Source of the DNA: Vicinamibacterales bacterium
Lineage (GTDB): Bacteria; Acidobacteriota; Vicinamibacteria; Vicinamibacterales; UBA8438
NCBI GenBank assembly: GCA_937766455.1
Contig: CALLXD010000016.1
Span: forward strand, 1 to 64,000
DNA length: 64,000 nt
Reading direction: 5' to 3'
Shown: positions 1-64,000 of the stretch, one piece after another
Numbering within the stretch: position 1 is the first letter of the stretch
How the letters are laid out: every line of letters begins with the position of its first letter
Program-made: the position numbers and the translations under genes
Notes under the pieces: generated by a model
The model's database searches: none
Seen by the model: the letters and a program-made list of their open reading frames with translations, nothing else
What the model was told of the DNA's origin: nothing

Positions 1-976
1 CGATCGGACCTAGCTCGTCCTGTTGGAAGGGCTGACGGAACAGTTCCTCATACAGATACGTACTCGCGAGCTCGCCGTCTCTCCGCTCGAAGTCGTATGG
101 TGTCACCTGCGTGTAGCCACACGACTCGAGGACCGCTTTGCCCACGCGGTACATCTCCAGGTTGTCTTCCGTCGTGGGGAGTTCGCCTCTCCGATTTCGA
201 GAAAAATCCGTTCGACCAGCGACATTCAACTCGTAGTGCGTGATGTGGGTGATTCCAGTCGCGGCCATCGCCTCGAGGTCGCGCACCATCGCCTCAAGCG
301 TCTGGTTTGGCCAGCCGAAGATGAGATCCACACTAGCCGGTAGGCCCAAGGCGTCGCACGACTCGAGCGTGCGGTAGACCTGTTCGGATGTCTGTTTGCG
401 CCCGCTGGCCTTGATGAGCTCGTCGTCGAGCTGCTGGACCCCCATGCTGATGCGGTTCATCCCGCTCTGCTTCATACCCAGCAGCTTGTCGTGGGTGAAC
501 GTCTGGGGAATGCCTTCGAGTGTGACCTCGATATGCGGCGGGATCTCGAACACCCCCCGGACCACATCCATCAGCCGCGGATACTGGTCGGCCTTGTACA
601 GGTTCGACGTTCCGCCACCGAAGTAGATGCTGGCCAGCTCGGTGCCGGCGAAATGGTCCCGGAACATGTCGCCTTCACGCTCCAGGTAGCCCAGGTATTC
701 GTCCAGTTGACGATGACCGGTGTAGATCTCGCTGGGGAACAGACAAAAACCGCATCGATCAGGGTCTGTCGGCAGGCAATACGGCGTGCCGACGTATAAA
801 TTGACCTGTTTTCGGATGGCACGATTGGCCTGCTCGCGGGCCTGCAGGACGTCACGCATCGGGACGTCCTTTTCGAGCCAGTGCACCGGTGATGGATGGC
901 CGTGCAGCACCTTGTTGCTCTGGCGCCGACGCCGGTGCTTCTCCACGAAGGCGTGGACCGCCTGCAAATCGTGCAT
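1..976 (-). CDS. HemN/HemW-like radical SAM protein (partial)
   Basis: The minus-strand frame is open from about 976 to the left edge, so the C-terminus lies outside the window. The translation resembles the coproporphyrinogen III oxidase-like radical SAM family: a FGGGTSNLY segment, GMNRISMGVQ and VDLIFGWPNQT follow in the order expected for HemN/HemW proteins. The cluster region reads CLPTDPDRCGFC, so the cysteines are spaced C-x7-C-x2-C instead of the usual C-x3-C-x2-C. The N-terminal part carries a basic KHRRRR stretch. The start is uncertain: ATG at 976 is the first methionine, and a GTG at 1060 is possible; neither has a strong ribosome binding site. Function in heme synthesis is not established by the sequence. 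Confidence 0.75.
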   Translation of the reverse strand, partial: MHDLQAVHAFVEKHRRRRQSNKVLHGHPSPVHWLEKDVPMRDVLQAREQANRAIRKQVNLYVGTPYCLPTDPDRCGFCLFPSEIYTGHRQLDEYLGYLEREGDMFRDHFAGTELASIYFGGGTSNLYKADQYPRLMDVVRGVFEIPPHIEVTLEGIPQTFTHDKLLGMKQSGMNRISMGVQQLDDELIKASGRKQTSEQVYRTLESCDALGLPASVDLIFGWPNQTLEAMVRDLEAMAATGITHITHYELNVAGRTDFSRNRRGELPTTEDNLEMYRVGKAVLESCGYTQVTPYDFERRDGELASTYLYEELFRQPFQQDELGPI

Positions 977-1128
977 GGATACCGGTACCCGATCCGACCT
1001 GTTGCGAAAACTGGGATCCGAACCGTCTGCCAAAAATGGTGGCCGTCTGGGGGCGACCACGCTCAGACTGTATGAACTGTTGGATTGTCGGCCGGACCGT
1101 GCGGGTTGTCAACCCGACGCCCAGAGAA

Positions 1129-3270
1129 CTATCGCACCTTGGCCAGGACGCCGCCGTCCGCGTTGAATTCCACACGAGTCGGATTGGCCGGCAGCGGCAG
1201 TTCCACCAGCACGTCGGCGGCGTCCACCCAGACCCGCTGGATGATCGGCGGGTGTTCGTCAAAGGTGAACCGGATCGGCACCGGCATCTTGAATCCGTCC
1301 GAGACGTCTTCTTGCCTGATACGACCGCTCAAGACGAAAGGGGTCTGGCTGTCGATGAGTGGAGTGACCTTGAGATCGGGGCGGTAGGTAGGCACCTCCA
1401 CGCCGTAGACCCATTGGTCGAAAAACCAGTCCATCGGTTCGCCGAACGCCTCGGTGACGGCCGTCTCGAATGACTGGGTGGACATGACTCCGCCGACATG
1501 GGCGGTGACGTAGTTACGCATGAGCGCGCTGAACCGCGCATCGTCTCCGGTCTCGGGGTCCAACAGCATCGACCGCAGCATGTGCAGGATGTAGGCGCCC
1601 TTCTCATACACGATCACCCGATAGTCGAATGGCGTGTCCGCCGTGTTGAGTCTGAATCCGACGACGAGCGGTCCTGATTCGTGCGCGTCGCTACGGCGCA
1701 AGACGTCAGGCCGAAACCCGTAGTGCACGCCCAGCCCTTGTCCCACGTGGCCCTCGCCCAGGACATCGAGTCGCCAGGCGTTGAGCATGGCTGCGAACTG
1801 GTCTGGCGCGTCCAGCCCGTGTAGCGTGAAGAGGGCGGCGGAGTATTGGGCAAACCCTTCCGTCATCCACTGGTCCCGGTATCCGGCCCATCCGATGCCG
1901 GCACCCCACCACTGGTGGGCCACCTCATGAGCTCGGAACAGTTCCGATTCCCCGGTGTGCAACTCGCCGAACGCCTGATAGGACAGCAATACCAGCCCCG
2001 GAAACGCTTGGCCGCTCTCGGTCTGTGTTTCGCTGACGAGCAGCGAATCGTACGGGTATGGGCCGAAGTAGTCGCTGTAGAACTCGATGGCGCCGGTCAG
2101 GTCGTCAATGGTTTTCTCCCGACTCCCAGGAGAGAAACCGAGATGGTTGTCGTTGGCGTAGACCGAGACCATCGGCAGTCCGTCCCGTTCAACCTCGGTG
2201 ACGTCAAATTCTCCGTAGTGGAAGGACATGCTCCGGACCGGTTCTTCCGTCGCCCAGCGCATGATGCGTGTGTCCCCGTCGAGCCGCTCGCCCACGAGAG
2301 TGCCGCCGCTGGCGACGCGGTAGCGCTCCGGCACCCTGAACGTGAGATCCAACACGCTGTGGGCGGCGTCGGGGTGGCGCGGTCGCCAGTAGAGTGTGTC
2401 CTTGAGGAGAAAGTCCAGCGTTTGGCGATGCCGCTCAATGAGTTCGCCTTCGTAGGCCACCTCGAGAATGAACCCTTCTCCGGCCGCGGCGGTGCGGGGC
2501 AGTGTGACGGTGACCCATGGCTCGAAACGATCTACGTCGAAGCGTCGACTGTGGCGTTCCTGCACGAAATACAGCTGCTCGCCGGCGAGGGCTGCGGGCT
2601 GGTCTGGCGCTGGGGTGACGTTCCCGTTCGGGTCCGGCCTGTCAACGAGCGCGGTCTGGAGGGTGTTGTCGCCCTGGGGGCGCCAACGGACATCCGTCAC
2701 CTCAAGGGTGGAGCTGATACGCAGTCGCAGGCCCCGCGTCGGCTCCAGGGGCTCGAAGAGCAGGGCGGCGGTTCCGACGGTATTGCCGTCGCTATCGATG
2801 GCCAGATCCACATCGGCCCGCGGAGCCGACAGCCGCGGTGCGCGCCCGAGGTCTGGCCGATGCGGTCGTGCGGGCAGCGCCAACATGGCGCCTGTGATGT
2901 CGTCGTCGTCGACGGACTCCCTGAGCGACTCCGGTGCAACAGCGAATCCGGCGAGCGCGCTCGCCGCGCGGTCCGGTGGATAGTCAGCGACTCGTTGGAC
3001 ATGCATCCACGTGTCGGTGACGCGTCGACGGTCGTATCGATAGAGCCAGACCTCTTCGGGCTGATGCGGTTCCAGCTCGACCGTGAGCCAGCCGTGGGCC
3101 TTGCTGTCGAAGTCCGCCAGCGCATAGGTATTGTCAGGGTCGAGGGTTCCAGCATCTCGTTGCAACAGGTCCTCCAGCACCCGGCTCTCGGGGTTGCTGA
3201 GCTGTTGCTCGAGCCGGCGCTTCCGCCGGTTCTCCAGCAGTCGATTGGCGGCCTCGGTGTCGCTCGTCAC
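1129..3270 (-). CDS. M1-family metallopeptidase, main part
   Basis: This is a 713-residue frame with the zinc site HEVAHQWWG near residue 447 and the third ligand in TEGFAQY about 20 residues later, the HExxH-x18-E arrangement of M1 (gluzincin) aminopeptidases. The preceding segment ESGQAFPGLVLLSY fits the substrate-binding region of the family. The frame begins at a GTG with no clear ribosome binding site. The missing N-terminal domain lies directly upstream in another frame (3134-3703), so this is probably the larger part of one gene split by a single-base shift near 3285. With its signal peptide the intact protein would be exported and would trim peptides in the periplasm. Specificity cannot be read from the sequence. 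Confidence 0.85.
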   Translation of the reverse strand: MTSDTEAANRLLENRRKRRLEQQLSNPESRVLEDLLQRDAGTLDPDNTYALADFDSKAHGWLTVELEPHQPEEVWLYRYDRRRVTDTWMHVQRVADYPPDRAASALAGFAVAPESLRESVDDDDITGAMLALPARPHRPDLGRAPRLSAPRADVDLAIDSDGNTVGTAALLFEPLEPTRGLRLRISSTLEVTDVRWRPQGDNTLQTALVDRPDPNGNVTPAPDQPAALAGEQLYFVQERHSRRFDVDRFEPWVTVTLPRTAAAGEGFILEVAYEGELIERHRQTLDFLLKDTLYWRPRHPDAAHSVLDLTFRVPERYRVASGGTLVGERLDGDTRIMRWATEEPVRSMSFHYGEFDVTEVERDGLPMVSVYANDNHLGFSPGSREKTIDDLTGAIEFYSDYFGPYPYDSLLVSETQTESGQAFPGLVLLSYQAFGELHTGESELFRAHEVAHQWWGAGIGWAGYRDQWMTEGFAQYSAALFTLHGLDAPDQFAAMLNAWRLDVLGEGHVGQGLGVHYGFRPDVLRRSDAHESGPLVVGFRLNTADTPFDYRVIVYEKGAYILHMLRSMLLDPETGDDARFSALMRNYVTAHVGGVMSTQSFETAVTEAFGEPMDWFFDQWVYGVEVPTYRPDLKVTPLIDSQTPFVLSGRIRQEDVSDGFKMPVPIRFTFDEHPPIIQRVWVDAADVLVELPLPANPTRVEFNADGGVLAKVR

Positions 3271-3703
3271 CGGCGTCCTCTGCGGGTGGCGTCGCGAGCG
3301 CGCGAAATTGGTTGGGCAGGTCCCCCACCGACCACACGACGAGCCGGTCGAACGCCGCCTCGACGGAATGCTCGTCCGACAGCTTGTGGAGTTGATGATG
3401 CTCCACGGCGTCGGGGGGATAGCCCCGTAGGACGCCGTCGCCGAGAAACACCAACGCCGGGGGCGTCCCTCCGACGGGAGGAGCCAGATACAGGTGGCCG
3501 TCCGTCAGCTCGATCTCGAACCGATCCAGCCGGACGCGGCCGTCGCGAATCTGTCCGACATGCGAGACCTCGGCCTCTCTGAGGGCCTCATACCGCGGTG
3601 AGGGACCACGGCCGTCCGGGCTCTCGTCTCTGGTCTGCGAGCCTGCACCGGGGGTCGCGTACACCGGGCTGGCGGCAACGCAGACCAGAGCCCACGCGAG
3701 CAC
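3134..3703 (-). CDS. N-terminal domain of the frameshifted M1 peptidase
   Basis: The frame starts with a hydrophobic stretch (LAWALVCVAASPVYA) that looks like a signal peptide with an Ala-x-Ala type cleavage site. It is followed by a domain with RVRLDRFEIELTDGHLYLA and LVFLGDGVLRGYPPD. This resembles the extra N-terminal domain carried by some acidobacterial M1 peptidases. Homology-like sequence ends near 3285, where the next frame takes over with an Arg-rich LLENRRKRR segment. Codons from there to 3134 are probably out-of-frame read-through. GTG 3703 is the only plausible start after the stop-free lead and it leaves a weak n-region, so the start is uncertain. A one-base indel between this part and 1129-3270 is the simplest explanation. 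Confidence 0.6.
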   Translation of the reverse strand: MLAWALVCVAASPVYATPGAGSQTRDESPDGRGPSPRYEALREAEVSHVGQIRDGRVRLDRFEIELTDGHLYLAPPVGGTPPALVFLGDGVLRGYPPDAVEHHQLHKLSDEHSVEAAFDRLVVWSVGDLPNQFRALATPPAEDAGDERHRGRQSTAGEPAEAPARATAQQPREPGAGGPVATRCWNPRP

Positions 3704-3862
3704 GCCGCTCCTGACCCTGACCCGTGGGAGGCCCCAGTCGGCGCCGGGCGAAGGGCGTACCGCACAGCATGGGCGCCAGCTTATCACCGGCGTTGAATCG
3801 GCCGTTCCAACTGAGCCGTGGTGCGTCGTGGCATCATCGGCGGTGCAGTGACCGTCCAGCCC

Positions 3863-4138
3863 ATGTCGCACCCTGACCCGGAGGACCTCGCCCGAGTGGC
3901 TCAGGAGAAACTCGGCCGTAAGCGCACCGAGCGGGTGTACAAGCATTGCCGGACGTGCCAACCCTGCGCGGACCAACTGCTCAACCTGGTGAGTGACCAG
4001 GTCCGGCCCGCGGGGCGCCCCCTCCTCACAATGTGGAACTGGGTATCCCTCGCCGTCCTGGCTGCAATTGTGCTGGGTGCTATCGGGTTCTTGAGTTGGG
4101 CGTCGCGGCATGCCGTCCCGCCTGCGGCCGGATTCTGA
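3863..4138 (+). CDS. Small zinc-finger membrane protein
   Basis: This is a 91-residue protein transcribed divergently from the M1 peptidase gene. Residues 1-45 are charged and contain HCRTCQPC, a paired Cys-x2-Cys pattern with a nearby histidine that resembles the zf-HC2 fold of anti-sigma factors. A single transmembrane helix follows (WVSLAVLAAIVLGAIGFL), then a short tail. The architecture suggests an inner-membrane protein with a cytoplasmic zinc domain. No sigma factor gene lies next to it, so an anti-sigma role is not supported by context. I chose ATG 3863; GTG 3848 and GTG 3818 are in frame upstream and would add residues without a recognisable motif. Confidence 0.5.
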   Translation: MSHPDPEDLARVAQEKLGRKRTERVYKHCRTCQPCADQLLNLVSDQVRPAGRPLLTMWNWVSLAVLAAIVLGAIGFLSWASRHAVPPAAGF

Positions 4139-4199
4139 TGTGGAACAGGTCCTCGCGAACCGCCCACGGCGCATCCCTACGTGACACCATGAGGGCGAC

Positions 4200-4852
4200 A
4201 TGACATCGGAGCGAACACATCGAGCGGGCGGGTCGGTTGAGGACCATTGCCGCGCCTGCAAGACCGACCGGCTGCACACGGTGATCGCCGCCGATGGTGA
4301 GGGTCGAGCCATTCGCGTGGCATGTGGTTACTGCCACAGCGAGCACAACTACCGCGGTGGACCCAAAGGTGGCGGCGTCTGGCGGACATGCAGCTGCACC
4401 GCGTGGCCCGCGCGTGCGCGGCACCTCGACCGCCCCGTTTCCGATCGTCAGTGAACGAGAGAGGATGGCGGCTCCCATGACACCAGTGGTACCCCAGAAT
4501 CGGACGACCTCGAGTTCTCTGCTCCGCCGCATCATCCGCGAGGAAGCAGGTGTCACGCCCGCGGTACCGGCCGACAAGGTGGCGCGGCGGCACCCTGGTC
4601 CTCCGCTCCGGCCGGCGCCGGCGGGCCAGGAGAAGAGCTGGCCGATCGAGACCTTCTTCCACAAGATTGTGATGGTGCGGAACCGGCTCAGAACGCTCGA
4701 GCAGCAGGTCAACGCCTCGGAGCTCCCGGCCGACGTGAAAGTGAAGCTGCAAGGGATACGTGAGCGGCTGCTACGGCTCGCTGACCAGCTTCAACGTCCT
4801 GTTCGCTGACGAGTCCGGTCAGATCAAGGGGAGCGGGGACCAGGACCTCTAA
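4200..4852 (+). pseudogene. Conserved zinc-ribbon hypothetical, several frameshifts
   Basis: The gene starts at ATG 4200 behind GAGGGCGAC. The first 60 residues hold CRACKTDRLH and CGYCHSEHNYRGG, two Cys-x2-Cys pairs forming a zinc ribbon. After about 4380 the coding signal moves to another frame with SSSLLRRIIREEAG and then EKSWPIETFFHKIVMVRN, and near 4755 it moves again to GYVSGCYGSLTSFN, ending at TAA 4852. Removing one G from the GGG at 4755-4757 joins the last two parts. The segment near 4580 also reads better in a shifted frame. At least three indels are needed to restore one reading frame of about 215 codons, so this is either a decayed gene or a stretch of poor sequence. I recognise the conserved pattern but no function. 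Confidence 0.55.
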
Positions 4853-4968
4853 GGCGCCAGTCCTGGTGACAGTTCCTGCCGCCGAGCGCCGCACCCACCC
4901 GCCGATTTCACCGCTGGCGCGAGCACGGGTGCCCATACGGCGGCAGTCCCTCCGACCTCGTGTCAGGA

Positions 4969-5160
4969 CTAGTGCCCTGTCGCCGATCGTTGATAGACGC
5001 GCGTCAGGCAGTCGGGACATATGCACGCCCCCTGCTTATCCGCGCCCCACGAGACCGCCAGCACCTTGCCGCAAATCGGACAGGCTGTGTCGAGCCTCCG
5101 AACCAGGGTGGCCGGAGCCGGTCGGAAGCGCTGTTCGGGCGTGGTCGCGAGTTGCGCCAT
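4969..5160 (-). CDS. Small zinc-ribbon protein
   Basis: This 63-residue protein has CPICGKVL and CICPDC, two knuckles spaced as in a rubredoxin-like zinc ribbon. A good ribosome binding site, AAGAGGTG, lies about 6 bases before the ATG at 5160, which supports a real gene despite the small size. The ends are low in structure. It lies among other small genes with no operon partner of known function. A DNA- or protein-binding role is possible for zinc ribbons, but nothing here shows which. Confidence 0.55.
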   Translation of the reverse strand: MAQLATTPEQRFRPAPATLVRRLDTACPICGKVLAVSWGADKQGACICPDCLTRVYQRSATGH

Positions 5161-5232
5161 TGGTTCACCTCTTGGGAAACCGGGCGCGGACTGTTGGGAG
5201 CACGCCCGACGAGCGTTCGCATCTGGTTCGCC

Positions 5233-5439
5233 TCAGTGCCGCACCCCACGTCGAGGCGGGCTCACCGGTCCCGAGCCGTCTCGCGGTCGAGGTGGACGTA
5301 GCGGCGTGTCCGGGCGTAGCACCTCCATGTGCCCGTTCCATTGCACATGCCGCATCCAGAATCCGGATGGGGCCCGCCAGGTGAGATAGCGACAGGGCGC
5401 GTCCGCCGGCTTCGCGGTACGGGTCAGCACCGTGGACAT
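5233..5439 (-). CDS. Small hypothetical protein
   Basis: I place the start at ATG 5439 because AGGAGGT sits four bases upstream; an earlier in-frame ATG at 5466 lacks such a site. The 68 residues begin MSTVLTRTAKPADAP, contain a Trp- and aromatic-rich centre (YLTWRAPSGFWMRHVQW) and end in a Pro/Arg-rich tail. I recognise no family. The strong ribosome binding site is the main reason for calling it. Its tail codons are very GC-rich and could be incidental. Confidence 0.4.
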   Translation of the reverse strand: MSTVLTRTAKPADAPCRYLTWRAPSGFWMRHVQWNGHMEVLRPDTPLRPPRPRDGSGPVSPPRRGVRH

Positions 5440-5557
5440 GGTGACCTCCTGGTATGTACCTCCCACACTACGCGCTCCGGTACCGACTCGGGAACTAGGT
5501 GTAACCCCAGTGCGTGTCGCGGTCGCCGGTGGGACGAACGCGTGGGATCGGGAAGGT

Positions 5558-6205
5558 CTACGACAGCGACGTGATGCCGTGCGCGATGGCGTACTTCACG
5601 AGGTCCGATGTGGTGTGCAGATCCAGTCGTTCCATGATGCGGGCCTTGTGAAACTCGACCGTCTTGACCGAGATACCGAGTGCCCCAGCGACCTCTTTCG
5701 CCGTACGTCCCTCCGCGACCTGCTGCAGGACCTCTCGCTGGCGTGGCGTCAGGGCGCCGAGTTGCGCTGGAGGGTCTACGAGGGGGCCGGGGAAGGTCGC
5801 CTCGAGCTCCGGCGAGCTCAAGAGCGGGGTGATGTAGTGCCGGCCTCTGAGCACCTCGCCAATCGCGTGTTCTAGCTCAGACGCGGCGGACCGTTTTAAC
5901 AGATACCCAGAGGCACCCGCGCGAAACGCCTCGCGGAGATACGTCCGATCCGCGTGCATGGTCAGAAAGATTAACTTGCTGTCTGGCACGAGCTCTGTCA
6001 ACTGACGCGCCGCTTCAAGACCGTTCAGCACCGGCATCGAGATATCGAGCAGGATGACATCCGGTCGCAACCGCTGCGCCGATTCTACGAGCGCCCGACC
6101 GTCGCCGACGGTGTCGACGAGTTCGCACCGCGGCTCCAGCAGGCTACGGAGTCCGTCCACCAGCAGGGTGTGGTCGTCGGCCAGAATCACACGGGTCCGC
6201 GTCAC
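5558..6205 (-). CDS. NarL/FixJ-family response regulator
   Basis: This is a 215-residue two-component regulator. The receiver domain (about 1-120) has the acidic pair D10-D11, the phospho-acceptor D54 in LLDISMP, the switch threonine in FLTMH and the conserved lysine in YLLKR. The C-terminal LuxR-type helix-turn-helix spans about residues 150-210, with LTPRQREVLQ and KEVAGALGISVKTVEFH. The GTG start at 6205 overlaps the stop of the histidine kinase remnant upstream (GTGA), so the two formed an operon. Because that kinase is now only a C-terminal stub, the cognate sensor appears to be lost and the regulator may be orphaned. Confidence 0.9.
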   Translation of the reverse strand: MTRTRVILADDHTLLVDGLRSLLEPRCELVDTVGDGRALVESAQRLRPDVILLDISMPVLNGLEAARQLTELVPDSKLIFLTMHADRTYLREAFRAGASGYLLKRSAASELEHAIGEVLRGRHYITPLLSSPELEATFPGPLVDPPAQLGALTPRQREVLQQVAEGRTAKEVAGALGISVKTVEFHKARIMERLDLHTTSDLVKYAIAHGITSLS

Positions 6206-6405
6206 GAGGTCGCCTTCGAGGTCGGTACCCAGACGTCGATGCGCGTGCCGTGGCCGACACGCGACAGCAGTTGAAATCGTCCGCCCGTCAGTCGCACCCG
6301 TTCCTGCATGCCGACTACTCCCAGCCCCGGCCGGTCGCCCTCCATGCCACCCGGCTCAAAACCAACTCCGAAGTCCTCGATGACCAGGCTGATGCCCCCG
6401 TCGGC
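6202..6405 (-). pseudogene. Histidine kinase C-terminal remnant
   Basis: About 65 codons of a sensor kinase remain, ending at the TGA that overlaps the response regulator start. They contain GISLVIEDFGVGFEP, the G1 box of the HATPase_c fold, then GLGVVGMQERVRL and GHGTRIDVWVP, the G2 box and the last strand of NarX/DegS-type kinases. The sensor, dimerisation and N-box regions are absent. The homology stops near 6405, exactly where a ZIP transporter tail begins on the other strand. A deletion or assembly junction is likely there. Confidence 0.7.
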
Positions 6406-6607
6406 CGCAGTGCTGGGGGCCGCCGCCGTTCTCGCGATGCGGCCGCTCCTCCCGTTCGCCCTCGCGTTCGCCGCTGGGGCGATGATCTACGTGGTTACCG
6501 AAGAGCTGATTCCAGAATCCCAGCAGCACGGCGCGGCCGATCTGGCGACCTCGATGACACTGGTCGGGTTCGCCGTGATGATGGCTCTCGATGTCGCGCT
6601 CGGTTGA
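6405..6607 (+). pseudogene. ZIP-family metal transporter C-terminal remnant
   Basis: Read on the plus strand up to TGA 6607, the sequence gives LLPFALAFAAGAMIYVV, TEELIPESQ and LVGFAVMMALDVALG. This is the usual end of ZIP (ZupT-like) zinc/iron permeases, covering the last two membrane helices and the conserved EELIPE metal-binding motif. The first five or six helices are missing. The methionine at 6308 is in the antisense of the kinase remnant and is not a real start. It meets the kinase tail end to end, so both genes are broken at the same place. Confidence 0.65.
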
Positions 6608-6611
6608 CGGC

Positions 6612-6680
<69 letters not shown>

Positions 6681-6686
6681 TGCAAA

Positions 6687-6709
6687 AATGTACTAAAATA
6701 TAGTACATT
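6687..6709. promoter_or_regulatory. Perfect palindrome, likely XRE operator
   Basis: Two 9-base arms, AATGTACTA and TAGTACATT, are exact reverse complements around a 5-base AAATA spacer. The site is strikingly AT-rich for this region and ends 6 bases before the GTG start of the HTH gene. TATAGT at 6699-6704 could be a -10 box inside it. Autorepression by the XRE protein is the usual arrangement in toxin-antitoxin-like pairs and is inferred here. Confidence 0.65.
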
Positions 6710-6715
6710 ATTGAG

Positions 6716-7084
6716 GTGAAACTCGACCCCAAGCGGATCCGCCAGCGCTGCACGGAGCGAGGGATCTCGCTGCAAGCGCTGCTCCACGAAGCGGGCGTGA
6801 GCCGCACCGCCTATTACTCGCTGGCGCGCAAAGATTCAGTGCTCCCACGCTCGATACGGGCGTTGGCAGGAACACTGGGCGTGCGACCGTCGGCGCTTCT
6901 CGAAGAGGGTCAGCCCGAGGCGTGGCGAGCCGAAGCCATGCTGCGCAAGGCGCGGCGCATCGTGAAGCGCAACCCCGACGCGGCGTTCGAAGATGTCTGG
7001 CATACCCTGGTCCTCCTGGAGGAGGACCCGGTAGAGCGATTGCGAAGGAGCCTGCTACGTGGCCGCCCCCTCGATCTTCACTGA
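6716..7084 (+). CDS. XRE-family HTH protein, antitoxin-like
   Basis: This 122-residue protein begins at GTG 6716; an in-frame TAG just upstream rules out a longer frame except from ATT. Residues 5-60 form a helix-turn-helix of the XRE/Cro type (ISLQALLHEAGVSRTAYYSL and TLGVRPSALLE). The C-terminal half is charged and helical. It overlaps the next gene by 26 bases, so the two are translated together. A perfect palindrome directly upstream is a likely operator. Together with a small nucleotidyltransferase it looks like a toxin-antitoxin or accessory stress module; this is inferred from architecture, not from a recognised family name. Confidence 0.7.
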   Translation: MKLDPKRIRQRCTERGISLQALLHEAGVSRTAYYSLARKDSVLPRSIRALAGTLGVRPSALLEEGQPEAWRAEAMLRKARRIVKRNPDAAFEDVWHTLVLLEEDPVERLRRSLLRGRPLDLH

Positions 7085-7538
7085 GAAGGAGCAGGGGTTC
7101 CTGCGCGAACTGGTGCGACAGCGCGTGGAGTTCATGGTCGTCGGCCTTTCGGCGGCCGCACTGCAGGGTGCTCCGGCGGTCACTCAAGACATCGATCTGT
7201 GGTTCAAGGACCTTGCTGATCCCCGACTAAAGAAGGCTCTGGATCGGGTGGGCGGTGTATATGTGGCTCCGACCGCTTCCACTCCCCCGATGCTCGCGGG
7301 GCGAACCGTTGCCTTGTTCGACATCGTGCTTACGATGGACGGGCTGGGCGCTTTCGACGAAGAGATCACACACACGGTGGAGATTTCGATCGGCCGCGCC
7401 AAGGTGAGGGTACTGTCCTTAGAGCGAATCATCGCCAGCAAGCGGGCCGCGAACCGTGAAAAGGACCGCCTGATCTTGCCGGTGCTCGAGGCGGCTGCCG
7501 CGGTGCACCGCGACACCCGGCGCCCTCGGCGAGACTGA
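7059..7538 (+). CDS. Nucleotidyltransferase-fold protein (DUF6036-like)
   Basis: This 159-residue protein starts at GTG 7059, preceded by AAGGAG at about 8 bases. It has the minimal nucleotidyltransferase layout: a hydrophobic strand (VEFMVVGLSAAALQG), then TQDIDLWFKD with the paired acidic residues that bind metal, a later acidic strand (VALFDIVL), and the basic helix KRAANREKDR seen in DUF6036/AbiEii-related proteins. It overlaps the upstream HTH gene. Such pairs can act as toxin and antitoxin, with the enzyme modifying RNA or protein; whether this one is active is unknown. Confidence 0.65.
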   Translation: MAAPSIFTEKEQGFLRELVRQRVEFMVVGLSAAALQGAPAVTQDIDLWFKDLADPRLKKALDRVGGVYVAPTASTPPMLAGRTVALFDIVLTMDGLGAFDEEITHTVEISIGRAKVRVLSLERIIASKRAANREKDRLILPVLEAAAAVHRDTRRPRRD

Positions 7539-7599
7539 CGACTCAGCGGAGGGCCCATTGTGGAGCGGGCTGTCGTCATGGTGATCAGCATCGCTTCCT

Positions 7600-7755
7600 C
7601 TCTGGAAGCAGCTGCGGGTGCGCGAACCGCGTTCGCTCCTCCGGTATCCCCACGACGGACAGTGCGCCGCCAGCCCCCGGCACCTGGACCAAGCCGTCAG
7701 CATCGATCAACGGGAGCAGAATCTGATCATCGCGTCCCCAGACGCCACCCTTGAA
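7600..7755 (-). pseudogene. TolB/WD40-like repeat remnant
   Basis: About 50 codons on the minus strand read GGVWGRDDQILLPLIDADG, then LVQVPGAGGALSVVG and AHPQLLPE. This is one repeat of the beta-propeller found after Ser/Thr kinase domains in many Acidobacteriota (pattern W-G-x-D-x-x-I, L-x-x-V-P-x-x-G-G, P-Q-x-L-P-D-G). No kinase domain or further repeats are present and the reading frame leaves the pattern right after LLP. The remaining intergenic sequence from 7539 to 7905 shows nothing else recognisable. Confidence 0.5.
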
Positions 7756-7905
7756 TCGGCAACTCGACGAGGGTTTGGACAGGACCAGAACCGCGACGCA
7801 CCCGTCGGCGAATCTTCGGGGTGAAATCGCGGCGCGTGCGGTGGTCATTCGAGGCGGGGTCGGAACGTTCGTTAGCTATCCGTTAGCTTTTTGCCGCTTG
7901 AACGC

Positions 7906-7935
7906 GAGAAAGGCCAGCAAATGCTGGCCTTTCTC
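7906..7935 (-). terminator. Hairpin terminator after tRNA-Leu
   Basis: GAGAAAGGCCAGCA and TGCTGGCCTTTCTC form a perfect 14-bp stem around a 2-base AA. It lies 5 bases beyond the tRNA-Leu 3' end. On the minus strand the stem ends in a pyrimidine-rich CCTTTCTC run. It could also work on the plus strand because of its symmetry. Confidence 0.75.
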
Positions 7936-7940
7936 ACAAC

Positions 7941-8028
7941 TGGTGCGGAAGGGGGGATTTGAACCCCCATGAGCCATTGGCTCGCTAGCCCCTCAAGCTA
8001 GTGCGTCTGCCAGTTCCGCCACTTCCGC
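7941..8028 (-). tRNA. tRNA-Leu (anticodon GAG)
   Basis: The minus strand folds as an 88-base class II tRNA. The acceptor stem is GCGGAAG/CTTCCGC, the anticodon loop is TTGAGGG with anticodon GAG, a long variable arm (GCGAGCCAATGGCTC) follows, and the T arm is GGGGGTTCAAATCCCCC. The 3' CCA is encoded. It lies downstream of secG and may be co-transcribed, and a strong hairpin terminator follows. Confidence 0.95.
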
Positions 8029-8060
8029 GTACATAGGTGGGTGAATACCGCGTGGACCGG

Positions 8061-8459
8061 CTACTGCGGTTCTGCCGGGGTGGCCGCCGGTGCCTCGACT
8101 GGGGCGTCAGTCGGTGCTGCGGCCTCGGCCTCGTCGGCCTCCGTCGGCGCGCTGTCGACGGGAAGCGTCGCCGGTTCAGCCTGCTGGAATCCAGGTCCGT
8201 CAACCCCGCTGAGGATCGACCCGGTGCCGCGCTGTCCCATGATGGCCAGCGTCATCGCGCCGACCATGAACAGGACGCCCATCACCGTGGTGGCGCGGGT
8301 CAGGACCGTGGCGCCGGCGCGCGCGCCGAAGGCGGTCTGGCTGCCACTGCCGCCGAATGCGGCCGCGATGTCGCCACCCTTGCCCTGTTGCATCAGGACG
8401 ACGGCGACCAGCAGCAGGCACACGACCACATACAGCGCGGTAAGAACAATGCTCAACAT
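8061..8459 (-). CDS. secG: Preprotein translocase subunit SecG
   Basis: This 132-residue part begins MLSIVLTALYVVVCLLL, the first SecG membrane helix, followed by the hallmark VLMQQGKGGDIAAAFGGS and QTAFGARAG, and the second helix (MGVLFMVGAMTLAIMG). A Pro/Ala/Glu-rich tail of about 45 residues follows, common in this phylum. SecG assists the SecYE channel. There is no stop between tpiA and this gene: one frame runs from 9239 to 8061. No ribosome binding site precedes the ATG at 8459, but TATAAT (8469-8474, minus strand) lies just upstream. Either a real TpiA-SecG fusion or a one-base indel in the CCC at the tpiA end explains this. Confidence 0.85.
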   Translation of the reverse strand: MLSIVLTALYVVVCLLLVAVVLMQQGKGGDIAAAFGGSGSQTAFGARAGATVLTRATTVMGVLFMVGAMTLAIMGQRGTGSILSGVDGPGFQQAEPATLPVDSAPTEADEAEAAAPTDAPVEAPAATPAEPQ

Positions 8460-9239
8460 GATCTTTTGATTATAGCGTCTTACGGGACGGCTGGCTGCGA
8501 CGATCTCCGCAAAGCTGGTCGGTTCGAGGCCGGCCCCGCCGACGAGCGCGCCGTCGACATCGGCGAGCGCCATCAACTCGGCCGCATTGCCTGGTTTCAC
8601 GCTGCCGCCGTAGATGATCCGGCACGCGGCCGCCGAGGCCTCGCCGAATTGTGATGCCAGTTGCTGCCGGATGTGCCGGTGGACCGCGTCTGCCTGGTCC
8701 GGCGTCGCGACCCGTCCGGTGCCGATGGCCCAGACCGGTTCATACGCAACGACCAGCGCGGCCACCTGCTCCGGCGTCAGGGCAGACAGTCCTTCGCCGA
8801 CCTGCCTGTCCAGCACGTCGAATGTCCGGTCTGATTCTCGCTCCTCAAGCGTCTCGCCGACGCACACGATCGGCGATAGGCCGGCCTCGATCGTGGCGCG
8901 GGTCTTGGCGTTGACCCCGGCGTCGGTTTCACCGTAGAGCTGCCGGCGCTCCGAGTGACCAATGATGACGTGCGTGATGCCGGAGGCGCGAAGCATACCC
9001 AGGCTGACCTCGCCCGTGAATGCGCCCTGCGGTTCGGCGCTGACGTTCTGGGCGGCGACGCCGATGCGGCTGCTCCCGGTGGCTGTGGCTAGTGCCGGAA
9101 GCGCCAGGAATGACGGGGCGAGCACGATGTCCACATCCGATACCGCGTCCACCAGCGGCAGGAAGCTGCGCGCGTAGTCGACAGCTTCGTCAACGGTCTT
9201 GTGCATCTTCCAGTTGGCGGCCACAAATGGTGTGCGCAT
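8460..9239 (-). CDS. tpiA: Triosephosphate isomerase
   Basis: TpiA interconverts dihydroxyacetone phosphate and glyceraldehyde 3-phosphate in the cytoplasm. The substrate-binding NWKMHK is at residues 9-14, the catalytic histidine is in IIGHSERR, the catalytic glutamate and hinged loop are in AYEPVWAIGTG, and the phosphate-gripping IIYGGSVKP and GALVGGAGL follow. The family normally ends near EIVAAS; here the frame continues through RPVRRYNQKI into SecG without a stop. Deleting one C of the CCC would place a TAA right after the TPI domain. ATG 9239 overlaps the pgk stop (TGATG), so the gene belongs to a gap-pgk-tpiA-secG glycolytic operon. Confidence 0.92.
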
Positions 9240-10441
9240 CAGTCGGTTCCTTCGCCAGCGTCTGGCAGCACGTCTATGCCGGGAAGACGCCGGCCGCCAA
9301 GCAGTTCCAGCGACGCGCCGCCGCCAGTGGAAATATGTGTGATCCTGTCGCCCACGCCGGCCCGACCGATCGCGGCCACTGAGTCGCCGCCCCCAACGAT
9401 AGTGCGGGCTTCGCTGTTGGCCACCGCGTGGGCCACCGCCATGGTGCCGGCCGCGAAGGACTCGATCTCGAACACGCCCATCGGGCCATTCCAGACGACG
9501 GTCTTGGCCGCGGCAATGCTGTCGGCGTATCGCCGCGCCGTCTCTGGACCGATGTCCACGCCGAGTCGGTCGCCGATGGCGGGGTCGTCGACGGCGAGGG
9601 TCTCGCAGGGTGCCCCCGCCTCGAGCCGGGGCGTGACGATGTGGTCGGACGGCAACTCGAGCCGTACGCCATGCTCAGCGGCCGCGCGCTCGATCTGCCG
9701 AGTGGCGTCGATGAGAGTGTCCTCGACCAGCGAGCGGCCCACCGGCAGTCCCCGCGCCTTGAAGAAGGTGTAGGCCATGGCGCCTCCAATGAGCAGCGCG
9801 TCGACGCGCCCAAGGAGATTCTCGATGACCTCCATCTTGCCGGACACCTTCGCCCCACCAAGAATCGCCACGAACGGACGTGACGGCGAACGGAGCAGAC
9901 CGCCCAGGTACCGCAGCTCTCTGGCCATCAGCAGACCAGCCGCCGCGTCCTGCACGTGGTTGACGATCCCGACCGTGGAGGCGTGGGCGCGATGCGCCGC
10001 GCCGAACGCGTCGTTCACGTAGCCGTCCACCGGTGCGGCCAGCGCCTTGGCAAATTCGCGATCGTTGGCCTCTTCCCCTGCGTGAAACCGCAGGTTTTCA
10101 AGCAGGACGACACGGCCCGCACCGACCTGTCCAAGGGCTGTCTGTACGGCCTCGCCGATGCAGTCATCCGCGAAGACCACCGGGCGGTCGAGTAGTTCGG
10201 CCAACCGGTCGGCAACCGGGCGCAAGCTCAACTCTTGATTGACGGTCCCCTTTGGGCGACCGAGATGGGACCCGAGCACAAGCGTGGCACCACGTTCGAG
10301 CGCGTAGCTCAGGGTCGGGAGCGCCGCGCGGATGCGCGTATCGTCGCCGATCACCCCGTCTCGGATCGGGACGTTGAAATCGACGCGGACGAACAGTCGT
10401 CGACCACCGAGTTCGAGCGTGTGGATCGTCTTCTTGGTCAC
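9239..10441 (-). CDS. pgk: Phosphoglycerate kinase
   Basis: PGK transfers phosphate from 1,3-bisphosphoglycerate to ADP. The 400 residues include RVDFNVPI near the N-terminus, the substrate arginine region LGSHLGRPKG, LLENLRFHAGEE, the nucleotide-site LGGAKVSGK, and GGGDSVAAIGR with the terminal HISTGGGASLE. The start is GTG 10441 (TKKTIHTLELGG); the frame is open further upstream but those codons do not match the family. No good ribosome binding site is visible. It is co-oriented with gap upstream and overlaps tpiA downstream. Confidence 0.93.
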   Translation of the reverse strand: MTKKTIHTLELGGRRLFVRVDFNVPIRDGVIGDDTRIRAALPTLSYALERGATLVLGSHLGRPKGTVNQELSLRPVADRLAELLDRPVVFADDCIGEAVQTALGQVGAGRVVLLENLRFHAGEEANDREFAKALAAPVDGYVNDAFGAAHRAHASTVGIVNHVQDAAAGLLMARELRYLGGLLRSPSRPFVAILGGAKVSGKMEVIENLLGRVDALLIGGAMAYTFFKARGLPVGRSLVEDTLIDATRQIERAAAEHGVRLELPSDHIVTPRLEAGAPCETLAVDDPAIGDRLGVDIGPETARRYADSIAAAKTVVWNGPMGVFEIESFAAGTMAVAHAVANSEARTIVGGGDSVAAIGRAGVGDRITHISTGGGASLELLGGRRLPGIDVLPDAGEGTD

Positions 10442-10554
10442 GGTGCAGGTAGTGAAAAGGTTGGCCCGCGGACCCGAGTGCACGGTCGGTGCCTCCGTGG
10501 CCGTGCCGCCCGACCACCGGCGCCGGGGCGTCGAGACGCCCCGGCTATTGGCGG

Positions 10555-11699
<1,145 letters not shown>

Positions 11700-11777
11700 T
11701 CAACAAACGTCCTATTGTACAAATGCTGGCTGGCCCCGGTCAATCAGGCCGGTACCGTATACTCGACAGACCGTCCG

Positions 11778-13109
11778 ATGTATCTCCTCTATAGTCTGGC
11801 CATCATCGGTTACGCGGCGGCGCTCGTCCCGCGACTGCTGTATCAGGCCGTACGCCACGGGAAATACGTGGGTACGCTGGGGGAACGCTGGGGTCGGTTG
11901 CCAGCTGATCTGAATCCAGACGGCGCGCCCTCGATCTGGATTCACGCCGTCTCGGTCGGCGAGGTGTTGGCGACTCGCGCGCTGATTCCGGCGCTTCGCG
12001 AACGGTATCCCGAACACCGCCTCTTGCTGTCGACGACGACGGAGACGGGACGCTCGGTTGCCACCTCGGTCGACGCTCTCGACGGGGTCTTTTATTTTCC
12101 AGTCGATCTTGCCTCGGTCGTCGGGCGGGTCCTGGATCAGGTGCGCCCGGTCCTACTGGTGATGGTCGACACGGAGCTCTGGCCCAACCTGCTCGCTCAG
12201 TGCGCCCGACGAGGCGTCTCCACGCTACTGGTCAACGGACGCGTGTCTGATCGGTCGTTTCCACGGTACCGACTGGTGCGTCCGTTCTTTCGCCGGGTGC
12301 TGGCGAACTTGTCACTCTGCTGCGCACAGAGCGACGAGTCTGGTCGACGGCTTGTCGCGCTTGGCGTGCCCGAGGATCGGGTGATGGTCACGGGCAATTT
12401 GAAGTTCGACACGCTGCCGGTTCCGGAGTCTCGGGCGTCGTGGATGCCGCAGGGTGTGCTGCGGGTGTTCCGAATCACGCCAGGTCGAACCGTAGTGATG
12501 GCCGCCAGTACCCATCCCGGTGAAGAGGCGGTGGTGCTCGACGCCTTCGCGCGCATCCAGCAGCGCGACCCCGGCGCACTCCTCGTGGTGGCGCCGCGAC
12601 ATCCGGAACGGTTTTCGGAGGTCGTGGCCTTGGCCACTCGCCGGGGGTTCGACACGATGCGTCGCAGTGCGCTCCCCCTGGATCGTGAGCCGCGTGCTGC
12701 CGTGGTGGTGCTCGACACTGTCGGCGAACTGGCAACCGCGTTGCAAATAGCGACCGTCGTGTTTCTCGGGGGGAGCCTGGTGCCCACCGGCGGGCACAAC
12801 CTGCTTGAGCCGGCGGCCTGGGGTAAGCCGGTGGTGTTTGGACCGCACATGCAGAACTTTGCCGAGATTACGGAGCTGTTTCTGGCCAATCGCGCGGCTC
12901 GGCAGGTCGGCTCGGCCGATGCCCTTGAGTCCGCGCTGTCGGACCTGCTCGGCGACCCCGTACAACGTGCCGCGCTGGGTGCGGCGGCCCGGGCCCTCGT
13001 CGACGCGAACCGCGGCGCCACGGATCGCACCCTGGACGCTGTTGCGGCCCTCGTGACTCCGCCGGGGGACGCAGACACGGGCCGCGTGATGCCTTTCGGG
13101 ATCCGGTGA
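11778..13109 (+). CDS. waaA: Kdo transferase WaaA (GT30)
   Basis: WaaA attaches 3-deoxy-D-manno-octulosonate from CMP-Kdo to lipid IVA at the inner face of the cytoplasmic membrane. The 443 residues start at MYLLYSLAIIGYAAAL, an N-terminal membrane anchor, followed by GERWGR, IWIHAVSVGEV with the GT30 catalytic-region glutamate, STTTETG, and DTELWPNLL. The C-terminal Rossmann half has VMAASTHPGEE, VVAPRHPERF and FLGGSLVPTGGHN. I prefer ATG 11778 to an in-frame start at 11715 because the family begins with this helix. It is the first gene of the LPS core operon, and its stop overlaps the lpxK start (TGATG). Confidence 0.95.
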   Translation: MYLLYSLAIIGYAAALVPRLLYQAVRHGKYVGTLGERWGRLPADLNPDGAPSIWIHAVSVGEVLATRALIPALRERYPEHRLLLSTTTETGRSVATSVDALDGVFYFPVDLASVVGRVLDQVRPVLLVMVDTELWPNLLAQCARRGVSTLLVNGRVSDRSFPRYRLVRPFFRRVLANLSLCCAQSDESGRRLVALGVPEDRVMVTGNLKFDTLPVPESRASWMPQGVLRVFRITPGRTVVMAASTHPGEEAVVLDAFARIQQRDPGALLVVAPRHPERFSEVVALATRRGFDTMRRSALPLDREPRAAVVVLDTVGELATALQIATVVFLGGSLVPTGGHNLLEPAAWGKPVVFGPHMQNFAEITELFLANRAARQVGSADALESALSDLLGDPVQRAALGAAARALVDANRGATDRTLDAVAALVTPPGDADTGRVMPFGIR

Positions 13110-14125
13110 TGCGTCGCCTGCTCGGACACCTGTATGGCGCGGCGGCCTGGCGACGGCGTCGCTGGCATGTCGGACACCCGGAGACGCGCCGTCGGCTCCG
13201 GCAACCCGTGATCAGCATCGGTGCGCTCCGCGTGGGTGGGAGCGGGAAGACCCCGTTGACGGCGCACCTTGCGCGAGTATTAATGGGCATGGGTGAGCGC
13301 CCGGCGGTGTTGAGCCGCGGGTATGGCCGTGCCGACGCGGCCGACGGGGTGGTGGTCGTGCGCGAGGCCGGGCGCGTGGTTGGACGCTTGGCCACCGCCG
13401 GTGACGAACCGTGGATGCTGTCCCAGTCGCTCGATGGTGTCGTGGTGGTCGTGTGCCCCGACCGCTATCTGGCCGGGCGGCTGGCCGAGACCCATCTTGC
13501 CGCGACGGTGCACCTGCTGGACGATGGGTTTCAACACCTTCCGCTGCAGCGGGGGACCGATCTGCTGGTCGTGTCACCATCTGACCTCGAGGCTGCGGTG
13601 CTTCCCGCCGGACCGCTACGCGAGCGGTTGTCGACGGCGCGCTGCGCCGACGCCATGGTGGTCGTTGGGGCGAACGACGAGCAGCGGCAGACGATGGCCG
13701 AGCATCTTGCGCTGTCCCGGTGTTTCGGGGCACGGCGACGCCTGGGGGCCGCACTGGTGCGGGCCCCTCGGGTGAAGCCGGGCGAGATCGCACCTGGGAC
13801 TCCTGTATTCGCCGTGGCTGGCATCGCGCGGCCCGAACAGTTCTTCGACGATGTCCGGGACGCGGGATTCGCATTGCGCGGGACACTCGCCTTCCGCGAT
13901 CACCACCGGTATGCACCGCGCGATGCTGCGCGCGTGGTCGATGCGGCCCAGGCTGTCGGGGCCGAGGTGATCGTGACCACTGAGAAAGACGGGGTCCGTC
14001 TGGAGTCGATGCTGCCGCTGGCCCTTCCAGTCGCGACCATGGCGCTCGCGCTTGAGGTGGAACCGGCCCGAGCGTTTCAGGCCTTTCTGGCTGAACGGCT
14101 CGCCGCTGAGCGGAGCGTCGCGTGA
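13109..14125 (+). CDS. lpxK: Tetraacyldisaccharide 4'-kinase LpxK
   Basis: LpxK phosphorylates the 4' position of the lipid A disaccharide. The P-loop is GALRVGGSGKTPLT near residue 40, followed by the family motifs LSRGYGR and AGDEPWML, then HLLDDGFQHLPLQR, the conserved DDGFQH segment. The C-terminal part has FAVAGIARPEQFF and TTEKDGVRL. The start ATG 13109 overlaps the waaA stop; a GTG three bases earlier is equally possible. The end overlaps the next gene by GTGA, so translation is coupled. Confidence 0.94.
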   Translation: MRRLLGHLYGAAAWRRRRWHVGHPETRRRLRQPVISIGALRVGGSGKTPLTAHLARVLMGMGERPAVLSRGYGRADAADGVVVVREAGRVVGRLATAGDEPWMLSQSLDGVVVVVCPDRYLAGRLAETHLAATVHLLDDGFQHLPLQRGTDLLVVSPSDLEAAVLPAGPLRERLSTARCADAMVVVGANDEQRQTMAEHLALSRCFGARRRLGAALVRAPRVKPGEIAPGTPVFAVAGIARPEQFFDDVRDAGFALRGTLAFRDHHRYAPRDAARVVDAAQAVGAEVIVTTEKDGVRLESMLPLALPVATMALALEVEPARAFQAFLAERLAAERSVA

Positions 14126-15105
14126 GCGAACTCCTGACGACACAGACCATTGCGCGCCGACGTCATCCGATTCGGCATCGGGCAGAGTATCTGGCGGTGC
14201 TGGCGGTGCGAACGGCCGCGCGCGTGCTGCCGCGGTCCTGCGTCATGTGGTTCGCGGACGGCTGCAGTCGGCTCTTTCACCGATTGGACCGCCGTCGGCG
14301 CCAAATCGCGCTGACGAATGTGCGTGCCGCGTTCCCGTCGCATTCAGACGAGGAGTGCCGGTCGATCGTCGAGGGTGCGTTCACGCATCTCGGTCGCCAT
14401 GTGTTCGACCTCTTACGCTTCGACGCGATGAGCCCTGAACAAATGCTCGCACGCATCGATTTCGAAGGGGAGGAGCGCATGCGGGAGGCGTTGGCTCGTG
14501 GGCGAGGATTGATCTACTACTGCGGCCACTTCGGGTTTTGGGAAATGCAGATCATGGTGCACGCGGTGTGCCATGACCCGATCTTGATGGTCGCCCGCAC
14601 CCTGGACAACCCCTATCTCGAAGCGATGATTGAGCGGCTGCGTACACGCGTGGGCACCCGCGTCATTGGGCGTCAGGGCGCGATACGCCGACTGTTGCGC
14701 GGACTACGCCAGGGTGAGTCCGTGGGGATGCTGATCGACCAGCACATGCACGACCGCAGTGCGGTGACGATCCAGTTCTTTGACCGTCCAGCGTCCACCA
14801 CATCCGCGATTGCCAAGCTGGCTCTTCGCACCGGAGCGCCCGTCATACCCGTGTTCGCGTTGCCCCTCTCGGGCGGGCGCTACCGATTGATCTACGAGAC
14901 ACCAGTCGAGGCGCCGGATCCAAGTGACCCAGATGCGGTCCGTATCCTGACCCAGCGGTGCACAGACGTGCTGGAACGGTATGTACGTCGGAATCCGGAG
15001 ATGTGGCTGTGGATGCATCGCCGGTGGCGGGTTGAAGACGACGTGACCGCCTTCGCGGCGCCAGCGGCGGAGCCTCCGCGACAGGCTTCGGAGGGTAACC
15101 GGTAA
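14122..15105 (+). CDS. lpxL: Lipid A lauroyl/myristoyl acyltransferase (LpxL/HtrB family)
   Basis: This family adds secondary acyl chains to Kdo-lipid A. The 327 residues have an N-terminal hydrophobic/basic region, the conserved TNVRAAFPSHSDEE, the catalytic H-x4-E in CGHFGFWE, and MLIDQHMHDRSAVTIQFF with the later GAPVIPVFALP. The end WLWMHRRWR is typical of the family. The start is GTG 14122 in GTGA overlap with lpxK. Which acyl chain it transfers (LpxL or LpxM type) cannot be told from sequence. Confidence 0.88.
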   Translation: MSELLTTQTIARRRHPIRHRAEYLAVLAVRTAARVLPRSCVMWFADGCSRLFHRLDRRRRQIALTNVRAAFPSHSDEECRSIVEGAFTHLGRHVFDLLRFDAMSPEQMLARIDFEGEERMREALARGRGLIYYCGHFGFWEMQIMVHAVCHDPILMVARTLDNPYLEAMIERLRTRVGTRVIGRQGAIRRLLRGLRQGESVGMLIDQHMHDRSAVTIQFFDRPASTTSAIAKLALRTGAPVIPVFALPLSGGRYRLIYETPVEAPDPSDPDAVRILTQRCTDVLERYVRRNPEMWLWMHRRWRVEDDVTAFAAPAAEPPRQASEGNR

Positions 15106-15110
15106 GCCTC

Positions 15111-16166
15111 ATGCGTGTGCTCGTGCGAACGCCCAACTGGCTCGGCGACATCGTGATGGCGCTCCCCGTGTTCGCGGCGGTCCGGGCTCACTATGCGGAC
15201 GACGTGGTGGCGTTGGCCGGCCCGGCGGCGTTCACACCGCTGCTGGAGGCGGTCGCCGGCGTCGACCAGGTCGTGCCGCTTCGCCGCGACCTCCGCGGAG
15301 GCCGTGCACGTCGGGCTGAGGTGACGCAGTTGCGTGATGGACGGTTCGATGCGGCGGTGCTGCTGCCGAACTCGTTTGGAGCAGCCTGGGTGGCGCGAAC
15401 TGCGGGTATACCGGAACGGTGGGGACTCGCGGGTCGCTGGCGGCGGCGACTGCTGAGCCGGCCGGTCCCAAGGCCGCCATCTCGAACCCACCAGGTTGAC
15501 GAATATCTCGCGCTCCTCCGCGGCCTCGGCGTCGAAGAGGTGACGTCAGAGCCGAGTCTGCAATCTCCACCGGGGATGGTGGCGTCCGCCCGACGTCTGC
15601 TCGAGGCCAGTGGGGTGGCCGCCGACCAACCGCTGGTCGGGATGGCCCCCGGGGCCGCCTACGGGTACGCTAAGCGGTGGCGCCCCGATCGCTATGCGCG
15701 AGTCGCCGAGCGGGTGGCGCGGCAGTCGGGCGCCGTCGTGGTCCTGGTCGGGAGCGGACACGACCGCGACGCGGGCTATGCGATAGAATCCTCGCTCGTG
15801 TCGCCCGAGGGGGGCACTGGGGGCGGGTCGGTCGTGAATCTGATCGGACGCACCGACCTGGCGCAGTTGATCGGTCTCCTCGCGTGCTGTCGTGCGTTCG
15901 TCTCCAGTGACTCAGGCCCCATGCATCTGGCGGCGGCGTTGGGCGTGCCCGTGACGGCGATCTTTGGCCCGACCGACGACCGGCTGACCGCTCCAGTGGG
16001 GCGCCATGAGGTGCTCACCCACGATGTGTGGTGTCGGCCCTGTTTCTTCCGTGATTGCCCCATTGACCACCGCTGCATGACTCGTATCTCCGAAGACCGC
16101 GTGTTCGAGGCCGTCGCCAGACAGATGGCGCTGTCCGTGACTTCGACCGGAGAGACGGGCCGATGA
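15111..16166 (+). CDS. waaF: ADP-heptose:LPS heptosyltransferase II
   Basis: WaaF adds the second heptose of the inner core. The 351-residue GT9 protein begins RVLVRTPNWLGDIVMALP, the WaaF-type acceptor loop. It has LLPNSFGAAW, the KRWRPDRYA segment typical of the C-terminal domain, and the donor-site motif FVSSDSGPMHLAAALGVP followed by FGPTD. The two-cysteine pair CRPCFFRDCPIDHRCM is also usual. It lies between the acyltransferase and gmhB in the LPS operon, and its stop overlaps the gmhB start (ATGA). Confidence 0.92.
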   Translation: MRVLVRTPNWLGDIVMALPVFAAVRAHYADDVVALAGPAAFTPLLEAVAGVDQVVPLRRDLRGGRARRAEVTQLRDGRFDAAVLLPNSFGAAWVARTAGIPERWGLAGRWRRRLLSRPVPRPPSRTHQVDEYLALLRGLGVEEVTSEPSLQSPPGMVASARRLLEASGVAADQPLVGMAPGAAYGYAKRWRPDRYARVAERVARQSGAVVVLVGSGHDRDAGYAIESSLVSPEGGTGGGSVVNLIGRTDLAQLIGLLACCRAFVSSDSGPMHLAAALGVPVTAIFGPTDDRLTAPVGRHEVLTHDVWCRPCFFRDCPIDHRCMTRISEDRVFEAVARQMALSVTSTGETGR

Positions 16167-16732
16167 CGCCCGCGGTGTTTCTTGATCGCGACGGGACCTT
16201 GAATGAGGACGTCGGACATCTCGATCGGCTTGAGCGACTCACCCTCTTTCCCTTTGCGATTGATGCCGTTCGACTGCTCAATCAGGCCGGATTTCGCGTC
16301 GTGGTGGTGACGAATCAGGGCGGCGTCGCCGCGGGGATGGTGGAGGAACGGTTCGTGATCGAGCTGCACGACCTGCTGCAGCGGCGATTCGCGGCCGGGG
16401 GCGCCACCATCGCGCGCATCTATCACTGCCCGCACGATCCGGACGCGGCGATTCCAGCCTACCGGCGAACCTGCGATTGTCGGAAACCCGCGGCGGGCAT
16501 GCTGCGACGCGCGGCCACTGACCTCGACCTCGACCTCTCCCGGTCCTACATGATTGGCGACAAGTGGACCGACGTGGCCGTGGCGACACAGGTCGGTGCC
16601 ACTGGGATGCTCGTGCGGACTGGATACGGGGTCACGCAGGAGGCTCGACCGAACCGGCCACCTGACGCCGTCGTCGTGGACGATGTGATGGCCGCCACCG
16701 TGCGTATTCTGGAGCAGACCGGTTCCCTCTAA
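16163..16732 (+). CDS. gmhB: D-glycero-D-manno-heptose 1,7-bisphosphate 7-phosphatase
   Basis: GmhB removes the 7-phosphate in ADP-heptose synthesis. The 189-residue HAD protein has the nucleophile motif FLDRDGTLNED (residues 6-16), the second motif VVTNQGGVAAG, the zinc-binding CPHDP...CDCRKP typical of GmhB, and motif IV MIGDKWTDVAVA. It sits directly before the heptose kinase and adenylyltransferase genes, matching the pathway order. Confidence 0.94.
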   Translation: MTPAVFLDRDGTLNEDVGHLDRLERLTLFPFAIDAVRLLNQAGFRVVVVTNQGGVAAGMVEERFVIELHDLLQRRFAAGGATIARIYHCPHDPDAAIPAYRRTCDCRKPAAGMLRRAATDLDLDLSRSYMIGDKWTDVAVATQVGATGMLVRTGYGVTQEARPNRPPDAVVVDDVMAATVRILEQTGSL

Positions 16733-16736
16733 TCAC

Positions 16737-17790
16737 ATGATTCCCGCGTCCGTACATCCCGGGCCAGGCGACCACGAGCTGCTGGACCGACTGACCCGGC
16801 TGATCGGGTCATTCCGCAAGCCGCGCATCGCCGTTATCGGTGACCTGATCGCCGACGAGTTCATCTACGGCGGTATCGATCGTGTCTCGCGGGAAGCGCC
16901 GGTCCTCATCCTCAACTACGACTCTACCGAGGTCACCCCCGGAGGAGCCGGGAACGCCGCCCAGAACGTCGCGGCGCTCGGGGGGAGGGCGCGCCTTGTA
17001 GGACTGCTCGGGGCCGATGAGATCGGACGGCGGCTCGCTCGCAGTTTCTCGCGGCAGGTGGTCCGAGGCGGTCTGGTAAAGCCCGCGGGCTATCACACGC
17101 CCACCAAGACGCGCATTCTGGCTGGGGGTGTCCACTCGGCCCGCCAGCAGGTCGTACGAATTGACCGCGCCGGTCCGCCGGTCACCCGCGCGATGCGGGA
17201 CCGAGTGGTGGAGGCGGCCGTGGCGGCTGTAGCCGGGTGCGACGCCGTGATCGTGTCGGACTATGGCACGGGTCTGGTCACGCCGGCGCTGGTGGCCGCC
17301 GTGAAGCGCCGGCTGCCTCGGCGTGGCCGTCGCCCCGCCGCCCCAATCCTGCTCGACTCCCGATACGCGCTCCTGAAGTACCGAGGGTTGACCATCGCGG
17401 CGCCCAATGAGTCCGAGGTCGAGCATCTGCTCGGCGTCACCGTGGGCGACCACTTGCCCACACTCGAGCGGGCAGGACGGGAGCTTCTTCGGCGAACCCG
17501 GATGTCCGGCATGCCTGGTGACTCGGGGGAGCCGCGGTATGGCGCTGTTCGAGCCCGGGCGGCCGACGCAGCATCTTCCCATCTACGGTTCGGATGAAGT
17601 CGCCGACGTGACCGGCGCGGGCGATACCGTGATCGCGACCATGGCGATGGCTCTGAGTATCGGGGCGTCCCCCCCCGAGGCGGCACTGCTTGCCAATTAC
17701 GCGGGCGGTCTGGTGGTGATGAAACGGGGTACGGCGACTGTGACCGCGGACGAGCTGCAGCAGGCGGTCGTGACCGACCTCGAGGTGTGA
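16737..17790 (+). CDS. rfaE1: Heptose 7-phosphate kinase (RfaE1), frameshifted
   Basis: This PfkB-type kinase phosphorylates D-glycero-D-manno-heptose 7-phosphate at C1. The N-terminal frame carries [15 protein letters not shown], the first PfkB signature [15 protein letters not shown], and the nucleotide-side [12 protein letters not shown]. Near 17500, in the sequence AACCCGGA, the coding signal moves by one base to [16 protein letters not shown] and then the second signature [11 protein letters not shown] with the catalytic aspartate. The joined protein has a normal length of about 350 residues, so a one-base indel is likely. It ends overlapping rfaE2 (TGATG). The kinase and adenylyltransferase are separate genes here, not fused as in HldE. 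Confidence 0.88.
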
Positions 17791-18287
17791 TGGCTCGGAC
17801 CACGCCTGGCGGGTCGGTGGTGACAGAGCAGGAGCTCGTGGCGCGGGTTCTGGCCGCCCGGGCCGCCGGCGTCACCTACTCGTTCGCCAACGGGTGCTTC
17901 GACGTCCTGCACGTCGGGCACGTGCGCTATCTGACGGGCGCTGCGGCCGAGGCGGACCGGTTGATCGTGGCCATTAACGACGATGCGTCGGTGGCGGCAC
18001 TCAAAGGGGCCGGACGCCCGATTCAGGCCGCCGTCGATCGGGCCGATCTCGTCGCGGCATTCAGCATGGTGGATTATGTCGTGGTGTTTCCCGACCTGAC
18101 GGTTGAGCGGCTGCTGACCACCCTGCGCCCGGAGGTCCACTGCAAGGGGTGCGACTACACCGTGGACACGGTGCCGGAGCGCGGTGTCGTGCGCGCCTAT
18201 GGTGGCCGCACGGTCATTGTCGGCGATGCGAAGGACCACTCCACCCGCGATGTCATTGCGCGTATCCGCGCGCAGCCAGGCGAGTAG
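17790..18287 (+). CDS. rfaE2: Heptose 1-phosphate adenylyltransferase (RfaE2)
   Basis: This enzyme makes ADP-heptose from heptose 1-phosphate and ATP. The 165 residues have the cytidylyltransferase-fold motif FANGCFDVLHVGHVRYL with the HxGH nucleotide-binding signature (HVGH), and VAINDDASVAALKG downstream. The end contains GDAKDHSTRDVI, the ISSTxxI-like region (here HSTRDVI). I start at ATG 17790, which overlaps the rfaE1 stop; GTG 17787 is possible. Confidence 0.93.
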   Translation: MARTTPGGSVVTEQELVARVLAARAAGVTYSFANGCFDVLHVGHVRYLTGAAAEADRLIVAINDDASVAALKGAGRPIQAAVDRADLVAAFSMVDYVVVFPDLTVERLLTTLRPEVHCKGCDYTVDTVPERGVVRAYGGRTVIVGDAKDHSTRDVIARIRAQPGE

Positions 18288-18292
18288 TCGCC

Positions 18293-19297
18293 ATGCGCGC
18301 GATGCTCATTGTTCGGCTCGGCGCGCTCGGAGATATCATCCATGCGCTGCCGATGGTGGCGGCCCTGCGGGATCGGTTTCCCGAGGCGGTGATCGACTGG
18401 GTCGTCGATGAGCGCCACCGAGACGTGCTCGACCTGGTGCCGATGCTCAACCACCGCATCGTTCTCCGGACCCAGTCGGTCCCGTTGGTGACGCGTCTGA
18501 GGGAGCTGCGTCGTGTCCTGACCCGTCAGCGATACGACATCGCGATTGACCCGCAAGGCCTCTTGAAGTCAGCCGTTGTGGCGCGGCTCAGCGGCGCTCG
18601 CCGGGTGCTTGGCTTTGCGTTTCCGCATCTACGGGAGCGGTCGGCTGGGGTCTTCTACACTGAGCGGCACGACCCAGGGAATGCGTCAACACACGTGATC
18701 CACAAAAACCTGGCCTTGGCCGGCGCGCTGGGGTCGGACGTGTCGCGCGTCCGCTTCCCGCTGGAGCTGCCACCCGGTGGGCCGGTGCACACGGGTGCCG
18801 GCGGCGCGACAGATCAGGGGTTTGTGTTACTGAATCCAGGTGCCGGCTGGCCCAATAAACAGTGGCCGGCTGGGCGGTTCTCGGCGGTGGCCCGGTGGCT
18901 GCGGGATACCCCCGGCCTACGTTCCGTGGTCACCTGGGGGCCGGGCGACGAGGACCTGGCGCGGGCAGTGGTGGATGGTGCGGGCGGCGCCGCCGAACTG
19001 AGTCCGCCAACGACCATCCCAGAGTTGGCAGGCGTGGTACGGAGCGCGCGTCTTGTGGTTGCCGGCGACACGGGTCCCGCGCATTTGGCGGCGGCGCTTG
19101 GCACGCCCGTCGTCGGCCTCTACGGCCCCACCGACCCGGCACGCAACGGACCGTGGTCGCCGCACGATGTTACGGTCTCGCGGTTCTCGAGGTGCCAGTG
19201 TCGGTATCGTCGCCGATGTCGCGTGTCCACCTGGTGCCTTGGGCGGCTTGCTGTCGATGATGTGACAGCCGCCATCGCGGAACGACTGGGAACATGA
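18293..19297 (+). CDS. waaC: ADP-heptose:LPS heptosyltransferase I
   Basis: WaaC transfers the first heptose to Kdo. This 334-residue GT9 protein starts MLIVRLGALGDIIHALP at the second methionine codon. It has DPQGLLKSAVVARL, VLLNPGAGWPNKQWP and the donor-site motif VAGDTGPAHLAAALGTP followed by GLYGPTDP. A cysteine-rich segment near the end (CQCRYRRRC) resembles the one in WaaF-type enzymes. A longer frame from 18149 only overlaps rfaE2 and is rejected. The end overlaps the next gene by ATGA. Confidence 0.9.
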   Translation: MRAMLIVRLGALGDIIHALPMVAALRDRFPEAVIDWVVDERHRDVLDLVPMLNHRIVLRTQSVPLVTRLRELRRVLTRQRYDIAIDPQGLLKSAVVARLSGARRVLGFAFPHLRERSAGVFYTERHDPGNASTHVIHKNLALAGALGSDVSRVRFPLELPPGGPVHTGAGGATDQGFVLLNPGAGWPNKQWPAGRFSAVARWLRDTPGLRSVVTWGPGDEDLARAVVDGAGGAAELSPPTTIPELAGVVRSARLVVAGDTGPAHLAAALGTPVVGLYGPTDPARNGPWSPHDVTVSRFSRCQCRYRRRCRVSTWCLGRLAVDDVTAAIAERLGT

Positions 19298-19869
19298 CCT
19301 CATCGAACGTGCACCCGCCGCCGGAGACGACCACCCATACGCCAGTTCCGGTGTCGCCCTGGCTCATTCGGGTGGCCAGGATTCGGGTCACCGCCGGATT
19401 CGCGGTCGCGCTGGCCGCCTTCTGGTTGGCCCGTCCGTCCTGGGTCTCGCTCGGGGTGGGGGCCGTCGTCGGCGTGGCCGGGGAGGCGATCCGATTTTGG
19501 GCCTCGGGGCATCTGGAGAAAGGGCTCGAGGTCACCAGCTCTGGGCCGTATCGTGTGTCACGACATCCGCTGTATGTCGGGTCGTCCCTCCTGGGTCTCG
19601 GGTTCGCGTTGGCCTCGCGTCAGCCGTTCGTCGTGGCGCTGGTCGTGGTGTACCTGGGCGTGTGGTTGTCAGTGGCGGCGCGATTGGAAGAGGCGACGCT
19701 CCGGTCCAAGTTCGGTGATGCCTACGACCAGTACGCCGGTGGTACCGCAACACCGACGGCCCGGAATTTCTCGTTGGCCCGCGCGAGACGGAACGGTGAG
19801 CCACAGGCGGTACTGGGGTTGTTGGCGGCGCTAGCGCTGCTCGCCGTAAAGATTCTGATCGGCAATTGA
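19294..19869 (+). CDS. ICMT/PEMT-like membrane methyltransferase
   Basis: This 191-residue integral membrane protein has four or five hydrophobic helices. The characteristic motif GPYRVSRHPLYVGSSLLG (about residues 86-103) matches the isoprenylcysteine carboxyl methyltransferase / phospholipid N-methyltransferase family, with the catalytic-site RHP and a later EEATLRSKFGDAYDQY motif (E-x(8)-F-G-x-x-Y). It is the last gene of the LPS operon and overlaps waaC. The substrate is unknown; modification of lipids or of an LPS sugar is possible from context. Confidence 0.75.
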   Translation: MTSSNVHPPPETTTHTPVPVSPWLIRVARIRVTAGFAVALAAFWLARPSWVSLGVGAVVGVAGEAIRFWASGHLEKGLEVTSSGPYRVSRHPLYVGSSLLGLGFALASRQPFVVALVVVYLGVWLSVAARLEEATLRSKFGDAYDQYAGGTATPTARNFSLARARRNGEPQAVLGLLAALALLAVKILIGN

Positions 19870-19896
19870 CCTAGGCCCCACTGGTGCAGATATAAT
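19866..19896 (+). promoter_or_regulatory. Promoter for the tRNA-Val/tRNA-Asp unit
   Basis: TTGACC at 19866-19871 and a perfect TATAAT at 19891-19896 are separated by 19 bases. The expected start, near 19903, is about 30 bases before tRNA-Val. The -35 box overlaps the stop codon of the methyltransferase gene. Confidence 0.6.
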
Positions 19897-19933
19897 GCCG
19901 TGTTTGGTGTGGGTGCCGGACGGGAACTGAGCC

Positions 19934-20009
19934 GGGCGGTTAGCTCAGCTGGGAGAGCACCGGCCTTACAAGCCGGGGGTCACAGGTTCGAGCCCTGTTC
20001 CGCCTACCA
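19934..20009 (+). tRNA. tRNA-Val (anticodon TAC)
   Basis: A 76-base cloverleaf with D arm TAGCTCAGCTGGGAGAGCA, anticodon arm CCGGCCTTACAAGCCGG (anticodon TAC), T arm ACAGGTTCGAGCCCTGT and an encoded CCA. The acceptor stem GGGCGGT/TCCGCCT has a terminal G-T wobble and one T-T mismatch at the inner end. Confidence 0.93.
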
Positions 20010-20025
20010 TATAGTAAACGACCGC

Positions 20026-20102
<77 letters not shown>

Positions 20103-20171
20103 TTTTTTACAACAATTTACGGAGGTTAGACCCTGTGACGGGGGTCTGATTGTCCGTGGTGTCCGTGTTCT

Positions 20172-20450
20172 CTACCCGGCATGGCGTCGGGGCGCGGCCC
20201 GGGTTGGCTGCGCTTGTAGGTGTTCGGCGAGCCGGTCGGCCCCATTCCTGAGGTCGTCATCCACTATGCTCGCGTAGCGGCGGAACACATCCCGGGTCGC
20301 GGGTCCCGTGAGTTTCATCGCGACGTCCTCCGGTACACCGGCTTGGCGGAGGTTGCGCGCCGCGGTCCGCCGGCAGTCATGTAGGCGCCTGCCGGGGCAC
20401 CCCGCCCGTTGGCAAGCCTCGCGCCCCGTCATCCGAGTCTCATCTAGTCC
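20172..20450 (-). pseudogene. Tyrosine recombinase C-terminal remnant
   Basis: On the minus strand the frame reads GRRLHDCRRTAARNLRQAG, then VPEDVAMKLTGPATRDVF and RRYASIVDDDLRNGADRL. This is the catalytic end of phage-type integrases: HxxR is present as HDCRR, the second histidine of LTGHxTR is replaced by proline (LTGPATR), and the tyrosine nucleophile is in RRYASIV. The N-terminal and core-binding domains are missing. It points toward tRNA-Asp, the usual arrangement for an integrase next to its attachment site. The lost histidine and truncation indicate it is dead. Confidence 0.7.
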
Positions 20451-20677
20451 ATGGCTGATTCACCAATCGCAGCAATCGGTCGTTTCATGAAACAATGGCT
20501 CAGAGTGGGCGGATGAGAAAGGCTCGCCCCTCGCCCCTCGCCCCCGGCACGTTGTCACGTTCTGCCGCAACCTCAGCTTCGCGATTTCTGGTCCTCGCGG
20601 TGAAAGAGTAGAGCGCAGCGAGGCGCAAGCTTGCTGGCCCCTTGTAGGCCTACCCAATTCCGGCCGGCTATTCGCTA

Positions 20678-21457
20678 ATGCCAAAACGCTACCGAATTCA
20701 GTTTCCGCCATCCGACTCCGAGAAACTCGCGCAGGACGAGATCTTCTTTACCCTCATCGAGGACGGTGAAGAGAAGCGTTTGAGATTTCACGATTACGAC
20801 GAGATCTACAAACGGCCCGGCTTGTATGAGCAGCTCTTTTACGAGCGACTTCGCTGCAACTCGCCCGCGAAAGTCGCCGATCTGCTGCAACGTGCTCTCG
20901 ATACCGTTCGCGAACCTGTTACCGAATTGCGCGTGCTCGATTTGGGGGCTGGCAACGGAATGATGGGCGAAGTCCTCAAGCGCAACGGCGTTGCCAGGCT
21001 GGTGGGTGCGGATATCATCCCCGAAGCCCGCGATGCGGCTTACCGGGACCGATCCACCGTCTACGACGACTACTATGTCCACGACTTTGCAAACCTGGAC
21101 GCCGACCTGCTTGACGAACTCCGCGAGTGGGATTTTGACTGCTTAACCTGCGTTGCAGCTCTCGGGTTTGGCGACATTCCCCCACGAGCCTTCTTCAATG
21201 CCGTGAAGCTCGTTCGAACCGACGGTTGGCTGGCTTTCAATATCAAGAAATCGTTTCTCGATCACACCGAGCACACAGGCTTTTCGCGTCTCGTTCGCGA
21301 ATTGATCTTCTCAAAGTATCTTGATATTTATCATCTCGAACGGTACCGACACCGCCTTTCGATGGAGGGAACGCAGCTGTTCTACTACGCCCTGGTAGGA
21401 CGCATGACGGCGGCGATCCCAGAAGATTTTCTCGAACAATATGGCATCGAGGATTAG
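20678..21457 (+). CDS. Class I SAM-dependent methyltransferase
   Basis: This 259-residue protein has SAM motif I in VLDLGAGNGMMGEVL (about residues 87-101), an acidic motif II in VGADIIPEA and a central strand WDFDCLTCVAALGF. The C-terminal part, GWLAFNIKKSF and LFYYALVGRM, fits the family. The substrate is unknown. The coding sequence is clearly more AT-rich than its neighbours and lies between the tRNA-Asp repeats, suggesting acquisition by transfer. No good ribosome binding site precedes the ATG at 20678. Unlike the genes after it, the frame is intact. Confidence 0.75.
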   Translation: MPKRYRIQFPPSDSEKLAQDEIFFTLIEDGEEKRLRFHDYDEIYKRPGLYEQLFYERLRCNSPAKVADLLQRALDTVREPVTELRVLDLGAGNGMMGEVLKRNGVARLVGADIIPEARDAAYRDRSTVYDDYYVHDFANLDADLLDELREWDFDCLTCVAALGFGDIPPRAFFNAVKLVRTDGWLAFNIKKSFLDHTEHTGFSRLVRELIFSKYLDIYHLERYRHRLSMEGTQLFYYALVGRMTAAIPEDFLEQYGIED

Positions 21458-21529
21458 GGCCATTTCGCCGAATATATTGTCGCGAACGAGACCGATTGAA
21501 ATCGCGATCATTCGCCCGCCTGGGACCGG

Positions 21530-21964
21530 GTGCTCAAGGCAGCCGGGGACATGGTCGTCGTGGTCGGGCTCCTCGAGGAGGCACCAGCCGCGCAGTTCTA
21601 CAACTCAGCCCTCGTGCTCGGGCGCGGTGAGCAGCTCCACCTCCACCTCCACCGCAAACTCAACCTCGCCACGTACGGCAACCTTGAGGAGAGCAAGTAC
21701 TTCGCCCAGGGCCGCTACGTCGACGCATTCGACCTGGCGCCTGACACCTGGCGCGTGAGCGCGCTAATCTGCGCCGACTCGTAGAACCCCGCGCTCGTCC
21801 ACTTGGCGGCGCTGCATGGCGCGACCCTCCTGGTGGTTCCGACCAACTCCGCCGAGGATGCGGTGGGCGTCGAGTTCAGTAATCCCGACGGCTGGGACCT
21901 GACCACCCGCTTCTACGCGATGATCTACGGAATGCCGCTGGTGATGGCGAACCGCGTGGGCACC
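21530..21964 (+). pseudogene. Nitrilase-family hydrolase remnant
   Basis: The plus-strand frame reads FYNSALVLGRGEQ, then LHLHRKLNLATYG with the catalytic lysine, and SALICADS with the catalytic cysteine of carbon-nitrogen hydrolases. The next codon is TAG where the family has tryptophan (CADSW-NP), after which the frame continues with PALVHLAALHGATLLVVP and VMANRVG. The N-terminal catalytic glutamate region is missing and the C-terminus runs directly into a hydrolase fragment. It is a broken gene with both ends lost. Confidence 0.7.
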
Positions 21965-21965
21965 G

Positions 21966-22536
21966 GGTGGTCCTGCTCGGCTGGGGGATGGGGGGGGCAT
22001 GGTGCTGCCGGCGGCGCGCAACCTCGCATCGGTGTGCGGCCTCGTGTGCGTGAACGGTTTCTATGACGCGCTTCGCGTGCAGCGCGCGGTGCGCAGCGTC
22101 GAGGACTGGGAGCGATTCTTCGCCTGGCTCCAGGAGGAGCGGCGCGAGGTGACCCACTCCTCCGAACCTCGTCGAACGGACCCGTTCTGGATCTATCCCC
22201 TCGACTCGGTATCGAAGGGCTACGTGGACTCGGTCCTGCGCGCGGTCCCGGGCTACGAGGGCGATACGGTGCACACGGCGTTCGCCGACTCTCTGCTCGA
22301 CTTCTCCCCCGAGCGCGACCTCGGTCACCTCTCCGAGCTGGCCGGTGCTGATCGCCCACGGCGACCAGAATGCTCTCCATCCAACCGAGGAGGCACGCTC
22401 CCTCTTCGATCGCTATCCGGGACCCAAGGAGCTCTTCTGGATCGAGGGTTGAGGGCACACGGAGTGGATGAACGACGGCGACAGCCGCTACAGGCGGCTC
22501 GCGGACAGAATCGCCGACTGGTTGGACGCGCTGTGA
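21966..22536 (+). pseudogene. Alpha/beta-hydrolase remnant
   Basis: The reading starts at VVLLGWGMGG, which has a glycine where the nucleophile serine of G-x-S-x-G should be. A run of seven G bases (21986-21992) shifts the frame to LPAARNLASVCGLVC and then WERFFAWLQEER and FADSLLDFSPERDLGHL. Another shift near 22345 leads to LIAHGDQNALHPTEEA, the acid-residue strand, and a TGA interrupts the sequence before GHTEWMND, the catalytic histidine region. The last codon overlaps the GTG of the next gene. With four lesions it cannot make an active enzyme. Confidence 0.7.
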
Positions 22537-22589
22537 GCCCCGACGAGCTGCTGGTCGGCGCCTGGGACGTGCACGTCCACGCGGCGCCG

Positions 22590-22617
22590 GGGAATGTCCC
22601 AAGACCTGTTGATCTTC
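22590..22617. repeat. Left terminal inverted repeat of the IS
   Basis: It matches the reverse complement of 24005-24032 at 22 of 28 positions. The mismatches are at position 5 and in a block of five at positions 12-16. Confidence 0.8.
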
Positions 22618-22692
22618 TGATGTAAGAGCGGCGGCTTCTTCACCCTCCGTGTGATACGGAAGGGGTAACCAAACCAAGAAGGAGCCACCGCC

Positions 22693-23979
22693 ATGACGAA
22701 GCATGCCAGGAAGTCGCCCCGTCTCCAAGCTGTAGAGCAGTCCAAGGCCGCGACCATAGAAGTGCCTCTGTCGGTGCTGGGCGCGTTTGCGCGTATCGAA
22801 CGCTCGTATTTCGATCTGTGCATTCGTGCGGGCCAACAGGTCCTCGACGCCATGATGGAGCAGGACCGCACCGAGTTGTGCGGGCCGCGCGGAAAACACA
22901 ACCCCGACCGACGGGCGGGCCGCGCGGGCACGGCGCCGAGCGAGGTCACGCTCGGGGGGCGCCGGATTCAGATGACGCGCCCCCGCGTCCGCAGTCAGGC
23001 TGGGCAGGAGCTCACGCTGCCCAGCTTCGCGTTCGCCTCGGACCAAGACCCGCTGGACGCGCAGACGGTGAACGCCGTGGCCGGCGGGATCTCGACGCGA
23101 AAGTACGCCCGGAGCCTCGACCCGCTACCGGACGAGGTCAGTGAGCGGTCGACGTCGAAGAGCGCCGTCTCGCGCCGGTATGTCGCGCTGACGACCACGC
23201 AGCTGACCACCTGGCTGACGATGCCGCTCGGGGACCGCCACTTTCCGATCGTGCTGATCGACGGGATCATCCTGGGCGACCACACGGTGTTAATCGCGCT
23301 GGGCATTGATGGCGAGGGCAAAAAGCAGATTCTGGGCCTGCGCGAAGGGCACACCGAGCACAGCCGCGTCGTCAAGGCGCTGCTCCGCGACCTCGTGGAT
23401 CGCGGATTGGATCCCGACCGGGCGCGCCTTTTTGTGATCGACGGCGCGAAGGCCCTCACCTCGGCCATCCGCACGGTCTTCGGGGCGCTGGCCGCGATCC
23501 AACGGTGTCAGCTCCACAAGCAGCGCAACATTCTGGGCCACCTCCCGGAGCGATTGCACGCGAACGTGACGGCCAGGCTGCGGGACGCCTGGACCGCGGG
23601 AGACGTCGCGGTGGCGCACCGACACTTGAAGCGCCTGGCCACGTCGCTCGAGACGGACCATCCTGGCGCAGCGGCGTCCGTGCGCGAGGGGCTCGACGAC
23701 ACCCTCACGCTCCAACGCCTCGGTGTCACCGGCGTGTTGTATCGGAAGCTCCGCACCACCAACGCGATCGAGAACTTCAACAGCACCATTGCGACCTACT
23801 CGCGCAACGTGAAGCGGTGGCGCAACGGCATGATGGTCATACGCTGGGTCAGCGCGGCCATCGTCGAAGCGGAGAAGACGTTCAGGCGGGTCCACGGCTG
23901 GCGCGACATTCCGAAGTTGGTCGCAGCCCTCGATGTGCTCGAAGCCAAGGAGGAGGCGTCTACCGAGCGGGTCGCATAG
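22693..23979 (+). CDS. IS256-family (Mutator-type) transposase
   Basis: This is an intact 428-residue DDE transposase with AAGGAG eight bases before ATG 22693. The catalytic residues are in FPIVLIDGIILG (first Asp), LFVIDGAKALTSAI (second Asp) and TTNAIENFNSTI (Glu). The family hallmark QRCQLHKQRNILGHLPE (C-x2-H) lies between the second Asp and the Glu. The coding frame shows no damage, so the element may still be able to move. Confidence 0.95.
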   Translation: MTKHARKSPRLQAVEQSKAATIEVPLSVLGAFARIERSYFDLCIRAGQQVLDAMMEQDRTELCGPRGKHNPDRRAGRAGTAPSEVTLGGRRIQMTRPRVRSQAGQELTLPSFAFASDQDPLDAQTVNAVAGGISTRKYARSLDPLPDEVSERSTSKSAVSRRYVALTTTQLTTWLTMPLGDRHFPIVLIDGIILGDHTVLIALGIDGEGKKQILGLREGHTEHSRVVKALLRDLVDRGLDPDRARLFVIDGAKALTSAIRTVFGALAAIQRCQLHKQRNILGHLPERLHANVTARLRDAWTAGDVAVAHRHLKRLATSLETDHPGAAASVREGLDDTLTLQRLGVTGVLYRKLRTTNAIENFNSTIATYSRNVKRWRNGMMVIRWVSAAIVEAEKTFRRVHGWRDIPKLVAALDVLEAKEEASTERVA

Positions 23980-24004
23980 AATCACAGCAGAAGCCGCCGC
24001 TCGC

Positions 24005-24032
24005 GAAGATCAACAGCGAGCGGGACAATCCC
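24005..24032. repeat. Right terminal inverted repeat of the IS
   Basis: This is the reverse-complement partner of 22590-22617. Compared with the left end it lacks an 8-base TGATGTAA insertion just inside the repeat. Confidence 0.8.
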
Positions 24033-24942
24033 CGGCGCCGAGCCTCTTCCCCCGGTGGGGAGACGGCTGGGATCTGGCGGAGGCATGTCGAGCAGCGAGC
24101 ATGCGGGGCGTCGTCCTCAAGGCTCACCACGGCTCCACCGTCGAGGTCGCTGCCACGGTCGACCGCCACTTCGAGGGGCTCACGGTGTTGGGTGGGGTGG
24201 TGCTCAACCAGTTCGTGGGCGGGATCCATCCGTTGGTCGTCGAGCAGACCATGGCGCTCGGTGGGCGCTTCGTGTGGATGCCCACCATTCACGCCGCACA
24301 TCACGGCGCCGCCACAGGACGGCTCGGCGCCTTCCCTTTTCAAGGAGAGCCGCTCGCGCACACGCCGGCGATCGGGCTGTCGGTGTTCGGTCCATCCGGC
24401 CGTGTCTCGCCTGCGGTGCATGAAATCCTCGCCCTGCTGTACGGCACGAACGTGGTGCTCGGCACGGGGCACCTCGCGCCAGCGGAGATTTTCGAGCTCC
24501 GGCGCGCCATCGTGGACGACGGGCGCCGCGTCCGGCTCCTGATCAATCACGTCCTGTTCACTGTGCCAAGCCTCGACCGGGCGGAGCTCGACGCGTTGTC
24601 GGGACCCGACGTGTACTTCGAGCTGTGCGATTTCTCGTGCAGCCCGATGGCGAATGCGACCACGCCGGCGAAGGTGGCCAGCCTTGTGTCAGTGCTCCCG
24701 AACGCGCGCTGGGTCATGGCCAGCGACAGCGGCCAGCGCGACAACCTACATAGCCCCGAGGCGCTCATGCGCTACTGCACGGCGCTGACCCGCGAAGGTG
24801 TCGACCAGGAGCTCCTCGAGCGCATGCTCAACACGCATCCAACTGAGCTGGTGGCCTGAGGCTGCCGCGCGGTCTCGCAAGCTGGCCGAACGCCAACCGT
24901 GCTCCGACAGCTGCTCCGCAATTCAGCCATGGACCGCTCCGG

Positions 24943-25107
24943 TCACGCCTTGGACGAACGCGGGACCGGACGCGCCGCTGGCGCGCCGTCCGTTGTCCTG
25001 AGGAGGCGTCGCACGCTCTTGATCTCTTGTTGCTTCTGTTCGCGGATGTCGTCGAGGACGGACAGCTCACGCTCGAGACGGGCGATGTCGTCCTGGAGCG
25101 ACGACAC
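24943..25107 (-). CDS. Short coiled-coil ORF
   Basis: From GTG 25107 the minus strand encodes 54 residues: a strongly amphipathic helix (SLQDDIARLERELSVLDDI, then EQKQQEIKSVRRLL) followed by an Ala/Pro tail. Heptad spacing of Leu/Ile/Val supports a coiled coil. The frame is open further upstream without a start or recognisable domain, so this could be the tail of a lost larger gene within the decayed island. No ribosome binding site is visible. Confidence 0.35.
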   Translation of the reverse strand: MSSLQDDIARLERELSVLDDIREQKQQEIKSVRRLLRTTDGAPAARPVPRSSKA

Positions 25108-25293
25108 GTCACGTAATGGGGGCGAACCGTCGGTCGTGGAGGTGGTTCGTGGCGGGCCGAGAAGTGTGCCGCTATTTGTGCCCCTGGATGGCGCGAAACC
25201 GGGTCTTTCCGGGTCGTCGCGTGTCGTCCCCCGTCGACGGTAAGTTGTTGCAGGGGTTGAAAAAGCCGAGGAAACTGGCGCTCGGACCGCGTT

Positions 25294-25380
25294 CCTGTGA
25301 CGCCCGAGGTCGCGAGTTCGAGTCTCGTCGGCCCCGCCGTTTTCTACAACAACTTACGAACGTCGGGCCCTGTGACAGGG
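25294..25380. repeat. Degenerate tRNA-Asp 3' copy, right attachment-like repeat
   Basis: The sequence resembles tRNA-Asp from the anticodon arm (CCTGTGACG against CCTGTCACG) through the 3' end. It is identical for 32 bases at 25307-25338 and stays similar for about 40 bases beyond. A partial inverted copy of the flank, GTAAGTTGTTG, lies at 25240-25250. It cannot form a working tRNA because the 5' half is missing. The rest of 24860-25734 shows no further gene apart from the short coiled-coil ORF. Confidence 0.6.
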
Positions 25381-25734
25381 CGCCGATGGTGGGTGCGCCT
25401 CCCCGGCGCACTCCAGCGTCTATGGCCGCGACCGTGCCCGCTCACGGCCGCGGCGGACCGGGCTCTCAGACTGCATCCCGGGGCCGACCGACGTGCGGTC
25501 TCGCGGTCGCCGGGGGCCTTTCTCACCCGGCGTCATCAGGAGTTCGCGCCCGTCATTCGAAAGCACGTAGATCTGATGAAAACGTCTCATTGATCACCGG
25601 CTGACGCCCATGCTCAACCGGGATCGAAATCCGTTGTCTGAGCGTCTTCGACACGAGCACCGAGTATTATCGACGCAGTGGAGTGCGCCCGCGGTGCAGA
25701 ATCGGGCCGGTGCGGCGCAGAGAGGAAAGGCGTG

Positions 25735-26974
25735 ATGCACTGGACCGTACTGAGGATGTTGGGGGCCGTCGCCTTTGCGTTGACGATCGGAACGGCTGGG
25801 ACTGCTATCCGGGCGCAGCAGCCCGCGCCGGCGCTGACCGCGCTGCCGGATACCCCTCAGGACTTGAATAGTCCGGCTGGACGGATCCGCGTCGTGCCCA
25901 TCAAGGGGCTCGTCTACCCGTGGGCGCTCGCGTTTCTTCCCGACGGCGGCATTCTGGTCACCGAGCAGAACCGAACCACGCTGCGCCTGATTCGTGACGG
26001 GGGTACTCGATCCGAGGCCCATTACCGGCCTTCCCCGCCCCATCACCAGCCAACGTCGCGACACGGCCGGTGTGGACGTGGCGGTGCACCCTCGCTTTGC
26101 AGAGAATCGACTCGTCTATGTCGCGTTCTGGAAGCCCAAACCGGGCGCGGAACAGCTGCGCACGGCTGTCGTCTATCGAGCCCGGCTCGAGGGATACGAG
26201 CTCACGGACGCCGAGGAGATTTTCGAGTCGTCCTCATGGACGGACGGACCATCCGCGGCACGAATCATCTTCGGACCCGACGGGATGCTGTATCTGGCGA
26301 TCGGTGCGCCTGGATTCCAGGAAAGTACGGGGGCAACGACCTGGGCCCAGGACCCGGATCAGCACGGCGGCAAGATCCTGCGGCTGACAGAGGATGGCAC
26401 GGTGCCAGCCGACAATCCTTTTGTCGGTCAGCCCGAATACAAGCCGGAGATCTTCGCACTTGGCATTCGAAACGCGATCGGCATGGCGTTTCATCCCGAG
26501 ATGGGCCTCTTGTGGGAAACAGAAAACGGCCCACAGGGAGGCGATGAAATCAACATCATCCAGGCTGGACGGAACTACGGCTGGCCCGTGGTGACCTACG
26601 GTCGGGCATATTCGACCGACCCGGAAGGCGCGCGCTCGGGATTGCCGCCACCCACGGTACAGCCACCGACCGCCGCGCCCGGCATGGAAGAGCCGTTTAC
26701 GTACTACAAGCCATCGATTGCCATCTCTGGGATGGCCTTCTACACGGGAGACAAGTTCACGACGTGGCGAGGCGACCTCTTCGTGGGGGGACTCGCGGGC
26801 AGACAGATCTCCCGGGTTGTGTTCAACGAGTATGGGCTGGAGCGGCGACGCGAGCCGCTGCTCACCGAACTACACCAGAGAATTCGTGACGTGAAGCAGG
26901 GCCCCGACGGTTTTCTCTATGTGACGACCGACATGGAAGATGGCGCTGTGCTCAGGATCGAGCCTGCCCCCTAG
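25735..26974 (+). CDS. PQQ-dependent sugar dehydrogenase (Gdh-B/YliI-like), frameshifted
   Basis: Soluble six-bladed propeller enzymes of this family oxidise aldose sugars with PQQ in the periplasm. The first frame, from ATG 25735, has a signal peptide (LRMLGAVAFALTIGTAGTAI, then RAQQP) and VYPWALAFLPDGGILVTEQN. A one-base shift in the GGGGG near 26003 moves the reading to VDVAVHPRFAENRLVYVAF, KILRLTEDGTVP, HPEMGLLWETENGPQGGDE, NYGWPVVTYG and ending VTTDMEDGAVLRI. The ENGPQGGDEIN segment is diagnostic. The joined length of about 412 residues is normal, so a homopolymer error is likely. Confidence 0.88.
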
Positions 26975-26983
26975 CCTATTGCG

Positions 26984-28009
26984 ATGGCACTGCGCGACAT
27001 TAAGGGACACACATCCATTCGCGAGCTGATCGCGCGTGCTGTCGCGCGCGATACGTTGCCGCCCAGCCTGGTCTTGACCGGGCCTGACGGCGTCGGCAAG
27101 CGTCGGCTGGCCCTGGCGGTGGCCGAGTTGCTCAACTGTGATGCGCGGCCCGAGGCGGGTCAGGCGGATTGGGACGCGTGCGGCGAGTGTCGGGCATGTC
27201 AACGGATTCGTCGCGGCGTGCACGCCGACGTGTTGCTCGTCGAGCCCGGCGACACCGGCGCGATAAAGGTGGATGCGGTCCGGGCGGTGGTTGAGCGAGC
27301 GGCCTACCGGCCATTCGAGGGGCGCCGACGCGCGGTGATCATCGACGACGCCGACCGCCTGGTTCCGGAAGCGCAGAATGCGTTGCTGAAGATCCTCGAA
27401 GAACCACCTGATGGTTCCGTGTTCCTGCTCGTGACCAGTCGGCCGCATATGCTGTTGCCGACCGTCCGATCCCGATGTCCAGACGTACGGTTTGGGGGTT
27501 TGCCCACCAGTGACATCGTCGACCTGCTCGTGCAGGACCACGCGTTCGAACCGGCGGCTGCCCGGGCTGCCGCCGCGACCGCGGATGGCAGCGTGGCGCG
27601 TGCGCTCGAAACCGGTTCTGCAGACCATCTTCAGGCGCGACAGAGCGCGGCGGCGGTGCTGCGGGTGTTGGCGGCGGCTCCGAACCCCAAGCGGCGCCTG
27701 GAGGCCGGCAAAGAGCTGGTCGGCGGGCGTCGGGGCGGCAAGTCCACTGCGTCGACGGATCGTGAGACACTGACACGACGTCTCCGCGCCCTGGGCACGC
27801 TCTTTCGTGACTTGCAGGTCGTGTCGTCGCGGGGCGAGGCCGCGTGGTTGTCGAACGCGGACCTGCTGACGGAGTTGACCGAGTTGGCGCGGTCCTACGA
27901 CACCCATCGCGCGGGACGAGGCTATGCCAGCGTCGACCGCGCCGTGCAGGCATTGACTCGGAACGCCAGCCCCAAGGTGGTCGTGGACTGGTTGACCCTG
28001 CAGTTGTAG
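26984..28009 (+). CDS. holB: DNA polymerase III subunit delta'
   Basis: Delta' is part of the clamp loader. The 341 residues have a Walker-A-like GPDGVGKRRLA near residue 32, the zinc module CGECRACQRIRRGVHAD, AVIIDDADRL in the Walker B position and ALLKILEEPPDGSVFLL (the LEEPP motif), followed by a sensor region SRPHMLLPTVRSRC. The C-terminal part is helical. It is followed by ricT, a common order in bacteria. Confidence 0.92.
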   Translation: MALRDIKGHTSIRELIARAVARDTLPPSLVLTGPDGVGKRRLALAVAELLNCDARPEAGQADWDACGECRACQRIRRGVHADVLLVEPGDTGAIKVDAVRAVVERAAYRPFEGRRRAVIIDDADRLVPEAQNALLKILEEPPDGSVFLLVTSRPHMLLPTVRSRCPDVRFGGLPTSDIVDLLVQDHAFEPAAARAAAATADGSVARALETGSADHLQARQSAAAVLRVLAAAPNPKRRLEAGKELVGGRRGGKSTASTDRETLTRRLRALGTLFRDLQVVSSRGEAAWLSNADLLTELTELARSYDTHRAGRGYASVDRAVQALTRNASPKVVVDWLTLQL

Positions 28010-28055
28010 GTCCTTTTCGTCGTTGGCATCACCGACGTATTGGGGGAGCGAATCA

Positions 28056-28859
28056 GTGGAAAACCAACCCGGCCCGGACACGGCGCCCCGGTATCTCAGC
28101 GTCAAGTTCGATCCCGTGGGCCGAGCCCGAACGTTCTTGCTGCCGGAGGTGGATTTCAACCCGGCGCTCGTTCCGGGCGAGCCGGTGGTCGTGCAGATCG
28201 GTGACCGGAAAGCCTACGGGGCGGCGGCGCCGACCATCTCGGCCATTGCTACGCGGACAGCTCCGACCGGCGATCGTCCGATGGCCGTCGTACGCCGCGC
28301 GTCTCGAGACGATGTCTTGCGTCGGTTACGGCACGAGCAGCGCGAGCGGGAGGCGAAGCGGATCGGATTGTTGAAGATCCGCGAGCGCGGGCTCCCGATG
28401 AAGCTGGTGTCAGTCGAGCAACTGTTCGACGGCTCCAAGCTGGTCTTTTCTTTCACAGCCGAAGGGCGCGTTGACTTCCGCCAGCTGGTTCGGGAACTTG
28501 CGAGCGAATTCAGAGTACGGATCGAGATGAAGCAGATCGGGTCTCGAGATGAAGCCAAATTGCTCGGCGGCTACGGCACGTGCGGCCGCCCGTTGTGTTG
28601 CACGACGTGGCTTCAATCGTTCGAGCCCATTTCGATCAAGATGGCGAAACGCCAGCATCTGAGCTTGAATCCGTCGCGCCTGTCTGGCGCCTGTGGTCGA
28701 CTCAAGTGCTGTCTCCGCTACGAACTGCCGAATGCGAAAGGCGAGCAGCACGCTGGGTGCGCGCACGAGAGCAGCTGCGAGCGCTCGGCCGGTGGTGGCT
28801 GTGGTGGCGAGTCTGGCGGCTGCAGCGACGGTGGGTGCGGGTCCTGCGGAAGCCACTGA
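28056..28859 (+). CDS. ricT: PSP1-domain protein, RicT (YaaT)-like
   Basis: The 267-residue protein starts at GTG 28056, behind GGGGAG. The PSP1 domain shows LVSVEQLFDGSKLVFSFTA and the paired cysteine motifs GTCGRPLCCTTW and ACGRLKCCLRYE, the cysteines that bind Fe-S clusters in Bacillus RicT. An acidic/aromatic end is replaced by an unusual Cys/Gly/Ser-rich tail of about 30 residues. In Bacillus the RicAFT complex helps RNA processing and development; its role here is unknown. The gene lies between holB and pdxA. Confidence 0.88.
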   Translation: MENQPGPDTAPRYLSVKFDPVGRARTFLLPEVDFNPALVPGEPVVVQIGDRKAYGAAAPTISAIATRTAPTGDRPMAVVRRASRDDVLRRLRHEQREREAKRIGLLKIRERGLPMKLVSVEQLFDGSKLVFSFTAEGRVDFRQLVRELASEFRVRIEMKQIGSRDEAKLLGGYGTCGRPLCCTTWLQSFEPISIKMAKRQHLSLNPSRLSGACGRLKCCLRYELPNAKGEQHAGCAHESSCERSAGGGCGGESGGCSDGGCGSCGSH

Positions 28860-28872
28860 GGCGGTCCACGAC

Positions 28873-29805
28873 ATGAGCGCGCGCATCCGTGTCGGGATCA
28901 CGGTAGGAGACCCGGCCGGAATCGGCCCGGAGATTGCTCGCGCTGCCGCGGCAGATCCACGGGTCACTGCGGTGTGCGAGCCAGTGTTGTACGGCCCGGC
29001 TGCTGACAACAGTGTGGTCTTCTCACCCGGCGTGCTCTCGGCCGAGGCGGGCCGTGCCGCGTATGAAGCGATAGAGCGTGCTACCGCGGACGCCGTGGCC
29101 GGTCGGATCGATGCTATGGCTACCGGCCCGATTCATAAGGAAGCCTTCGCGCTCGCGGGGTTCGCGTGGCGCGGGCATACGGAACTCCTGGCCCATCTCA
29201 CCGGCGCGGCGGAGGTGGCCATGATGTTCTACTCCTCCCGCTTGTGTGTGGTGCTCGTGACGGTCCATGTTGCGCTGTCGGCTGTTCCACGGCTACTCAC
29301 CCGTCGGCGGGTCGAGGCGACACTGGCGCTGACGGCGACAGCACTGCCGCGCTTCGGTATTCCCAGTCCGAGGCTGGCCGTGGCTGGTGTCAACCCGCAC
29401 GCCGGTGAAGGAGGACTGCTGGGTTCTGAAGATCGAGACGTCCTGGTGCCGGCGATAGCATCGGCTCGGGAACGCGGGTTGGACGTGACCGGGCCAATTC
29501 CAGCGGATACGGTGTTTCGGCAGGCGGTGGCTGGCCGTTTCGATGCGGTGATCGCGTGCTACCACGACCAGGGATTGATTCCGGTCAAGCTGGTGGCGTT
29601 CGGCGAGGCCGTGAATGTGACGCTCGGGCTCCCGATCATCCGGACGTCGGTCGACCACGGAACCGCGTTCGACATCGCGGGGAAGGGCCTCGCCGACGCA
29701 TCGAGCCTCGTCCAGGCCGTGCGGCTCGCGGCGCGCCTGGCGCGCGGTTGGGACCAGCAGCCCGTCGCGCTGTCGTCAGGTTCCACGGGTGAGGCCCGGT
29801 CCTGA
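28873..29805 (+). CDS. pdxA: 4-hydroxythreonine-4-phosphate dehydrogenase
   Basis: PdxA oxidises 4-phosphohydroxy-L-threonine in pyridoxal phosphate synthesis. The 310 residues start MSARIRVGITVGDPAGIGPE. The family motifs are ATGPIHKEA, GFAWRGHTELLAHL with a metal-ligand histidine, VAGVNPHAGEGGLLG and ACYHDQGLIPVK, with the other metal-ligand histidines. A longer frame from 28693 only overlaps ricT and is rejected. Confidence 0.93.
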   Translation: MSARIRVGITVGDPAGIGPEIARAAAADPRVTAVCEPVLYGPAADNSVVFSPGVLSAEAGRAAYEAIERATADAVAGRIDAMATGPIHKEAFALAGFAWRGHTELLAHLTGAAEVAMMFYSSRLCVVLVTVHVALSAVPRLLTRRRVEATLALTATALPRFGIPSPRLAVAGVNPHAGEGGLLGSEDRDVLVPAIASARERGLDVTGPIPADTVFRQAVAGRFDAVIACYHDQGLIPVKLVAFGEAVNVTLGLPIIRTSVDHGTAFDIAGKGLADASSLVQAVRLAARLARGWDQQPVALSSGSTGEARS

Positions 29806-29808
29806 GTC

Positions 29809-30276
29809 ATGGCTGTTGAGACATCTGATTCCGAAAAGCTGATTGCCGACAACCGGAAGGCGCGGCACGACTACGCGCTCTTCGACACCTATGAGGCGGG
29901 TATCGTGTTGCTCGGGACGGAGGTGAAGGCGATCCGCGAAGGGCGGGTCAATCTGCGCGATAGTTACGGGCGGCTCGAGGACGGTGAGGTGTTTCTCTAC
30001 AATGTGCACATCAGCCCGTACAGCCATCGTGGCTACGCCGACCACGAGCCGATGCGGCGGCGAAAACTGCTGCTGAACAAGCGGGAAATCCGAAAGCTGA
30101 TCGGGAAAGTCGTCGAGCGCGGGATGACGCTTGTCCCGGTGCGCATGTATTTCAAGCGGGGCCGTGTGAAGGTGGCCATCAGCCTGGCCAAGGGCAAGCG
30201 GGAATACGACAAGCGGGAGACCGTTCGCGCCCGTGACGCGGATCGGGAAGCGCGGGCGGCCATCAAGAATCAATGA
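29809..30276 (+). CDS. smpB: SsrA-binding protein SmpB
   Basis: SmpB brings tmRNA to stalled ribosomes. The 155 residues have the oligonucleotide-binding core: ADNRKARHDYAL, GIVLLGTEVKAIREGRVNL, then FLYNVHISPYSHRG, and the C-terminal LAKGKREYDKRETVRARD helix that enters the decoding centre. Its length is normal. No tmRNA gene is seen in this window. Confidence 0.96.
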   Translation: MAVETSDSEKLIADNRKARHDYALFDTYEAGIVLLGTEVKAIREGRVNLRDSYGRLEDGEVFLYNVHISPYSHRGYADHEPMRRRKLLLNKREIRKLIGKVVERGMTLVPVRMYFKRGRVKVAISLAKGKREYDKRETVRARDADREARAAIKNQ

Positions 30277-31148
30277 CAACGTTGGTGACGGGCGCCTCCG
30301 GGCAGCTGGGGCTTGAGGTCAGTCGTCGTTTCGGCCGGGACGGCGACGTGGTCGCGATGACCCGTGCCCAACTGGATATCACCGATCACGGCGCGGTCCT
30401 CGCGACCGTTGCCCGCGCCCGGCCCGATGTCATCGTCAACTGCGCGGCGTACAACGACGTGGACGGCGCTGAGACCGACCCGGTGACCGCGATGACCGTG
30501 AACGGCCTTGCGGTGCGCTCGCTGGCGGCGGCGGCTCGGGAGGCCGGCGCGACACTTGTCCACTACAGCACCGACTTCGTGTTCGACGGACAGTCCAGTC
30601 GCCCCTACGACGAATACGCAGAGCCAGCCCCGCAGAGCGTCTACGCGAGCTCGAAGCTGCTCGGTGAGTGGTTCGCGACCGGCACGCCACGGCACTATGT
30701 CCTGCGTGTTGAGAGCCTGTTTGGCGGCGGGGCCGAGTCGCCGCAGCCCGCTGGCCGGCGGCTTGGCAGCACGCTGGATAGGATCGTGGATGCGCTGCTG
30801 GATGGACGTCCGGTGAAGGGCTTTACAGACCGGACCGTCTCTCCGAGCTACGTGCCGGACGTGGCGGCGGCAACCGAGATGCTTGTGTCCAGACCGGCGC
30901 CGGTCGGCCTGTACCACTGTGTCAACGGAGGACTGGCTACCTGGTTCGAGGTCGCCCAGGTAGCGGCGTCACGCCTCGGGTGCGAGTCGCTGCTGTCACC
31001 GGTGACCAGTGACACGGTCGAGATGCGGGCTGCCCGGCCTCGATTCTGCGCCTTGTCCAACGAGAAGATCGTCACCGCCGGGGCCAGCATGCCCCCATGG
31101 GAAGACGCACTGGATCGGTACCTCGTCGCGCGTGGACGTCCCGACTAG
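30273..31148 (+). CDS. RmlD-like sugar-nucleotide reductase
   Basis: This 291-residue extended SDR begins TLVTGASGQLGLEVSR, a Rossmann motif, followed by VIVNCAAYNDVDGAE, VHYSTDFVFDGQ and the catalytic YASSK. These are the marks of dTDP-4-dehydrorhamnose reductase (RmlD/RfbD). The rml partner genes are not here, so rhamnose synthesis is not shown; the product may be another deoxysugar or the enzyme may be part of S-adenosylmethionine metabolism as in related proteins. The ATG overlaps the smpB stop. Confidence 0.8.
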   Translation: MTTLVTGASGQLGLEVSRRFGRDGDVVAMTRAQLDITDHGAVLATVARARPDVIVNCAAYNDVDGAETDPVTAMTVNGLAVRSLAAAAREAGATLVHYSTDFVFDGQSSRPYDEYAEPAPQSVYASSKLLGEWFATGTPRHYVLRVESLFGGGAESPQPAGRRLGSTLDRIVDALLDGRPVKGFTDRTVSPSYVPDVAAATEMLVSRPAPVGLYHCVNGGLATWFEVAQVAASRLGCESLLSPVTSDTVEMRAARPRFCALSNEKIVTAGASMPPWEDALDRYLVARGRPD

Positions 31149-31167
31149 TGGCCCCCCGGCAGTCTTC

Positions 31168-32274
31168 TTAGCGCAAGATCTCATCGACGAGGGTCGACAC
31201 GCGGCGCGCGATCGCGAGGCACGCCGTCAGGCCGGGCGAGTCGATGCCCGCCGCGTGGACCAGCCTCGGCTGCTGCGCATCGCGCTCGATCAGGAAGTCC
31301 GAGAAGGCGGAGGCGTCTGGGCTGAGCTTGGCGCGGATTCCGGTGCCGCCCAGGCGCACGTCGTCCGGCCGGATCGTCGGCAGCAGTTGCCGGGTCGGTT
31401 CGATGAACGCGCTGGCCGGGAGTCGGTCTTCCTCATGGTCTCGCTTGTCTTCCTGGTAGCGCGTCGTGGGCCCGACCATGACCGTACCCCACGTGGTGGG
31501 GGTCACGTGCACGCCGAGGTGTTCGCCCACACGTGGAGGTAACGGATAGACGGGGCGTGAGACCAGCCCGCGACTGGCGCCCGCCAGTTCCGCGTACTCG
31601 CCGCGACACGGGTAAATCGTGAAGTCTTGTCCCCCGAGGATGGCGGAGACGTCATCGGCGTACAACCCTGCCGCGTTCACCACCGCGCGCGTTCTGATCG
31701 TTTCGGCGGGCGTCCGCAGGTCGAGCCAGTGTGCCGCCACCTCGGCCGTGCTGCCTATGAGCGGCATGGCGGGCAGGGTGATGACTTCGCGAGCACCCGC
31801 ATCCCGCTGCAGCGCACGCACCAGGGCCTCCGTGTCCACGATGCCAGTGGAGGGCGACCAGATGGCGGCCCCTGCGGCGACGTGCGGTTCCAGCCGGCTG
31901 ACGAAGGCTCGATCCACCAGTTCGAGGTCGCCCACCGCGTTCGCCAGCCCGCGCGCCATCAGATCCTGCAGCCGGGTGTCGTCCTCCCCTGGGCCTGCAA
32001 CGATGAATTTTCCGCATCGTTGATACGGAACGTCGTGCGCCTCACAGAACCGGTAGAGGGCATCGCGACCTTCGACGCAGAGTCGCGCTTTCAGCGAGCC
32101 GCGGGGATAGTAGATGCCGGCGTGCACGACGCCACTGTTGTGCGTACTCGTTTCCGTGCCGAGGCGGGCATGCCGCTCCAATACACACACCGTTCGGCCG
32201 GGGCGTGCCGTTGCCCGCGCGCACGCGAGGCCCACCACACCGCCGCCCACGATCACCAGATCGACTTCTTCCAT
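31168..32274 (-). CDS. lhgO: L-2-hydroxyglutarate oxidase-like FAD protein
   Basis: This 368-residue protein has the FAD-binding [18 protein letters not shown] at its N-terminus, then [20 protein letters not shown], which is diagnostic of LhgO, and a C-terminal [17 protein letters not shown]. LhgO oxidises L-2-hydroxyglutarate to 2-oxoglutarate and feeds electrons to the quinone pool. It is convergent with the RmlD-like gene, with only about 20 bases between the stops. Confidence 0.88.
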
Positions 32275-32344
32275 GCGCTCGTTTCGCCGTCGAACCCTAC
32301 CATGGGCGGCATGCTATATTGAGCCGCCCGGCGCCGCCACTCTC

Positions 32345-32428
32345 ATGTCCTCATCCCGCGACGCACTCATCCAGAGAATCCGTCGTCGAGAGGCCCGTCT
32401 TGGGGTGACCGGCCTCGGCTTCGGTTGA
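32345..32428 (+). pseudogene. Nucleotide-sugar dehydrogenase N-terminal scrap
   Basis: The 27 codons read ALIQRIRRREARLGVTGLGFG and stop. The pattern I-x-x-R-E-A-x-x-G-V-x-G-L-G-(Y/F) is the usual start of UDP-glucose/ManNAc-type dehydrogenases, where GLGYVGLPLA would follow. Here a TGA replaces that sequence and no further homology is visible before gmd. It marks the left border of the polysaccharide locus and suggests a deletion there. Confidence 0.45.
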
Positions 32429-32480
32429 AGTGGGTCTCGCCACTCATTTCGTCCTCGTCTGAGTTATCCTTTTATCGACT

Positions 32481-33467
32481 ATGTCCAAACGCGCCATCAT
32501 TAGCGGAATTACAGGTCAAGACGGGTCCTATCTCGCCGAGTTGTTGCTTGACAAGGGGTATGAGGTCGTCGGGATCACCCGGCGGCTGAGCGCTCCGAAC
32601 ACCGGGCGCATCGAGCACCTGCTGGGACGGATCGAGCTCCGACCGGCCGACCTGCTCGATCAGCTGTCATTGATGAAGGTCGTCGACGAGGTGCGTCCCC
32701 ACGAGTTTTACAATCTGGCGGCGATGTCGTTTGTGCCGGCGTCTTGGGATCAGCCGTTGCTGACTGGCGAGTTCAATGCCCAGGGCGTGACGCGAGTGCT
32801 CGAAGCCGTCCGCCGCATCGACACATCGATCCGGTTGTATCAGGCGTCATCGAGCGAGATGTACGGCAAGGTGCGGGAGATACCGCAGACCGAGGAGACC
32901 CCGTTCTATCCGCGCAGCCCGTACGGTGTCTCGAAGGCGTTTGCGCACTACATCACCGTGAACTACCGCGAGAGCTACGACCTCTTCGCGGCGTCCGGCA
33001 TCCTGTTCAATCACGAGTCTCCTCGGCGCGGTCTCGAGTTCGTGACACGCAAGGTGACCGATGGCGTGGCTCGGATCAAGTTGGGTCTCGCCGACAGTCT
33101 GTCCCTGGGAAATCTGGACGCGCAACGCGACTGGGGATTCGCAGGGGACTACGTATGGGCGATGTGGTTGATGTTGCAGCAGGACAAGCCCGGAGACTAC
33201 GTCATTGCCACCGGCGTCAGTCACTCGGTTCAGGAACTGGTGCAGACAGCATTCGAGCATGTCGGACTGGACTGGCGAGAGCATGTCAAGACCGATCCCA
33301 GATTCCTGCGGCCCGCCGAAGTCGACCATCTGATTGGTGATTCATCCAAAGCGCGGGAGCAGCTAGGTTGGCAGCCCAAGGTCGACTTCACTGGGCTGGT
33401 CACGATGATGGTCGACGCCGACCTCGAGCGACATCGATTGCACCCCGCTCCCGTTGCTGTGTACTGA
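32481..33467 (+). CDS. gmd: GDP-mannose 4,6-dehydratase
   Basis: Gmd converts GDP-mannose to GDP-4-keto-6-deoxymannose, the precursor of fucose, rhamnose-D and related sugars. The 328 residues begin [19 protein letters not shown], with the NADP loop, and contain [15 protein letters not shown], the catalytic SSSEMYGKV and [10 protein letters not shown] (YxxxK), then [18 protein letters not shown]. The length is normal. No GDP-fucose synthase or Rmd lies beside it; the RmlD-like gene at 30273 is one candidate for the next step. Confidence 0.93.
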
Positions 33468-33518
33468 CACAGCGTTGGTCGTTCGACAGTCACTCCGCAG
33501 CTCGTCTCCAGCGCCCTC

Positions 33519-34505
33519 ATGCCACGCGCGTTGATCACGGCGGTTCCATTCGGCGAAGTTGATCCGTCGTCGCTGGACTTGCTCCGTGCCGCCGGCGTGT
33601 CCTTCGATCTGAACCCGCTCGGTCGCAGGCTGACGGGCGAAGAACTGGCCTCCCTCATCACCGGCTACGACGTGCTCATTGCCGGGACTGAACCGATCAC
33701 GGGTCGTGCCATCGAGTCGGCTGACCGGTTGCGGTTGATTTCCCGCGTGGGCGTCGGCCTCGATAGCGTCGATCTCTCTGCTGCCCGGCGGCGAGGGATC
33801 CCGGTCGCCTACACGCCAGAGGCGCCTGCCGACGCCGTGGCGGAGCTCACCATCGGGATGGCGCTGTCGCTCCTGCGCGGTGTGCACCTGGCCAACCAGG
33901 CCGTGCACCGCGGCATCTGGCAACGGCTGCAGGGCCGGCGGCTGGCGCGCGTGACGGTCGGAGTTGTCGGGGTGGGGCGCATCGGTCGGCGAGTGATCCG
34001 TTTGCTGGCGGCGTTCGGGTGTCGCGTGCTCGCACACGACGTTAGCCCCGGAGTGCTGGACAGCCCGGACGACACCGTCACCTGGGTTGATCTCGCCACG
34101 CTGCTCCGAGAGTCTGATCTGGTGACGCTGCACGTACCCCTGACGCGTCGGACGCGGCACCTGGTTGGTGCCGGTGAGTTGGCTCAGATGCAGTCCGATG
34201 CATTCCTGATCAACACCTGCCGCGGCGGGGTCGTCGATGAAGCGGCTCTCGCATCGGCGTTGCGGCATGGTCGCCTCGCGGGCGCCGCGGTCGATACGTT
34301 CACGCACGAGCCGTATGATGGGGAGCTTGTCGGCCTCGAGACCTGTCTGATCACGCCCCACATGGGGTCGATGGCCGCAGATTGCCGTCTCCGCATGGAA
34401 ACCGGGGCGGCGCAGAACGTGGTCGCCTTTCTGCGCGGAGACCCGCTTGATGAGCTGGTGCCGGAGTCAGAGTACGAGCTGCACGCAGAGGACGAGTCGC
34501 TCTGA
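33519..34505 (+). CDS. D-isomer-specific 2-hydroxyacid dehydrogenase
   Basis: This 328-residue protein resembles SerA-type phosphoglycerate dehydrogenases. It has SRVGVGLDSVDL, PADAVAELTIGMAL, the NAD-binding VGVVGVGRIGRRVIRL, NTCRGGVVDEAAL with the catalytic arginine, and DTFTHEP with the catalytic glutamate. ITPHMGS supplies the catalytic histidine. There is no regulatory ACT domain. In this locus it may oxidise a sugar-acid or a precursor of a keto-acid sugar, but the substrate is not evident. Confidence 0.85.
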   Translation: MPRALITAVPFGEVDPSSLDLLRAAGVSFDLNPLGRRLTGEELASLITGYDVLIAGTEPITGRAIESADRLRLISRVGVGLDSVDLSAARRRGIPVAYTPEAPADAVAELTIGMALSLLRGVHLANQAVHRGIWQRLQGRRLARVTVGVVGVGRIGRRVIRLLAAFGCRVLAHDVSPGVLDSPDDTVTWVDLATLLRESDLVTLHVPLTRRTRHLVGAGELAQMQSDAFLINTCRGGVVDEAALASALRHGRLAGAAVDTFTHEPYDGELVGLETCLITPHMGSMAADCRLRMETGAAQNVVAFLRGDPLDELVPESEYELHAEDESL

Positions 34506-34529
34506 GCGGCAGGTAGCCGCGAGCGCCTC

Positions 34530-35492
34530 CTATCCGTTGGGGGGCGTCATGCCAGGCAAGACGATTCGGTGCAGGTCTACCAGCGGCGGGACCGCCCTCC
34601 AATCAAAGCCGAGCTTCCAGATCCCGTCACTCAGCCGTTCGATGGGGGCATCCCGAAGACCCCAGTCCTCGCGGTTGTCGTAGATCACGTCGTGGTTGTG
34701 CCAGACACGCCCCCACCGACGGTGCGCCTGATCTCGGCTGGCGATGTGTTTTGAGGTCTGGTAACTCGCCAGATGGGCGACATGGTAGATCGGTGGTCCG
34801 ATGTCCGCGATCGCCACACCACTGGACTGCGCCTTGACGAGGAAATTGTGATCCACCCCGATCCGAACCATCCGATAAATCTCGTTGAATCCGCGTAGCT
34901 GGTGGAACGTCTCCCGGTCGAGGAGGGTGAAGTCACCGGCGGCGCCCGCATACAGGGGTGGTGCAATCGGTCTTCTTGGCACGTGGTTGTCTGGATTGTC
35001 GAGCAACTCGTGGTGCAAAGTACTGTCGTCGATGCCCAGTTTGAGGTCTATGCGGTTTGCTCGGTACACACACCGTGGTTGCAGCGTGCCTGAGGCCAGC
35101 GCACGGCCCATGGCCGCGCTCAGGATCAGGTCGGTGTTCGTTGTGAGGAGGTATTGCCCGGTGGCGCGCTGGATGCCGACGTTCTTGGCGACAAACTCGA
35201 GATACTCGAGTTGCGGATTCAAGCTCATCGCGTCCTGGTAGCGGTTGTCGACCACGTAGGTGGTGACCCGCTCCCGGAAACGCGCGGGTAGCGCGTCACG
35301 GAGCCGCTCGCCGAGCAAGGCTCGCCCAGGAGTGGGGCACCACTCCACGAGCACCACCTCGGTCGACAGCTGCCGTTCGGCGAGGAGTTCGAGGTTGAAC
35401 GCGAGGACGCGGAAGAAGCGACTGACGAAGCTACCGCCGTAGTCGTCGTTGCGACCAGTGAGCACGAGGCTCAGGAACGGGGGCGCACTCAC
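34530..35492 (-). CDS. GT-A-type glycosyltransferase-like protein
   Basis: The 320 residues have a GT2-like start (LSLVLTGRNDDYGGSF), EVVLVEWCPTP, a mid-domain FVAKNVGIQRATGQYLLTTN followed by TDLILS that fits the DxD strand region, and GAAGDFTLLDRETFHQLRG, the acceptor-side motif of many GT-A enzymes. The end is aromatic-rich. It overlaps the following minus-strand gene by ATGA. The donor and acceptor sugars are unknown. Confidence 0.65.
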   Translation of the reverse strand: MSAPPFLSLVLTGRNDDYGGSFVSRFFRVLAFNLELLAERQLSTEVVLVEWCPTPGRALLGERLRDALPARFRERVTTYVVDNRYQDAMSLNPQLEYLEFVAKNVGIQRATGQYLLTTNTDLILSAAMGRALASGTLQPRCVYRANRIDLKLGIDDSTLHHELLDNPDNHVPRRPIAPPLYAGAAGDFTLLDRETFHQLRGFNEIYRMVRIGVDHNFLVKAQSSGVAIADIGPPIYHVAHLASYQTSKHIASRDQAHRRWGRVWHNHDVIYDNREDWGLRDAPIERLSDGIWKLGFDWRAVPPLVDLHRIVLPGMTPPNG

Positions 35493-36013
35493 GATGGTGT
35501 GGTCGGGGCCGGGGCCTTGCCGGTCGATTCTCCGGCCGGGTAGTCGACACTATTCCGCGTCCGGCGGTCCAGCACGGTGATCGCCCCTTCGAGCACATCG
35601 AGTTTGGTTTCCATCGTCAGCAGGTGTCCGCGGGTGAGCGCGATGACCTGTTCTGCCTGCTTCAGACGTTCGCGCTTGTCTCGGAAGGCGGCAACCTTCC
35701 CCTTCCACCGCTCCACCTCCTGTGTCGCGGCGGCGACGCGGTCGTTTGCCTCGGCCGCCTGCTGTTTCCGCTGTGTCGCGTCCCGCCGAGCCGCCTCGTT
35801 GCGTTGTCTGGCGTCGGCGACCTGTGCCTTGAGCGTGTTGACGCGTTCGGTGGCGGCGTGCAGGTGTGCGGCCCGCGCGAGACCAAACAGACCGAGGAGT
35901 CCTGAAAACATGGGAGAGACGCTGCTGCCTGAGAGGACGATAGCCGCCCCATAGCCGCTGCGCAACAATTCTATCCCAGAGCGCCGCCGGGCGGGGGTAT
36001 CATGACGGCTCAT
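35489..36013 (-). CDS. Coiled-coil protein
   Basis: The frame allows 174 residues from ATG 36013; ATG 35911 (MFSGLLGLFG) gives 140 and removes a leader without features. A short hydrophobic segment is followed by a long coiled coil (about 55-120 of the long form) built of Ala, Gln, Glu and Arg heptads such as TLKAQVADARQRNEAARRD, then a shorter helix and a Pro-rich end. I recognise no family. It is divergent from the small gene at 36061. Membrane anchoring by the hydrophobic N-terminus is possible. Confidence 0.55.
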   Translation of the reverse strand: MSRHDTPARRRSGIELLRSGYGAAIVLSGSSVSPMFSGLLGLFGLARAAHLHAATERVNTLKAQVADARQRNEAARRDATQRKQQAAEANDRVAAATQEVERWKGKVAAFRDKRERLKQAEQVIALTRGHLLTMETKLDVLEGAITVLDRRTRNSVDYPAGESTGKAPAPTTPS

Positions 36014-36060
36014 GGGTCACCGGGGCGGCCGGCCGGCGTCGGTCTGGTCCTGGGAGCAAC

Positions 36061-36447
36061 ATGGCCACTTCAACGGATCTTGAGCAACGACTGGTTGATG
36101 CCGACTCGCGGCTGCGCCAGCTGGCCGGCCTGTTGCGACCAGTAGCCGCCGTTGGCTCGGATTCTGACTCGCAGTCCAGGTCACACGGTGCTCCCGTGCC
36201 GCCGATGGATCAATTGTTGGAGCGGATCGAAAGCGCCACCGCCGCTCTCCACGCCTCGACGGTCCACGACGCCGCCGACCTGTTTATCATGCGCGCACTG
36301 CTGGCCGACGTCTCGTTGGTGGTCGCCGCTTTTCGTCATTCCGCGACCGCTGGCGGGCGAGCCCTCGATGAGGCCCGGGCACAGGTCGAGAGCGCCAGAC
36401 CGGACGTCGTTGCGCGCAAAGAAAGGGACGGGACAGTCACGTCGTGA
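36061..36447 (+). CDS. Hypothetical helical protein
   Basis: This 128-residue protein starts at ATG 36061 behind GGGAG. It is mostly helical by composition: LEQRLVDADSRLRQLAGLL, a Ser-rich linker, then MDQLLERIESATAALHAS and ADVSLVVAAFRHS. No membrane helix, cysteine cluster or known motif is seen. It overlaps the coiled-coil methyltransferase gene by GTGA, so the two are probably made together and may interact. Confidence 0.6.
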   Translation: MATSTDLEQRLVDADSRLRQLAGLLRPVAAVGSDSDSQSRSHGAPVPPMDQLLERIESATAALHASTVHDAADLFIMRALLADVSLVVAAFRHSATAGGRALDEARAQVESARPDVVARKERDGTVTS

Positions 36448-37406
36448 CGACCGAGGATCTTGCCGCCAAGTCGGTGCGTATTGAGAAGAAGCTGCTCGAC
36501 GAAGTGAAGCAGCAGCGGAAATTGCTGACCGACATCTCCGACCGGCTTACGCGACTTGAGGCGGCGCAGGCGACGATGAGCGGGACGGTCAGTACGATCT
36601 TCAAGCGGGTCGTGCATCTGGAGCCGGATCTCCATGCGGTCATACGGACCCTGCGTCTCGACCACGCCGCGTTACCCTACCCCCAACGGCTCATGTCGCA
36701 GCGGTACCGGTTGCAGTCCCAGAACGAGGAGGACGGCATCACGCTGGCGCTTCTCGAGGAGGCGGGCGCGACGAACCGGCACTTCGTGGAGATCGGCTCA
36801 GGGTTAAGCGGGGGCAATTCGGCCTGCCTGGCCACCGAGTTGGGGTGGACGGGGCTCATGGTCGATGGCGACCCTGTGCGCATGACACAGGTACGGCGTC
36901 GGTTCCCCGGTGTCACCGCGACTGCGGCCTGGGTTACCCGGGAAAATATCAACGAACTCATCACGGATGCCGGTCTCTCCGGCGAGGTCGATTTCTTTAG
37001 TTTGGACCTCGATGGCAACGACTACTGGGTCTGGGAGGCGATGACCGCCTGTTCCCCGCGTGTGGTGGTGATCGAATACAACTCCGCGTTCGGTGGTGAT
37101 CGCGCCGTGACCATCCCATACGATCCGAAATTCAACCGGCGGAACTATCGTTTCTGTTACTACGGGGCCTCACTCGCAGCGCTGGCCAAGCTCAGCAAGA
37201 AAAAGGGCTACCGGTTGGTGACCTGCGAGCCGAATGGCGTCAATGCCTACTTCCTCCGTGACGATGTCGCGCCGTCGATTCCGGCTTGTACGCCGGAGGC
37301 CGCATTCCGGTTGCAGAAGCGCTACGATGTGTGGATGAAGACGAAGCAGGAAGACGTCTATTCCTACGTAGCCCACGCCAAGCTCCCGCTTGTCGACATC
37401 GCCTGA
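36444..37406 (+). CDS. FkbM-like methyltransferase with N-terminal coiled coil
   Basis: Residues 1-60 are coiled coil (VRIEKKLLDEVKQQRKLL and DRLTRLEAAQATM). The rest is a SAM-methyltransferase-like domain: HFVEIGSGLSGGNSACLA (motif I region), GWTGLMVDGDP (acidic motif II) and VDFFSLDLDGNDYWVW. A conserved tail has LSKKKGYRLVTCEPNG and NAYFLRDDV. In ABC-dependent O-antigen systems, coiled-coil methyltransferases such as WbdD cap the chain and measure its length; a similar role here is inferred from architecture and position only. Confidence 0.7.
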   Translation: MTTEDLAAKSVRIEKKLLDEVKQQRKLLTDISDRLTRLEAAQATMSGTVSTIFKRVVHLEPDLHAVIRTLRLDHAALPYPQRLMSQRYRLQSQNEEDGITLALLEEAGATNRHFVEIGSGLSGGNSACLATELGWTGLMVDGDPVRMTQVRRRFPGVTATAAWVTRENINELITDAGLSGEVDFFSLDLDGNDYWVWEAMTACSPRVVVIEYNSAFGGDRAVTIPYDPKFNRRNYRFCYYGASLAALAKLSKKKGYRLVTCEPNGVNAYFLRDDVAPSIPACTPEAAFRLQKRYDVWMKTKQEDVYSYVAHAKLPLVDIA

Positions 37407-37851
37407 ATCGACCGATGGAATTTCTCGCGATCACATTTACGTCATAGGACAAAACGGCTGTTTCAGAGGCCCTCCATCTGTTGATTGCGATCCCCGCATG
37501 TTGTACACTTCGTGCAACTTGGCCGTGGTCGGGCCCGCATTTTTGCTTCACTTTTCGCTTGTCCCACAGGCATTTCAACGAAGACGCGTGACGAGTCCCG
37601 GTGAGTAGTTACCGGCTCGGGGCAGGGCGCGCCGTGGACGCGAGCGAGCGGCTGATCTAGCGGGGGGCGCTTCAGTTCGCCATCAGACGGTTGCTGGGCG
37701 GCCACCGACGGCACGAACGCGCGTTGTGGGGCCGGCCCACAGGGTGACCGCAGACACGCGGGACGCAGTCCGACGGACGTTCTGTGGCCCATTGTGACTG
37801 AGAGGGCGGAGTTGCATCAAAAACCCTCTGCGACCGACGAGGACTCACCGT
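37407..37851 (+). promoter_or_regulatory. Intergenic region with promoter candidate
   Basis: This 445-base gap precedes the polysaccharide export genes and contains no convincing gene. TTGATT at 37481-37486 and TACACT at 37504-37509, 17 bases apart, are a plausible sigma-70-type promoter. An imperfect hairpin, GTTGTACAC-TTC-GTGCAAC at 37500-37518, overlaps the -10 box. A long leader of about 330 bases would follow before ATG 37852. Nothing else recognisable was seen. Confidence 0.35.
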
Positions 37852-38355
37852 ATGCGACTCACCGCGGAACACCTCGCGCCGGTCACCTTCGTCGTCTTCG
37901 ACTTCGACGGGGTCTTCACGGACAACCGGGTGCTGGTCGATCAGGACGGCAGAGAGGCGGTGTTCTGCTCACGCGCTGACGGCCTGGGTCTCCAGGCTCT
38001 GCGTCGTCTGGGGGTCGGGTCGCTCATACTGTCCACCGAGACGAATCCGGTTGTGTCGGCGAGGGCCGTGAAGCTCGGCATTGAATGCGTCCAGGGGTTG
38101 GGCGACACCAAGTGGTCCGCCCTGCGTCAGATTCTTGCGGACCGGACGATTCCCGCCGAACAGGTGGCCTACGTCGGCAATGACATCAACGATTTGGACT
38201 GTTTGAGCCACGTAGGGGTGTCCATCTGCGTGGCAGACGCCTATCCCGCCGCCCTGGCGGCGGCTCGCTACGTTACCGAGCGGAACGGCGGACTGGGCGC
38301 CGTTCGTGAGGTGTGCGACCTGATAGTGGAGGCGCGCGAGGGTGTGTCGACGTGA
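37852..38355 (+). CDS. KdsC-like HAD phosphatase
   Basis: This 167-residue HAD protein of the C0 type has the nucleophile motif FDFDGVFTDNRV, then a second motif LILSTETN, the lysine GDTKWSALRQ and VAYVGNDINDLDCL for Mg binding. This pattern is shared by Kdo 8-phosphate phosphatase and by the phosphatase domain of some NeuA proteins. With NeuB- and NeuA-like genes in the same locus it probably dephosphorylates a keto-acid sugar phosphate. Its last codons overlap the next start (GTGA). Confidence 0.85.
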   Translation: MRLTAEHLAPVTFVVFDFDGVFTDNRVLVDQDGREAVFCSRADGLGLQALRRLGVGSLILSTETNPVVSARAVKLGIECVQGLGDTKWSALRQILADRTIPAEQVAYVGNDINDLDCLSHVGVSICVADAYPAALAAARYVTERNGGLGAVREVCDLIVEAREGVST

Positions 38356-39857
38356 GCACGGCGCCGGGCCTCGCCGCGGCTGAGGTTGTGTCTGCCCAGA
38401 ACGCGCGGCCGCCCTTGGCGGGAGTGGAGACGCCGCCATCACGGACGCTGTTTCTCTCAATGCCGGCCGGTCACCACGTTGCCGACCTGGCCCGCGGGCC
38501 GTTTCTTCGAACGTTGGTCAACGCCCGCCCGCGACCTCGAATCGTGGTGCTGTCTCCCTTCGCGTCCGACCCGCACCTTGTGTCGGAACTCGAGCGACAC
38601 GACATACCGTGTGTCGCGGTGTCCGCGTCGCCGCCCGGCCTCGCGGCCCGGGTCATCGACTCGATCCTGAGCGAGCGCTTTCTGCTTGACTCTGGTTTGC
38701 AGGCGGTTCGAATCCAGCGCGACCGCGCGCGTTTGATGGAGACATGGCGCGGCCGACGGACGCTCATCGGGCTCAAGGCTGCTGTCTGTCGGCTACCCGT
38801 GTCTAGACGCGCCTGGTTTCAGTGCGCCCAGTGGATGACCGACGTGTCTGTCTACCGGACTCTCTTCGAGACGCATCGACCCGCGTTGCTCGTGACGGCC
38901 ACCGCCGGCTTTCTTCCGATCGAGATGCCGCTCATCTATGCCGCCAAACGTTTCGGCGTGCCGCAGATGGGGGTGGATCTCGGGTGGGACAACCTGTCCT
39001 CGAAGTATCACACCGTGCTCCCGGTCGACTATCTGGCCGTCTGGAACGACACGATGCGTGACGAGGCAGTCCGCTATCACGGTTTTCGAGCTGACCGCGT
39101 CGAAGTGACGGGCCCGGTGCCATTCGATGGGTATTTCGGCGACGAGCCGATACCTACGCGAGACGATCTGTGCCGGTCGGTCGGTGCCGACCCGGCTCGT
39201 CCGCTGGTGACCTTGGCGACGGCGCCAGCCCAGGTGTACCCGACGACCGACAAGGTCGTGGAGATCCTCGCGCGAGCGGTCGAGGACGGGGCGCTTGACG
39301 CCGGTGTCCAACTGCTCGTGCGCGTGCATCCGCGTGACCACGCGGACCTCTACAGTCGGTTCCACGACGGTCGACGGGTCTTCGTCGAGAAGCCGTTTCA
39401 GCAACTCGAGCGCACTCCCGGGGCGCCGGAATTGGACTCTTTTACACCCGGGAGCGAGGGGCGCCGACGTCTGGCCGCCACGCTCGCCCACAGCGACGTG
39501 ATCGTGAACTTCGCCTCTACGACGACCGTGGAGGCGTCGCTCTTCGATACCCCGGTGGTGAACATCGGCTTCGACGATACAGCCGACCTGCCGCTTCCGC
39601 TTTCCATTGCGCGGTACTACCAGTTCGAACACTATCGACCGGTGGTAGAGACGGGAGCCGCGCACATTGCGACCAGCCCCGTCGACCTCGTGCGCGCGGT
39701 GGCGTTGTATCTGAATGACCCACGCACACACGCCGGCGGGCGCCGTGCGTTGGCGCGGCAGTGTTGCGCGTTCACGGATGGTCGGGCCGGTGAGCGGCTC
39801 GGAGACTGGGTGCTTGACACGCTCCTGTCGGTGCTCCCGGCCGGAGCACCGTCGTGA
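38352..39857 (+). CDS. GT-B-like surface glycan transferase
   Basis: From GTG 38352 the protein has 501 residues. It is related to the GT-B proteins encoded at 42555 and 45256: GVDLGWDNLSSKYHTVLP, YLAVWNDTMRDEAVRYHG with RVEVTGPVPFDGYF, LLVRVHPRDHAD, and VNFASTTTVEASLFDTPVVN. These elements resemble CDP-glycerol glycerophosphotransferase-like and UDP-GlcNAc-epimerase-like folds. The N-terminal 35 residues are probably unstructured. It is co-translated with the permease gene (GTGA overlap). The sugar it transfers is unknown. Confidence 0.65.
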   Translation: MSTAPGLAAAEVVSAQNARPPLAGVETPPSRTLFLSMPAGHHVADLARGPFLRTLVNARPRPRIVVLSPFASDPHLVSELERHDIPCVAVSASPPGLAARVIDSILSERFLLDSGLQAVRIQRDRARLMETWRGRRTLIGLKAAVCRLPVSRRAWFQCAQWMTDVSVYRTLFETHRPALLVTATAGFLPIEMPLIYAAKRFGVPQMGVDLGWDNLSSKYHTVLPVDYLAVWNDTMRDEAVRYHGFRADRVEVTGPVPFDGYFGDEPIPTRDDLCRSVGADPARPLVTLATAPAQVYPTTDKVVEILARAVEDGALDAGVQLLVRVHPRDHADLYSRFHDGRRVFVEKPFQQLERTPGAPELDSFTPGSEGRRRLAATLAHSDVIVNFASTTTVEASLFDTPVVNIGFDDTADLPLPLSIARYYQFEHYRPVVETGAAHIATSPVDLVRAVALYLNDPRTHAGGRRALARQCCAFTDGRAGERLGDWVLDTLLSVLPAGAPS

Positions 39858-40660
39858 GGGGAGGCAGCTACTCGCATGCAGGTCGCGGGCAAAGTCTTCG
39901 TTTGCTCATCCAACAGGGCTACTTGCTGGTGTTGCGGGACTTTCGGTTTCGTTATCGGCAAGCCTACCTGGGATACGTCTGGGCCGTCGCTCGCCCGGTG
40001 GCGGGCGTGTTGCCGCTGATTCTGGTGGGTAATGCCTTCCGGCTGGGCGGCGATATGGCCGCGGCCGAGTACGCCCTTTTCGCCATGGGCGGGTTCCTGA
40101 TGTGGCAGTTGTTCTGGGACTCGGTGATTTCGCCTCAATGGCTCGCCCGCCGGCTCCGGCGAACCTTCAAAGAAGCGCCACTTCGACCGGAATCTGTGGT
40201 CGCGGCCGGAGCCGGACTGGTGCTGTTCAACGCTTCGTTCTACGCCGGGATCTTCGTGCTGGCCTCGGCGCTGACCCAGACCGCGCCGCCAACGACGGTG
40301 TGGCTGGCGCTGCTGGCTGTTCCCGCCATCATCCTCGGCGGGTTGGCTGTCGGTGCCTTCTTCGTACCGCTGACGTTCGTCTATCTTGATTTTCGGTTCG
40401 CGCTGCCGCTGTTGTCTCCGTTTTTGCTTTGGACTGCGCCGATTCTCTACGCCTCTCCGCCCACGGGGATTCTGGCCGTGGTGAACCGCTGGAACCCGCT
40501 GACGTATCTGATCGATATTCCGCGTCAGTGGCTCGTGCGCGGCACGACCGGCGACGAACTGGTATTCCTGTCCTGCGCGATGGCGTTCGTCACCCTGTTT
40601 TGGTTGGGACTGTTTTTCCTGCGGCGGGCGATGCCGATTGCGGTGGAGAGCCTGCCGTAA
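39854..40660 (+). CDS. ABC-2 polysaccharide export permease (Wzm-like)
   Basis: This 268-residue protein has six predicted membrane helices and a basic cytoplasmic start (LVLRDFRFRYRQAYLGYVW), the hallmark of Wzm/KpsM permeases, with LGYVWAVARPV as the entry to helix 1. The end shows the NRWNPLTYLIDIPRQWLVRG segment typical of the family. It overlaps the ATPase gene by TAATG, so both subunits are made together. It would move lipid-linked glycan across the inner membrane. Confidence 0.9.
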   Translation: MRGGSYSHAGRGQSLRLLIQQGYLLVLRDFRFRYRQAYLGYVWAVARPVAGVLPLILVGNAFRLGGDMAAAEYALFAMGGFLMWQLFWDSVISPQWLARRLRRTFKEAPLRPESVVAAGAGLVLFNASFYAGIFVLASALTQTAPPTTVWLALLAVPAIILGGLAVGAFFVPLTFVYLDFRFALPLLSPFLLWTAPILYASPPTGILAVVNRWNPLTYLIDIPRQWLVRGTTGDELVFLSCAMAFVTLFWLGLFFLRRAMPIAVESLP

Positions 40661-42558
40661 TGTCTACAGTCGACACCGGAACGACGTTGCTCGACTGCGA
40701 CGACGTGTCGAAGATCTACTGCGACGAATTCACGCAGCGTCGCAAGCATGCCCTGCGTGACATTCTGTTCGGGGCGCCGCGGCATGGCCGGCTCAGGTCC
40801 GATGAGCGATTCGCGTTGCGTTCCTTCTCCGTGACCGTCAAGGCGGGCGAGAACGTCGCCGTGCTCGGCCTCCCGGGGGCCGGGAAGACGACCCTCGCCA
40901 GACTGGTGACGCGGATGTCGCGACCCGACGGCGGGATGATTCGTGTGCGCGGTCGGGTCGGTCTGGTGTTCAGCGGGAGGTTGGGCATGAATCCATTCCT
41001 CTCCGTGGATGAGTACGTGCGGCTGGCCGCCGCGATTCACGGAGCGGAGCCGGATATGGCCGACGCCTGTTGCGACGAGGCGTTGCACATCACGGGGCTC
41101 TCGGATCGTCGAGACGCCACGCTCGTTAACCTACCGAAGGGCGACGTGCGGTACCTGTCGCTGGCGGTGTCCCTCACCGTGCCCCAGGACCTGCGGGTCT
41201 TTGACAGTCTGCCAAATCTGGGACGCGACCCGGTGGGGGCCCGGCTGGCGGCTCGAATCCGTGAACATTTCGCGCGCGGCTCGAACCTGATCCTGGCTAG
41301 GACCACAACCGGGCTCCCGACCACCGTCTCTCGCGCGATCATCCTGCACGACGGCGATACGATGTATCAGGGTCGGCGCGAGACCGTCGTGACAATTTAC
41401 GACCACTTCGTCGCACGGCTGGCGCGCATCAGGCGGGCCGAACAGGCGGGCCGGGTGGCGGACACTCCGCCCACTGGGCACCCCGACGGGACTGACGGCG
41501 GCGCGAGCGTTGGTCCGCCCGCGGTCGAGGTGCCGCCACCGGCAGCAGTCATCGCGCGGGCCGTGCGGCGCTTCGATCACTCCCCCATCGCCTCGCTGGC
41601 GGAAGAACAGGTGGCGCAGGACTGGGCCAGCGACCGGCCAATTGTTCTCGGCCCTTTCCTGGCCGACGTTGCGTTCGAGATGTTGTACTGGCGGCCGTGG
41701 GTAGCCTGGATGCGGGCTTCGTTCGGGCCGCGGCGGGCACCGGTTATTGCCGTCTCGCGTGGCCGGGTCGACGCCTGGTACTCCGGCCTCGCCTCGGAGT
41801 ACGTCGATGTGTGTGACCTGGTTCCGTTCGAGACCTACCAAGCCCGCAATCGCGAGCGGGTCCGAGATACCGGCGACAAGCAGAACGTGGTGTCAGGTTT
41901 CGAGCAGGACCTGCTCGATCATGTGACGCGGCGGCTGGGCACCGCGGACGTCGCTGTGGTGCATCCGTCTGTGCTGTTTCGGCTCTGCTCGAAGGTCTGG
42001 CGGGGCGCATTGTCCAGCCAATGGCTGTCCGAGCACGCGCGATATGAGCACTTAGACACGAGTTCGGATGCGACACTCGCCGCCGTCCATGTCGCGGAGC
42101 CCTATGTCGCCGCCAGTTTCTGGTTCAATAGTTGCTTCTCGGATAGTCCGTTGCACCGGCGCGTCGTGCGTGACGTGTTGGCCGAGCTTAGCCAGCGTGT
42201 CGATGTCATCGTGGTTGACCAGGGCGGGGTTCACGGTTTGTTCGACTCGATCCAAGCCGGCGACCGGGTCCGGGTAATGAAGTCCGCCGAGACGGACGAT
42301 CGAATCCGTGAACAGGCGAGGGTGGTCGCCGGCGCGCGCGCGTTCGTCGGTACGTTCGGGGGCCTTTCGCTGATGGCGCCGTTCTACAACGTCCCCACCT
42401 CTCTCCTGTTTGGGGCTGAGGTGGGGTTGTTCCCGCAACACGCGGCTGTCTCGCGTGGCATGGCTGGGGCCATGCCGGACCTGCCTTACGAACTGACGAA
42501 AACGGCCGATTTTGACTCGGGGCATCTGGGTGCCTGGGTCGACCGGACTCTGGGATGA
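40660..42558 (+). CDS. Wzt-like ABC ATPase fused to an unnamed C-terminal module
   Basis: The 632-residue protein has an ABC domain at about 10-245. Walker A is intact (GLPGAGKTT, 70-78) and GRVGLVFSGRLGMNPFLS corresponds to the Wzt Q-loop region. The other motifs are degenerate: the signature reads NLPKGD instead of YSSGM/LSGGQ, Walker B reads RVFDSLP (catalytic Glu replaced by Ser) and the switch region reads ILARTTTG without histidine. A Pro/Gly linker (265-305) leads to a module (325-620) with PIVLGPFLADVAFEMLYW, VIAVSRGRVDAWY, VVHPSVLFRL and VGTFGGLSLMAPFYNVP, also found in the proteins at 42555 and 47947. It occupies the place of the Wzt glycan-binding domain. Confidence 0.75.
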   Translation: MSTVDTGTTLLDCDDVSKIYCDEFTQRRKHALRDILFGAPRHGRLRSDERFALRSFSVTVKAGENVAVLGLPGAGKTTLARLVTRMSRPDGGMIRVRGRVGLVFSGRLGMNPFLSVDEYVRLAAAIHGAEPDMADACCDEALHITGLSDRRDATLVNLPKGDVRYLSLAVSLTVPQDLRVFDSLPNLGRDPVGARLAARIREHFARGSNLILARTTTGLPTTVSRAIILHDGDTMYQGRRETVVTIYDHFVARLARIRRAEQAGRVADTPPTGHPDGTDGGASVGPPAVEVPPPAAVIARAVRRFDHSPIASLAEEQVAQDWASDRPIVLGPFLADVAFEMLYWRPWVAWMRASFGPRRAPVIAVSRGRVDAWYSGLASEYVDVCDLVPFETYQARNRERVRDTGDKQNVVSGFEQDLLDHVTRRLGTADVAVVHPSVLFRLCSKVWRGALSSQWLSEHARYEHLDTSSDATLAAVHVAEPYVAASFWFNSCFSDSPLHRRVVRDVLAELSQRVDVIVVDQGGVHGLFDSIQAGDRVRVMKSAETDDRIREQARVVAGARAFVGTFGGLSLMAPFYNVPTSLLFGAEVGLFPQHAAVSRGMAGAMPDLPYELTKTADFDSGHLGAWVDRTLG

Positions 42559-45259
42559 AGATTCTCTTTTCGATGCGGCACCCGGGAGCGCTTCGGAACT
42601 TCGCATCCACCGTGCGGGAACTGGCCAAGCGCGGACACCATGTGCACCTCGCCTTTGTCATGCAGGACAAGCTTGGTGATGGGCGTCTGCTGTGGGACCT
42701 GACCGACGACTACGCGAACATCACGCATACGGAACTCGCCAAGAAGAAGACGCCGTACCGCTTCTGGCTCGGCTTGGCCCGGGGTGTCCGTTTCTGGAGT
42801 GACTATCTGCGGTATCTCGCGCCCGAGTATCGGGATGCGGACAAGCTGCGAGACCGGGCGCAGTTGCGTCTTCCGAGGTCTCTGGTCGGCGTCAGCAAAT
42901 TGCCGCTGGTCAATAGCGCGGTAGGCCGGCGGCTGCTCTGGACGCTGCTGCTGTGGATCGAGCGGGCGATCCCGACGGATCGGTGGGTGGACGCGCTCAT
43001 TGCGTCCCAGCAGCCGGATGTCGTGCTGGTGACGCCGCTTGTCGACCTGGGGTCCGACCAGGCCGACTATGTCAAGAGCGCCCGTGCCCTTGGGATTCGG
43101 ACCGGCCTGTGCGTCCATAGCTGGGACAACCTGACCAACAAGGGACTCATCCGGATCGCTCCTGACCGGGTGTTTGTGTGGAACGAGTCGCAAAAGGAGG
43201 AGGCCGTCGACATGCACGGTCTCCGGCCGGAGCAGGTCCTGGTCACCGGGTCGCCGGTGTATGACCAGTGGTTCGCTCGTGACGCAAGCACCACGCGTGA
43301 AGAGTTTTGCTCCAAGGTCGGCTTGCCGGCCGACCGTCCGTTCTTGGTGTATCTCTGCTCGTCCGGCTTCATTGCGCCGAATGAGGCGGCGTTCGTCGAG
43401 CGCTGGGTACGGGAGCTGGCGAAGGCCGACGACGAGCGGGTTCGGAATGTGTCCATCCTGGTGCGACCGCATCCCCAGAACCTGCAGCCGTGGCACAAGT
43501 ACGACTTTGCCGAATTCGATCATGTCTCGGTCTGGCCGGCGGGCGGCGACAACCCCGTGGACGTGGCGTCAAAGAACGATTTCTACGACTCGCTCTTTCA
43601 CAGCGCGATGGCAGTCGGCGTGAACACCAGCGCCCAGATCGAGGCTGGCATCGTCGGGCGTCCCGTGTTCACAATCCAGACCGAGGAGCATGTCGGGACG
43701 CAGGAAGGGACGTTGCACTTCAAGTATCTGCTCGAAGCCGGAGGCGGGCTGCTGCAGAACGCGCACGATTTTGACGAACACGTGGGGCAGATCTCCCACG
43801 CGTTCGACCAGCGGGAGGAGGCTGAGGCGAAGCTCCGGGGGTTCATCGAGGCGTTTGTTCGCCCCAAAGGGCTCGACGTGCCCGCGACACCGTTGATCGC
43901 GGACGGCATCGAGGCACTTGGAAATCTTCCGAGTCCGTCCGCCGCCGGCACCCCGGCCTGGTTGTTCCCACTGAGGTGGGGGCTGTACCCGGTGGCCATT
44001 GGCCTGAAGCTCGCCAGGGAATTTACCCGCACGTCGCGCAAGCGGCAACGCCAGCTACGACCCTTGACACTCGGTGGGATGGTGCTGAAACCCATTTTCT
44101 CCGCGCTTGATGTGTGTCTCCGATGGCGGCCCGCAAAGAGTTTCGTCAAGAAGTATGTCGTGCCGCGCGTCGTGCCGCGAATGAGTTCGGATGAGCCAAC
44201 CGAAGAGATGGTCGCCATTCCGCGCATCATCGACAAGTTGCACCACGGGGCACAGCCGCTCATCGTCGGGCCCTGGCTGAGCGAAGTTGGGTTCGAGATC
44301 TTGTACTGGTTGCCGTTCCTGCGTTGGGTGAAGACCTATCGGCATTTCGACCCGGAGCGGCTAATCATCGTTTCTCGCGGTGGCGTGGCTCCCTGGTACG
44401 AGGGTATTGGCGCCCGGTACATCGACGTCTTTGACTTCTTCACACCTGCGCAGCTCAAACAGCGAAATGACGAACGAATCGCGGAAGGGCAGATGAAGCA
44501 GCGGGCCCTGACGGAGTTTGACCGCGAAGTGGTCAAACTCGTCAAGCTGGCGGTCGAACGTCGGGATGCGGAACTGTTCCACCCGATGTACATGTATCGA
44601 CTGTTCTACCCGTACTGGAAGAGTCGGGCGTCGATCAACCTCATCGAGTCGTTCTCCAATTTCGAACGCTTGCCGCCGATTGACGCGTCCGATGTGACGT
44701 CCCATCTGCCCGACGACTATGTGGCGGTTCGCTTCTACTACAACAGTGCGTTCCCGCAGACCGAGGAGAACTGGGATTTTGTTCGCCGACTTCTGACCCG
44801 CGTGACCGCGATCACTGACGTCGTGCTGCTCAACCCGGGTTCATTGTCGACGATCACTGGGACCTGAAGCCTGACGTGACGCGACGGGTACATAGCATCG
44901 ACCACTTGTTGGAGCCCCGGAACAATCTGGCGGTGCAGACCAAGGTCATCAGTGGCGCGCGAGCCTACGTCGGCAACTATGGAGGACTGTCGTATGTTGC
45001 CCCGTTCTACGGCGTGCGGTCGCTCGCCTTTTATTCGAGTCCGGAGCATGTCGCGCCCCATCATCTCGACCTGATGTATCGCGCGGCCGCCAAGCTGCGG
45101 CGAGGATCGTTCGTCGCGCTCGACGTGCATTCCCTTGACCTCCTGAGCCTGGTCGTGGAGGGGCACGAGATAGACCCGTCACCGGAACTTCCCGGGGGGA
45201 ACGGAAGCGAAGCTGAGCGGTCGACCGGCGAACCAGCCCAGAGGGAGTCTGTCGGGTGA
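42555..45259 (+). CDS. GT-B-like transferase with C-terminal shared module, frameshifted
   Basis: The N-terminal part (1-480) begins KILFSMRHPGALRNFAST and has CVHSWDNLTNKGLIRIAP, VLVTGSPVYDQWFA, ILVRPHPQNLQPWH and GVNTSAQIEAGIVGRPVF, a GT-B pattern shared with the next gene. From about 566 it carries the shared module: PLIVGPWLSEVGFEILYW, LIIVSRGGVAPWY, LFHPMYMYRL and YVAVRFYYNSAFP. A one-base deletion near 44842 (GGTTCA where GGTTTCA is expected) breaks the frame; the rest is in the frame ending at 45259 with FIVDDHWDLKP and VGNYGGLSYVAPFYGV. The full length is about 901 residues. Each part is intact, so an indel error is plausible. Confidence 0.7.
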
Positions 45260-46854
45260 GGGTGCTCTTTGTCCTCCAGTACCCGGGGTATCTCCGGTAC
45301 TTCGACTCGGTGCTGGAGGGGCTGTGTCAGCGTGGCCACGAAGTCGCCGTGGCCTTTGACTTGCCACACAAACAATCTGAAGGGCTTCGGGCCCTCGACA
45401 CGATCGACGGCGAGATTGAGCTGCTCGGGATGGTGCCTCGGCGGCCGGATATCTGGGCCCGCGTCGCGCGCGGCGTGCGTGGCTCCATCGACTACGCGCG
45501 GTACTTGCATCCTCGGTTCGAGCATGCGCCGTATCTGCGCGATCGCATGCGCAAGGCGCTGCCGCCCCTCACGCGGTTCTTGGGACGATGGACCACCACT
45601 ACCGCAGGGCGGACCCGCCGCCTGATCCGTCTGTTCCAAACGTGCGACCGGGTGATACCCAGTAGCCCCGTCCTCGAGACGTTCTTGCGCCAGGCCCGCC
45701 CGGATGTCTTGGTCGTCTCACCGCTCGTGACCGACCAGTCACCTCAAGTTGACCTGATCAAGGCGGCGCGGAAGGTGGGTGTGTGTAGTGCGCTGTGCGT
45801 TGCCTCGTGGGATCACCTCACGACCAAAGGGCTGATGCGAATTCAGCCCGATCTGGTGGCACTGTGGAACCATGACCAGCGTCGAGAGGCCATCGACTTT
45901 CACGGGGCTGACGACGAACGGATCGTGGTCACCGGCGCACAGTGTTTCGATCGCTGGTTCGCCAGAACTCCTCGCAGGTCGCGCGAGGCGTTCTGCCATG
46001 CGGCGGGCTTGGATCCGAAGCGCCCGTTTGTGGTGTTTGCGGGGTCGACTGCTTCCATTTCAGCGCCCGAGGCCGAGGTTAGGTTCGTCAAGCGTTGGAT
46101 CGAGGCGGTGCGGCAGGGACCTGGGTCCCTCGCCGAGGTGGGGATTCTGATCCGTCCTCATCCCTACAATTCCGCCCATTGGAGCAAGGTCGACGTGGGG
46201 GCATACCCCGGGGTCACGGTGTATCCTCGTCACGAGGCCAATCCAGTCGACAATGACGACCGCGCCGACTATTACGACACACTGCATCACGGGGCGGCCC
46301 TCGTCGGGATCAATACGTCGGCGATGATCGAGGCCGGTATTCAGGACCGACCGGTATTCACCGTCGTCGATTCGTCGTTCGACGACACCCAAACCGGGAC
46401 GCTGCACTTCCGCTATCTCCTGCCGGAGAACGGCGGTCATCTCCAGCGAGCCACGTCGCTGGAGGAGCATGCCCGGCAGCTGTCGACGTCCATCGACGAG
46501 GGCGCTGCGCCGTCATCCCGCCAGTTCATCGAGAGGTTCGTACGTCCGAATGGGCTGGATACGGCGTCCACGCCACAGTTAGTGACCGCGCTTGAAGGGC
46601 TCGGCGACGCGGCGCCGAGCCAGCCAGACAGTGTGCCCCTGTATCTGTGGCCACTCTGGGCCGCGTTGTGGGCGATAGCGGCGGCGGCCGACGCGCCGCA
46701 CGCCAGACGGCGCTGGCTGAAGGCACGGCACCGCATCAAAGGACAGCTGTGGCGGGCTTTCAAGACGAAGCGTAAAGACTTCAGGAAATGGCGAGAACGT
46801 CGGCGGCGCATGGCCAAGAAGGCCAGGGCCAACGCGCGTGGTGGCACCGTATGA
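45256..46854 (+). CDS. GT-B-like glycan transferase (paralogue of 42555 N-terminus)
   Basis: This 532-residue protein starts at GTG 45256 with RVLFVLQYPGYLRYFDSVL. It matches the N-terminal half of the preceding protein: CVASWDHLTTKGLMRIQPD, IVVTGAQCFDRWFART, ILIRPHPYNSAHWSK, GINTSAMIEAGIQDRPVF and GTLHFRYLLPENGGHL. It lacks the C-terminal module and ends in a basic region (RRRMAKKARANARG) that could contact the membrane. The pair looks like a tandem duplication. The donor is unknown; related folds use CDP- or UDP-linked substrates. Confidence 0.7.
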   Translation: MRVLFVLQYPGYLRYFDSVLEGLCQRGHEVAVAFDLPHKQSEGLRALDTIDGEIELLGMVPRRPDIWARVARGVRGSIDYARYLHPRFEHAPYLRDRMRKALPPLTRFLGRWTTTTAGRTRRLIRLFQTCDRVIPSSPVLETFLRQARPDVLVVSPLVTDQSPQVDLIKAARKVGVCSALCVASWDHLTTKGLMRIQPDLVALWNHDQRREAIDFHGADDERIVVTGAQCFDRWFARTPRRSREAFCHAAGLDPKRPFVVFAGSTASISAPEAEVRFVKRWIEAVRQGPGSLAEVGILIRPHPYNSAHWSKVDVGAYPGVTVYPRHEANPVDNDDRADYYDTLHHGAALVGINTSAMIEAGIQDRPVFTVVDSSFDDTQTGTLHFRYLLPENGGHLQRATSLEEHARQLSTSIDEGAAPSSRQFIERFVRPNGLDTASTPQLVTALEGLGDAAPSQPDSVPLYLWPLWAALWAIAAAADAPHARRRWLKARHRIKGQLWRAFKTKRKDFRKWRERRRRMAKKARANARGGTV

Positions 46855-47921
46855 CTGATTCCGGTTCGACCACGGACCTGCTGGTCGCCGCCGACGCAGC
46901 GGCCGCGGCGTGGGAGGCGCGCCTTGCGGCCATGCGCGACCAACCGGTGTATCGCTCCTACGAGCGCACCCGGCGACGGGTGCTCGCTCTGTTGTCACTG
47001 GGGCGAAACCGGAGGCTAACGGGCCACGCGCCAAGTGACTATTGGTCTGGTGAACTGGACAAGTTCGAATACATGCTGGACGCCTCGCCCCTCATTGTCG
47101 AGAAGCTGAGACTTCACACCCACAACCTCACCGGGCTGCACGCGAACCAGTATCGAGATTCCCTACGAAAACATCGGCGCCGGTTCCGAGAGAAGCTCGA
47201 GGCCTTACGGGCATTGGATGAAGTCGACCTCTGGGTTCCCGAGCCACGGCTGCTCGGCGGCTTCGGGTTCGACATCGGCGGTCAACTCGTCAACCTCGAT
47301 ACGCTCAAGTTCTACGAGGTCCTGATCGCGATGCACCTGGGCGCCGTGCTCACTGAGTTGCGCGAGACGACGGAGCGTAAGCTCGTCTGGGAGATCGGCG
47401 CGGGGTGGGGCGGGTTCCCCTACCAGTTCAAGAAACAGTGTCCGAACGTCACGTACGTCATTACCGATTTTCCGGAGCTGTTTCTGTTCTCAGCGACGTA
47501 CCTGATGGCCGCCTTCCCCGAGGCGAAGGTCCGTTTCTTTGGCGAGGTCCCGGCCGAGGACACCTTCGACGGTTGGCGCGACCTGGATTTTATTTTCATT
47601 CCGGACACGTTCCACGCTACGTTGCGTCCCGAGCAGGTCGACCTGCTGATCAACATGGTCTCGTTTCAGGAGATGACGACTCAGCAGGTTGACGGGTACG
47701 TGCGCCGCGCCTTCGACCTCGGTTGTCCATACCTGTACAGCCTGAACCGGGATCGGTCGGGCCACAACGCCGAACTGACCAACGTGCGGTCGATCATTGA
47801 AAAATACTACTGGCCGCATCCGGTCGACATGTTGCCCGTGAGCTACACCAAAATGCTGAACGAGGACCCCGACGAAGGGGACAGTGGCTACAAGCATGTG
47901 GTCGGCTGGCGGCGCGTCTAA
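46851..47921 (+). CDS. Putative sugar O-methyltransferase
   Basis: From ATG 46851 the protein has 356 residues. Its core is LVWEIGAGWGGFPYQFKKQ (SAM motif I), VTYVITDFPELFLFSATYL and FIFIPDTFHATL, followed by INMVSFQEMTTQQVDGYV and PYLYSLNRDRSGHN. This combination belongs to the putative sugar O-methyltransferase family found in surface glycan clusters. The N-terminal region has KFEYMLDASP and HNLTGLHANQYR. It could methylate a glycan residue as a modification or as a chain cap. Confidence 0.8.
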   Translation: MTDSGSTTDLLVAADAAAAAWEARLAAMRDQPVYRSYERTRRRVLALLSLGRNRRLTGHAPSDYWSGELDKFEYMLDASPLIVEKLRLHTHNLTGLHANQYRDSLRKHRRRFREKLEALRALDEVDLWVPEPRLLGGFGFDIGGQLVNLDTLKFYEVLIAMHLGAVLTELRETTERKLVWEIGAGWGGFPYQFKKQCPNVTYVITDFPELFLFSATYLMAAFPEAKVRFFGEVPAEDTFDGWRDLDFIFIPDTFHATLRPEQVDLLINMVSFQEMTTQQVDGYVRRAFDLGCPYLYSLNRDRSGHNAELTNVRSIIEKYYWPHPVDMLPVSYTKMLNEDPDEGDSGYKHVVGWRRV

Positions 47922-47946
47922 GGCCACGAGTCGGGACACTGCCACT

Positions 47947-50154
47947 ATGACCTCGCCGCGGGTGGTGATCGGCGCGCCTCTCTACAACCACGCAGCAGAT
48001 CTGCCGGAGACCATCGAATCGCTACTGACGCAGTCGTACCGGGAGTTCACGTTGGTGTGTGTCGACGACCAATCCAGCGATGCGACCGGAGAGATCGTCG
48101 AATCGTACGCGGCTCGGGATTCCCGCATCGTCTACGTGCGGAATGCCACTCGACTGGGGATGATCGACAATTGGCGGCTGGCGTTCGACCTGGCCCTGGA
48201 GCAGAGTCCAGACGCGGCCTACTTTGCGTGGGCCAGCGATCACGATGTGTGGCATCCGCGGTGGTTGCGCGTGCTGGTCGATGTGCTCGATCGACACCCG
48301 GAGGTGGTGCTGGCGTATCCGCGCAACCGACGGATCGGGCCCGACGGCGTCGTCATCGACAAGCGTCCCTGGCAATTCGACACGGCCGGTGTCGACGCTC
48401 TGAGAGTCCGCTTCAGGCGGACGATGAGCGACATGTCTGCCGGCAACATGATCTACGGGTTGGGCCGTTCCGACGCGATCCGACGCGCCGGTGTGTTTCG
48501 CCACGTGTTGGTTCCAGACCGCTTGTTGCTCATGGAGTTGTCCCTGGAAGGGCAATTCAAACAGGTGCCGGAGGTGCTGTGGTTCCGGCGCTGGCACGGA
48601 CAGTTCTTCAGTTTGCAGCGACAGCGTCACGCATTCTTTCCGAACGGCCGGCCGCTGTACGCGTATGTGCCGTGGTGGATCAGTCACGCGAGCGCGCTGA
48701 CCTGGATTCTCGGCGTACGCGCCGCGCGAGCGCCCGGTATCGGTCGATGGGCGGGGGTCCGGCTCGGCGGTCGGTACTTGCGGCTGGCGGGACTGCTGCA
48801 TTTCCGGCAGGAGCTGAAGGCGTTCCGCATCGAACTGTTCGAGCGCGCGACGTTCCTGAAGCCGATCTACGTGCGGAGTCGGAATCTCTACCGGGGCGTC
48901 ATACGGCACACTGGGCTCGACGCGTTGTCGGGACGCTGGAGCAAATCGTTCGGTGACGCGATCCGGAGGCGGAGGCTGGTGCGACTGGTGAAACGAAAAG
49001 CGCGGACGGCGGCTAACGAGGCGATCGGTTCGGGGCGGTATCTGCTGCGTGCAGTACGTGCGCTCCCACTCATGCAGAGCCGGGTCATTCCGTGGCTCGT
49101 GCGTCAGGAGATCGACGAGGTGCCAGCGGGCCGCGAGGTCGGTTTGATGAAGCGGGCACTCCGAACGGTGGTCAAGAGCCGGAAGCCGATCATCGTGGGA
49201 CCGTGGCTGTCAGAGGTTGGGTTTGAGGTGTTGTACTGGATTCCATTCCTCACCTGGGCAGTGAAGGAGTTCGACATCGATCGCGACCGCCTGATCGTGG
49301 TCTCGCGCGGCGGAGCCGACGTCTGGTATCGGGACCTCGCCGAACACTACGAAGACATCTTCGACCTGATGTCGGTCAAGGATTACCGCCACCGCAACGA
49401 GGAGCGGTGGTCGGAGGGAGGCAATCAGAAACAGATGGCCCCCTCCGCATTCGATGACGATATTGTCGATCTCGTCAAGGCGCGACGTGGGCTGTCAGAC
49501 GTGGCCGTCTTGCATCCGTCGGTCATGTACCGCCTGTTTCGATATTTCTGGTACGGCAAGGGTGCGATCAGTCTGCTCGAGAAGCACGCGGTCTATCGTC
49601 CGATGCCTGCCATTGACCGCGGCCCCGCCCTGGAGGGGCTCCCCGCGGAATATGCCGCCGTGCGGTTCTACTTTCGACCCTCGTTTCCCGATTCAACGGA
49701 GAACCGCGCGCTGATTGGGCAGTTTGTCCAAGCGTTGTCCCGGCGGATGCCGGTGGTGTTGCTGAATCCGGGCCTGAGCCTCGATGACCATGAGGACTTC
49801 GACCCCGGGACCGGGAAGGGCGTGCACAAGATCGACCACCTGATGACGCCGACGACCAACCTGCAGGTGCAGAGTGCGGTCATCGCGCACGCGCGCGTTT
49901 TTGTTGGCACCTACGGCGGCTTGTCGTACCTGGGACCCTTCTATGGAGTACCCTCCATCGGGCTCTTTTCGTATGAGAGCGAGCTCGTAGCGACGCACCT
50001 GGACATATCCCGGCGGCTGTCCCGTCGTTTGGCAGCCCCGCTCGTCACGCTCGATATACGAGAAGTGGCGATGGTTGAGATGCTGTTCGATACCTTGCAC
50101 CGCGACAGCGGAACCACGAGCGCTCCGCGAGCGCCTGTGGCCCCGGCGTCCTGA
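47947..50154 (+). CDS. GT2 glycosyltransferase with C-terminal shared module
   Basis: The 735-residue protein starts at ATG 47947. Residues 1-270 are a GT2 domain: RVVIGAPLYNHAADLPETI, LVCVDDQSSDATGEIVESY, YFAWASDHDVWHPRWL (DxD-type SDHD) and later LEGQFKQVPEVLWFRRWHG. A basic helical linker follows. The module begins near 412 with PIIVGPWLSEVGFEVLYW and continues with LIVVSRGGADVWY, YRHRNEERWSEGGNQKQM, AVLHPSVMYRL, AAVRFYFRPSFP and VGTYGGLSYLGPFYGVPS. It is the best preserved of the three modules in this locus. Two transfer activities in one chain are possible. Confidence 0.75.
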   Translation: MTSPRVVIGAPLYNHAADLPETIESLLTQSYREFTLVCVDDQSSDATGEIVESYAARDSRIVYVRNATRLGMIDNWRLAFDLALEQSPDAAYFAWASDHDVWHPRWLRVLVDVLDRHPEVVLAYPRNRRIGPDGVVIDKRPWQFDTAGVDALRVRFRRTMSDMSAGNMIYGLGRSDAIRRAGVFRHVLVPDRLLLMELSLEGQFKQVPEVLWFRRWHGQFFSLQRQRHAFFPNGRPLYAYVPWWISHASALTWILGVRAARAPGIGRWAGVRLGGRYLRLAGLLHFRQELKAFRIELFERATFLKPIYVRSRNLYRGVIRHTGLDALSGRWSKSFGDAIRRRRLVRLVKRKARTAANEAIGSGRYLLRAVRALPLMQSRVIPWLVRQEIDEVPAGREVGLMKRALRTVVKSRKPIIVGPWLSEVGFEVLYWIPFLTWAVKEFDIDRDRLIVVSRGGADVWYRDLAEHYEDIFDLMSVKDYRHRNEERWSEGGNQKQMAPSAFDDDIVDLVKARRGLSDVAVLHPSVMYRLFRYFWYGKGAISLLEKHAVYRPMPAIDRGPALEGLPAEYAAVRFYFRPSFPDSTENRALIGQFVQALSRRMPVVLLNPGLSLDDHEDFDPGTGKGVHKIDHLMTPTTNLQVQSAVIAHARVFVGTYGGLSYLGPFYGVPSIGLFSYESELVATHLDISRRLSRRLAAPLVTLDIREVAMVEMLFDTLHRDSGTTSAPRAPVAPAS

Positions 50155-50192
50155 CGCGGCCACACTCACTCTGACTCGGACATCACACCGCG

Positions 50193-51311
50193 ATGATTCT
50201 TTCAACCGACGATCTCAAGAACTATCACGGCCGCGTCGCGATGGTCGACGGCGCGTTCGATCCACTGCACCACGGTCACATCGCGTACTTTCGCGCGGCA
50301 CGCGCGGTGGGGGCGAAGCTGCTGTGCAACATCGCGCCAGACAGCTACGTGTCGGCGAAGCACCCGCCGTTGCTTGAGGCATCTCGTCGCGCCCAGGTGA
50401 TCGATGCGCTGGCTGACATCGACTACACGCATGTCAGCCAGTCAGACACCGAAACCGTGCTGCGCGAGCTGCGCCCCACCCACTACATCAAGGGTGCGGA
50501 CTGGGCCGGGCGCCTGCCACCCGAGCAGGAGCGAATCTGCGCGGAACAGGGCACCGAGATTGTCTTGCTCGATACGGTCCGCGATTCGTCTACGGAACTG
50601 TTGCGTCGATACCGCCCGCCGTCGCCCGATGGCGAGGGTGAAGTGAGCGCGTTCGAACAGCTCGTGGCCGACCAGCGCCCCGTCGAGTCTGGCCACTATG
50701 ACGCCGAGTATTTCGTGAGCGACTGGCGCGAGGGGAACAACGACTACACGATCGAGGCGCGTCGAAAAATAGAAGGACGCCATCCCGCCGTCATCAAAGA
50801 GGTGTTCGAGCCGACCCGAGTGTTGGACGTGGGATGCGGTCCCGGTGTCTTGTTGTTTCTGTTACAGGAACAGGGCGTGCTGGCGGACGGAGTCGACTTC
50901 AGCCCGAGTTGCAAGGAACTCGCTCCGCCAGAGGTCAAGGAGCGGATCAAGATCGGCACCACGGCGGACCACGCGCTGTTCGCCGACGACTCGTACGACC
51001 TCGTCATCTGTCGTGAGGTGATGGAGCATCTGACCGTGCTCCAGGTCCGGGATACGGTCCGCAACCTGTGCCGGGTCAGTTCGCGGTATGTCTATGTCAC
51101 GACCCGGTTTCACCCGAACCCGGCCGGGCTGCTGGATGTGACGACGCAGTTTGAGGTCGACCCTTCGCACATCACGCTACTCAACAAGGACTTCCTGCGG
51201 GTCATGTTCGTGCTCGAGGGGTTTCGGAGACGGCTCGATCTGGAGTCCGCCATTGACTGGATGGGCAAGGGTCGGGTGCTCGTGTACGAGAGATCGGGGT
51301 CGTCAGAGTGA
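50193..51311 (+). CDS. Cytidylyltransferase-methyltransferase fusion
   Basis: The 372-residue protein has two domains. Residues 10-145 are a nucleotidyltransferase of the TagD/RfaE2 type: VAMVDGAFDPLHHGHIAYF with the HxGH motif HHGH, YIKGADWAG and VRDSSTELLRRY (SST motif). From about 165 a class I methyltransferase follows: RVLDVGCGPGVLLFLLQEQ (motif I), DGVDFSPSC, and YDLVICREVMEHL. The combination could activate a sugar or polyol phosphate with a nucleotide and methylate the same or a related product. It overlaps the next gene by GTGA. Confidence 0.75.
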   Translation: MILSTDDLKNYHGRVAMVDGAFDPLHHGHIAYFRAARAVGAKLLCNIAPDSYVSAKHPPLLEASRRAQVIDALADIDYTHVSQSDTETVLRELRPTHYIKGADWAGRLPPEQERICAEQGTEIVLLDTVRDSSTELLRRYRPPSPDGEGEVSAFEQLVADQRPVESGHYDAEYFVSDWREGNNDYTIEARRKIEGRHPAVIKEVFEPTRVLDVGCGPGVLLFLLQEQGVLADGVDFSPSCKELAPPEVKERIKIGTTADHALFADDSYDLVICREVMEHLTVLQVRDTVRNLCRVSSRYVYVTTRFHPNPAGLLDVTTQFEVDPSHITLLNKDFLRVMFVLEGFRRRLDLESAIDWMGKGRVLVYERSGSSE

Positions 51312-52258
51312 GCGAGCGGACCATGAGTCGGCCCGGGCGTGCGGATGGCGTGCTCGGCTATCATCTCAATCCCCTGACCTGCGGGGTCGCGAAGTTCAAC
51401 CTGCTTCTGGCGCGTCACCTCGAGGTGCCGATGCTGAGTCTGTTCGACGACCAGGCTGCCTCGATGGCGCATCCCGTGCTGTCGCTGAAGCAGTCCGAGT
51501 TTTCGGACGCCGACAGCGCGACACTCGCCCAGCTGCTCGACACGGCGTCGTGGCGGCACGGGTTCAGTCTGTTTCTGCACGCGTGGACCGATACGGACGT
51601 CGAGCGGACGTTGTTGTCGCGGGCCGCCACGGTGTACTGCGGCAATGCGGAGCTTGTCGCCAAATTACGAGTGCACCGACCCGATGTACAGGACTCCTGG
51701 TGCCCATCCACCTTGCTTGAGCCGCAGCGCTTTCGGTCGGGAGGACTCTCCGTGTTCGCGTTTGGTATGGCGCACAAAGTGCGGTCTGAGCTGCATCGGA
51801 CAGTGCACGCGTTGCTTGAGCGGACGGGCCAGTCGTACTCCGTGTATCTGTCGACGGCGTTGCACGAGGGCACCGCGTTCGATGAGCGGTTCACGGTGGT
51901 GTTCGATGAGCTGCAGGAGATCTACGGTGACCACATCTTCTTTCTTGGCTACATGTCCGACACCGCGGTCTACAACTACTTGATCGATACAACGTTCTTC
52001 GCCGCGTTCTTCGACAAAGGGGTGCGGGCCAACAACACAACGGTCAACGCCGCGATGGAGTGCGGGTCGGTCGTGCTAACCAATTTCGACGACTATTCCC
52101 CCTCGGTCTTCGACCACATGCACAATGTGATCGACATTCATCGGTGCGAGACGCTGCCGACGGATCCGGAGACGCTGCAGTCAATCGGCGATCGCGCGCA
52201 GACGACGGCGTCCGGCGCATTGGGTTGGGGCGCGCTGGTGTCCCAGATGCGCGGCTAG
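51308..52258 (+). CDS. Glycosyltransferase-like protein (GT4-type fold)
   Basis: This 316-residue protein begins GVLGYHLNPLTCGVAKFNLLL, where the GVAKF segment resembles the N-terminal loop of GT4 enzymes, and has FAFGMAHKVRSELHRTVHALL, YLSTALHEGTAF and AAFFDKGVRANNTTVNAAME with CGSVVLTNFDDY. The last segment fits the donor-binding helix of GT-B enzymes (E-x(7)-E replaced in part). It starts at GTG 51308. The family assignment is moderate and the sugar is unknown. Confidence 0.55.
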   Translation: MSERTMSRPGRADGVLGYHLNPLTCGVAKFNLLLARHLEVPMLSLFDDQAASMAHPVLSLKQSEFSDADSATLAQLLDTASWRHGFSLFLHAWTDTDVERTLLSRAATVYCGNAELVAKLRVHRPDVQDSWCPSTLLEPQRFRSGGLSVFAFGMAHKVRSELHRTVHALLERTGQSYSVYLSTALHEGTAFDERFTVVFDELQEIYGDHIFFLGYMSDTAVYNYLIDTTFFAAFFDKGVRANNTTVNAAMECGSVVLTNFDDYSPSVFDHMHNVIDIHRCETLPTDPETLQSIGDRAQTTASGALGWGALVSQMRG

Positions 52259-52562
52259 CGGTCCGTGGCGAGAGTCCAGCGTCGCACCGAGACCCTGGGT
52301 TCGCAGTACCGGGCCGGCCCGGTGCCAGGCGAGAAGAGCGAGAGACCGGCAGAATGTGACCGATGAACGATGCAGGTCGGCCGGATTCAGCGTCGGTCGA
52401 ATGCAGCGGGACAACGGCACACATGGGGCGTGTGTGACCGCGGAAAAAGCACATGGACGCGGATGCCCGCCGCGAACGTAAGAGGCGAACCACGGCCGCG
52501 GGGTACCCGTGTCGTGTACGGCCCACCGTTTTCACTGACACCTCGACGAGGAGGACCGGACG
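52259..52562 (+). other. Intergenic region before neuB
   Basis: About 300 bases without a convincing gene. The end carries the strong ribosome binding site GAGGAGGA eight bases before neuB. No clear promoter, terminator hairpin or repeat was recognised, though the gap suggests a separate transcription unit starts here. Confidence 0.4.
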
Positions 52563-53633
52563 ATGTCGCGCGAATTGAAGCTGGGACGGCAGGTCGTCAA
52601 CGATGACAGCCCCGTGTACGTCATTGCCGAGGTCGGGCATAACCACCAGGGCAATATCGAGACGGCGAAAGAAATGTTCCGGCAGGCGCAGTCCTGCGGA
52701 GCCAGCGCGGTCAAGTTGCAGAAACGGGACAACCGGGGGCTCTTTACCCAGGCCGCTTTCGACAAGCCGTACGAGAACGAGAATAGCTTCGGCGCCACCT
52801 ACGGCGAGCACCGCGAGGCCCTCGAATTTGGCCGCGACGAGTATGCCGAGCTGAAGGTGTACGCGGCCGAGTTGGGGCTCGATTTCTTTGCCACCGCGTT
52901 TGACATCCAGAGTGCGGACTTTCTTGAAGCGTTGGAGATGCCCGCGTACAAGATCGCGTCCGGCGACCTGCGGAATCTACCGCTCATGCGCCATGTGGCC
53001 GCGTTCGGGAAGCCGATCATCGTGAGCACCGGCGGGGGCACCTTGGATGACGTCGAACGTGCCTATGAGGCCGTCATGGCGATCAATACGCAGCTCTGCA
53101 TCATGCAGTGCACCTGCGGCTATCCAGTGGAGTTCGACGAACTCAATTTACGGGTCATCGAGGCCTATCGCGAGCGATTCCCAGACATCGTCATCGGGTA
53201 CTCGGGGCACGATAACGGTATTGCCATGCCGGTGGTGTCGTATGTGCTGGGGGCGCGGATCATCGAGAAGCACTTCACGTTGAACCGGGCGATGAAAGGG
53301 ACGGACAACGTCTTCTCGCTCGAGCCGGTGGGCATGCGGAAAATGATTCGTGACCTGGACCGCGCCAGACGCGGTCTGGGAGACGGCAAGAAGGTCGTGT
53401 TTGCCAGCGAAGCAGGACCTGTATTGAAGATGGGCAAGAAGCTCGTCGCGGCGCAGGACCTGCCGGCCGGACGGCGGCTGACCGAGGACGACGTGGCCGT
53501 CAAGTCGCCTGGTGACGGGCTCGCGCCCGTCGAGATCGGCCGAGTGATCGGGGCGGTGACCAAAGTGGCGCTCGCCAAGGACGACTCGCTGTCGCTCGAG
53601 CAGCTTGAGCTTTCAGATAAGGCCGTGAGTTAG
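52563..53633 (+). CDS. neuB: N-acetylneuraminate synthase-like NeuB
   Basis: NeuB-family enzymes condense phosphoenolpyruvate with an aldose to make a nonulosonic or related keto-acid sugar. The 356 residues have VYVIAEVGHNHQGNIETA, AVKLQKRDNRGLF, FFATAFDIQSADFLE, AYKIASGDLRNLPL, IVSTGGGTLDDVE and IGYSGHDNGIAMPVVS with a metal-site histidine, then IIEKHFTLNRAMKGTDN. A C-terminal SAF domain starts near 285 (LVAAQDLPAGRRLTEDDVA), as in NeuB and SpsE. A strong ribosome binding site precedes it. It heads the NeuB-SDR-ALDH-NeuA-transketolase series. Confidence 0.92.
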   Translation: MSRELKLGRQVVNDDSPVYVIAEVGHNHQGNIETAKEMFRQAQSCGASAVKLQKRDNRGLFTQAAFDKPYENENSFGATYGEHREALEFGRDEYAELKVYAAELGLDFFATAFDIQSADFLEALEMPAYKIASGDLRNLPLMRHVAAFGKPIIVSTGGGTLDDVERAYEAVMAINTQLCIMQCTCGYPVEFDELNLRVIEAYRERFPDIVIGYSGHDNGIAMPVVSYVLGARIIEKHFTLNRAMKGTDNVFSLEPVGMRKMIRDLDRARRGLGDGKKVVFASEAGPVLKMGKKLVAAQDLPAGRRLTEDDVAVKSPGDGLAPVEIGRVIGAVTKVALAKDDSLSLEQLELSDKAVS

Positions 53634-53652
53634 ATTCGCGGGTTAGATTCGG

Positions 53653-54489
53653 ATGGACGATCAGTTTAGGCTCGACAACACCGTCGCTGTAGTGACGGGC
53701 GCTTCCGGCAACCTGGGGCCCATTTGGGTGGGAGCCCTTCTGGACGCGGGCGCGCGGGTGTTCGCGCTCGACCTGGAGCGGGCGGTGGTGAGCCCAGGTC
53801 TGGATGCGCTGTTGGAGCGGTATGCGCAGCCGACATCGTCCACGCCCGGTCCGCGGCTACGTCTCCACCGCGCCGACGTGATGGACAAGGAGTCGCTGGT
53901 CGCGGCCCAGGCGGCGTGCGCCGAGTCAATGGGAGTGGCGACGGTTCTGGTCAACAACGCGGGCATTGACCAGCCGGCCTCGACAGACGGGGCGACCTCC
54001 TACCGGATGGAGGATGTCCCGATGGCCGCCAGCCGGGCGATTCTCGAGGTCAATACCCTGGGGACGTTTCAGGTGTCGCAGGTGTTTGGGGCCGAGATGG
54101 TCAAGGCGCGGCGTGGCTCGATCATCAACATCGGATCGCTCTATGCCAGTGTGTCCCCGGACCTCCGACTCTATGCGCACATGAACCTGGACCCCCCATT
54201 CCTGAAACCACCGGCTTACGGTGCATCGAAAGCGGCCGTGGTGAACCTCACCCGGTATCTGGCCACTGCGTGGGGACCATACGGCGTGCGGGTGAATACG
54301 CTGTCCCCCGGGGGCGTGCTCGGTGCTCAAGACCCGGAGTTTCAGCGTCAATTCAACGACCGGGTGCCCCTCGGCCGCATGGCTGAGGCCAACGATCTGA
54401 CCGGGCCACTCCGGTTCCTGGCCTCTGAGGCCTCGGCCTATATCACCGGCAGTGAGCTGCGGGTCGACGGCGGATTCACCGCTTGGTAG
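53653..54489 (+). CDS. SDR-family oxidoreductase
   Basis: This 278-residue short-chain dehydrogenase has the cofactor loop VAVVTGASGNLGPIWVGA, VLVNNAGIDQP, the catalytic serine in IINIGSLYASV, and the catalytic YGASKAAVVNL. It ends SEASAYITGSELRVDGGF. An unusual insert (LRLYAHMNLDPPFLKPPA) lies between the serine and tyrosine motifs. Cofactor preference is not certain. Its place after neuB suggests reduction of a keto-sugar or sugar-acid intermediate. Confidence 0.88.
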   Translation: MDDQFRLDNTVAVVTGASGNLGPIWVGALLDAGARVFALDLERAVVSPGLDALLERYAQPTSSTPGPRLRLHRADVMDKESLVAAQAACAESMGVATVLVNNAGIDQPASTDGATSYRMEDVPMAASRAILEVNTLGTFQVSQVFGAEMVKARRGSIINIGSLYASVSPDLRLYAHMNLDPPFLKPPAYGASKAAVVNLTRYLATAWGPYGVRVNTLSPGGVLGAQDPEFQRQFNDRVPLGRMAEANDLTGPLRFLASEASAYITGSELRVDGGFTAW

Positions 54490-54611
54490 CGCTAGAACTG
54501 AGGCCGTCCGCCCCGACGCTGCCCCGGCAGGGTCTTGAGGTCCACCCAGGCGACCGGGTCTGAAAGCCCGGCCCCCTCAGTCTCCACACACTCCAGGAGG
54601 ACCACATCGCG

Positions 54612-56088
54612 ATGCACGAAACGTCCTTGATACCGTCACACGTACCGAACTGGATCGATGGTCAAGAACGGCCTGCCCAGGATGGGCAGACGCTACCGAA
54701 TCTGAACCCCGCGACCGGTTCCACCCTGTGCACCGTTGCGCGCTCCGGGGAAGCCGACGTTCGGGCGGCGGTCGAGGCTGCGCGCCGCGCGCAGGCCGCC
54801 TGGGCCGGGCTGACCCCGGTCGCTCGTGGGGACCTGCTCCGCGAGGCCGCGTTGCTGATGCGCGAACGAAGCGATGAGTTTGCGGAGATTGTCTCGCTGG
54901 AAACGGGGAAGTCCCGACGGGACGCGCGAGGGGAAACGGGAGCGGCGGTGGAGATGGGATTGTTCGTCGCTGGCGAAGGACGACGGTTCTACGGCAAGAC
55001 GACAACGAGCGCGGTACCACACCGCACCGCGCTCGTCGTGAGGCAACCACTCGGCGTGGCCGGATTGATCATCGCCGCGAACACCCCGATCGCCAACGTG
55101 GCGTGGAAAGTGTATCCGGCGCTGCTGTGCGGCAATACGGCGGTGATGAAAGCGTCAGAGGACACGCCAGCCACGGCCTGGGCGGCGGCGAAGGTGTTCG
55201 ACGAGGTCGGTATTCCACCCGGGGTGTTCAACGTGGTGCAGGGATATGGACCGGAAGCCGGCGCGCCACTGGTCGAGCATCCGGACGTGGATCTGATTAG
55301 TTTTACCGGGTCGTGCGGCGTCGGGCGACAGATCCAGACGATCGCCGGCGGGCGGCTGGCCAAGGTGTGCCTGGAGCTCGGTGGGAAAAACCCGCTCATC
55401 GTCTGCGACGATGCGAATCTCGATCGAGCCGTCACGATCGCCGGTTTATCGGCGTTCAGCAATGCGGGTCAACGATGCGCGTCCGGGAGTCGACTCATTG
55501 TGTTTGATGCGGTCTACGACCGCTTCAAGGCGCAGTTGCTGGAGTACACGCGGGGTCTCACCCTCGGCCCGGCTGATGACGACGACCTTGGTCCCGTCAT
55601 CAATCAGCGGCAACTCGACAACATGGTGTCGGCGGTCGATCGGGCCCGCGCGGCCGGCGCGACGGTGCTGGCCGGCGGCGGACGGATGATGGACGACGCG
55701 CACAAGGGTGGGTTCTATATGACACCAACCCTGCTCGAGGGTGCTGCCGGCGATGCCGAGATCTCTCAGGCCGAGCTGTTCGGACCGATCGCCTGTCTGT
55801 ACCGGGTATCCGATTTCGAGGAGGCGGTCCGTCTCGCGAACGACTCGCCGTTCGGGCTCACCGCGGCGATTCACACGGCGAATGTGGATCGGGCCATGAC
55901 TTTCATCAGTCGTATCAAGTCTGGCGTCGCGTCGATCAACGGGGGGGACCTACGGCAGCGAGCCGCATATGCCGTTTGGTGGCTTGCGGCAGTCCGGTAC
56001 CGGCTGGCGCGAGGCCGGCACCGAAGCGCTCGACGTGTACTCGGACTGGAAGACGATCTACATCCATGCCGACCCCGAGGCGGTCTGA
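54612..56088 (+). CDS. Aldehyde dehydrogenase, C-terminal frameshift
   Basis: The protein (about 491 residues) has AGLIIAANTPIANVAWKVYP, ISFTGSCGVGRQIQT (cofactor loop), the catalytic glutamate in CLELGGKNPLIV and the catalytic cysteine in SNAGQRCASGSRL. FGPIACLYRV and NDSPFGLTAAI follow. At 55941-55947 a run of seven G bases breaks the frame; with one G fewer the reading continues as INGGTYGSEPHMPFGGL and ends at TGA 56088. All catalytic residues come before the break. AGGAGG lies about ten bases before ATG 54612. It may oxidise a sugar aldehyde in the same pathway as NeuB. Confidence 0.88.
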
Positions 56089-56101
56089 CGTGGTGACGCC
56101 G

Positions 56102-56857
56102 ATGCCAGCCGAGCCATCCTGCGTCGCGTTCATTCCGGCGCGCAGTGGATCGACGCGCGTGCCTGGCAAAAATATCCGCGCGTTGGGTGGACACCCACTC
56201 ATCGCCTACACCATTGCGAGTGCGCTGGATTCCGGCGTCTTTGGGGCGGTCGTGGTGTCGACCAATGACGAGGCGACGGCTGACATCGCAAGACACTACG
56301 GGGCCGAGGTGCCGTTTCTCAGGCCTGCGGCGATGGCTGGGTCCCGGTCGCCCGACATCGAATGGGTCGAGCACGGGCTCGGCGCACTGGAGGACGCGGG
56401 CCGGGTATTTGAGTGTTTCGCGATTCTCAGACCGACCAGCCCGTTCCGCACAGCCGAGACGGTGCGTCGAGCCTGGTCCACGTTTCGAGCTGCCGATGGC
56501 GTCGACTCGCTTCGCGCCGTGGAGCGAGTACGTCAGCACCCAGGCAAGATGTGGGTGATCCGCGGCGATCGACTACTGCCCCTCTTGCCGTTCGGACCGT
56601 CCGAACAGCCGTGGCACAGCAGCCAGATGCCGTCGCTCCCAGAGGTCTGGGTGCAGAATGCGAGCCTCGAGATTGCCTGGAGCCGGGTGGCGCGTGACGG
56701 GCACACCATCGCTGGTCACACGCTGGTGCCGTTCAGGACGGACGAGCGCGAAGGGTTCGACATCAACGAGCAATGGGATTGGCGACTCGCCGAAGAGTTG
56801 GTTGCCAGTGGGGACTGGACGTTGCCGCCCGTGACCCGGGCGGCGTTTGGAGGATGA
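56102..56857 (+). CDS. NeuA-like CMP-sugar cytidylyltransferase
   Basis: This 251-residue protein has the nucleotide-binding CVAFIPARSGSTRVPGKNI, AVVVSTNDEATADIARHYG, FLRPAAMAGSRSPDIEWV and FAILRPTSPFRTAETVRRA, the order seen in CMP-NeuAc/CMP-legionaminate synthetases. It ends FDINEQWDWRLAEELV. Starts at GTG 56090, GTG 56093 or ATG 56102 are all possible. Its job would be to attach CMP to the keto-acid sugar made by the upstream NeuB. Confidence 0.87.
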   Translation: MPAEPSCVAFIPARSGSTRVPGKNIRALGGHPLIAYTIASALDSGVFGAVVVSTNDEATADIARHYGAEVPFLRPAAMAGSRSPDIEWVEHGLGALEDAGRVFECFAILRPTSPFRTAETVRRAWSTFRAADGVDSLRAVERVRQHPGKMWVIRGDRLLPLLPFGPSEQPWHSSQMPSLPEVWVQNASLEIAWSRVARDGHTIAGHTLVPFRTDEREGFDINEQWDWRLAEELVASGDWTLPPVTRAAFGG

Positions 56858-56863
56858 ATCGAG

Positions 56864-58810
56864 ATGGGTGAATCGCAGCTCGAACAGGTCGAATCAGACG
56901 AGCTGTTCTATGTACCGCGCACGGCATTCGAGGCGCTGCTTGAACATGAGCTGGAGGCGCAACCGCGCGCCGCCGTGTTCGCCGCATATACACGAATCAA
57001 TGTCCTGTACACGATCGCCCGGGCCTGGTCCGGGCATCCGGGGACGTGTTTCAGTGCCACCGACATCATGGCGTGGCTCTTTTTGCAAAAGATCCAGGGA
57101 TTGGAGGAGGGAGAGGATCGCTGTGATCTCTTCTTTTCTTCAAAGGGGCACGACGCGCCAGCACTGTATGCGGTGCTGACCGGCCTCGGGCTGCTCGACT
57201 TTGACCTGTTGCATAGCCTACGTCGGGTAGACGGTCTGCCCGGGCACCCTCACGTCGAGACGCCGTTTGTCCAGGCGAATACCGGGTCGCTGGGCATGGG
57301 GATCTCCAAGGCGAAGGGGATCGCGACCGCCAATCGGCTCCGCGGCCAGCGTCGACGAATCTTCGTGCTCACGGGGGACGGCGAACTCCAGGAGGGGCAG
57401 ATCTGGGAGTCGCTCGGATCGGCGGTCACGCTCGGGCTGGACGAGATCACCGTCATTGTCGACCACAACAAGATTCAGTCCGACACCTGGGTGGAAGAGG
57501 TGGGGCCGCTTGGCGACCTCGAGGCGAAGTTCGCCAGTTTTGGCTGGCGAGTGGCTCGCTGCGATGGACACGACTTCGCGGCGCTGGATGCCGCGCTGAC
57601 CCAGCTGGACGAGACACCCGGCGTGCCAAAAGTGCTCATTGCTGACACCGTCAAGGGCAAGGGGGTCTCGTTCATGGAGGGGCCCGCGGCGCTCGCGGCA
57701 GACTCGCTGTATCTCTTCCACAGCGGCGCGCCCAACGAGGAGGCATACGCAGCCGGAGCGGCGGAGCTGACCGCGGCGGCTCGTGATCGACTTCGCGAGG
57801 CGGGTCTGGGCGAGTTGACGCTTGAGACCGCCCGCCGTCCGCCTCGGAAACCGGTGCTCGAGGTCGAGCGCCTTGTGAACGCGTACGGTGCGGCGCTCGT
57901 CGAGCACGCCCAGCGCAATCCCGCGGTCGTCGCCCTCGACGCCGACCTTGTCAAGGATTGTGGCCTCCTCGAGTTTCGGGATCGGTTTCCTGACCGGTTC
58001 ATCGAGTGTGGCATCGCCGAGCAGGACATGGTGTCGCAAGCCGGGGCGATGGCCCGGCAGGGACTCGTGCCGTTTGCGCATTCGTTCGCGTGTTTCCTGT
58101 CTGCCCGGCCCAATGAGCAGATCTACAACAACGCCAGCGAAGGCACGAAGGTCATCTATGTGGGATCGCTGGCCGGGTTGCTACCCGGGGGACCGGGGCA
58201 TTCGCACCAAGCGGTTCGTGACATTTCCGCACTGGCCGCTATCCCGAACTTGATCCTCATCGAGCCCTGCACCGAGATCGAGTCGGCGGCCACCGTGTCC
58301 TTCTGCCTCGAGCAGACGACCGAGAGCAGCTACATCCGACTCGTGTCCCTCGGCTGGCCCGTGCCGTTTACGCACCCAGTCGACTACGCGCTCGAACTCG
58401 GTATTGGCACCGTTGTGCGCCCCGGTGGTTCTGACCAGGACATCGCACTCATTGGCGCCGGGCCGTGGTTGCTGAGCAACGCGTACCACGCGGCCGAGCG
58501 GCTTGAGGCAGAGCACGGGGTGCGCGCGCGCGTGATTGACCTGCCATGGCTGAATCGGGTCGATGACACCTGGCTTCGTGAGGCGGTCGGCGATACGCGG
58601 AGGGTCTTTACGCTCGACAACCACTACGTGGATGGCGGGCAGGGGCAGATGCTCGCCAGTCGGATCGCCCAGCTCGGACTCTCGGTTCCGGTGACGGCCA
58701 TCGGCGTTCGTGAACTGCCGGTCTGCGGCACAAACGACGAAGTATTGGCGTACCACCAGCTTGATGTCTCCGGCCTGGTCTCGGCCGTGACCGGTGCCCT
58801 CACCCCGTAG
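56864..58810 (+). CDS. Transketolase, full-length
   Basis: This 648-residue protein contains both halves of a transketolase in one chain. The thiamine diphosphate site is FVLTGDGELQEGQIWE with VIVDHNKIQSD, and the substrate/active-site histidines are in AWSGHPGTCFSA and FFSSKGHDAPAL. The pyrimidine part has VVALDADLVKD, FIECGIAEQDMVSQA and LPGGPGHSHQAVRD. The C-terminal domain is present (IALIGAGPWLLSNA). A transketolase inside a glycan locus suggests that it provides or trims a sugar by two-carbon transfer for the NeuB branch; this is inference. Confidence 0.9.
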   Translation: MGESQLEQVESDELFYVPRTAFEALLEHELEAQPRAAVFAAYTRINVLYTIARAWSGHPGTCFSATDIMAWLFLQKIQGLEEGEDRCDLFFSSKGHDAPALYAVLTGLGLLDFDLLHSLRRVDGLPGHPHVETPFVQANTGSLGMGISKAKGIATANRLRGQRRRIFVLTGDGELQEGQIWESLGSAVTLGLDEITVIVDHNKIQSDTWVEEVGPLGDLEAKFASFGWRVARCDGHDFAALDAALTQLDETPGVPKVLIADTVKGKGVSFMEGPAALAADSLYLFHSGAPNEEAYAAGAAELTAAARDRLREAGLGELTLETARRPPRKPVLEVERLVNAYGAALVEHAQRNPAVVALDADLVKDCGLLEFRDRFPDRFIECGIAEQDMVSQAGAMARQGLVPFAHSFACFLSARPNEQIYNNASEGTKVIYVGSLAGLLPGGPGHSHQAVRDISALAAIPNLILIEPCTEIESAATVSFCLEQTTESSYIRLVSLGWPVPFTHPVDYALELGIGTVVRPGGSDQDIALIGAGPWLLSNAYHAAERLEAEHGVRARVIDLPWLNRVDDTWLREAVGDTRRVFTLDNHYVDGGQGQMLASRIAQLGLSVPVTAIGVRELPVCGTNDEVLAYHQLDVSGLVSAVTGALTP

Positions 58811-58848
58811 CCTCGGTCATCAGACCTGCGGCTCACACCCTGGCCTTC

Positions 58849-59997
58849 GTGGAGCGTATTCGACTCTTCAGCGTCATCGCCGCCTCCGGGGCGGGTGGCG
58901 CTGAGCAGGTGTTCGCGACTCTTCTGCAAGGGCTCGACCCGGAGCGCTTCGAGGTGACGGTTGCCTGCCACGGCCGCGGCTCGATGGCCGAGACCTACAG
59001 ACGGCACGCGTCGCAGGTCTGGAGCCTCGATCTGGTTGACCTGCGGAAACCCAGCACCATCACCCGGCTGGCCGGGCTGATGCGCGACGCGCGGTGCGAC
59101 GTGGTGCATACCCATTTGTGGACGGCCGATGTGCTCGGTGGACTGGCGGCGCGATTGGCCGGTGTCCGACGCGTCGTGAGTAGCGTCGCGGGCGCCTACT
59201 TCCTGCCGATTGGCGTGTCCGGATGGAGACGGGCCCGGCGCCAAGTATTTTCTCGCCTGTTTCGGGCGATCTATCGTCGTTGCGACCGGGTCATCGCGCC
59301 ATCGCACTATGTGGCCGATGACCTGCTGACGCGTCCGGGTATTCGTGTGCCGCAAGAACGGCTGTGCGTGATCGAAAACGGTGTCGATGTCGACCACGAG
59401 GAACGTCTGGTTCGGTACGCGAACGGTGGCGGCTCGTCTGCCCGGTGGGGCACGGGAAGTCCGCGGATCTCCGTCGTGGCCAATTTCTTCCCGATCAAGG
59501 GCCACGAGTTCTTGATTCGGGCCGTGCCAGCGGTGCTGGCGGTCCATCCACAGGCCCGATTCGTCCTGGCGGGAGGCGGAGAGAGCCGCACCGCAATGAT
59601 TGGGCTGGCGGACCGGCTCGGTGTGGGTGCCAGCGTCACCTTTCCCGGCGAGATCGCAGACGCGCTCGAACTGATGCGGGCAAGTGACCTGGTGGTGATT
59701 CCCTCCATCTCCGAGGGGTTGCCGATTTCGTTGGTCGAGGCGATGGCGCTCGGACGTTCCGTAGTCACCACCGGTGTCGGCGGTATCCCTGAGGTGGTCG
59801 AAGATGGTGTGAGCGCGCGGGTCGTGCCGCCGCGAGACCCAGCGGCACTGGCGGCCGCGATGTTGGAGCTCCTGGGAGACGACGGGCTGGCACGACAGCT
59901 CGGGGCGCACGCACAACGGGTTGCCGCAGAACGATTCTCTGCCGCCCGCATGGTACGGCGTACGCAGGAGCTGTATGTCGAACTCCACAATGGGTAG
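58849..59997 (+). CDS. GT4-family glycosyltransferase
   Basis: This 382-residue GT-B protein starts at GTG 58849. It has SGAGGAEQVFATLLQGL (the acceptor loop), VVHTHLWTADVLGGL, VIENGVDVDHEE, VVANFFPIKGHEFLIRA, FVLAGGGESRTAM and SISEGLPISLVEAMALGRSV, which includes the E-x(7)-E donor-binding motif. The sugar is unknown. Confidence 0.88.
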   Translation: MERIRLFSVIAASGAGGAEQVFATLLQGLDPERFEVTVACHGRGSMAETYRRHASQVWSLDLVDLRKPSTITRLAGLMRDARCDVVHTHLWTADVLGGLAARLAGVRRVVSSVAGAYFLPIGVSGWRRARRQVFSRLFRAIYRRCDRVIAPSHYVADDLLTRPGIRVPQERLCVIENGVDVDHEERLVRYANGGGSSARWGTGSPRISVVANFFPIKGHEFLIRAVPAVLAVHPQARFVLAGGGESRTAMIGLADRLGVGASVTFPGEIADALELMRASDLVVIPSISEGLPISLVEAMALGRSVVTTGVGGIPEVVEDGVSARVVPPRDPAALAAAMLELLGDDGLARQLGAHAQRVAAERFSAARMVRRTQELYVELHNG

Positions 59998-60052
59998 GCA
60001 CCTGATCGATTCAGTGATGGGCGCGCGAGTTCAGACCGGGTCCTGAAGACCT

Positions 60053-61282
60053 ATGCTGCGCGACCGAAACATCGTCTGCCTCTCGTCCATCGATTGGGAT
60101 TTCCTGTGGCAGGGCCACCAGCAGATCATGTCGTCGTTGGCCGACGCGGGAAACCGGGTGCTGTTTGTCGAATCGACCGGTGTCCGATCGCCAACACCGC
60201 GCGATCTGCCGCGCCTGTGGCGAAGACTGAAGACCGCACGTGGGCGCAGCGCCCCCCGCGCCACGCACGCTCATCCGCGCCGGCCCGATCAGCTCAGGGT
60301 CTACTCGCCGGTGGTGCTGCCGTTTCCCTACTCCCGGACGGCGCGGGCGGTGAATTTGCCAATCATGCGGCGAGCGATTCGGCGTGGCACGGGCGACTGG
60401 ACCGCGACGGCCCCCATTGTCTGGAATTTCTTGCCGACGCCGTTGAGCCGGTCACTCGCCAGGTCGCTGAATCCGGCCCTCTCCGTTTTTCATTGTGTGG
60501 ACCACTTGTCGGCTAGTTCACCGGCGGCCGCGCGGATACGCGACACCGAGTCGCGCTGTTTCTCCGAGGCGGATCTGGTCTTTGTGACCTCGCAGTCCCT
60601 GCACGACCGCGCGGCTGCGCTGAACGCGCACGTGCATCTGGTGCCTTCCGGCGTGGATTTCCCGCGGTTCGACCGTGTGCGCGTTGCGGGCGGTCCGGTG
60701 CCGGCGGACCTGGCGCGTCTCCCGCGGCCGGTCGTCGGGTATCTCGGAGGCTTGCACCAGTGGGTGGATCAGCCCCTGCTCGCGGCGCTGGCGGCGCGGC
60801 GACCGGATTGGAGCGTGGTGCTCGTCGGACCGCAGCAGACGGACATGTCAGCGTTGACCCGAATGCCCAACGTGCATGCCTTGGGGACCCGGGGCCCAGA
60901 GGACGTCCCGCGGTACCTACGCGGTTTCGACGTCGCGACCATCCCGTATCGGCTGACCGACTACACCGACCATGTCTATCCGGCCAAGCTGAACGAGTAT
61001 CTCGCGATGGGTCTTGGCGTCGTCGCCACGCCGCTGGCAGAGATCACCCGCTTCAACCAGACCCACGGTCCGGTGGTCCGGCTGGCCGCCGACGCGGCGG
61101 CGTTCGAGGCGGCGGTCGCGTCGGAGCTGTCCGAGGCGGACCAGGGGGCCGTGGGTCGTCGTGTGGCCGTCGCCAAGGAAAACAGCTGGGCGGCGCGGCT
61201 GGAATTGATGTCGTCGCTGATCGTCGAGGCGCAGGCGCGGCGGACGGGTCCCGATTCATGTGTGGCATCGCAGGCAAACTGA
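60053..61282 (+). CDS. GT4/GT1-like glycosyltransferase
   Basis: The 409 residues show the start NIVCLSSIDWDFLWQGHQQ, RVLFVESTGVRSP, a basic middle region, VFVTSQSLHDRAAAL, HLVPSGVDFPRF and VGYLGGLHQWVDQPLL, then WSVVLVGPQQTDMS and VYPAKLNEYLAMGLGVVAT. These are the features of GT-B enzymes in exopolysaccharide clusters. The last 25 bases overlap asnB. The substrate is unknown. Confidence 0.82.
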   Translation: MLRDRNIVCLSSIDWDFLWQGHQQIMSSLADAGNRVLFVESTGVRSPTPRDLPRLWRRLKTARGRSAPRATHAHPRRPDQLRVYSPVVLPFPYSRTARAVNLPIMRRAIRRGTGDWTATAPIVWNFLPTPLSRSLARSLNPALSVFHCVDHLSASSPAAARIRDTESRCFSEADLVFVTSQSLHDRAAALNAHVHLVPSGVDFPRFDRVRVAGGPVPADLARLPRPVVGYLGGLHQWVDQPLLAALAARRPDWSVVLVGPQQTDMSALTRMPNVHALGTRGPEDVPRYLRGFDVATIPYRLTDYTDHVYPAKLNEYLAMGLGVVATPLAEITRFNQTHGPVVRLAADAAAFEAAVASELSEADQGAVGRRVAVAKENSWAARLELMSSLIVEAQARRTGPDSCVASQAN

Positions 61283-63192
61283 TCGACGGCTTCGGCGCCA
61301 TGGTCGAGCCGGGGCTCGTGCACCGCATGACCGCGGCTCTTGAACACCGTGGACCTGACGCGCAGGGCGTCTGGACTGAGGGCGGTATCGGGCTTGGCAG
61401 TCGCCGCCTGGCCGTGATCGATCTGTCCGATCGGGCTGCGCAGCCCATGGCCAACGAAGACGGCGCGATTCGGGTGGTGTTCAACGGCGAGATCTACAAC
61501 TTTCGAGAATTGCGGGCCGAGTTGGAAGCTCGCGGTCATCAATTTCGATCTGACAGCGACACGGAGACCATCGTCCATCTCTACGAGGAGGAGGGGCCCG
61601 AGTGCGTGCGGCGACTCGACGGAATGTTCGCCTTTGCGCTCTGGGATGCGCGAACCCGCTCGTTGTTGCTGGCCCGTGACCGGTTGGGGCAGAAGCCGCT
61701 CTTCTATTGGCACGACGGTCACAGTCTGGTGTTCGGGTCTGAGCCGAAGGCGCTCATGCAAGATGACGCGGTTCCGGCCGAGCCAGACGAGGAGGCGATT
61801 CACCACTACCTGACCTACGGCTATGTCCCGGCGCCATGGAGCGCCTTCCGGCACGTGCGGAAGCTGGCGCCGGCGCACTACCTGGTCGCCCGTGGGGGGC
61901 GCGTCGAGATCACGCGCTACTGGTCGCTCTCCTACGAACCGAAGCGGGATGAGTCTGAGACGGCGCTGACCGAAGAACTCGACCATCTGCTCGGCCGCGC
62001 GGTTGAGCGACGCCTCGTGGCCGACGTGCCGCTGGGCGCGATGCTCAGCGGAGGGCTCGATTCGAGCGCCATCGTGGCCCTCATGCGGCGCGCCACGGGC
62101 GCCGGCATACAAACGTTCTCCATCGGGTTCGATCAGCCCGAGTATGATGAGCGTCCGTTCGCCCGGTCGGTGGCCACCGCGTTCGACACCGAGCATCACG
62201 AGCTGACCATCCGACCAGACGCCGCCGCGCTGCTCCCCCGGTTGGTCTACCACTACAACGAGCCGTTCGCTGATTCCTCGGCGTTGCCCACGTGGTACCT
62301 GAGTGAAATGGCGCGGACTCGCGTTACGGTGGCGCTGAGTGGTGACGGCGGAGACGAGTCGTTCCTCGGATATGACCGGTATGCGGCGTCTCGGCTCGCG
62401 GCCACGCTCGACCGCGTGCCGCGTCCGGTGCGTCAGCTGCTTGCGCGGGGTGCGGGCTGCCTGACCAGCAGGTCCGCCCGATCGACGACGACCCGGCTTC
62501 GGCGGTTCATGGGGGGACTGGCGACCGATCCGGTCCGCCGATACGGCCGTTGGCTCAGCGTGATGCTCGACGAGCAGAAGTTGGAGCTCTATACGGGAGA
62601 CTTCGCGCGCCGTTGGTGCGGCACCGACCCCAAGACGGGTGACGGGTCGCTGGGGCTCCTCCGACAGCAGTGGGCAGAATCTGACGCGACAAGTGCGGTC
62701 GAGAAGCTGGTCTACACCGACATTGCGATGTATCTGCCGGACGATCTCCTGGTCAAGATGGACATCGCGTCGATGGCCCATTCGCTCGAGGTGCGCTCAC
62801 CGTTTCTTGACCATCATGTGGTGGAGTTTGCCGCCAGTTTGCCAGTGTCGATGAAGCTGCGGGGGCGGACCGCCAAGTATTTGCTGAAGCGAGCGATGAG
62901 GACGCGATTGCCGCCGGCCGTGCTGGAGCGGCCCAAGGCGGGGTTCGGTGTCCCAATCGACGAGTGGTTCCGGGGGAGCCTCGGAGACACGGCGCGCGAC
63001 CTCCTGCTGGGTAAGCGGGCCACCGAGCGCGGGTACTTCGAGACAAAGACGGTGCGTCGCTATCTTGACGACCACGCCAAGGGCCGGGCCCAACACCACG
63101 CTCGACTGTGGAGCCTGGTCATGCTCGAGCTGTGGCACCAGACGTTCATCGATCGCCGGGGCGAGATGATGACGGCGCTACCGGTGTCATGA
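61258..63192 (+). CDS. asnB: Asparagine synthetase (glutamine-hydrolysing) family, AsnB-like
   Basis: The 644-residue protein begins MCGIAGKLID, so Cys2 is the glutaminase nucleophile. The N-terminal domain has LEHRGPDAQGVW, FNGEIYNFRELR and GSEPKALM. The synthetase domain has the P-loop MLSGGLDSSAIVALM, then ALSGDGGDESFLGYDRY and SMAHSLEVRSPFLDH. In polysaccharide loci such enzymes often amidate uronic acids, so a glycan role is as likely as amino acid synthesis. A much longer frame from 60760 only overlaps the previous gene and is rejected. Confidence 0.9.
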   Translation: MCGIAGKLIDGFGAMVEPGLVHRMTAALEHRGPDAQGVWTEGGIGLGSRRLAVIDLSDRAAQPMANEDGAIRVVFNGEIYNFRELRAELEARGHQFRSDSDTETIVHLYEEEGPECVRRLDGMFAFALWDARTRSLLLARDRLGQKPLFYWHDGHSLVFGSEPKALMQDDAVPAEPDEEAIHHYLTYGYVPAPWSAFRHVRKLAPAHYLVARGGRVEITRYWSLSYEPKRDESETALTEELDHLLGRAVERRLVADVPLGAMLSGGLDSSAIVALMRRATGAGIQTFSIGFDQPEYDERPFARSVATAFDTEHHELTIRPDAAALLPRLVYHYNEPFADSSALPTWYLSEMARTRVTVALSGDGGDESFLGYDRYAASRLAATLDRVPRPVRQLLARGAGCLTSRSARSTTTRLRRFMGGLATDPVRRYGRWLSVMLDEQKLELYTGDFARRWCGTDPKTGDGSLGLLRQQWAESDATSAVEKLVYTDIAMYLPDDLLVKMDIASMAHSLEVRSPFLDHHVVEFAASLPVSMKLRGRTAKYLLKRAMRTRLPPAVLERPKAGFGVPIDEWFRGSLGDTARDLLLGKRATERGYFETKTVRRYLDDHAKGRAQHHARLWSLVMLELWHQTFIDRRGEMMTALPVS

Positions 63193-64000
63193 GCGGGCAT
63201 GCGGACCATGCACGGGTGCCTGGTCAGATCCGGGTACTCCGGGTCATTGCTCGTCTCAATGTCGGCGGGCCGGCGCGCCACGTTGCGCTGCTTAACGCAG
63301 GTATGGACACAGACCGGCGGTTCCGGTCCTGGCTGGTCACCGGCACAGAGAATCCGAGCGAAGGCACCTTGCTGGATTACGCTCAGGCCCGCGGCGTTGA
63401 GCCGGTGGTCATTCCGGAAATTCGCGGTCAGGCCTCGTTGACCCCCCGCGATTTGATGGCGTTGACCAAGCTCACGGCGCTGACGCGCCGTCTCCGGCCC
63501 CACATTGTGCACACCCATACCGCAAAGGCTGGTTTTCTCGGTCGTCTGGCCGCACGAGCGGCGGGCGTGCCGGTCGTACTGCACACCTACCATGGGCATG
63601 TCTTGAGCGGCTACTACAGCCAGGCCAAGACGCGCGCGCTTCAGCTGATGGAGCGTGGGCTGGCGCATCTGTCGGACCAACTCATTGCCGTGAGCGACCG
63701 CGTGCGCGACGATCTGGTCCAGTTTGGCGTCGCCCCCGCCGAGCGTTTTCGCGTGGTGCCGCTCGGGCTCGACCTGGCTCCGCTCTTCGACGTGAGCGCC
63801 CAACGCGGCGTGTTGCGGCGAGAACTGGGCGTGTCTCTGGATGCTCCGCTGGTCGGCATCGTGGGGCGGCTGTTTCCAATCAAGAACCACGCGCTCTTTC
63901 TCGACGCGGCGGCTCGTCTACTTGCGGAGCAGCCCGACGCCCGGTTTGTCATCGTTGGCGACGGCGCACTACGGGATGAGCTAGAGGCGCGAGCCGAGCA
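63189..64000 (+). CDS. GT4-family glycosyltransferase (partial)
   Basis: The gene starts at ATG 63189 in ATGA overlap with asnB and runs off the right edge. The visible 270 residues have VLRVIARLNVGGPARHVA (acceptor loop), HIVHTHTAKAGFLGRLAA, VLHTYHGHVLSGYYS, LIAVSDRVRDDLVQFG and VPLGLDLAPL followed by VGIVGRLFPIKNHALFLDA. This matches GT4 enzymes near undecaprenyl-phosphate sugar initiators. The donor-binding E-x(7)-E helix lies beyond the edge. Confidence 0.88.
   Translation, partial: MSGHADHARVPGQIRVLRVIARLNVGGPARHVALLNAGMDTDRRFRSWLVTGTENPSEGTLLDYAQARGVEPVVIPEIRGQASLTPRDLMALTKLTALTRRLRPHIVHTHTAKAGFLGRLAARAAGVPVVLHTYHGHVLSGYYSQAKTRALQLMERGLAHLSDQLIAVSDRVRDDLVQFGVAPAERFRVVPLGLDLAPLFDVSAQRGVLRRELGVSLDAPLVGIVGRLFPIKNHALFLDAAARLLAEQPDARFVIVGDGALRDELEARAE

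Follow-up and report, generated by a model that had tools for sequence, protein, structure and literature searches.

An ABC ATPase, a GT-B protein and a GT2 protein encoded in one operon of a Vicinamibacterales bacterium all end in a module of about 300 residues, which almost certainly represents a GT-B, GT9-like family. This family is apparently undescribed; it is related to GT9 and lies outside Pfam's GT9 membership. The explanation we favour, with moderate confidence, is a transferase family sister to GT9 whose ABC-linked copy has turned into a non-catalytic sensor or dock.

Three module copies in one operon

The window analysed here is the 64,000-nucleotide stretch at positions 1 to 64,000 of contig CALLXD010000016.1. 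All three copies were located where the preliminary description had placed them, and pairwise BLASTP gave 30-43% identity among them: the GT2-linked and ABC-linked copies shared 37% over 283 aa (E 1e-57, the best value), the GT2-linked and GT-B-linked copies 43% over 197 aa (E 2e-56), and the ABC-linked and GT-B-linked copies 30% over 201 aa (E 5e-36). The three segments are thus homologous far beyond chance, as the claim of a common region had implied, and all four shared motifs that were quoted with it are found in the module copies. Chance or recent gene duplication as the source of the similarity was ruled out by this level of identity together with the sorting of copies by partner across genera. 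In the GT2 protein the module begins at nt 49183, which is residue 434 of the long ORF or about residue 412 from the likely ATG. The window's genome contains these three copies only, the two halves of the GT-B-linked copy matching separately. The ORF of the latter gene carries a one-base frameshift near 44840 and stops at 44867, after which the module resumes in another frame and runs to about 45133-45256. Since the same gene is intact at this site in five relatives, the frameshift is either a sequencing or assembly error of the draft genome (78 contigs, 85% complete) or a recent loss.

Features of the module operon in the window
Feature	Position	Strand	Remarks
Operon around the modules	37852..58810	+	KdsC-like HAD to transketolase
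KpsM-like ABC-2 permease	39854..40660	+	directly upstream of the pseudo-NBD
ABC ATPase (pseudo-NBD) with module	40660..42558	+	module from residue 326; ATG overlaps permease stop
Walker A GLPGAGKTT, intact	40867..40893	+	also intact in orthologues with the start present
ABC signature site, LPKGD for YSSGM	41131..41145	+	
Walker B LRVFDS, catalytic Glu to Ser	41191..41208	+	Gly in most orthologues
Switch His to Thr215 (LART)	41302..41304	+	
Module copy 1, ABC-linked	41635..42534	+	E, SR, WY, K and HP kept; D-x-H loop and N234 missing
GT-B protein with first two thirds of module copy 2	42555..44867	+	module from residue 567
GT-B protein, N-terminal part	within 42555..44867	+	BFO_1060/CDP-glycerol-transferase-like, weak matches
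Module copy 2, GT-B-linked	44253..45145	+	two frames, one-base frameshift near 44840
GT2 glycosyltransferase with module	47884..50154	+	PF00535, E 9.7e-24
Module copy 3, GT2-linked	49183..50097	+	copy used for the structure model
D-x-H, D209 and H211 (modelled-segment numbering)	49783..49791	+	nearly invariant outside ABC-linked copies
RfaE/HldE-type nucleotidyltransferase fused to methyltransferase	50193..51311	+	co-occurs with the module

The operon encodes, in order, a KdsC-like HAD protein, a GT-B protein, the permease, the ABC protein, two GT-B proteins, a sugar O-methyltransferase and the GT2 protein, followed by the RfaE-like nucleotidyltransferase/methyltransferase (RfaE-MT), an unknown protein, NeuB, SDR, ALDH, a CMP-NulO-synthetase-like protein and transketolase; within the window's operon family, the order from permease through transketolase is conserved over genera. 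The domain to which copy 2 is fused and the GT-B neighbours at 38313 and 45256 weakly match BFO_1060-type/CDP-glycerol-transferase-like GT-B proteins (NF046086, PF04464), far under the curated cut-offs and with the module itself outside the matched parts. The adjacent NeuB, SDR, ALDH, CMP-sugar synthetase-like and transketolase genes at 52563-58810 may together constitute a nonulosonic or ulosonic acid pathway of an unusual kind. Elsewhere the window holds LPS core and lipid A genes (11715-19297: Kdo transferase, LpxK, an acyltransferase and two true GT9 genes) and a Mutator-family transposase (22693-23979).

The tightest companion of the module was the RfaE-like gene. In a 347-genome sample of the phylum, an RfaE-MT orthologue occurred in 8/8 module genomes versus 1/339 of the others, and in the sole genome having it without the module, a relative that is 72% complete, it lies at the end of a contig. 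The hypergeometric value of 1.9e-15 ignores kinship and is overstated because the co-occurrence reflects about three lineages, and the link may be just co-inheritance of one operon type.

The module adopts a predicted GT-B fold related to GT9

Searches in Pfam, NCBIfam, PHROG and PDB sequences gave no family matching the module, and a PDB sequence profile search found no relative. Placement inside a named Pfam, NCBIfam or PHROG family is thereby ruled out, and the absence of any curated match agrees with its description as unnamed. The AlphaFold2 model of the GT2-linked copy (pLDDT 93.2, pTM 0.91) showed, in Foldseek comparison, a GT-B fold with two Rossmann-like halves. The top PDB matches (E about 3e-5 to 6e-4) included TibC, a GT9 of Veillonella, WaaF/WaaC and UDP-GlcNAc 2-epimerases. 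GT9 heptosyltransferases, TibC among them, make up most of the nearest solved structures, followed by the epimerases. TM-scores against solved GT-B enzymes were modest (0.3-0.5), perhaps from differing angles between the two halves. A viral library search with the module likewise returned GT9/RfaF/TibC. The GT-B fold that the preliminary description had proposed to look for in structure models was thus found; the model and the Foldseek matches do not support its alternative of a lectin fold, and a lectin or novel-fold reading is rejected on their account. The GGLS...PFY segment, which it had likened to a GT-B donor-side loop, falls in the donor-side helix region of the predicted fold.

At the sequence level the relation to GT9 is faint. 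PF01075 matched the window copy with 13.5 bits (E 0.045) and did not reach the curated cut-off of 22 bits, and its marginal matches covered 8 of 65 module members (best E 0.016). The search for a well-described glycosyltransferase family thus left the module under Pfam's GT9 cut-off and without a family in the other libraries searched. Direct hhalign comparison with the GT9 profile was weak (prob 13, 48 columns, C-half only). When six weak genome matches from the margin of the profile search were scanned, all six were GT9-like, five of them above the PF01075 cut-off and one, L118, just under it. L118 (L118:1222-2325), from the class sample drawn around a Rhodospirillaceae genome, stands between the module and GT9: hhalign gave prob 93.5 and E 2e-7 against the module profile, and E was 2.7e-6 against the GT9 profile, with a module-like N-half (LIAGPFVGEFGWELMGW...VLSRPE) and a GT9-like C-half (SSGPMHLA). 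It may mark a further unnamed glycosyltransferase family. Because L118 joins both groups and the nearest structures and weak matches are GT9, we regard the module as a remote sister of GT9 in the GT-B superfamily.

The module has the GT-B fold in common with GT9 heptosyltransferases (PF01075; WaaC, WaaF, TibC), and a helix-strand unit of the C-half is alike in both (NLxVQ..IAxARAFVGTxGGLSxLxPFxGVP in the module, L..L..LL..A..FVSxDSGPMHLAAALGxP in GT9). However, where GT9 has the DSGPxHxA donor motif the module has GGLSxLxPF, and alignments show no equivalent of the GT9 KRWP lysine. The first N-half loop of GT9 contains GD (LGD, catalytic Asp); the module has G-x-E, whose invariant E23 lies in the corresponding loop with an offset of one residue. 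GPWLSEVGFExLYW, VSRGG...WY and D-x-H are motifs of the module's own.

Distribution and partners of the module

About 75 module ORFs were gathered, with 65 full-length copies from public genomes. Carriers are a few Acidobacteriota from soil and aquatic habitats, and elsewhere they are rare. In the 347-genome sample, true copies were present in 8 genomes only, several in each; four further matches were short, with E near 1e-4, and scanning of two of these showed GT9. Genomes reached by the public scan had one to seven copies each, and a complete Rhodospirillaceae chromosome gave four matches, one of them partial. Broad samples of the class of this Rhodospirillaceae genome and of the phylum of a Chloroflexi-labelled bin yielded no true copies beyond the seed genomes. 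One contig with the acidobacterial-type operon, L012 (CALQBJ020000018.1), is labelled Bifidobacterium breve and is probably a mislabelled bin.

The partners of the module are a BFO_1060-like GT-B domain, which is the most widespread, GT2 and the ABC ATPase; stand-alone module genes have just a short N-terminal extension, in places coiled-coil-like. One 1521-aa ORF containing ambiguous bases (L025:4246-8808) encodes a single chain of a GT-B domain, the module and another GT-B domain. In the tree, module copies sorted largely by partner: ABC-linked copies formed one group (support 91/71), GT-B-linked copies nearly one group, and GT2 fusions grouped with one stand-alone gene, L050 (99/99). L050 adjoins a short unfused GT2-like ORF and therefore shows how module fusions can form or split.

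A second operon family contains clustered stand-alone and GT-B-linked copies, up to six per genome. In genomes G244 and G228 a stand-alone copy directly follows a canonical wzt-wzm pair, and separate canonical Wzt genes occur in the module clusters of G244, G228 and an Auribacter genome. With the ATPase fusion present in several genomes, the repeated Wzm/Wzt linkage that had been anticipated was thus observed, and the module is linked to export in two forms, by fusion and by adjacency to wzt-wzm.

Degeneration of the ABC-linked proteins

The NBD motifs of the ABC fusion were aligned with the Wzt-type ATPase of solved structure 8dku, its best match (E 3e-17), and with KpsT. The signature, catalytic Glu and switch His were degenerate in all aligned orthologues, the partial L012 included, and the NBD motifs of the relatives' separate Wzt genes were intact. 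The C-terminal part of the ABC protein gave no Pfam match to the Wzt C-terminal carbohydrate-binding domain. A Wzt query found no second NBD on the window's contig; contig C44 carries an intact Wzt-type gene (G000:C44:17231) accompanied by a permease of its own. Modelled at full length, the ABC fusion gave a low-confidence structure (pLDDT 58.6, alignment of 7 sequences). In genome G001 only short pieces of the ABC-module gene remain (L039, about 15594-15750), flanked by an intact permease and a GT-B gene, which is either a real loss or an assembly fault.

Ten positions were invariant in 66 module copies (G14, P15, E23, W27, P29, S49, R50, W56, Y57 and P120). The ABC-linked copies replaced, as a group, positions that were more than 90% conserved in the 58 other copies: D209 is changed to G, H211 is deleted and N234 is changed to Q, and W16, G52 and G263 are also replaced. 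The D-x-H loop was assigned to the donor half by the order of secondary structures and not from a ligand-bound structure. The ABC-linked copies retain the N-half residues E23, SR, WY, K91 and H119 as well as most of the GG..PF segment. Purifying selection acts on both halves of the ABC fusion, with a dN/dS of about 0.27-0.30 for the closest pair. Their non-synonymous sites evolve 2-4 times faster than those of the GT-B fusion, the rate being higher in every pair, and the fusion is also faster than the GT2-linked module in 4/4 pairs.

Discussion

Stand-alone genes and strictly conserved putative active-site residues argue for an enzyme role of the GT-B-linked, GT2-linked and stand-alone copies, for which glycosyltransferase activity is likely judging from sequence. 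These modules would transfer a sugar activated by the same cluster. The prime donor candidate would be the compound made by the linked RfaE-MT, an assignment that we consider possible and somewhat doubtful. Fusion would place two successive transfer steps of surface-glycan assembly on one polypeptide at the cytoplasmic side. The ABC-linked copy would descend from the same domain by loss of the D-x-H loop and N234 with retention of the N-half residues, and, with an ATPase half that also lacks the residues which hydrolysis requires, would serve the KpsM-like permease as a sensor of glycan ends or as a dock, at the site where Wzt carries a carbohydrate-binding module. Anatomy and residue loss give this non-catalytic role about an even chance. 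Of the glycosyltransferase or glycan-binding role first suggested for the module, the transferase part fits the non-ABC copies, and the binding part is unsupported as far as it implied a lectin fold. Similarly, a common recognition or docking part is plausible for the ABC-linked copies only, because the conserved C-half residues are lost there; the GT-B-linked, GT2-linked and stand-alone copies look enzymatic.

The retained E23 could give ABC-linked copies residual activity. If all copies were active glycosyltransferases, the ATPase fusion would tether a late (capping) transfer to the exporter, in keeping with the preserved SR, WY, K91, H119 and GG..PF residues and with purifying selection. 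The joint loss of D209, H211 and N234 and the faster non-synonymous change of the ABC fusion relative to the GT-B-linked copy make this unlikely. The opposite extreme, a non-catalytic recognition or docking part in every protein as first proposed, accounts for one module on both exporter and assembly enzymes and for the Wzm/Wzt gene linkage; it is improbable given the complete predicted GT-B fold, the invariant polar and aromatic residues and the abundance of stand-alone genes, with as many as seven copies per genome. UDP-GlcNAc 2-epimerases among the Foldseek matches would suit a GT-B fold with other chemistry, such as a non-hydrolysing NDP-sugar 2-epimerase, but GT9 proteins are nearest by sequence and this reading would leave unexplained why each cluster has many diverged copies attached to different transferases, so that we give it very little credence. 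We favour a transferase family with a putatively retired ABC-linked member.

As in Wzm/Wzt and KpsM/KpsT exporters, a KpsM-like permease adjoins here and the NBD bears an extra C-terminal domain. In Wzt proteins this C-terminal binding module checks the chain end before export (PMC11231755); it is a carbohydrate-binding module, whereas the extra domain of the ABC fusion is GT-B-like. Compared with the Wzt/KpsT NBD, the fusion kept Walker A but lost the signature, the Walker B Glu and the switch His; in KpsMT, E151Q alone is enough to abolish capsule secretion (PMC11041684). We tentatively propose that the exporter's sole clustered NBD is a pseudo-ATPase with a retired glycosyltransferase turned export checkpoint, with the energy for transport coming from an NBD whose gene lies elsewhere or from another source. 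Multi-domain glycosyltransferases such as WbbB, KpsC and Klebsiella O7 ORF6 take part in ABC-dependent glycan assembly (PMC11231755, PMC10148158). They carry several transferase modules for successive steps on one chain, as here, but in the present case one module family occurs on several partners, the transporter ATPase included. The open-licence papers searched contained no account of the module or of an ABC ATPase/glycosyltransferase fusion, which is weak evidence.

The module adds to the surface-glycan enzymes an apparently undescribed GT-B family that is related to GT9 but separate. Its ABC-linked copy suggests, from sequence features, a retired transferase on a pseudo-ATPase, an enzyme turned sensor or dock at the export gate. 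It is a natural case of a transferase domain on an exporter ATPase with catalysis seemingly lost, on an NBD that lacks a residue which KpsT cannot do without. If this is correct, two questions would become testable: by what means an exporter with no classical binding module recognises a completed glycan, and how ABC export of a polysaccharide proceeds when the NBD is degenerate.
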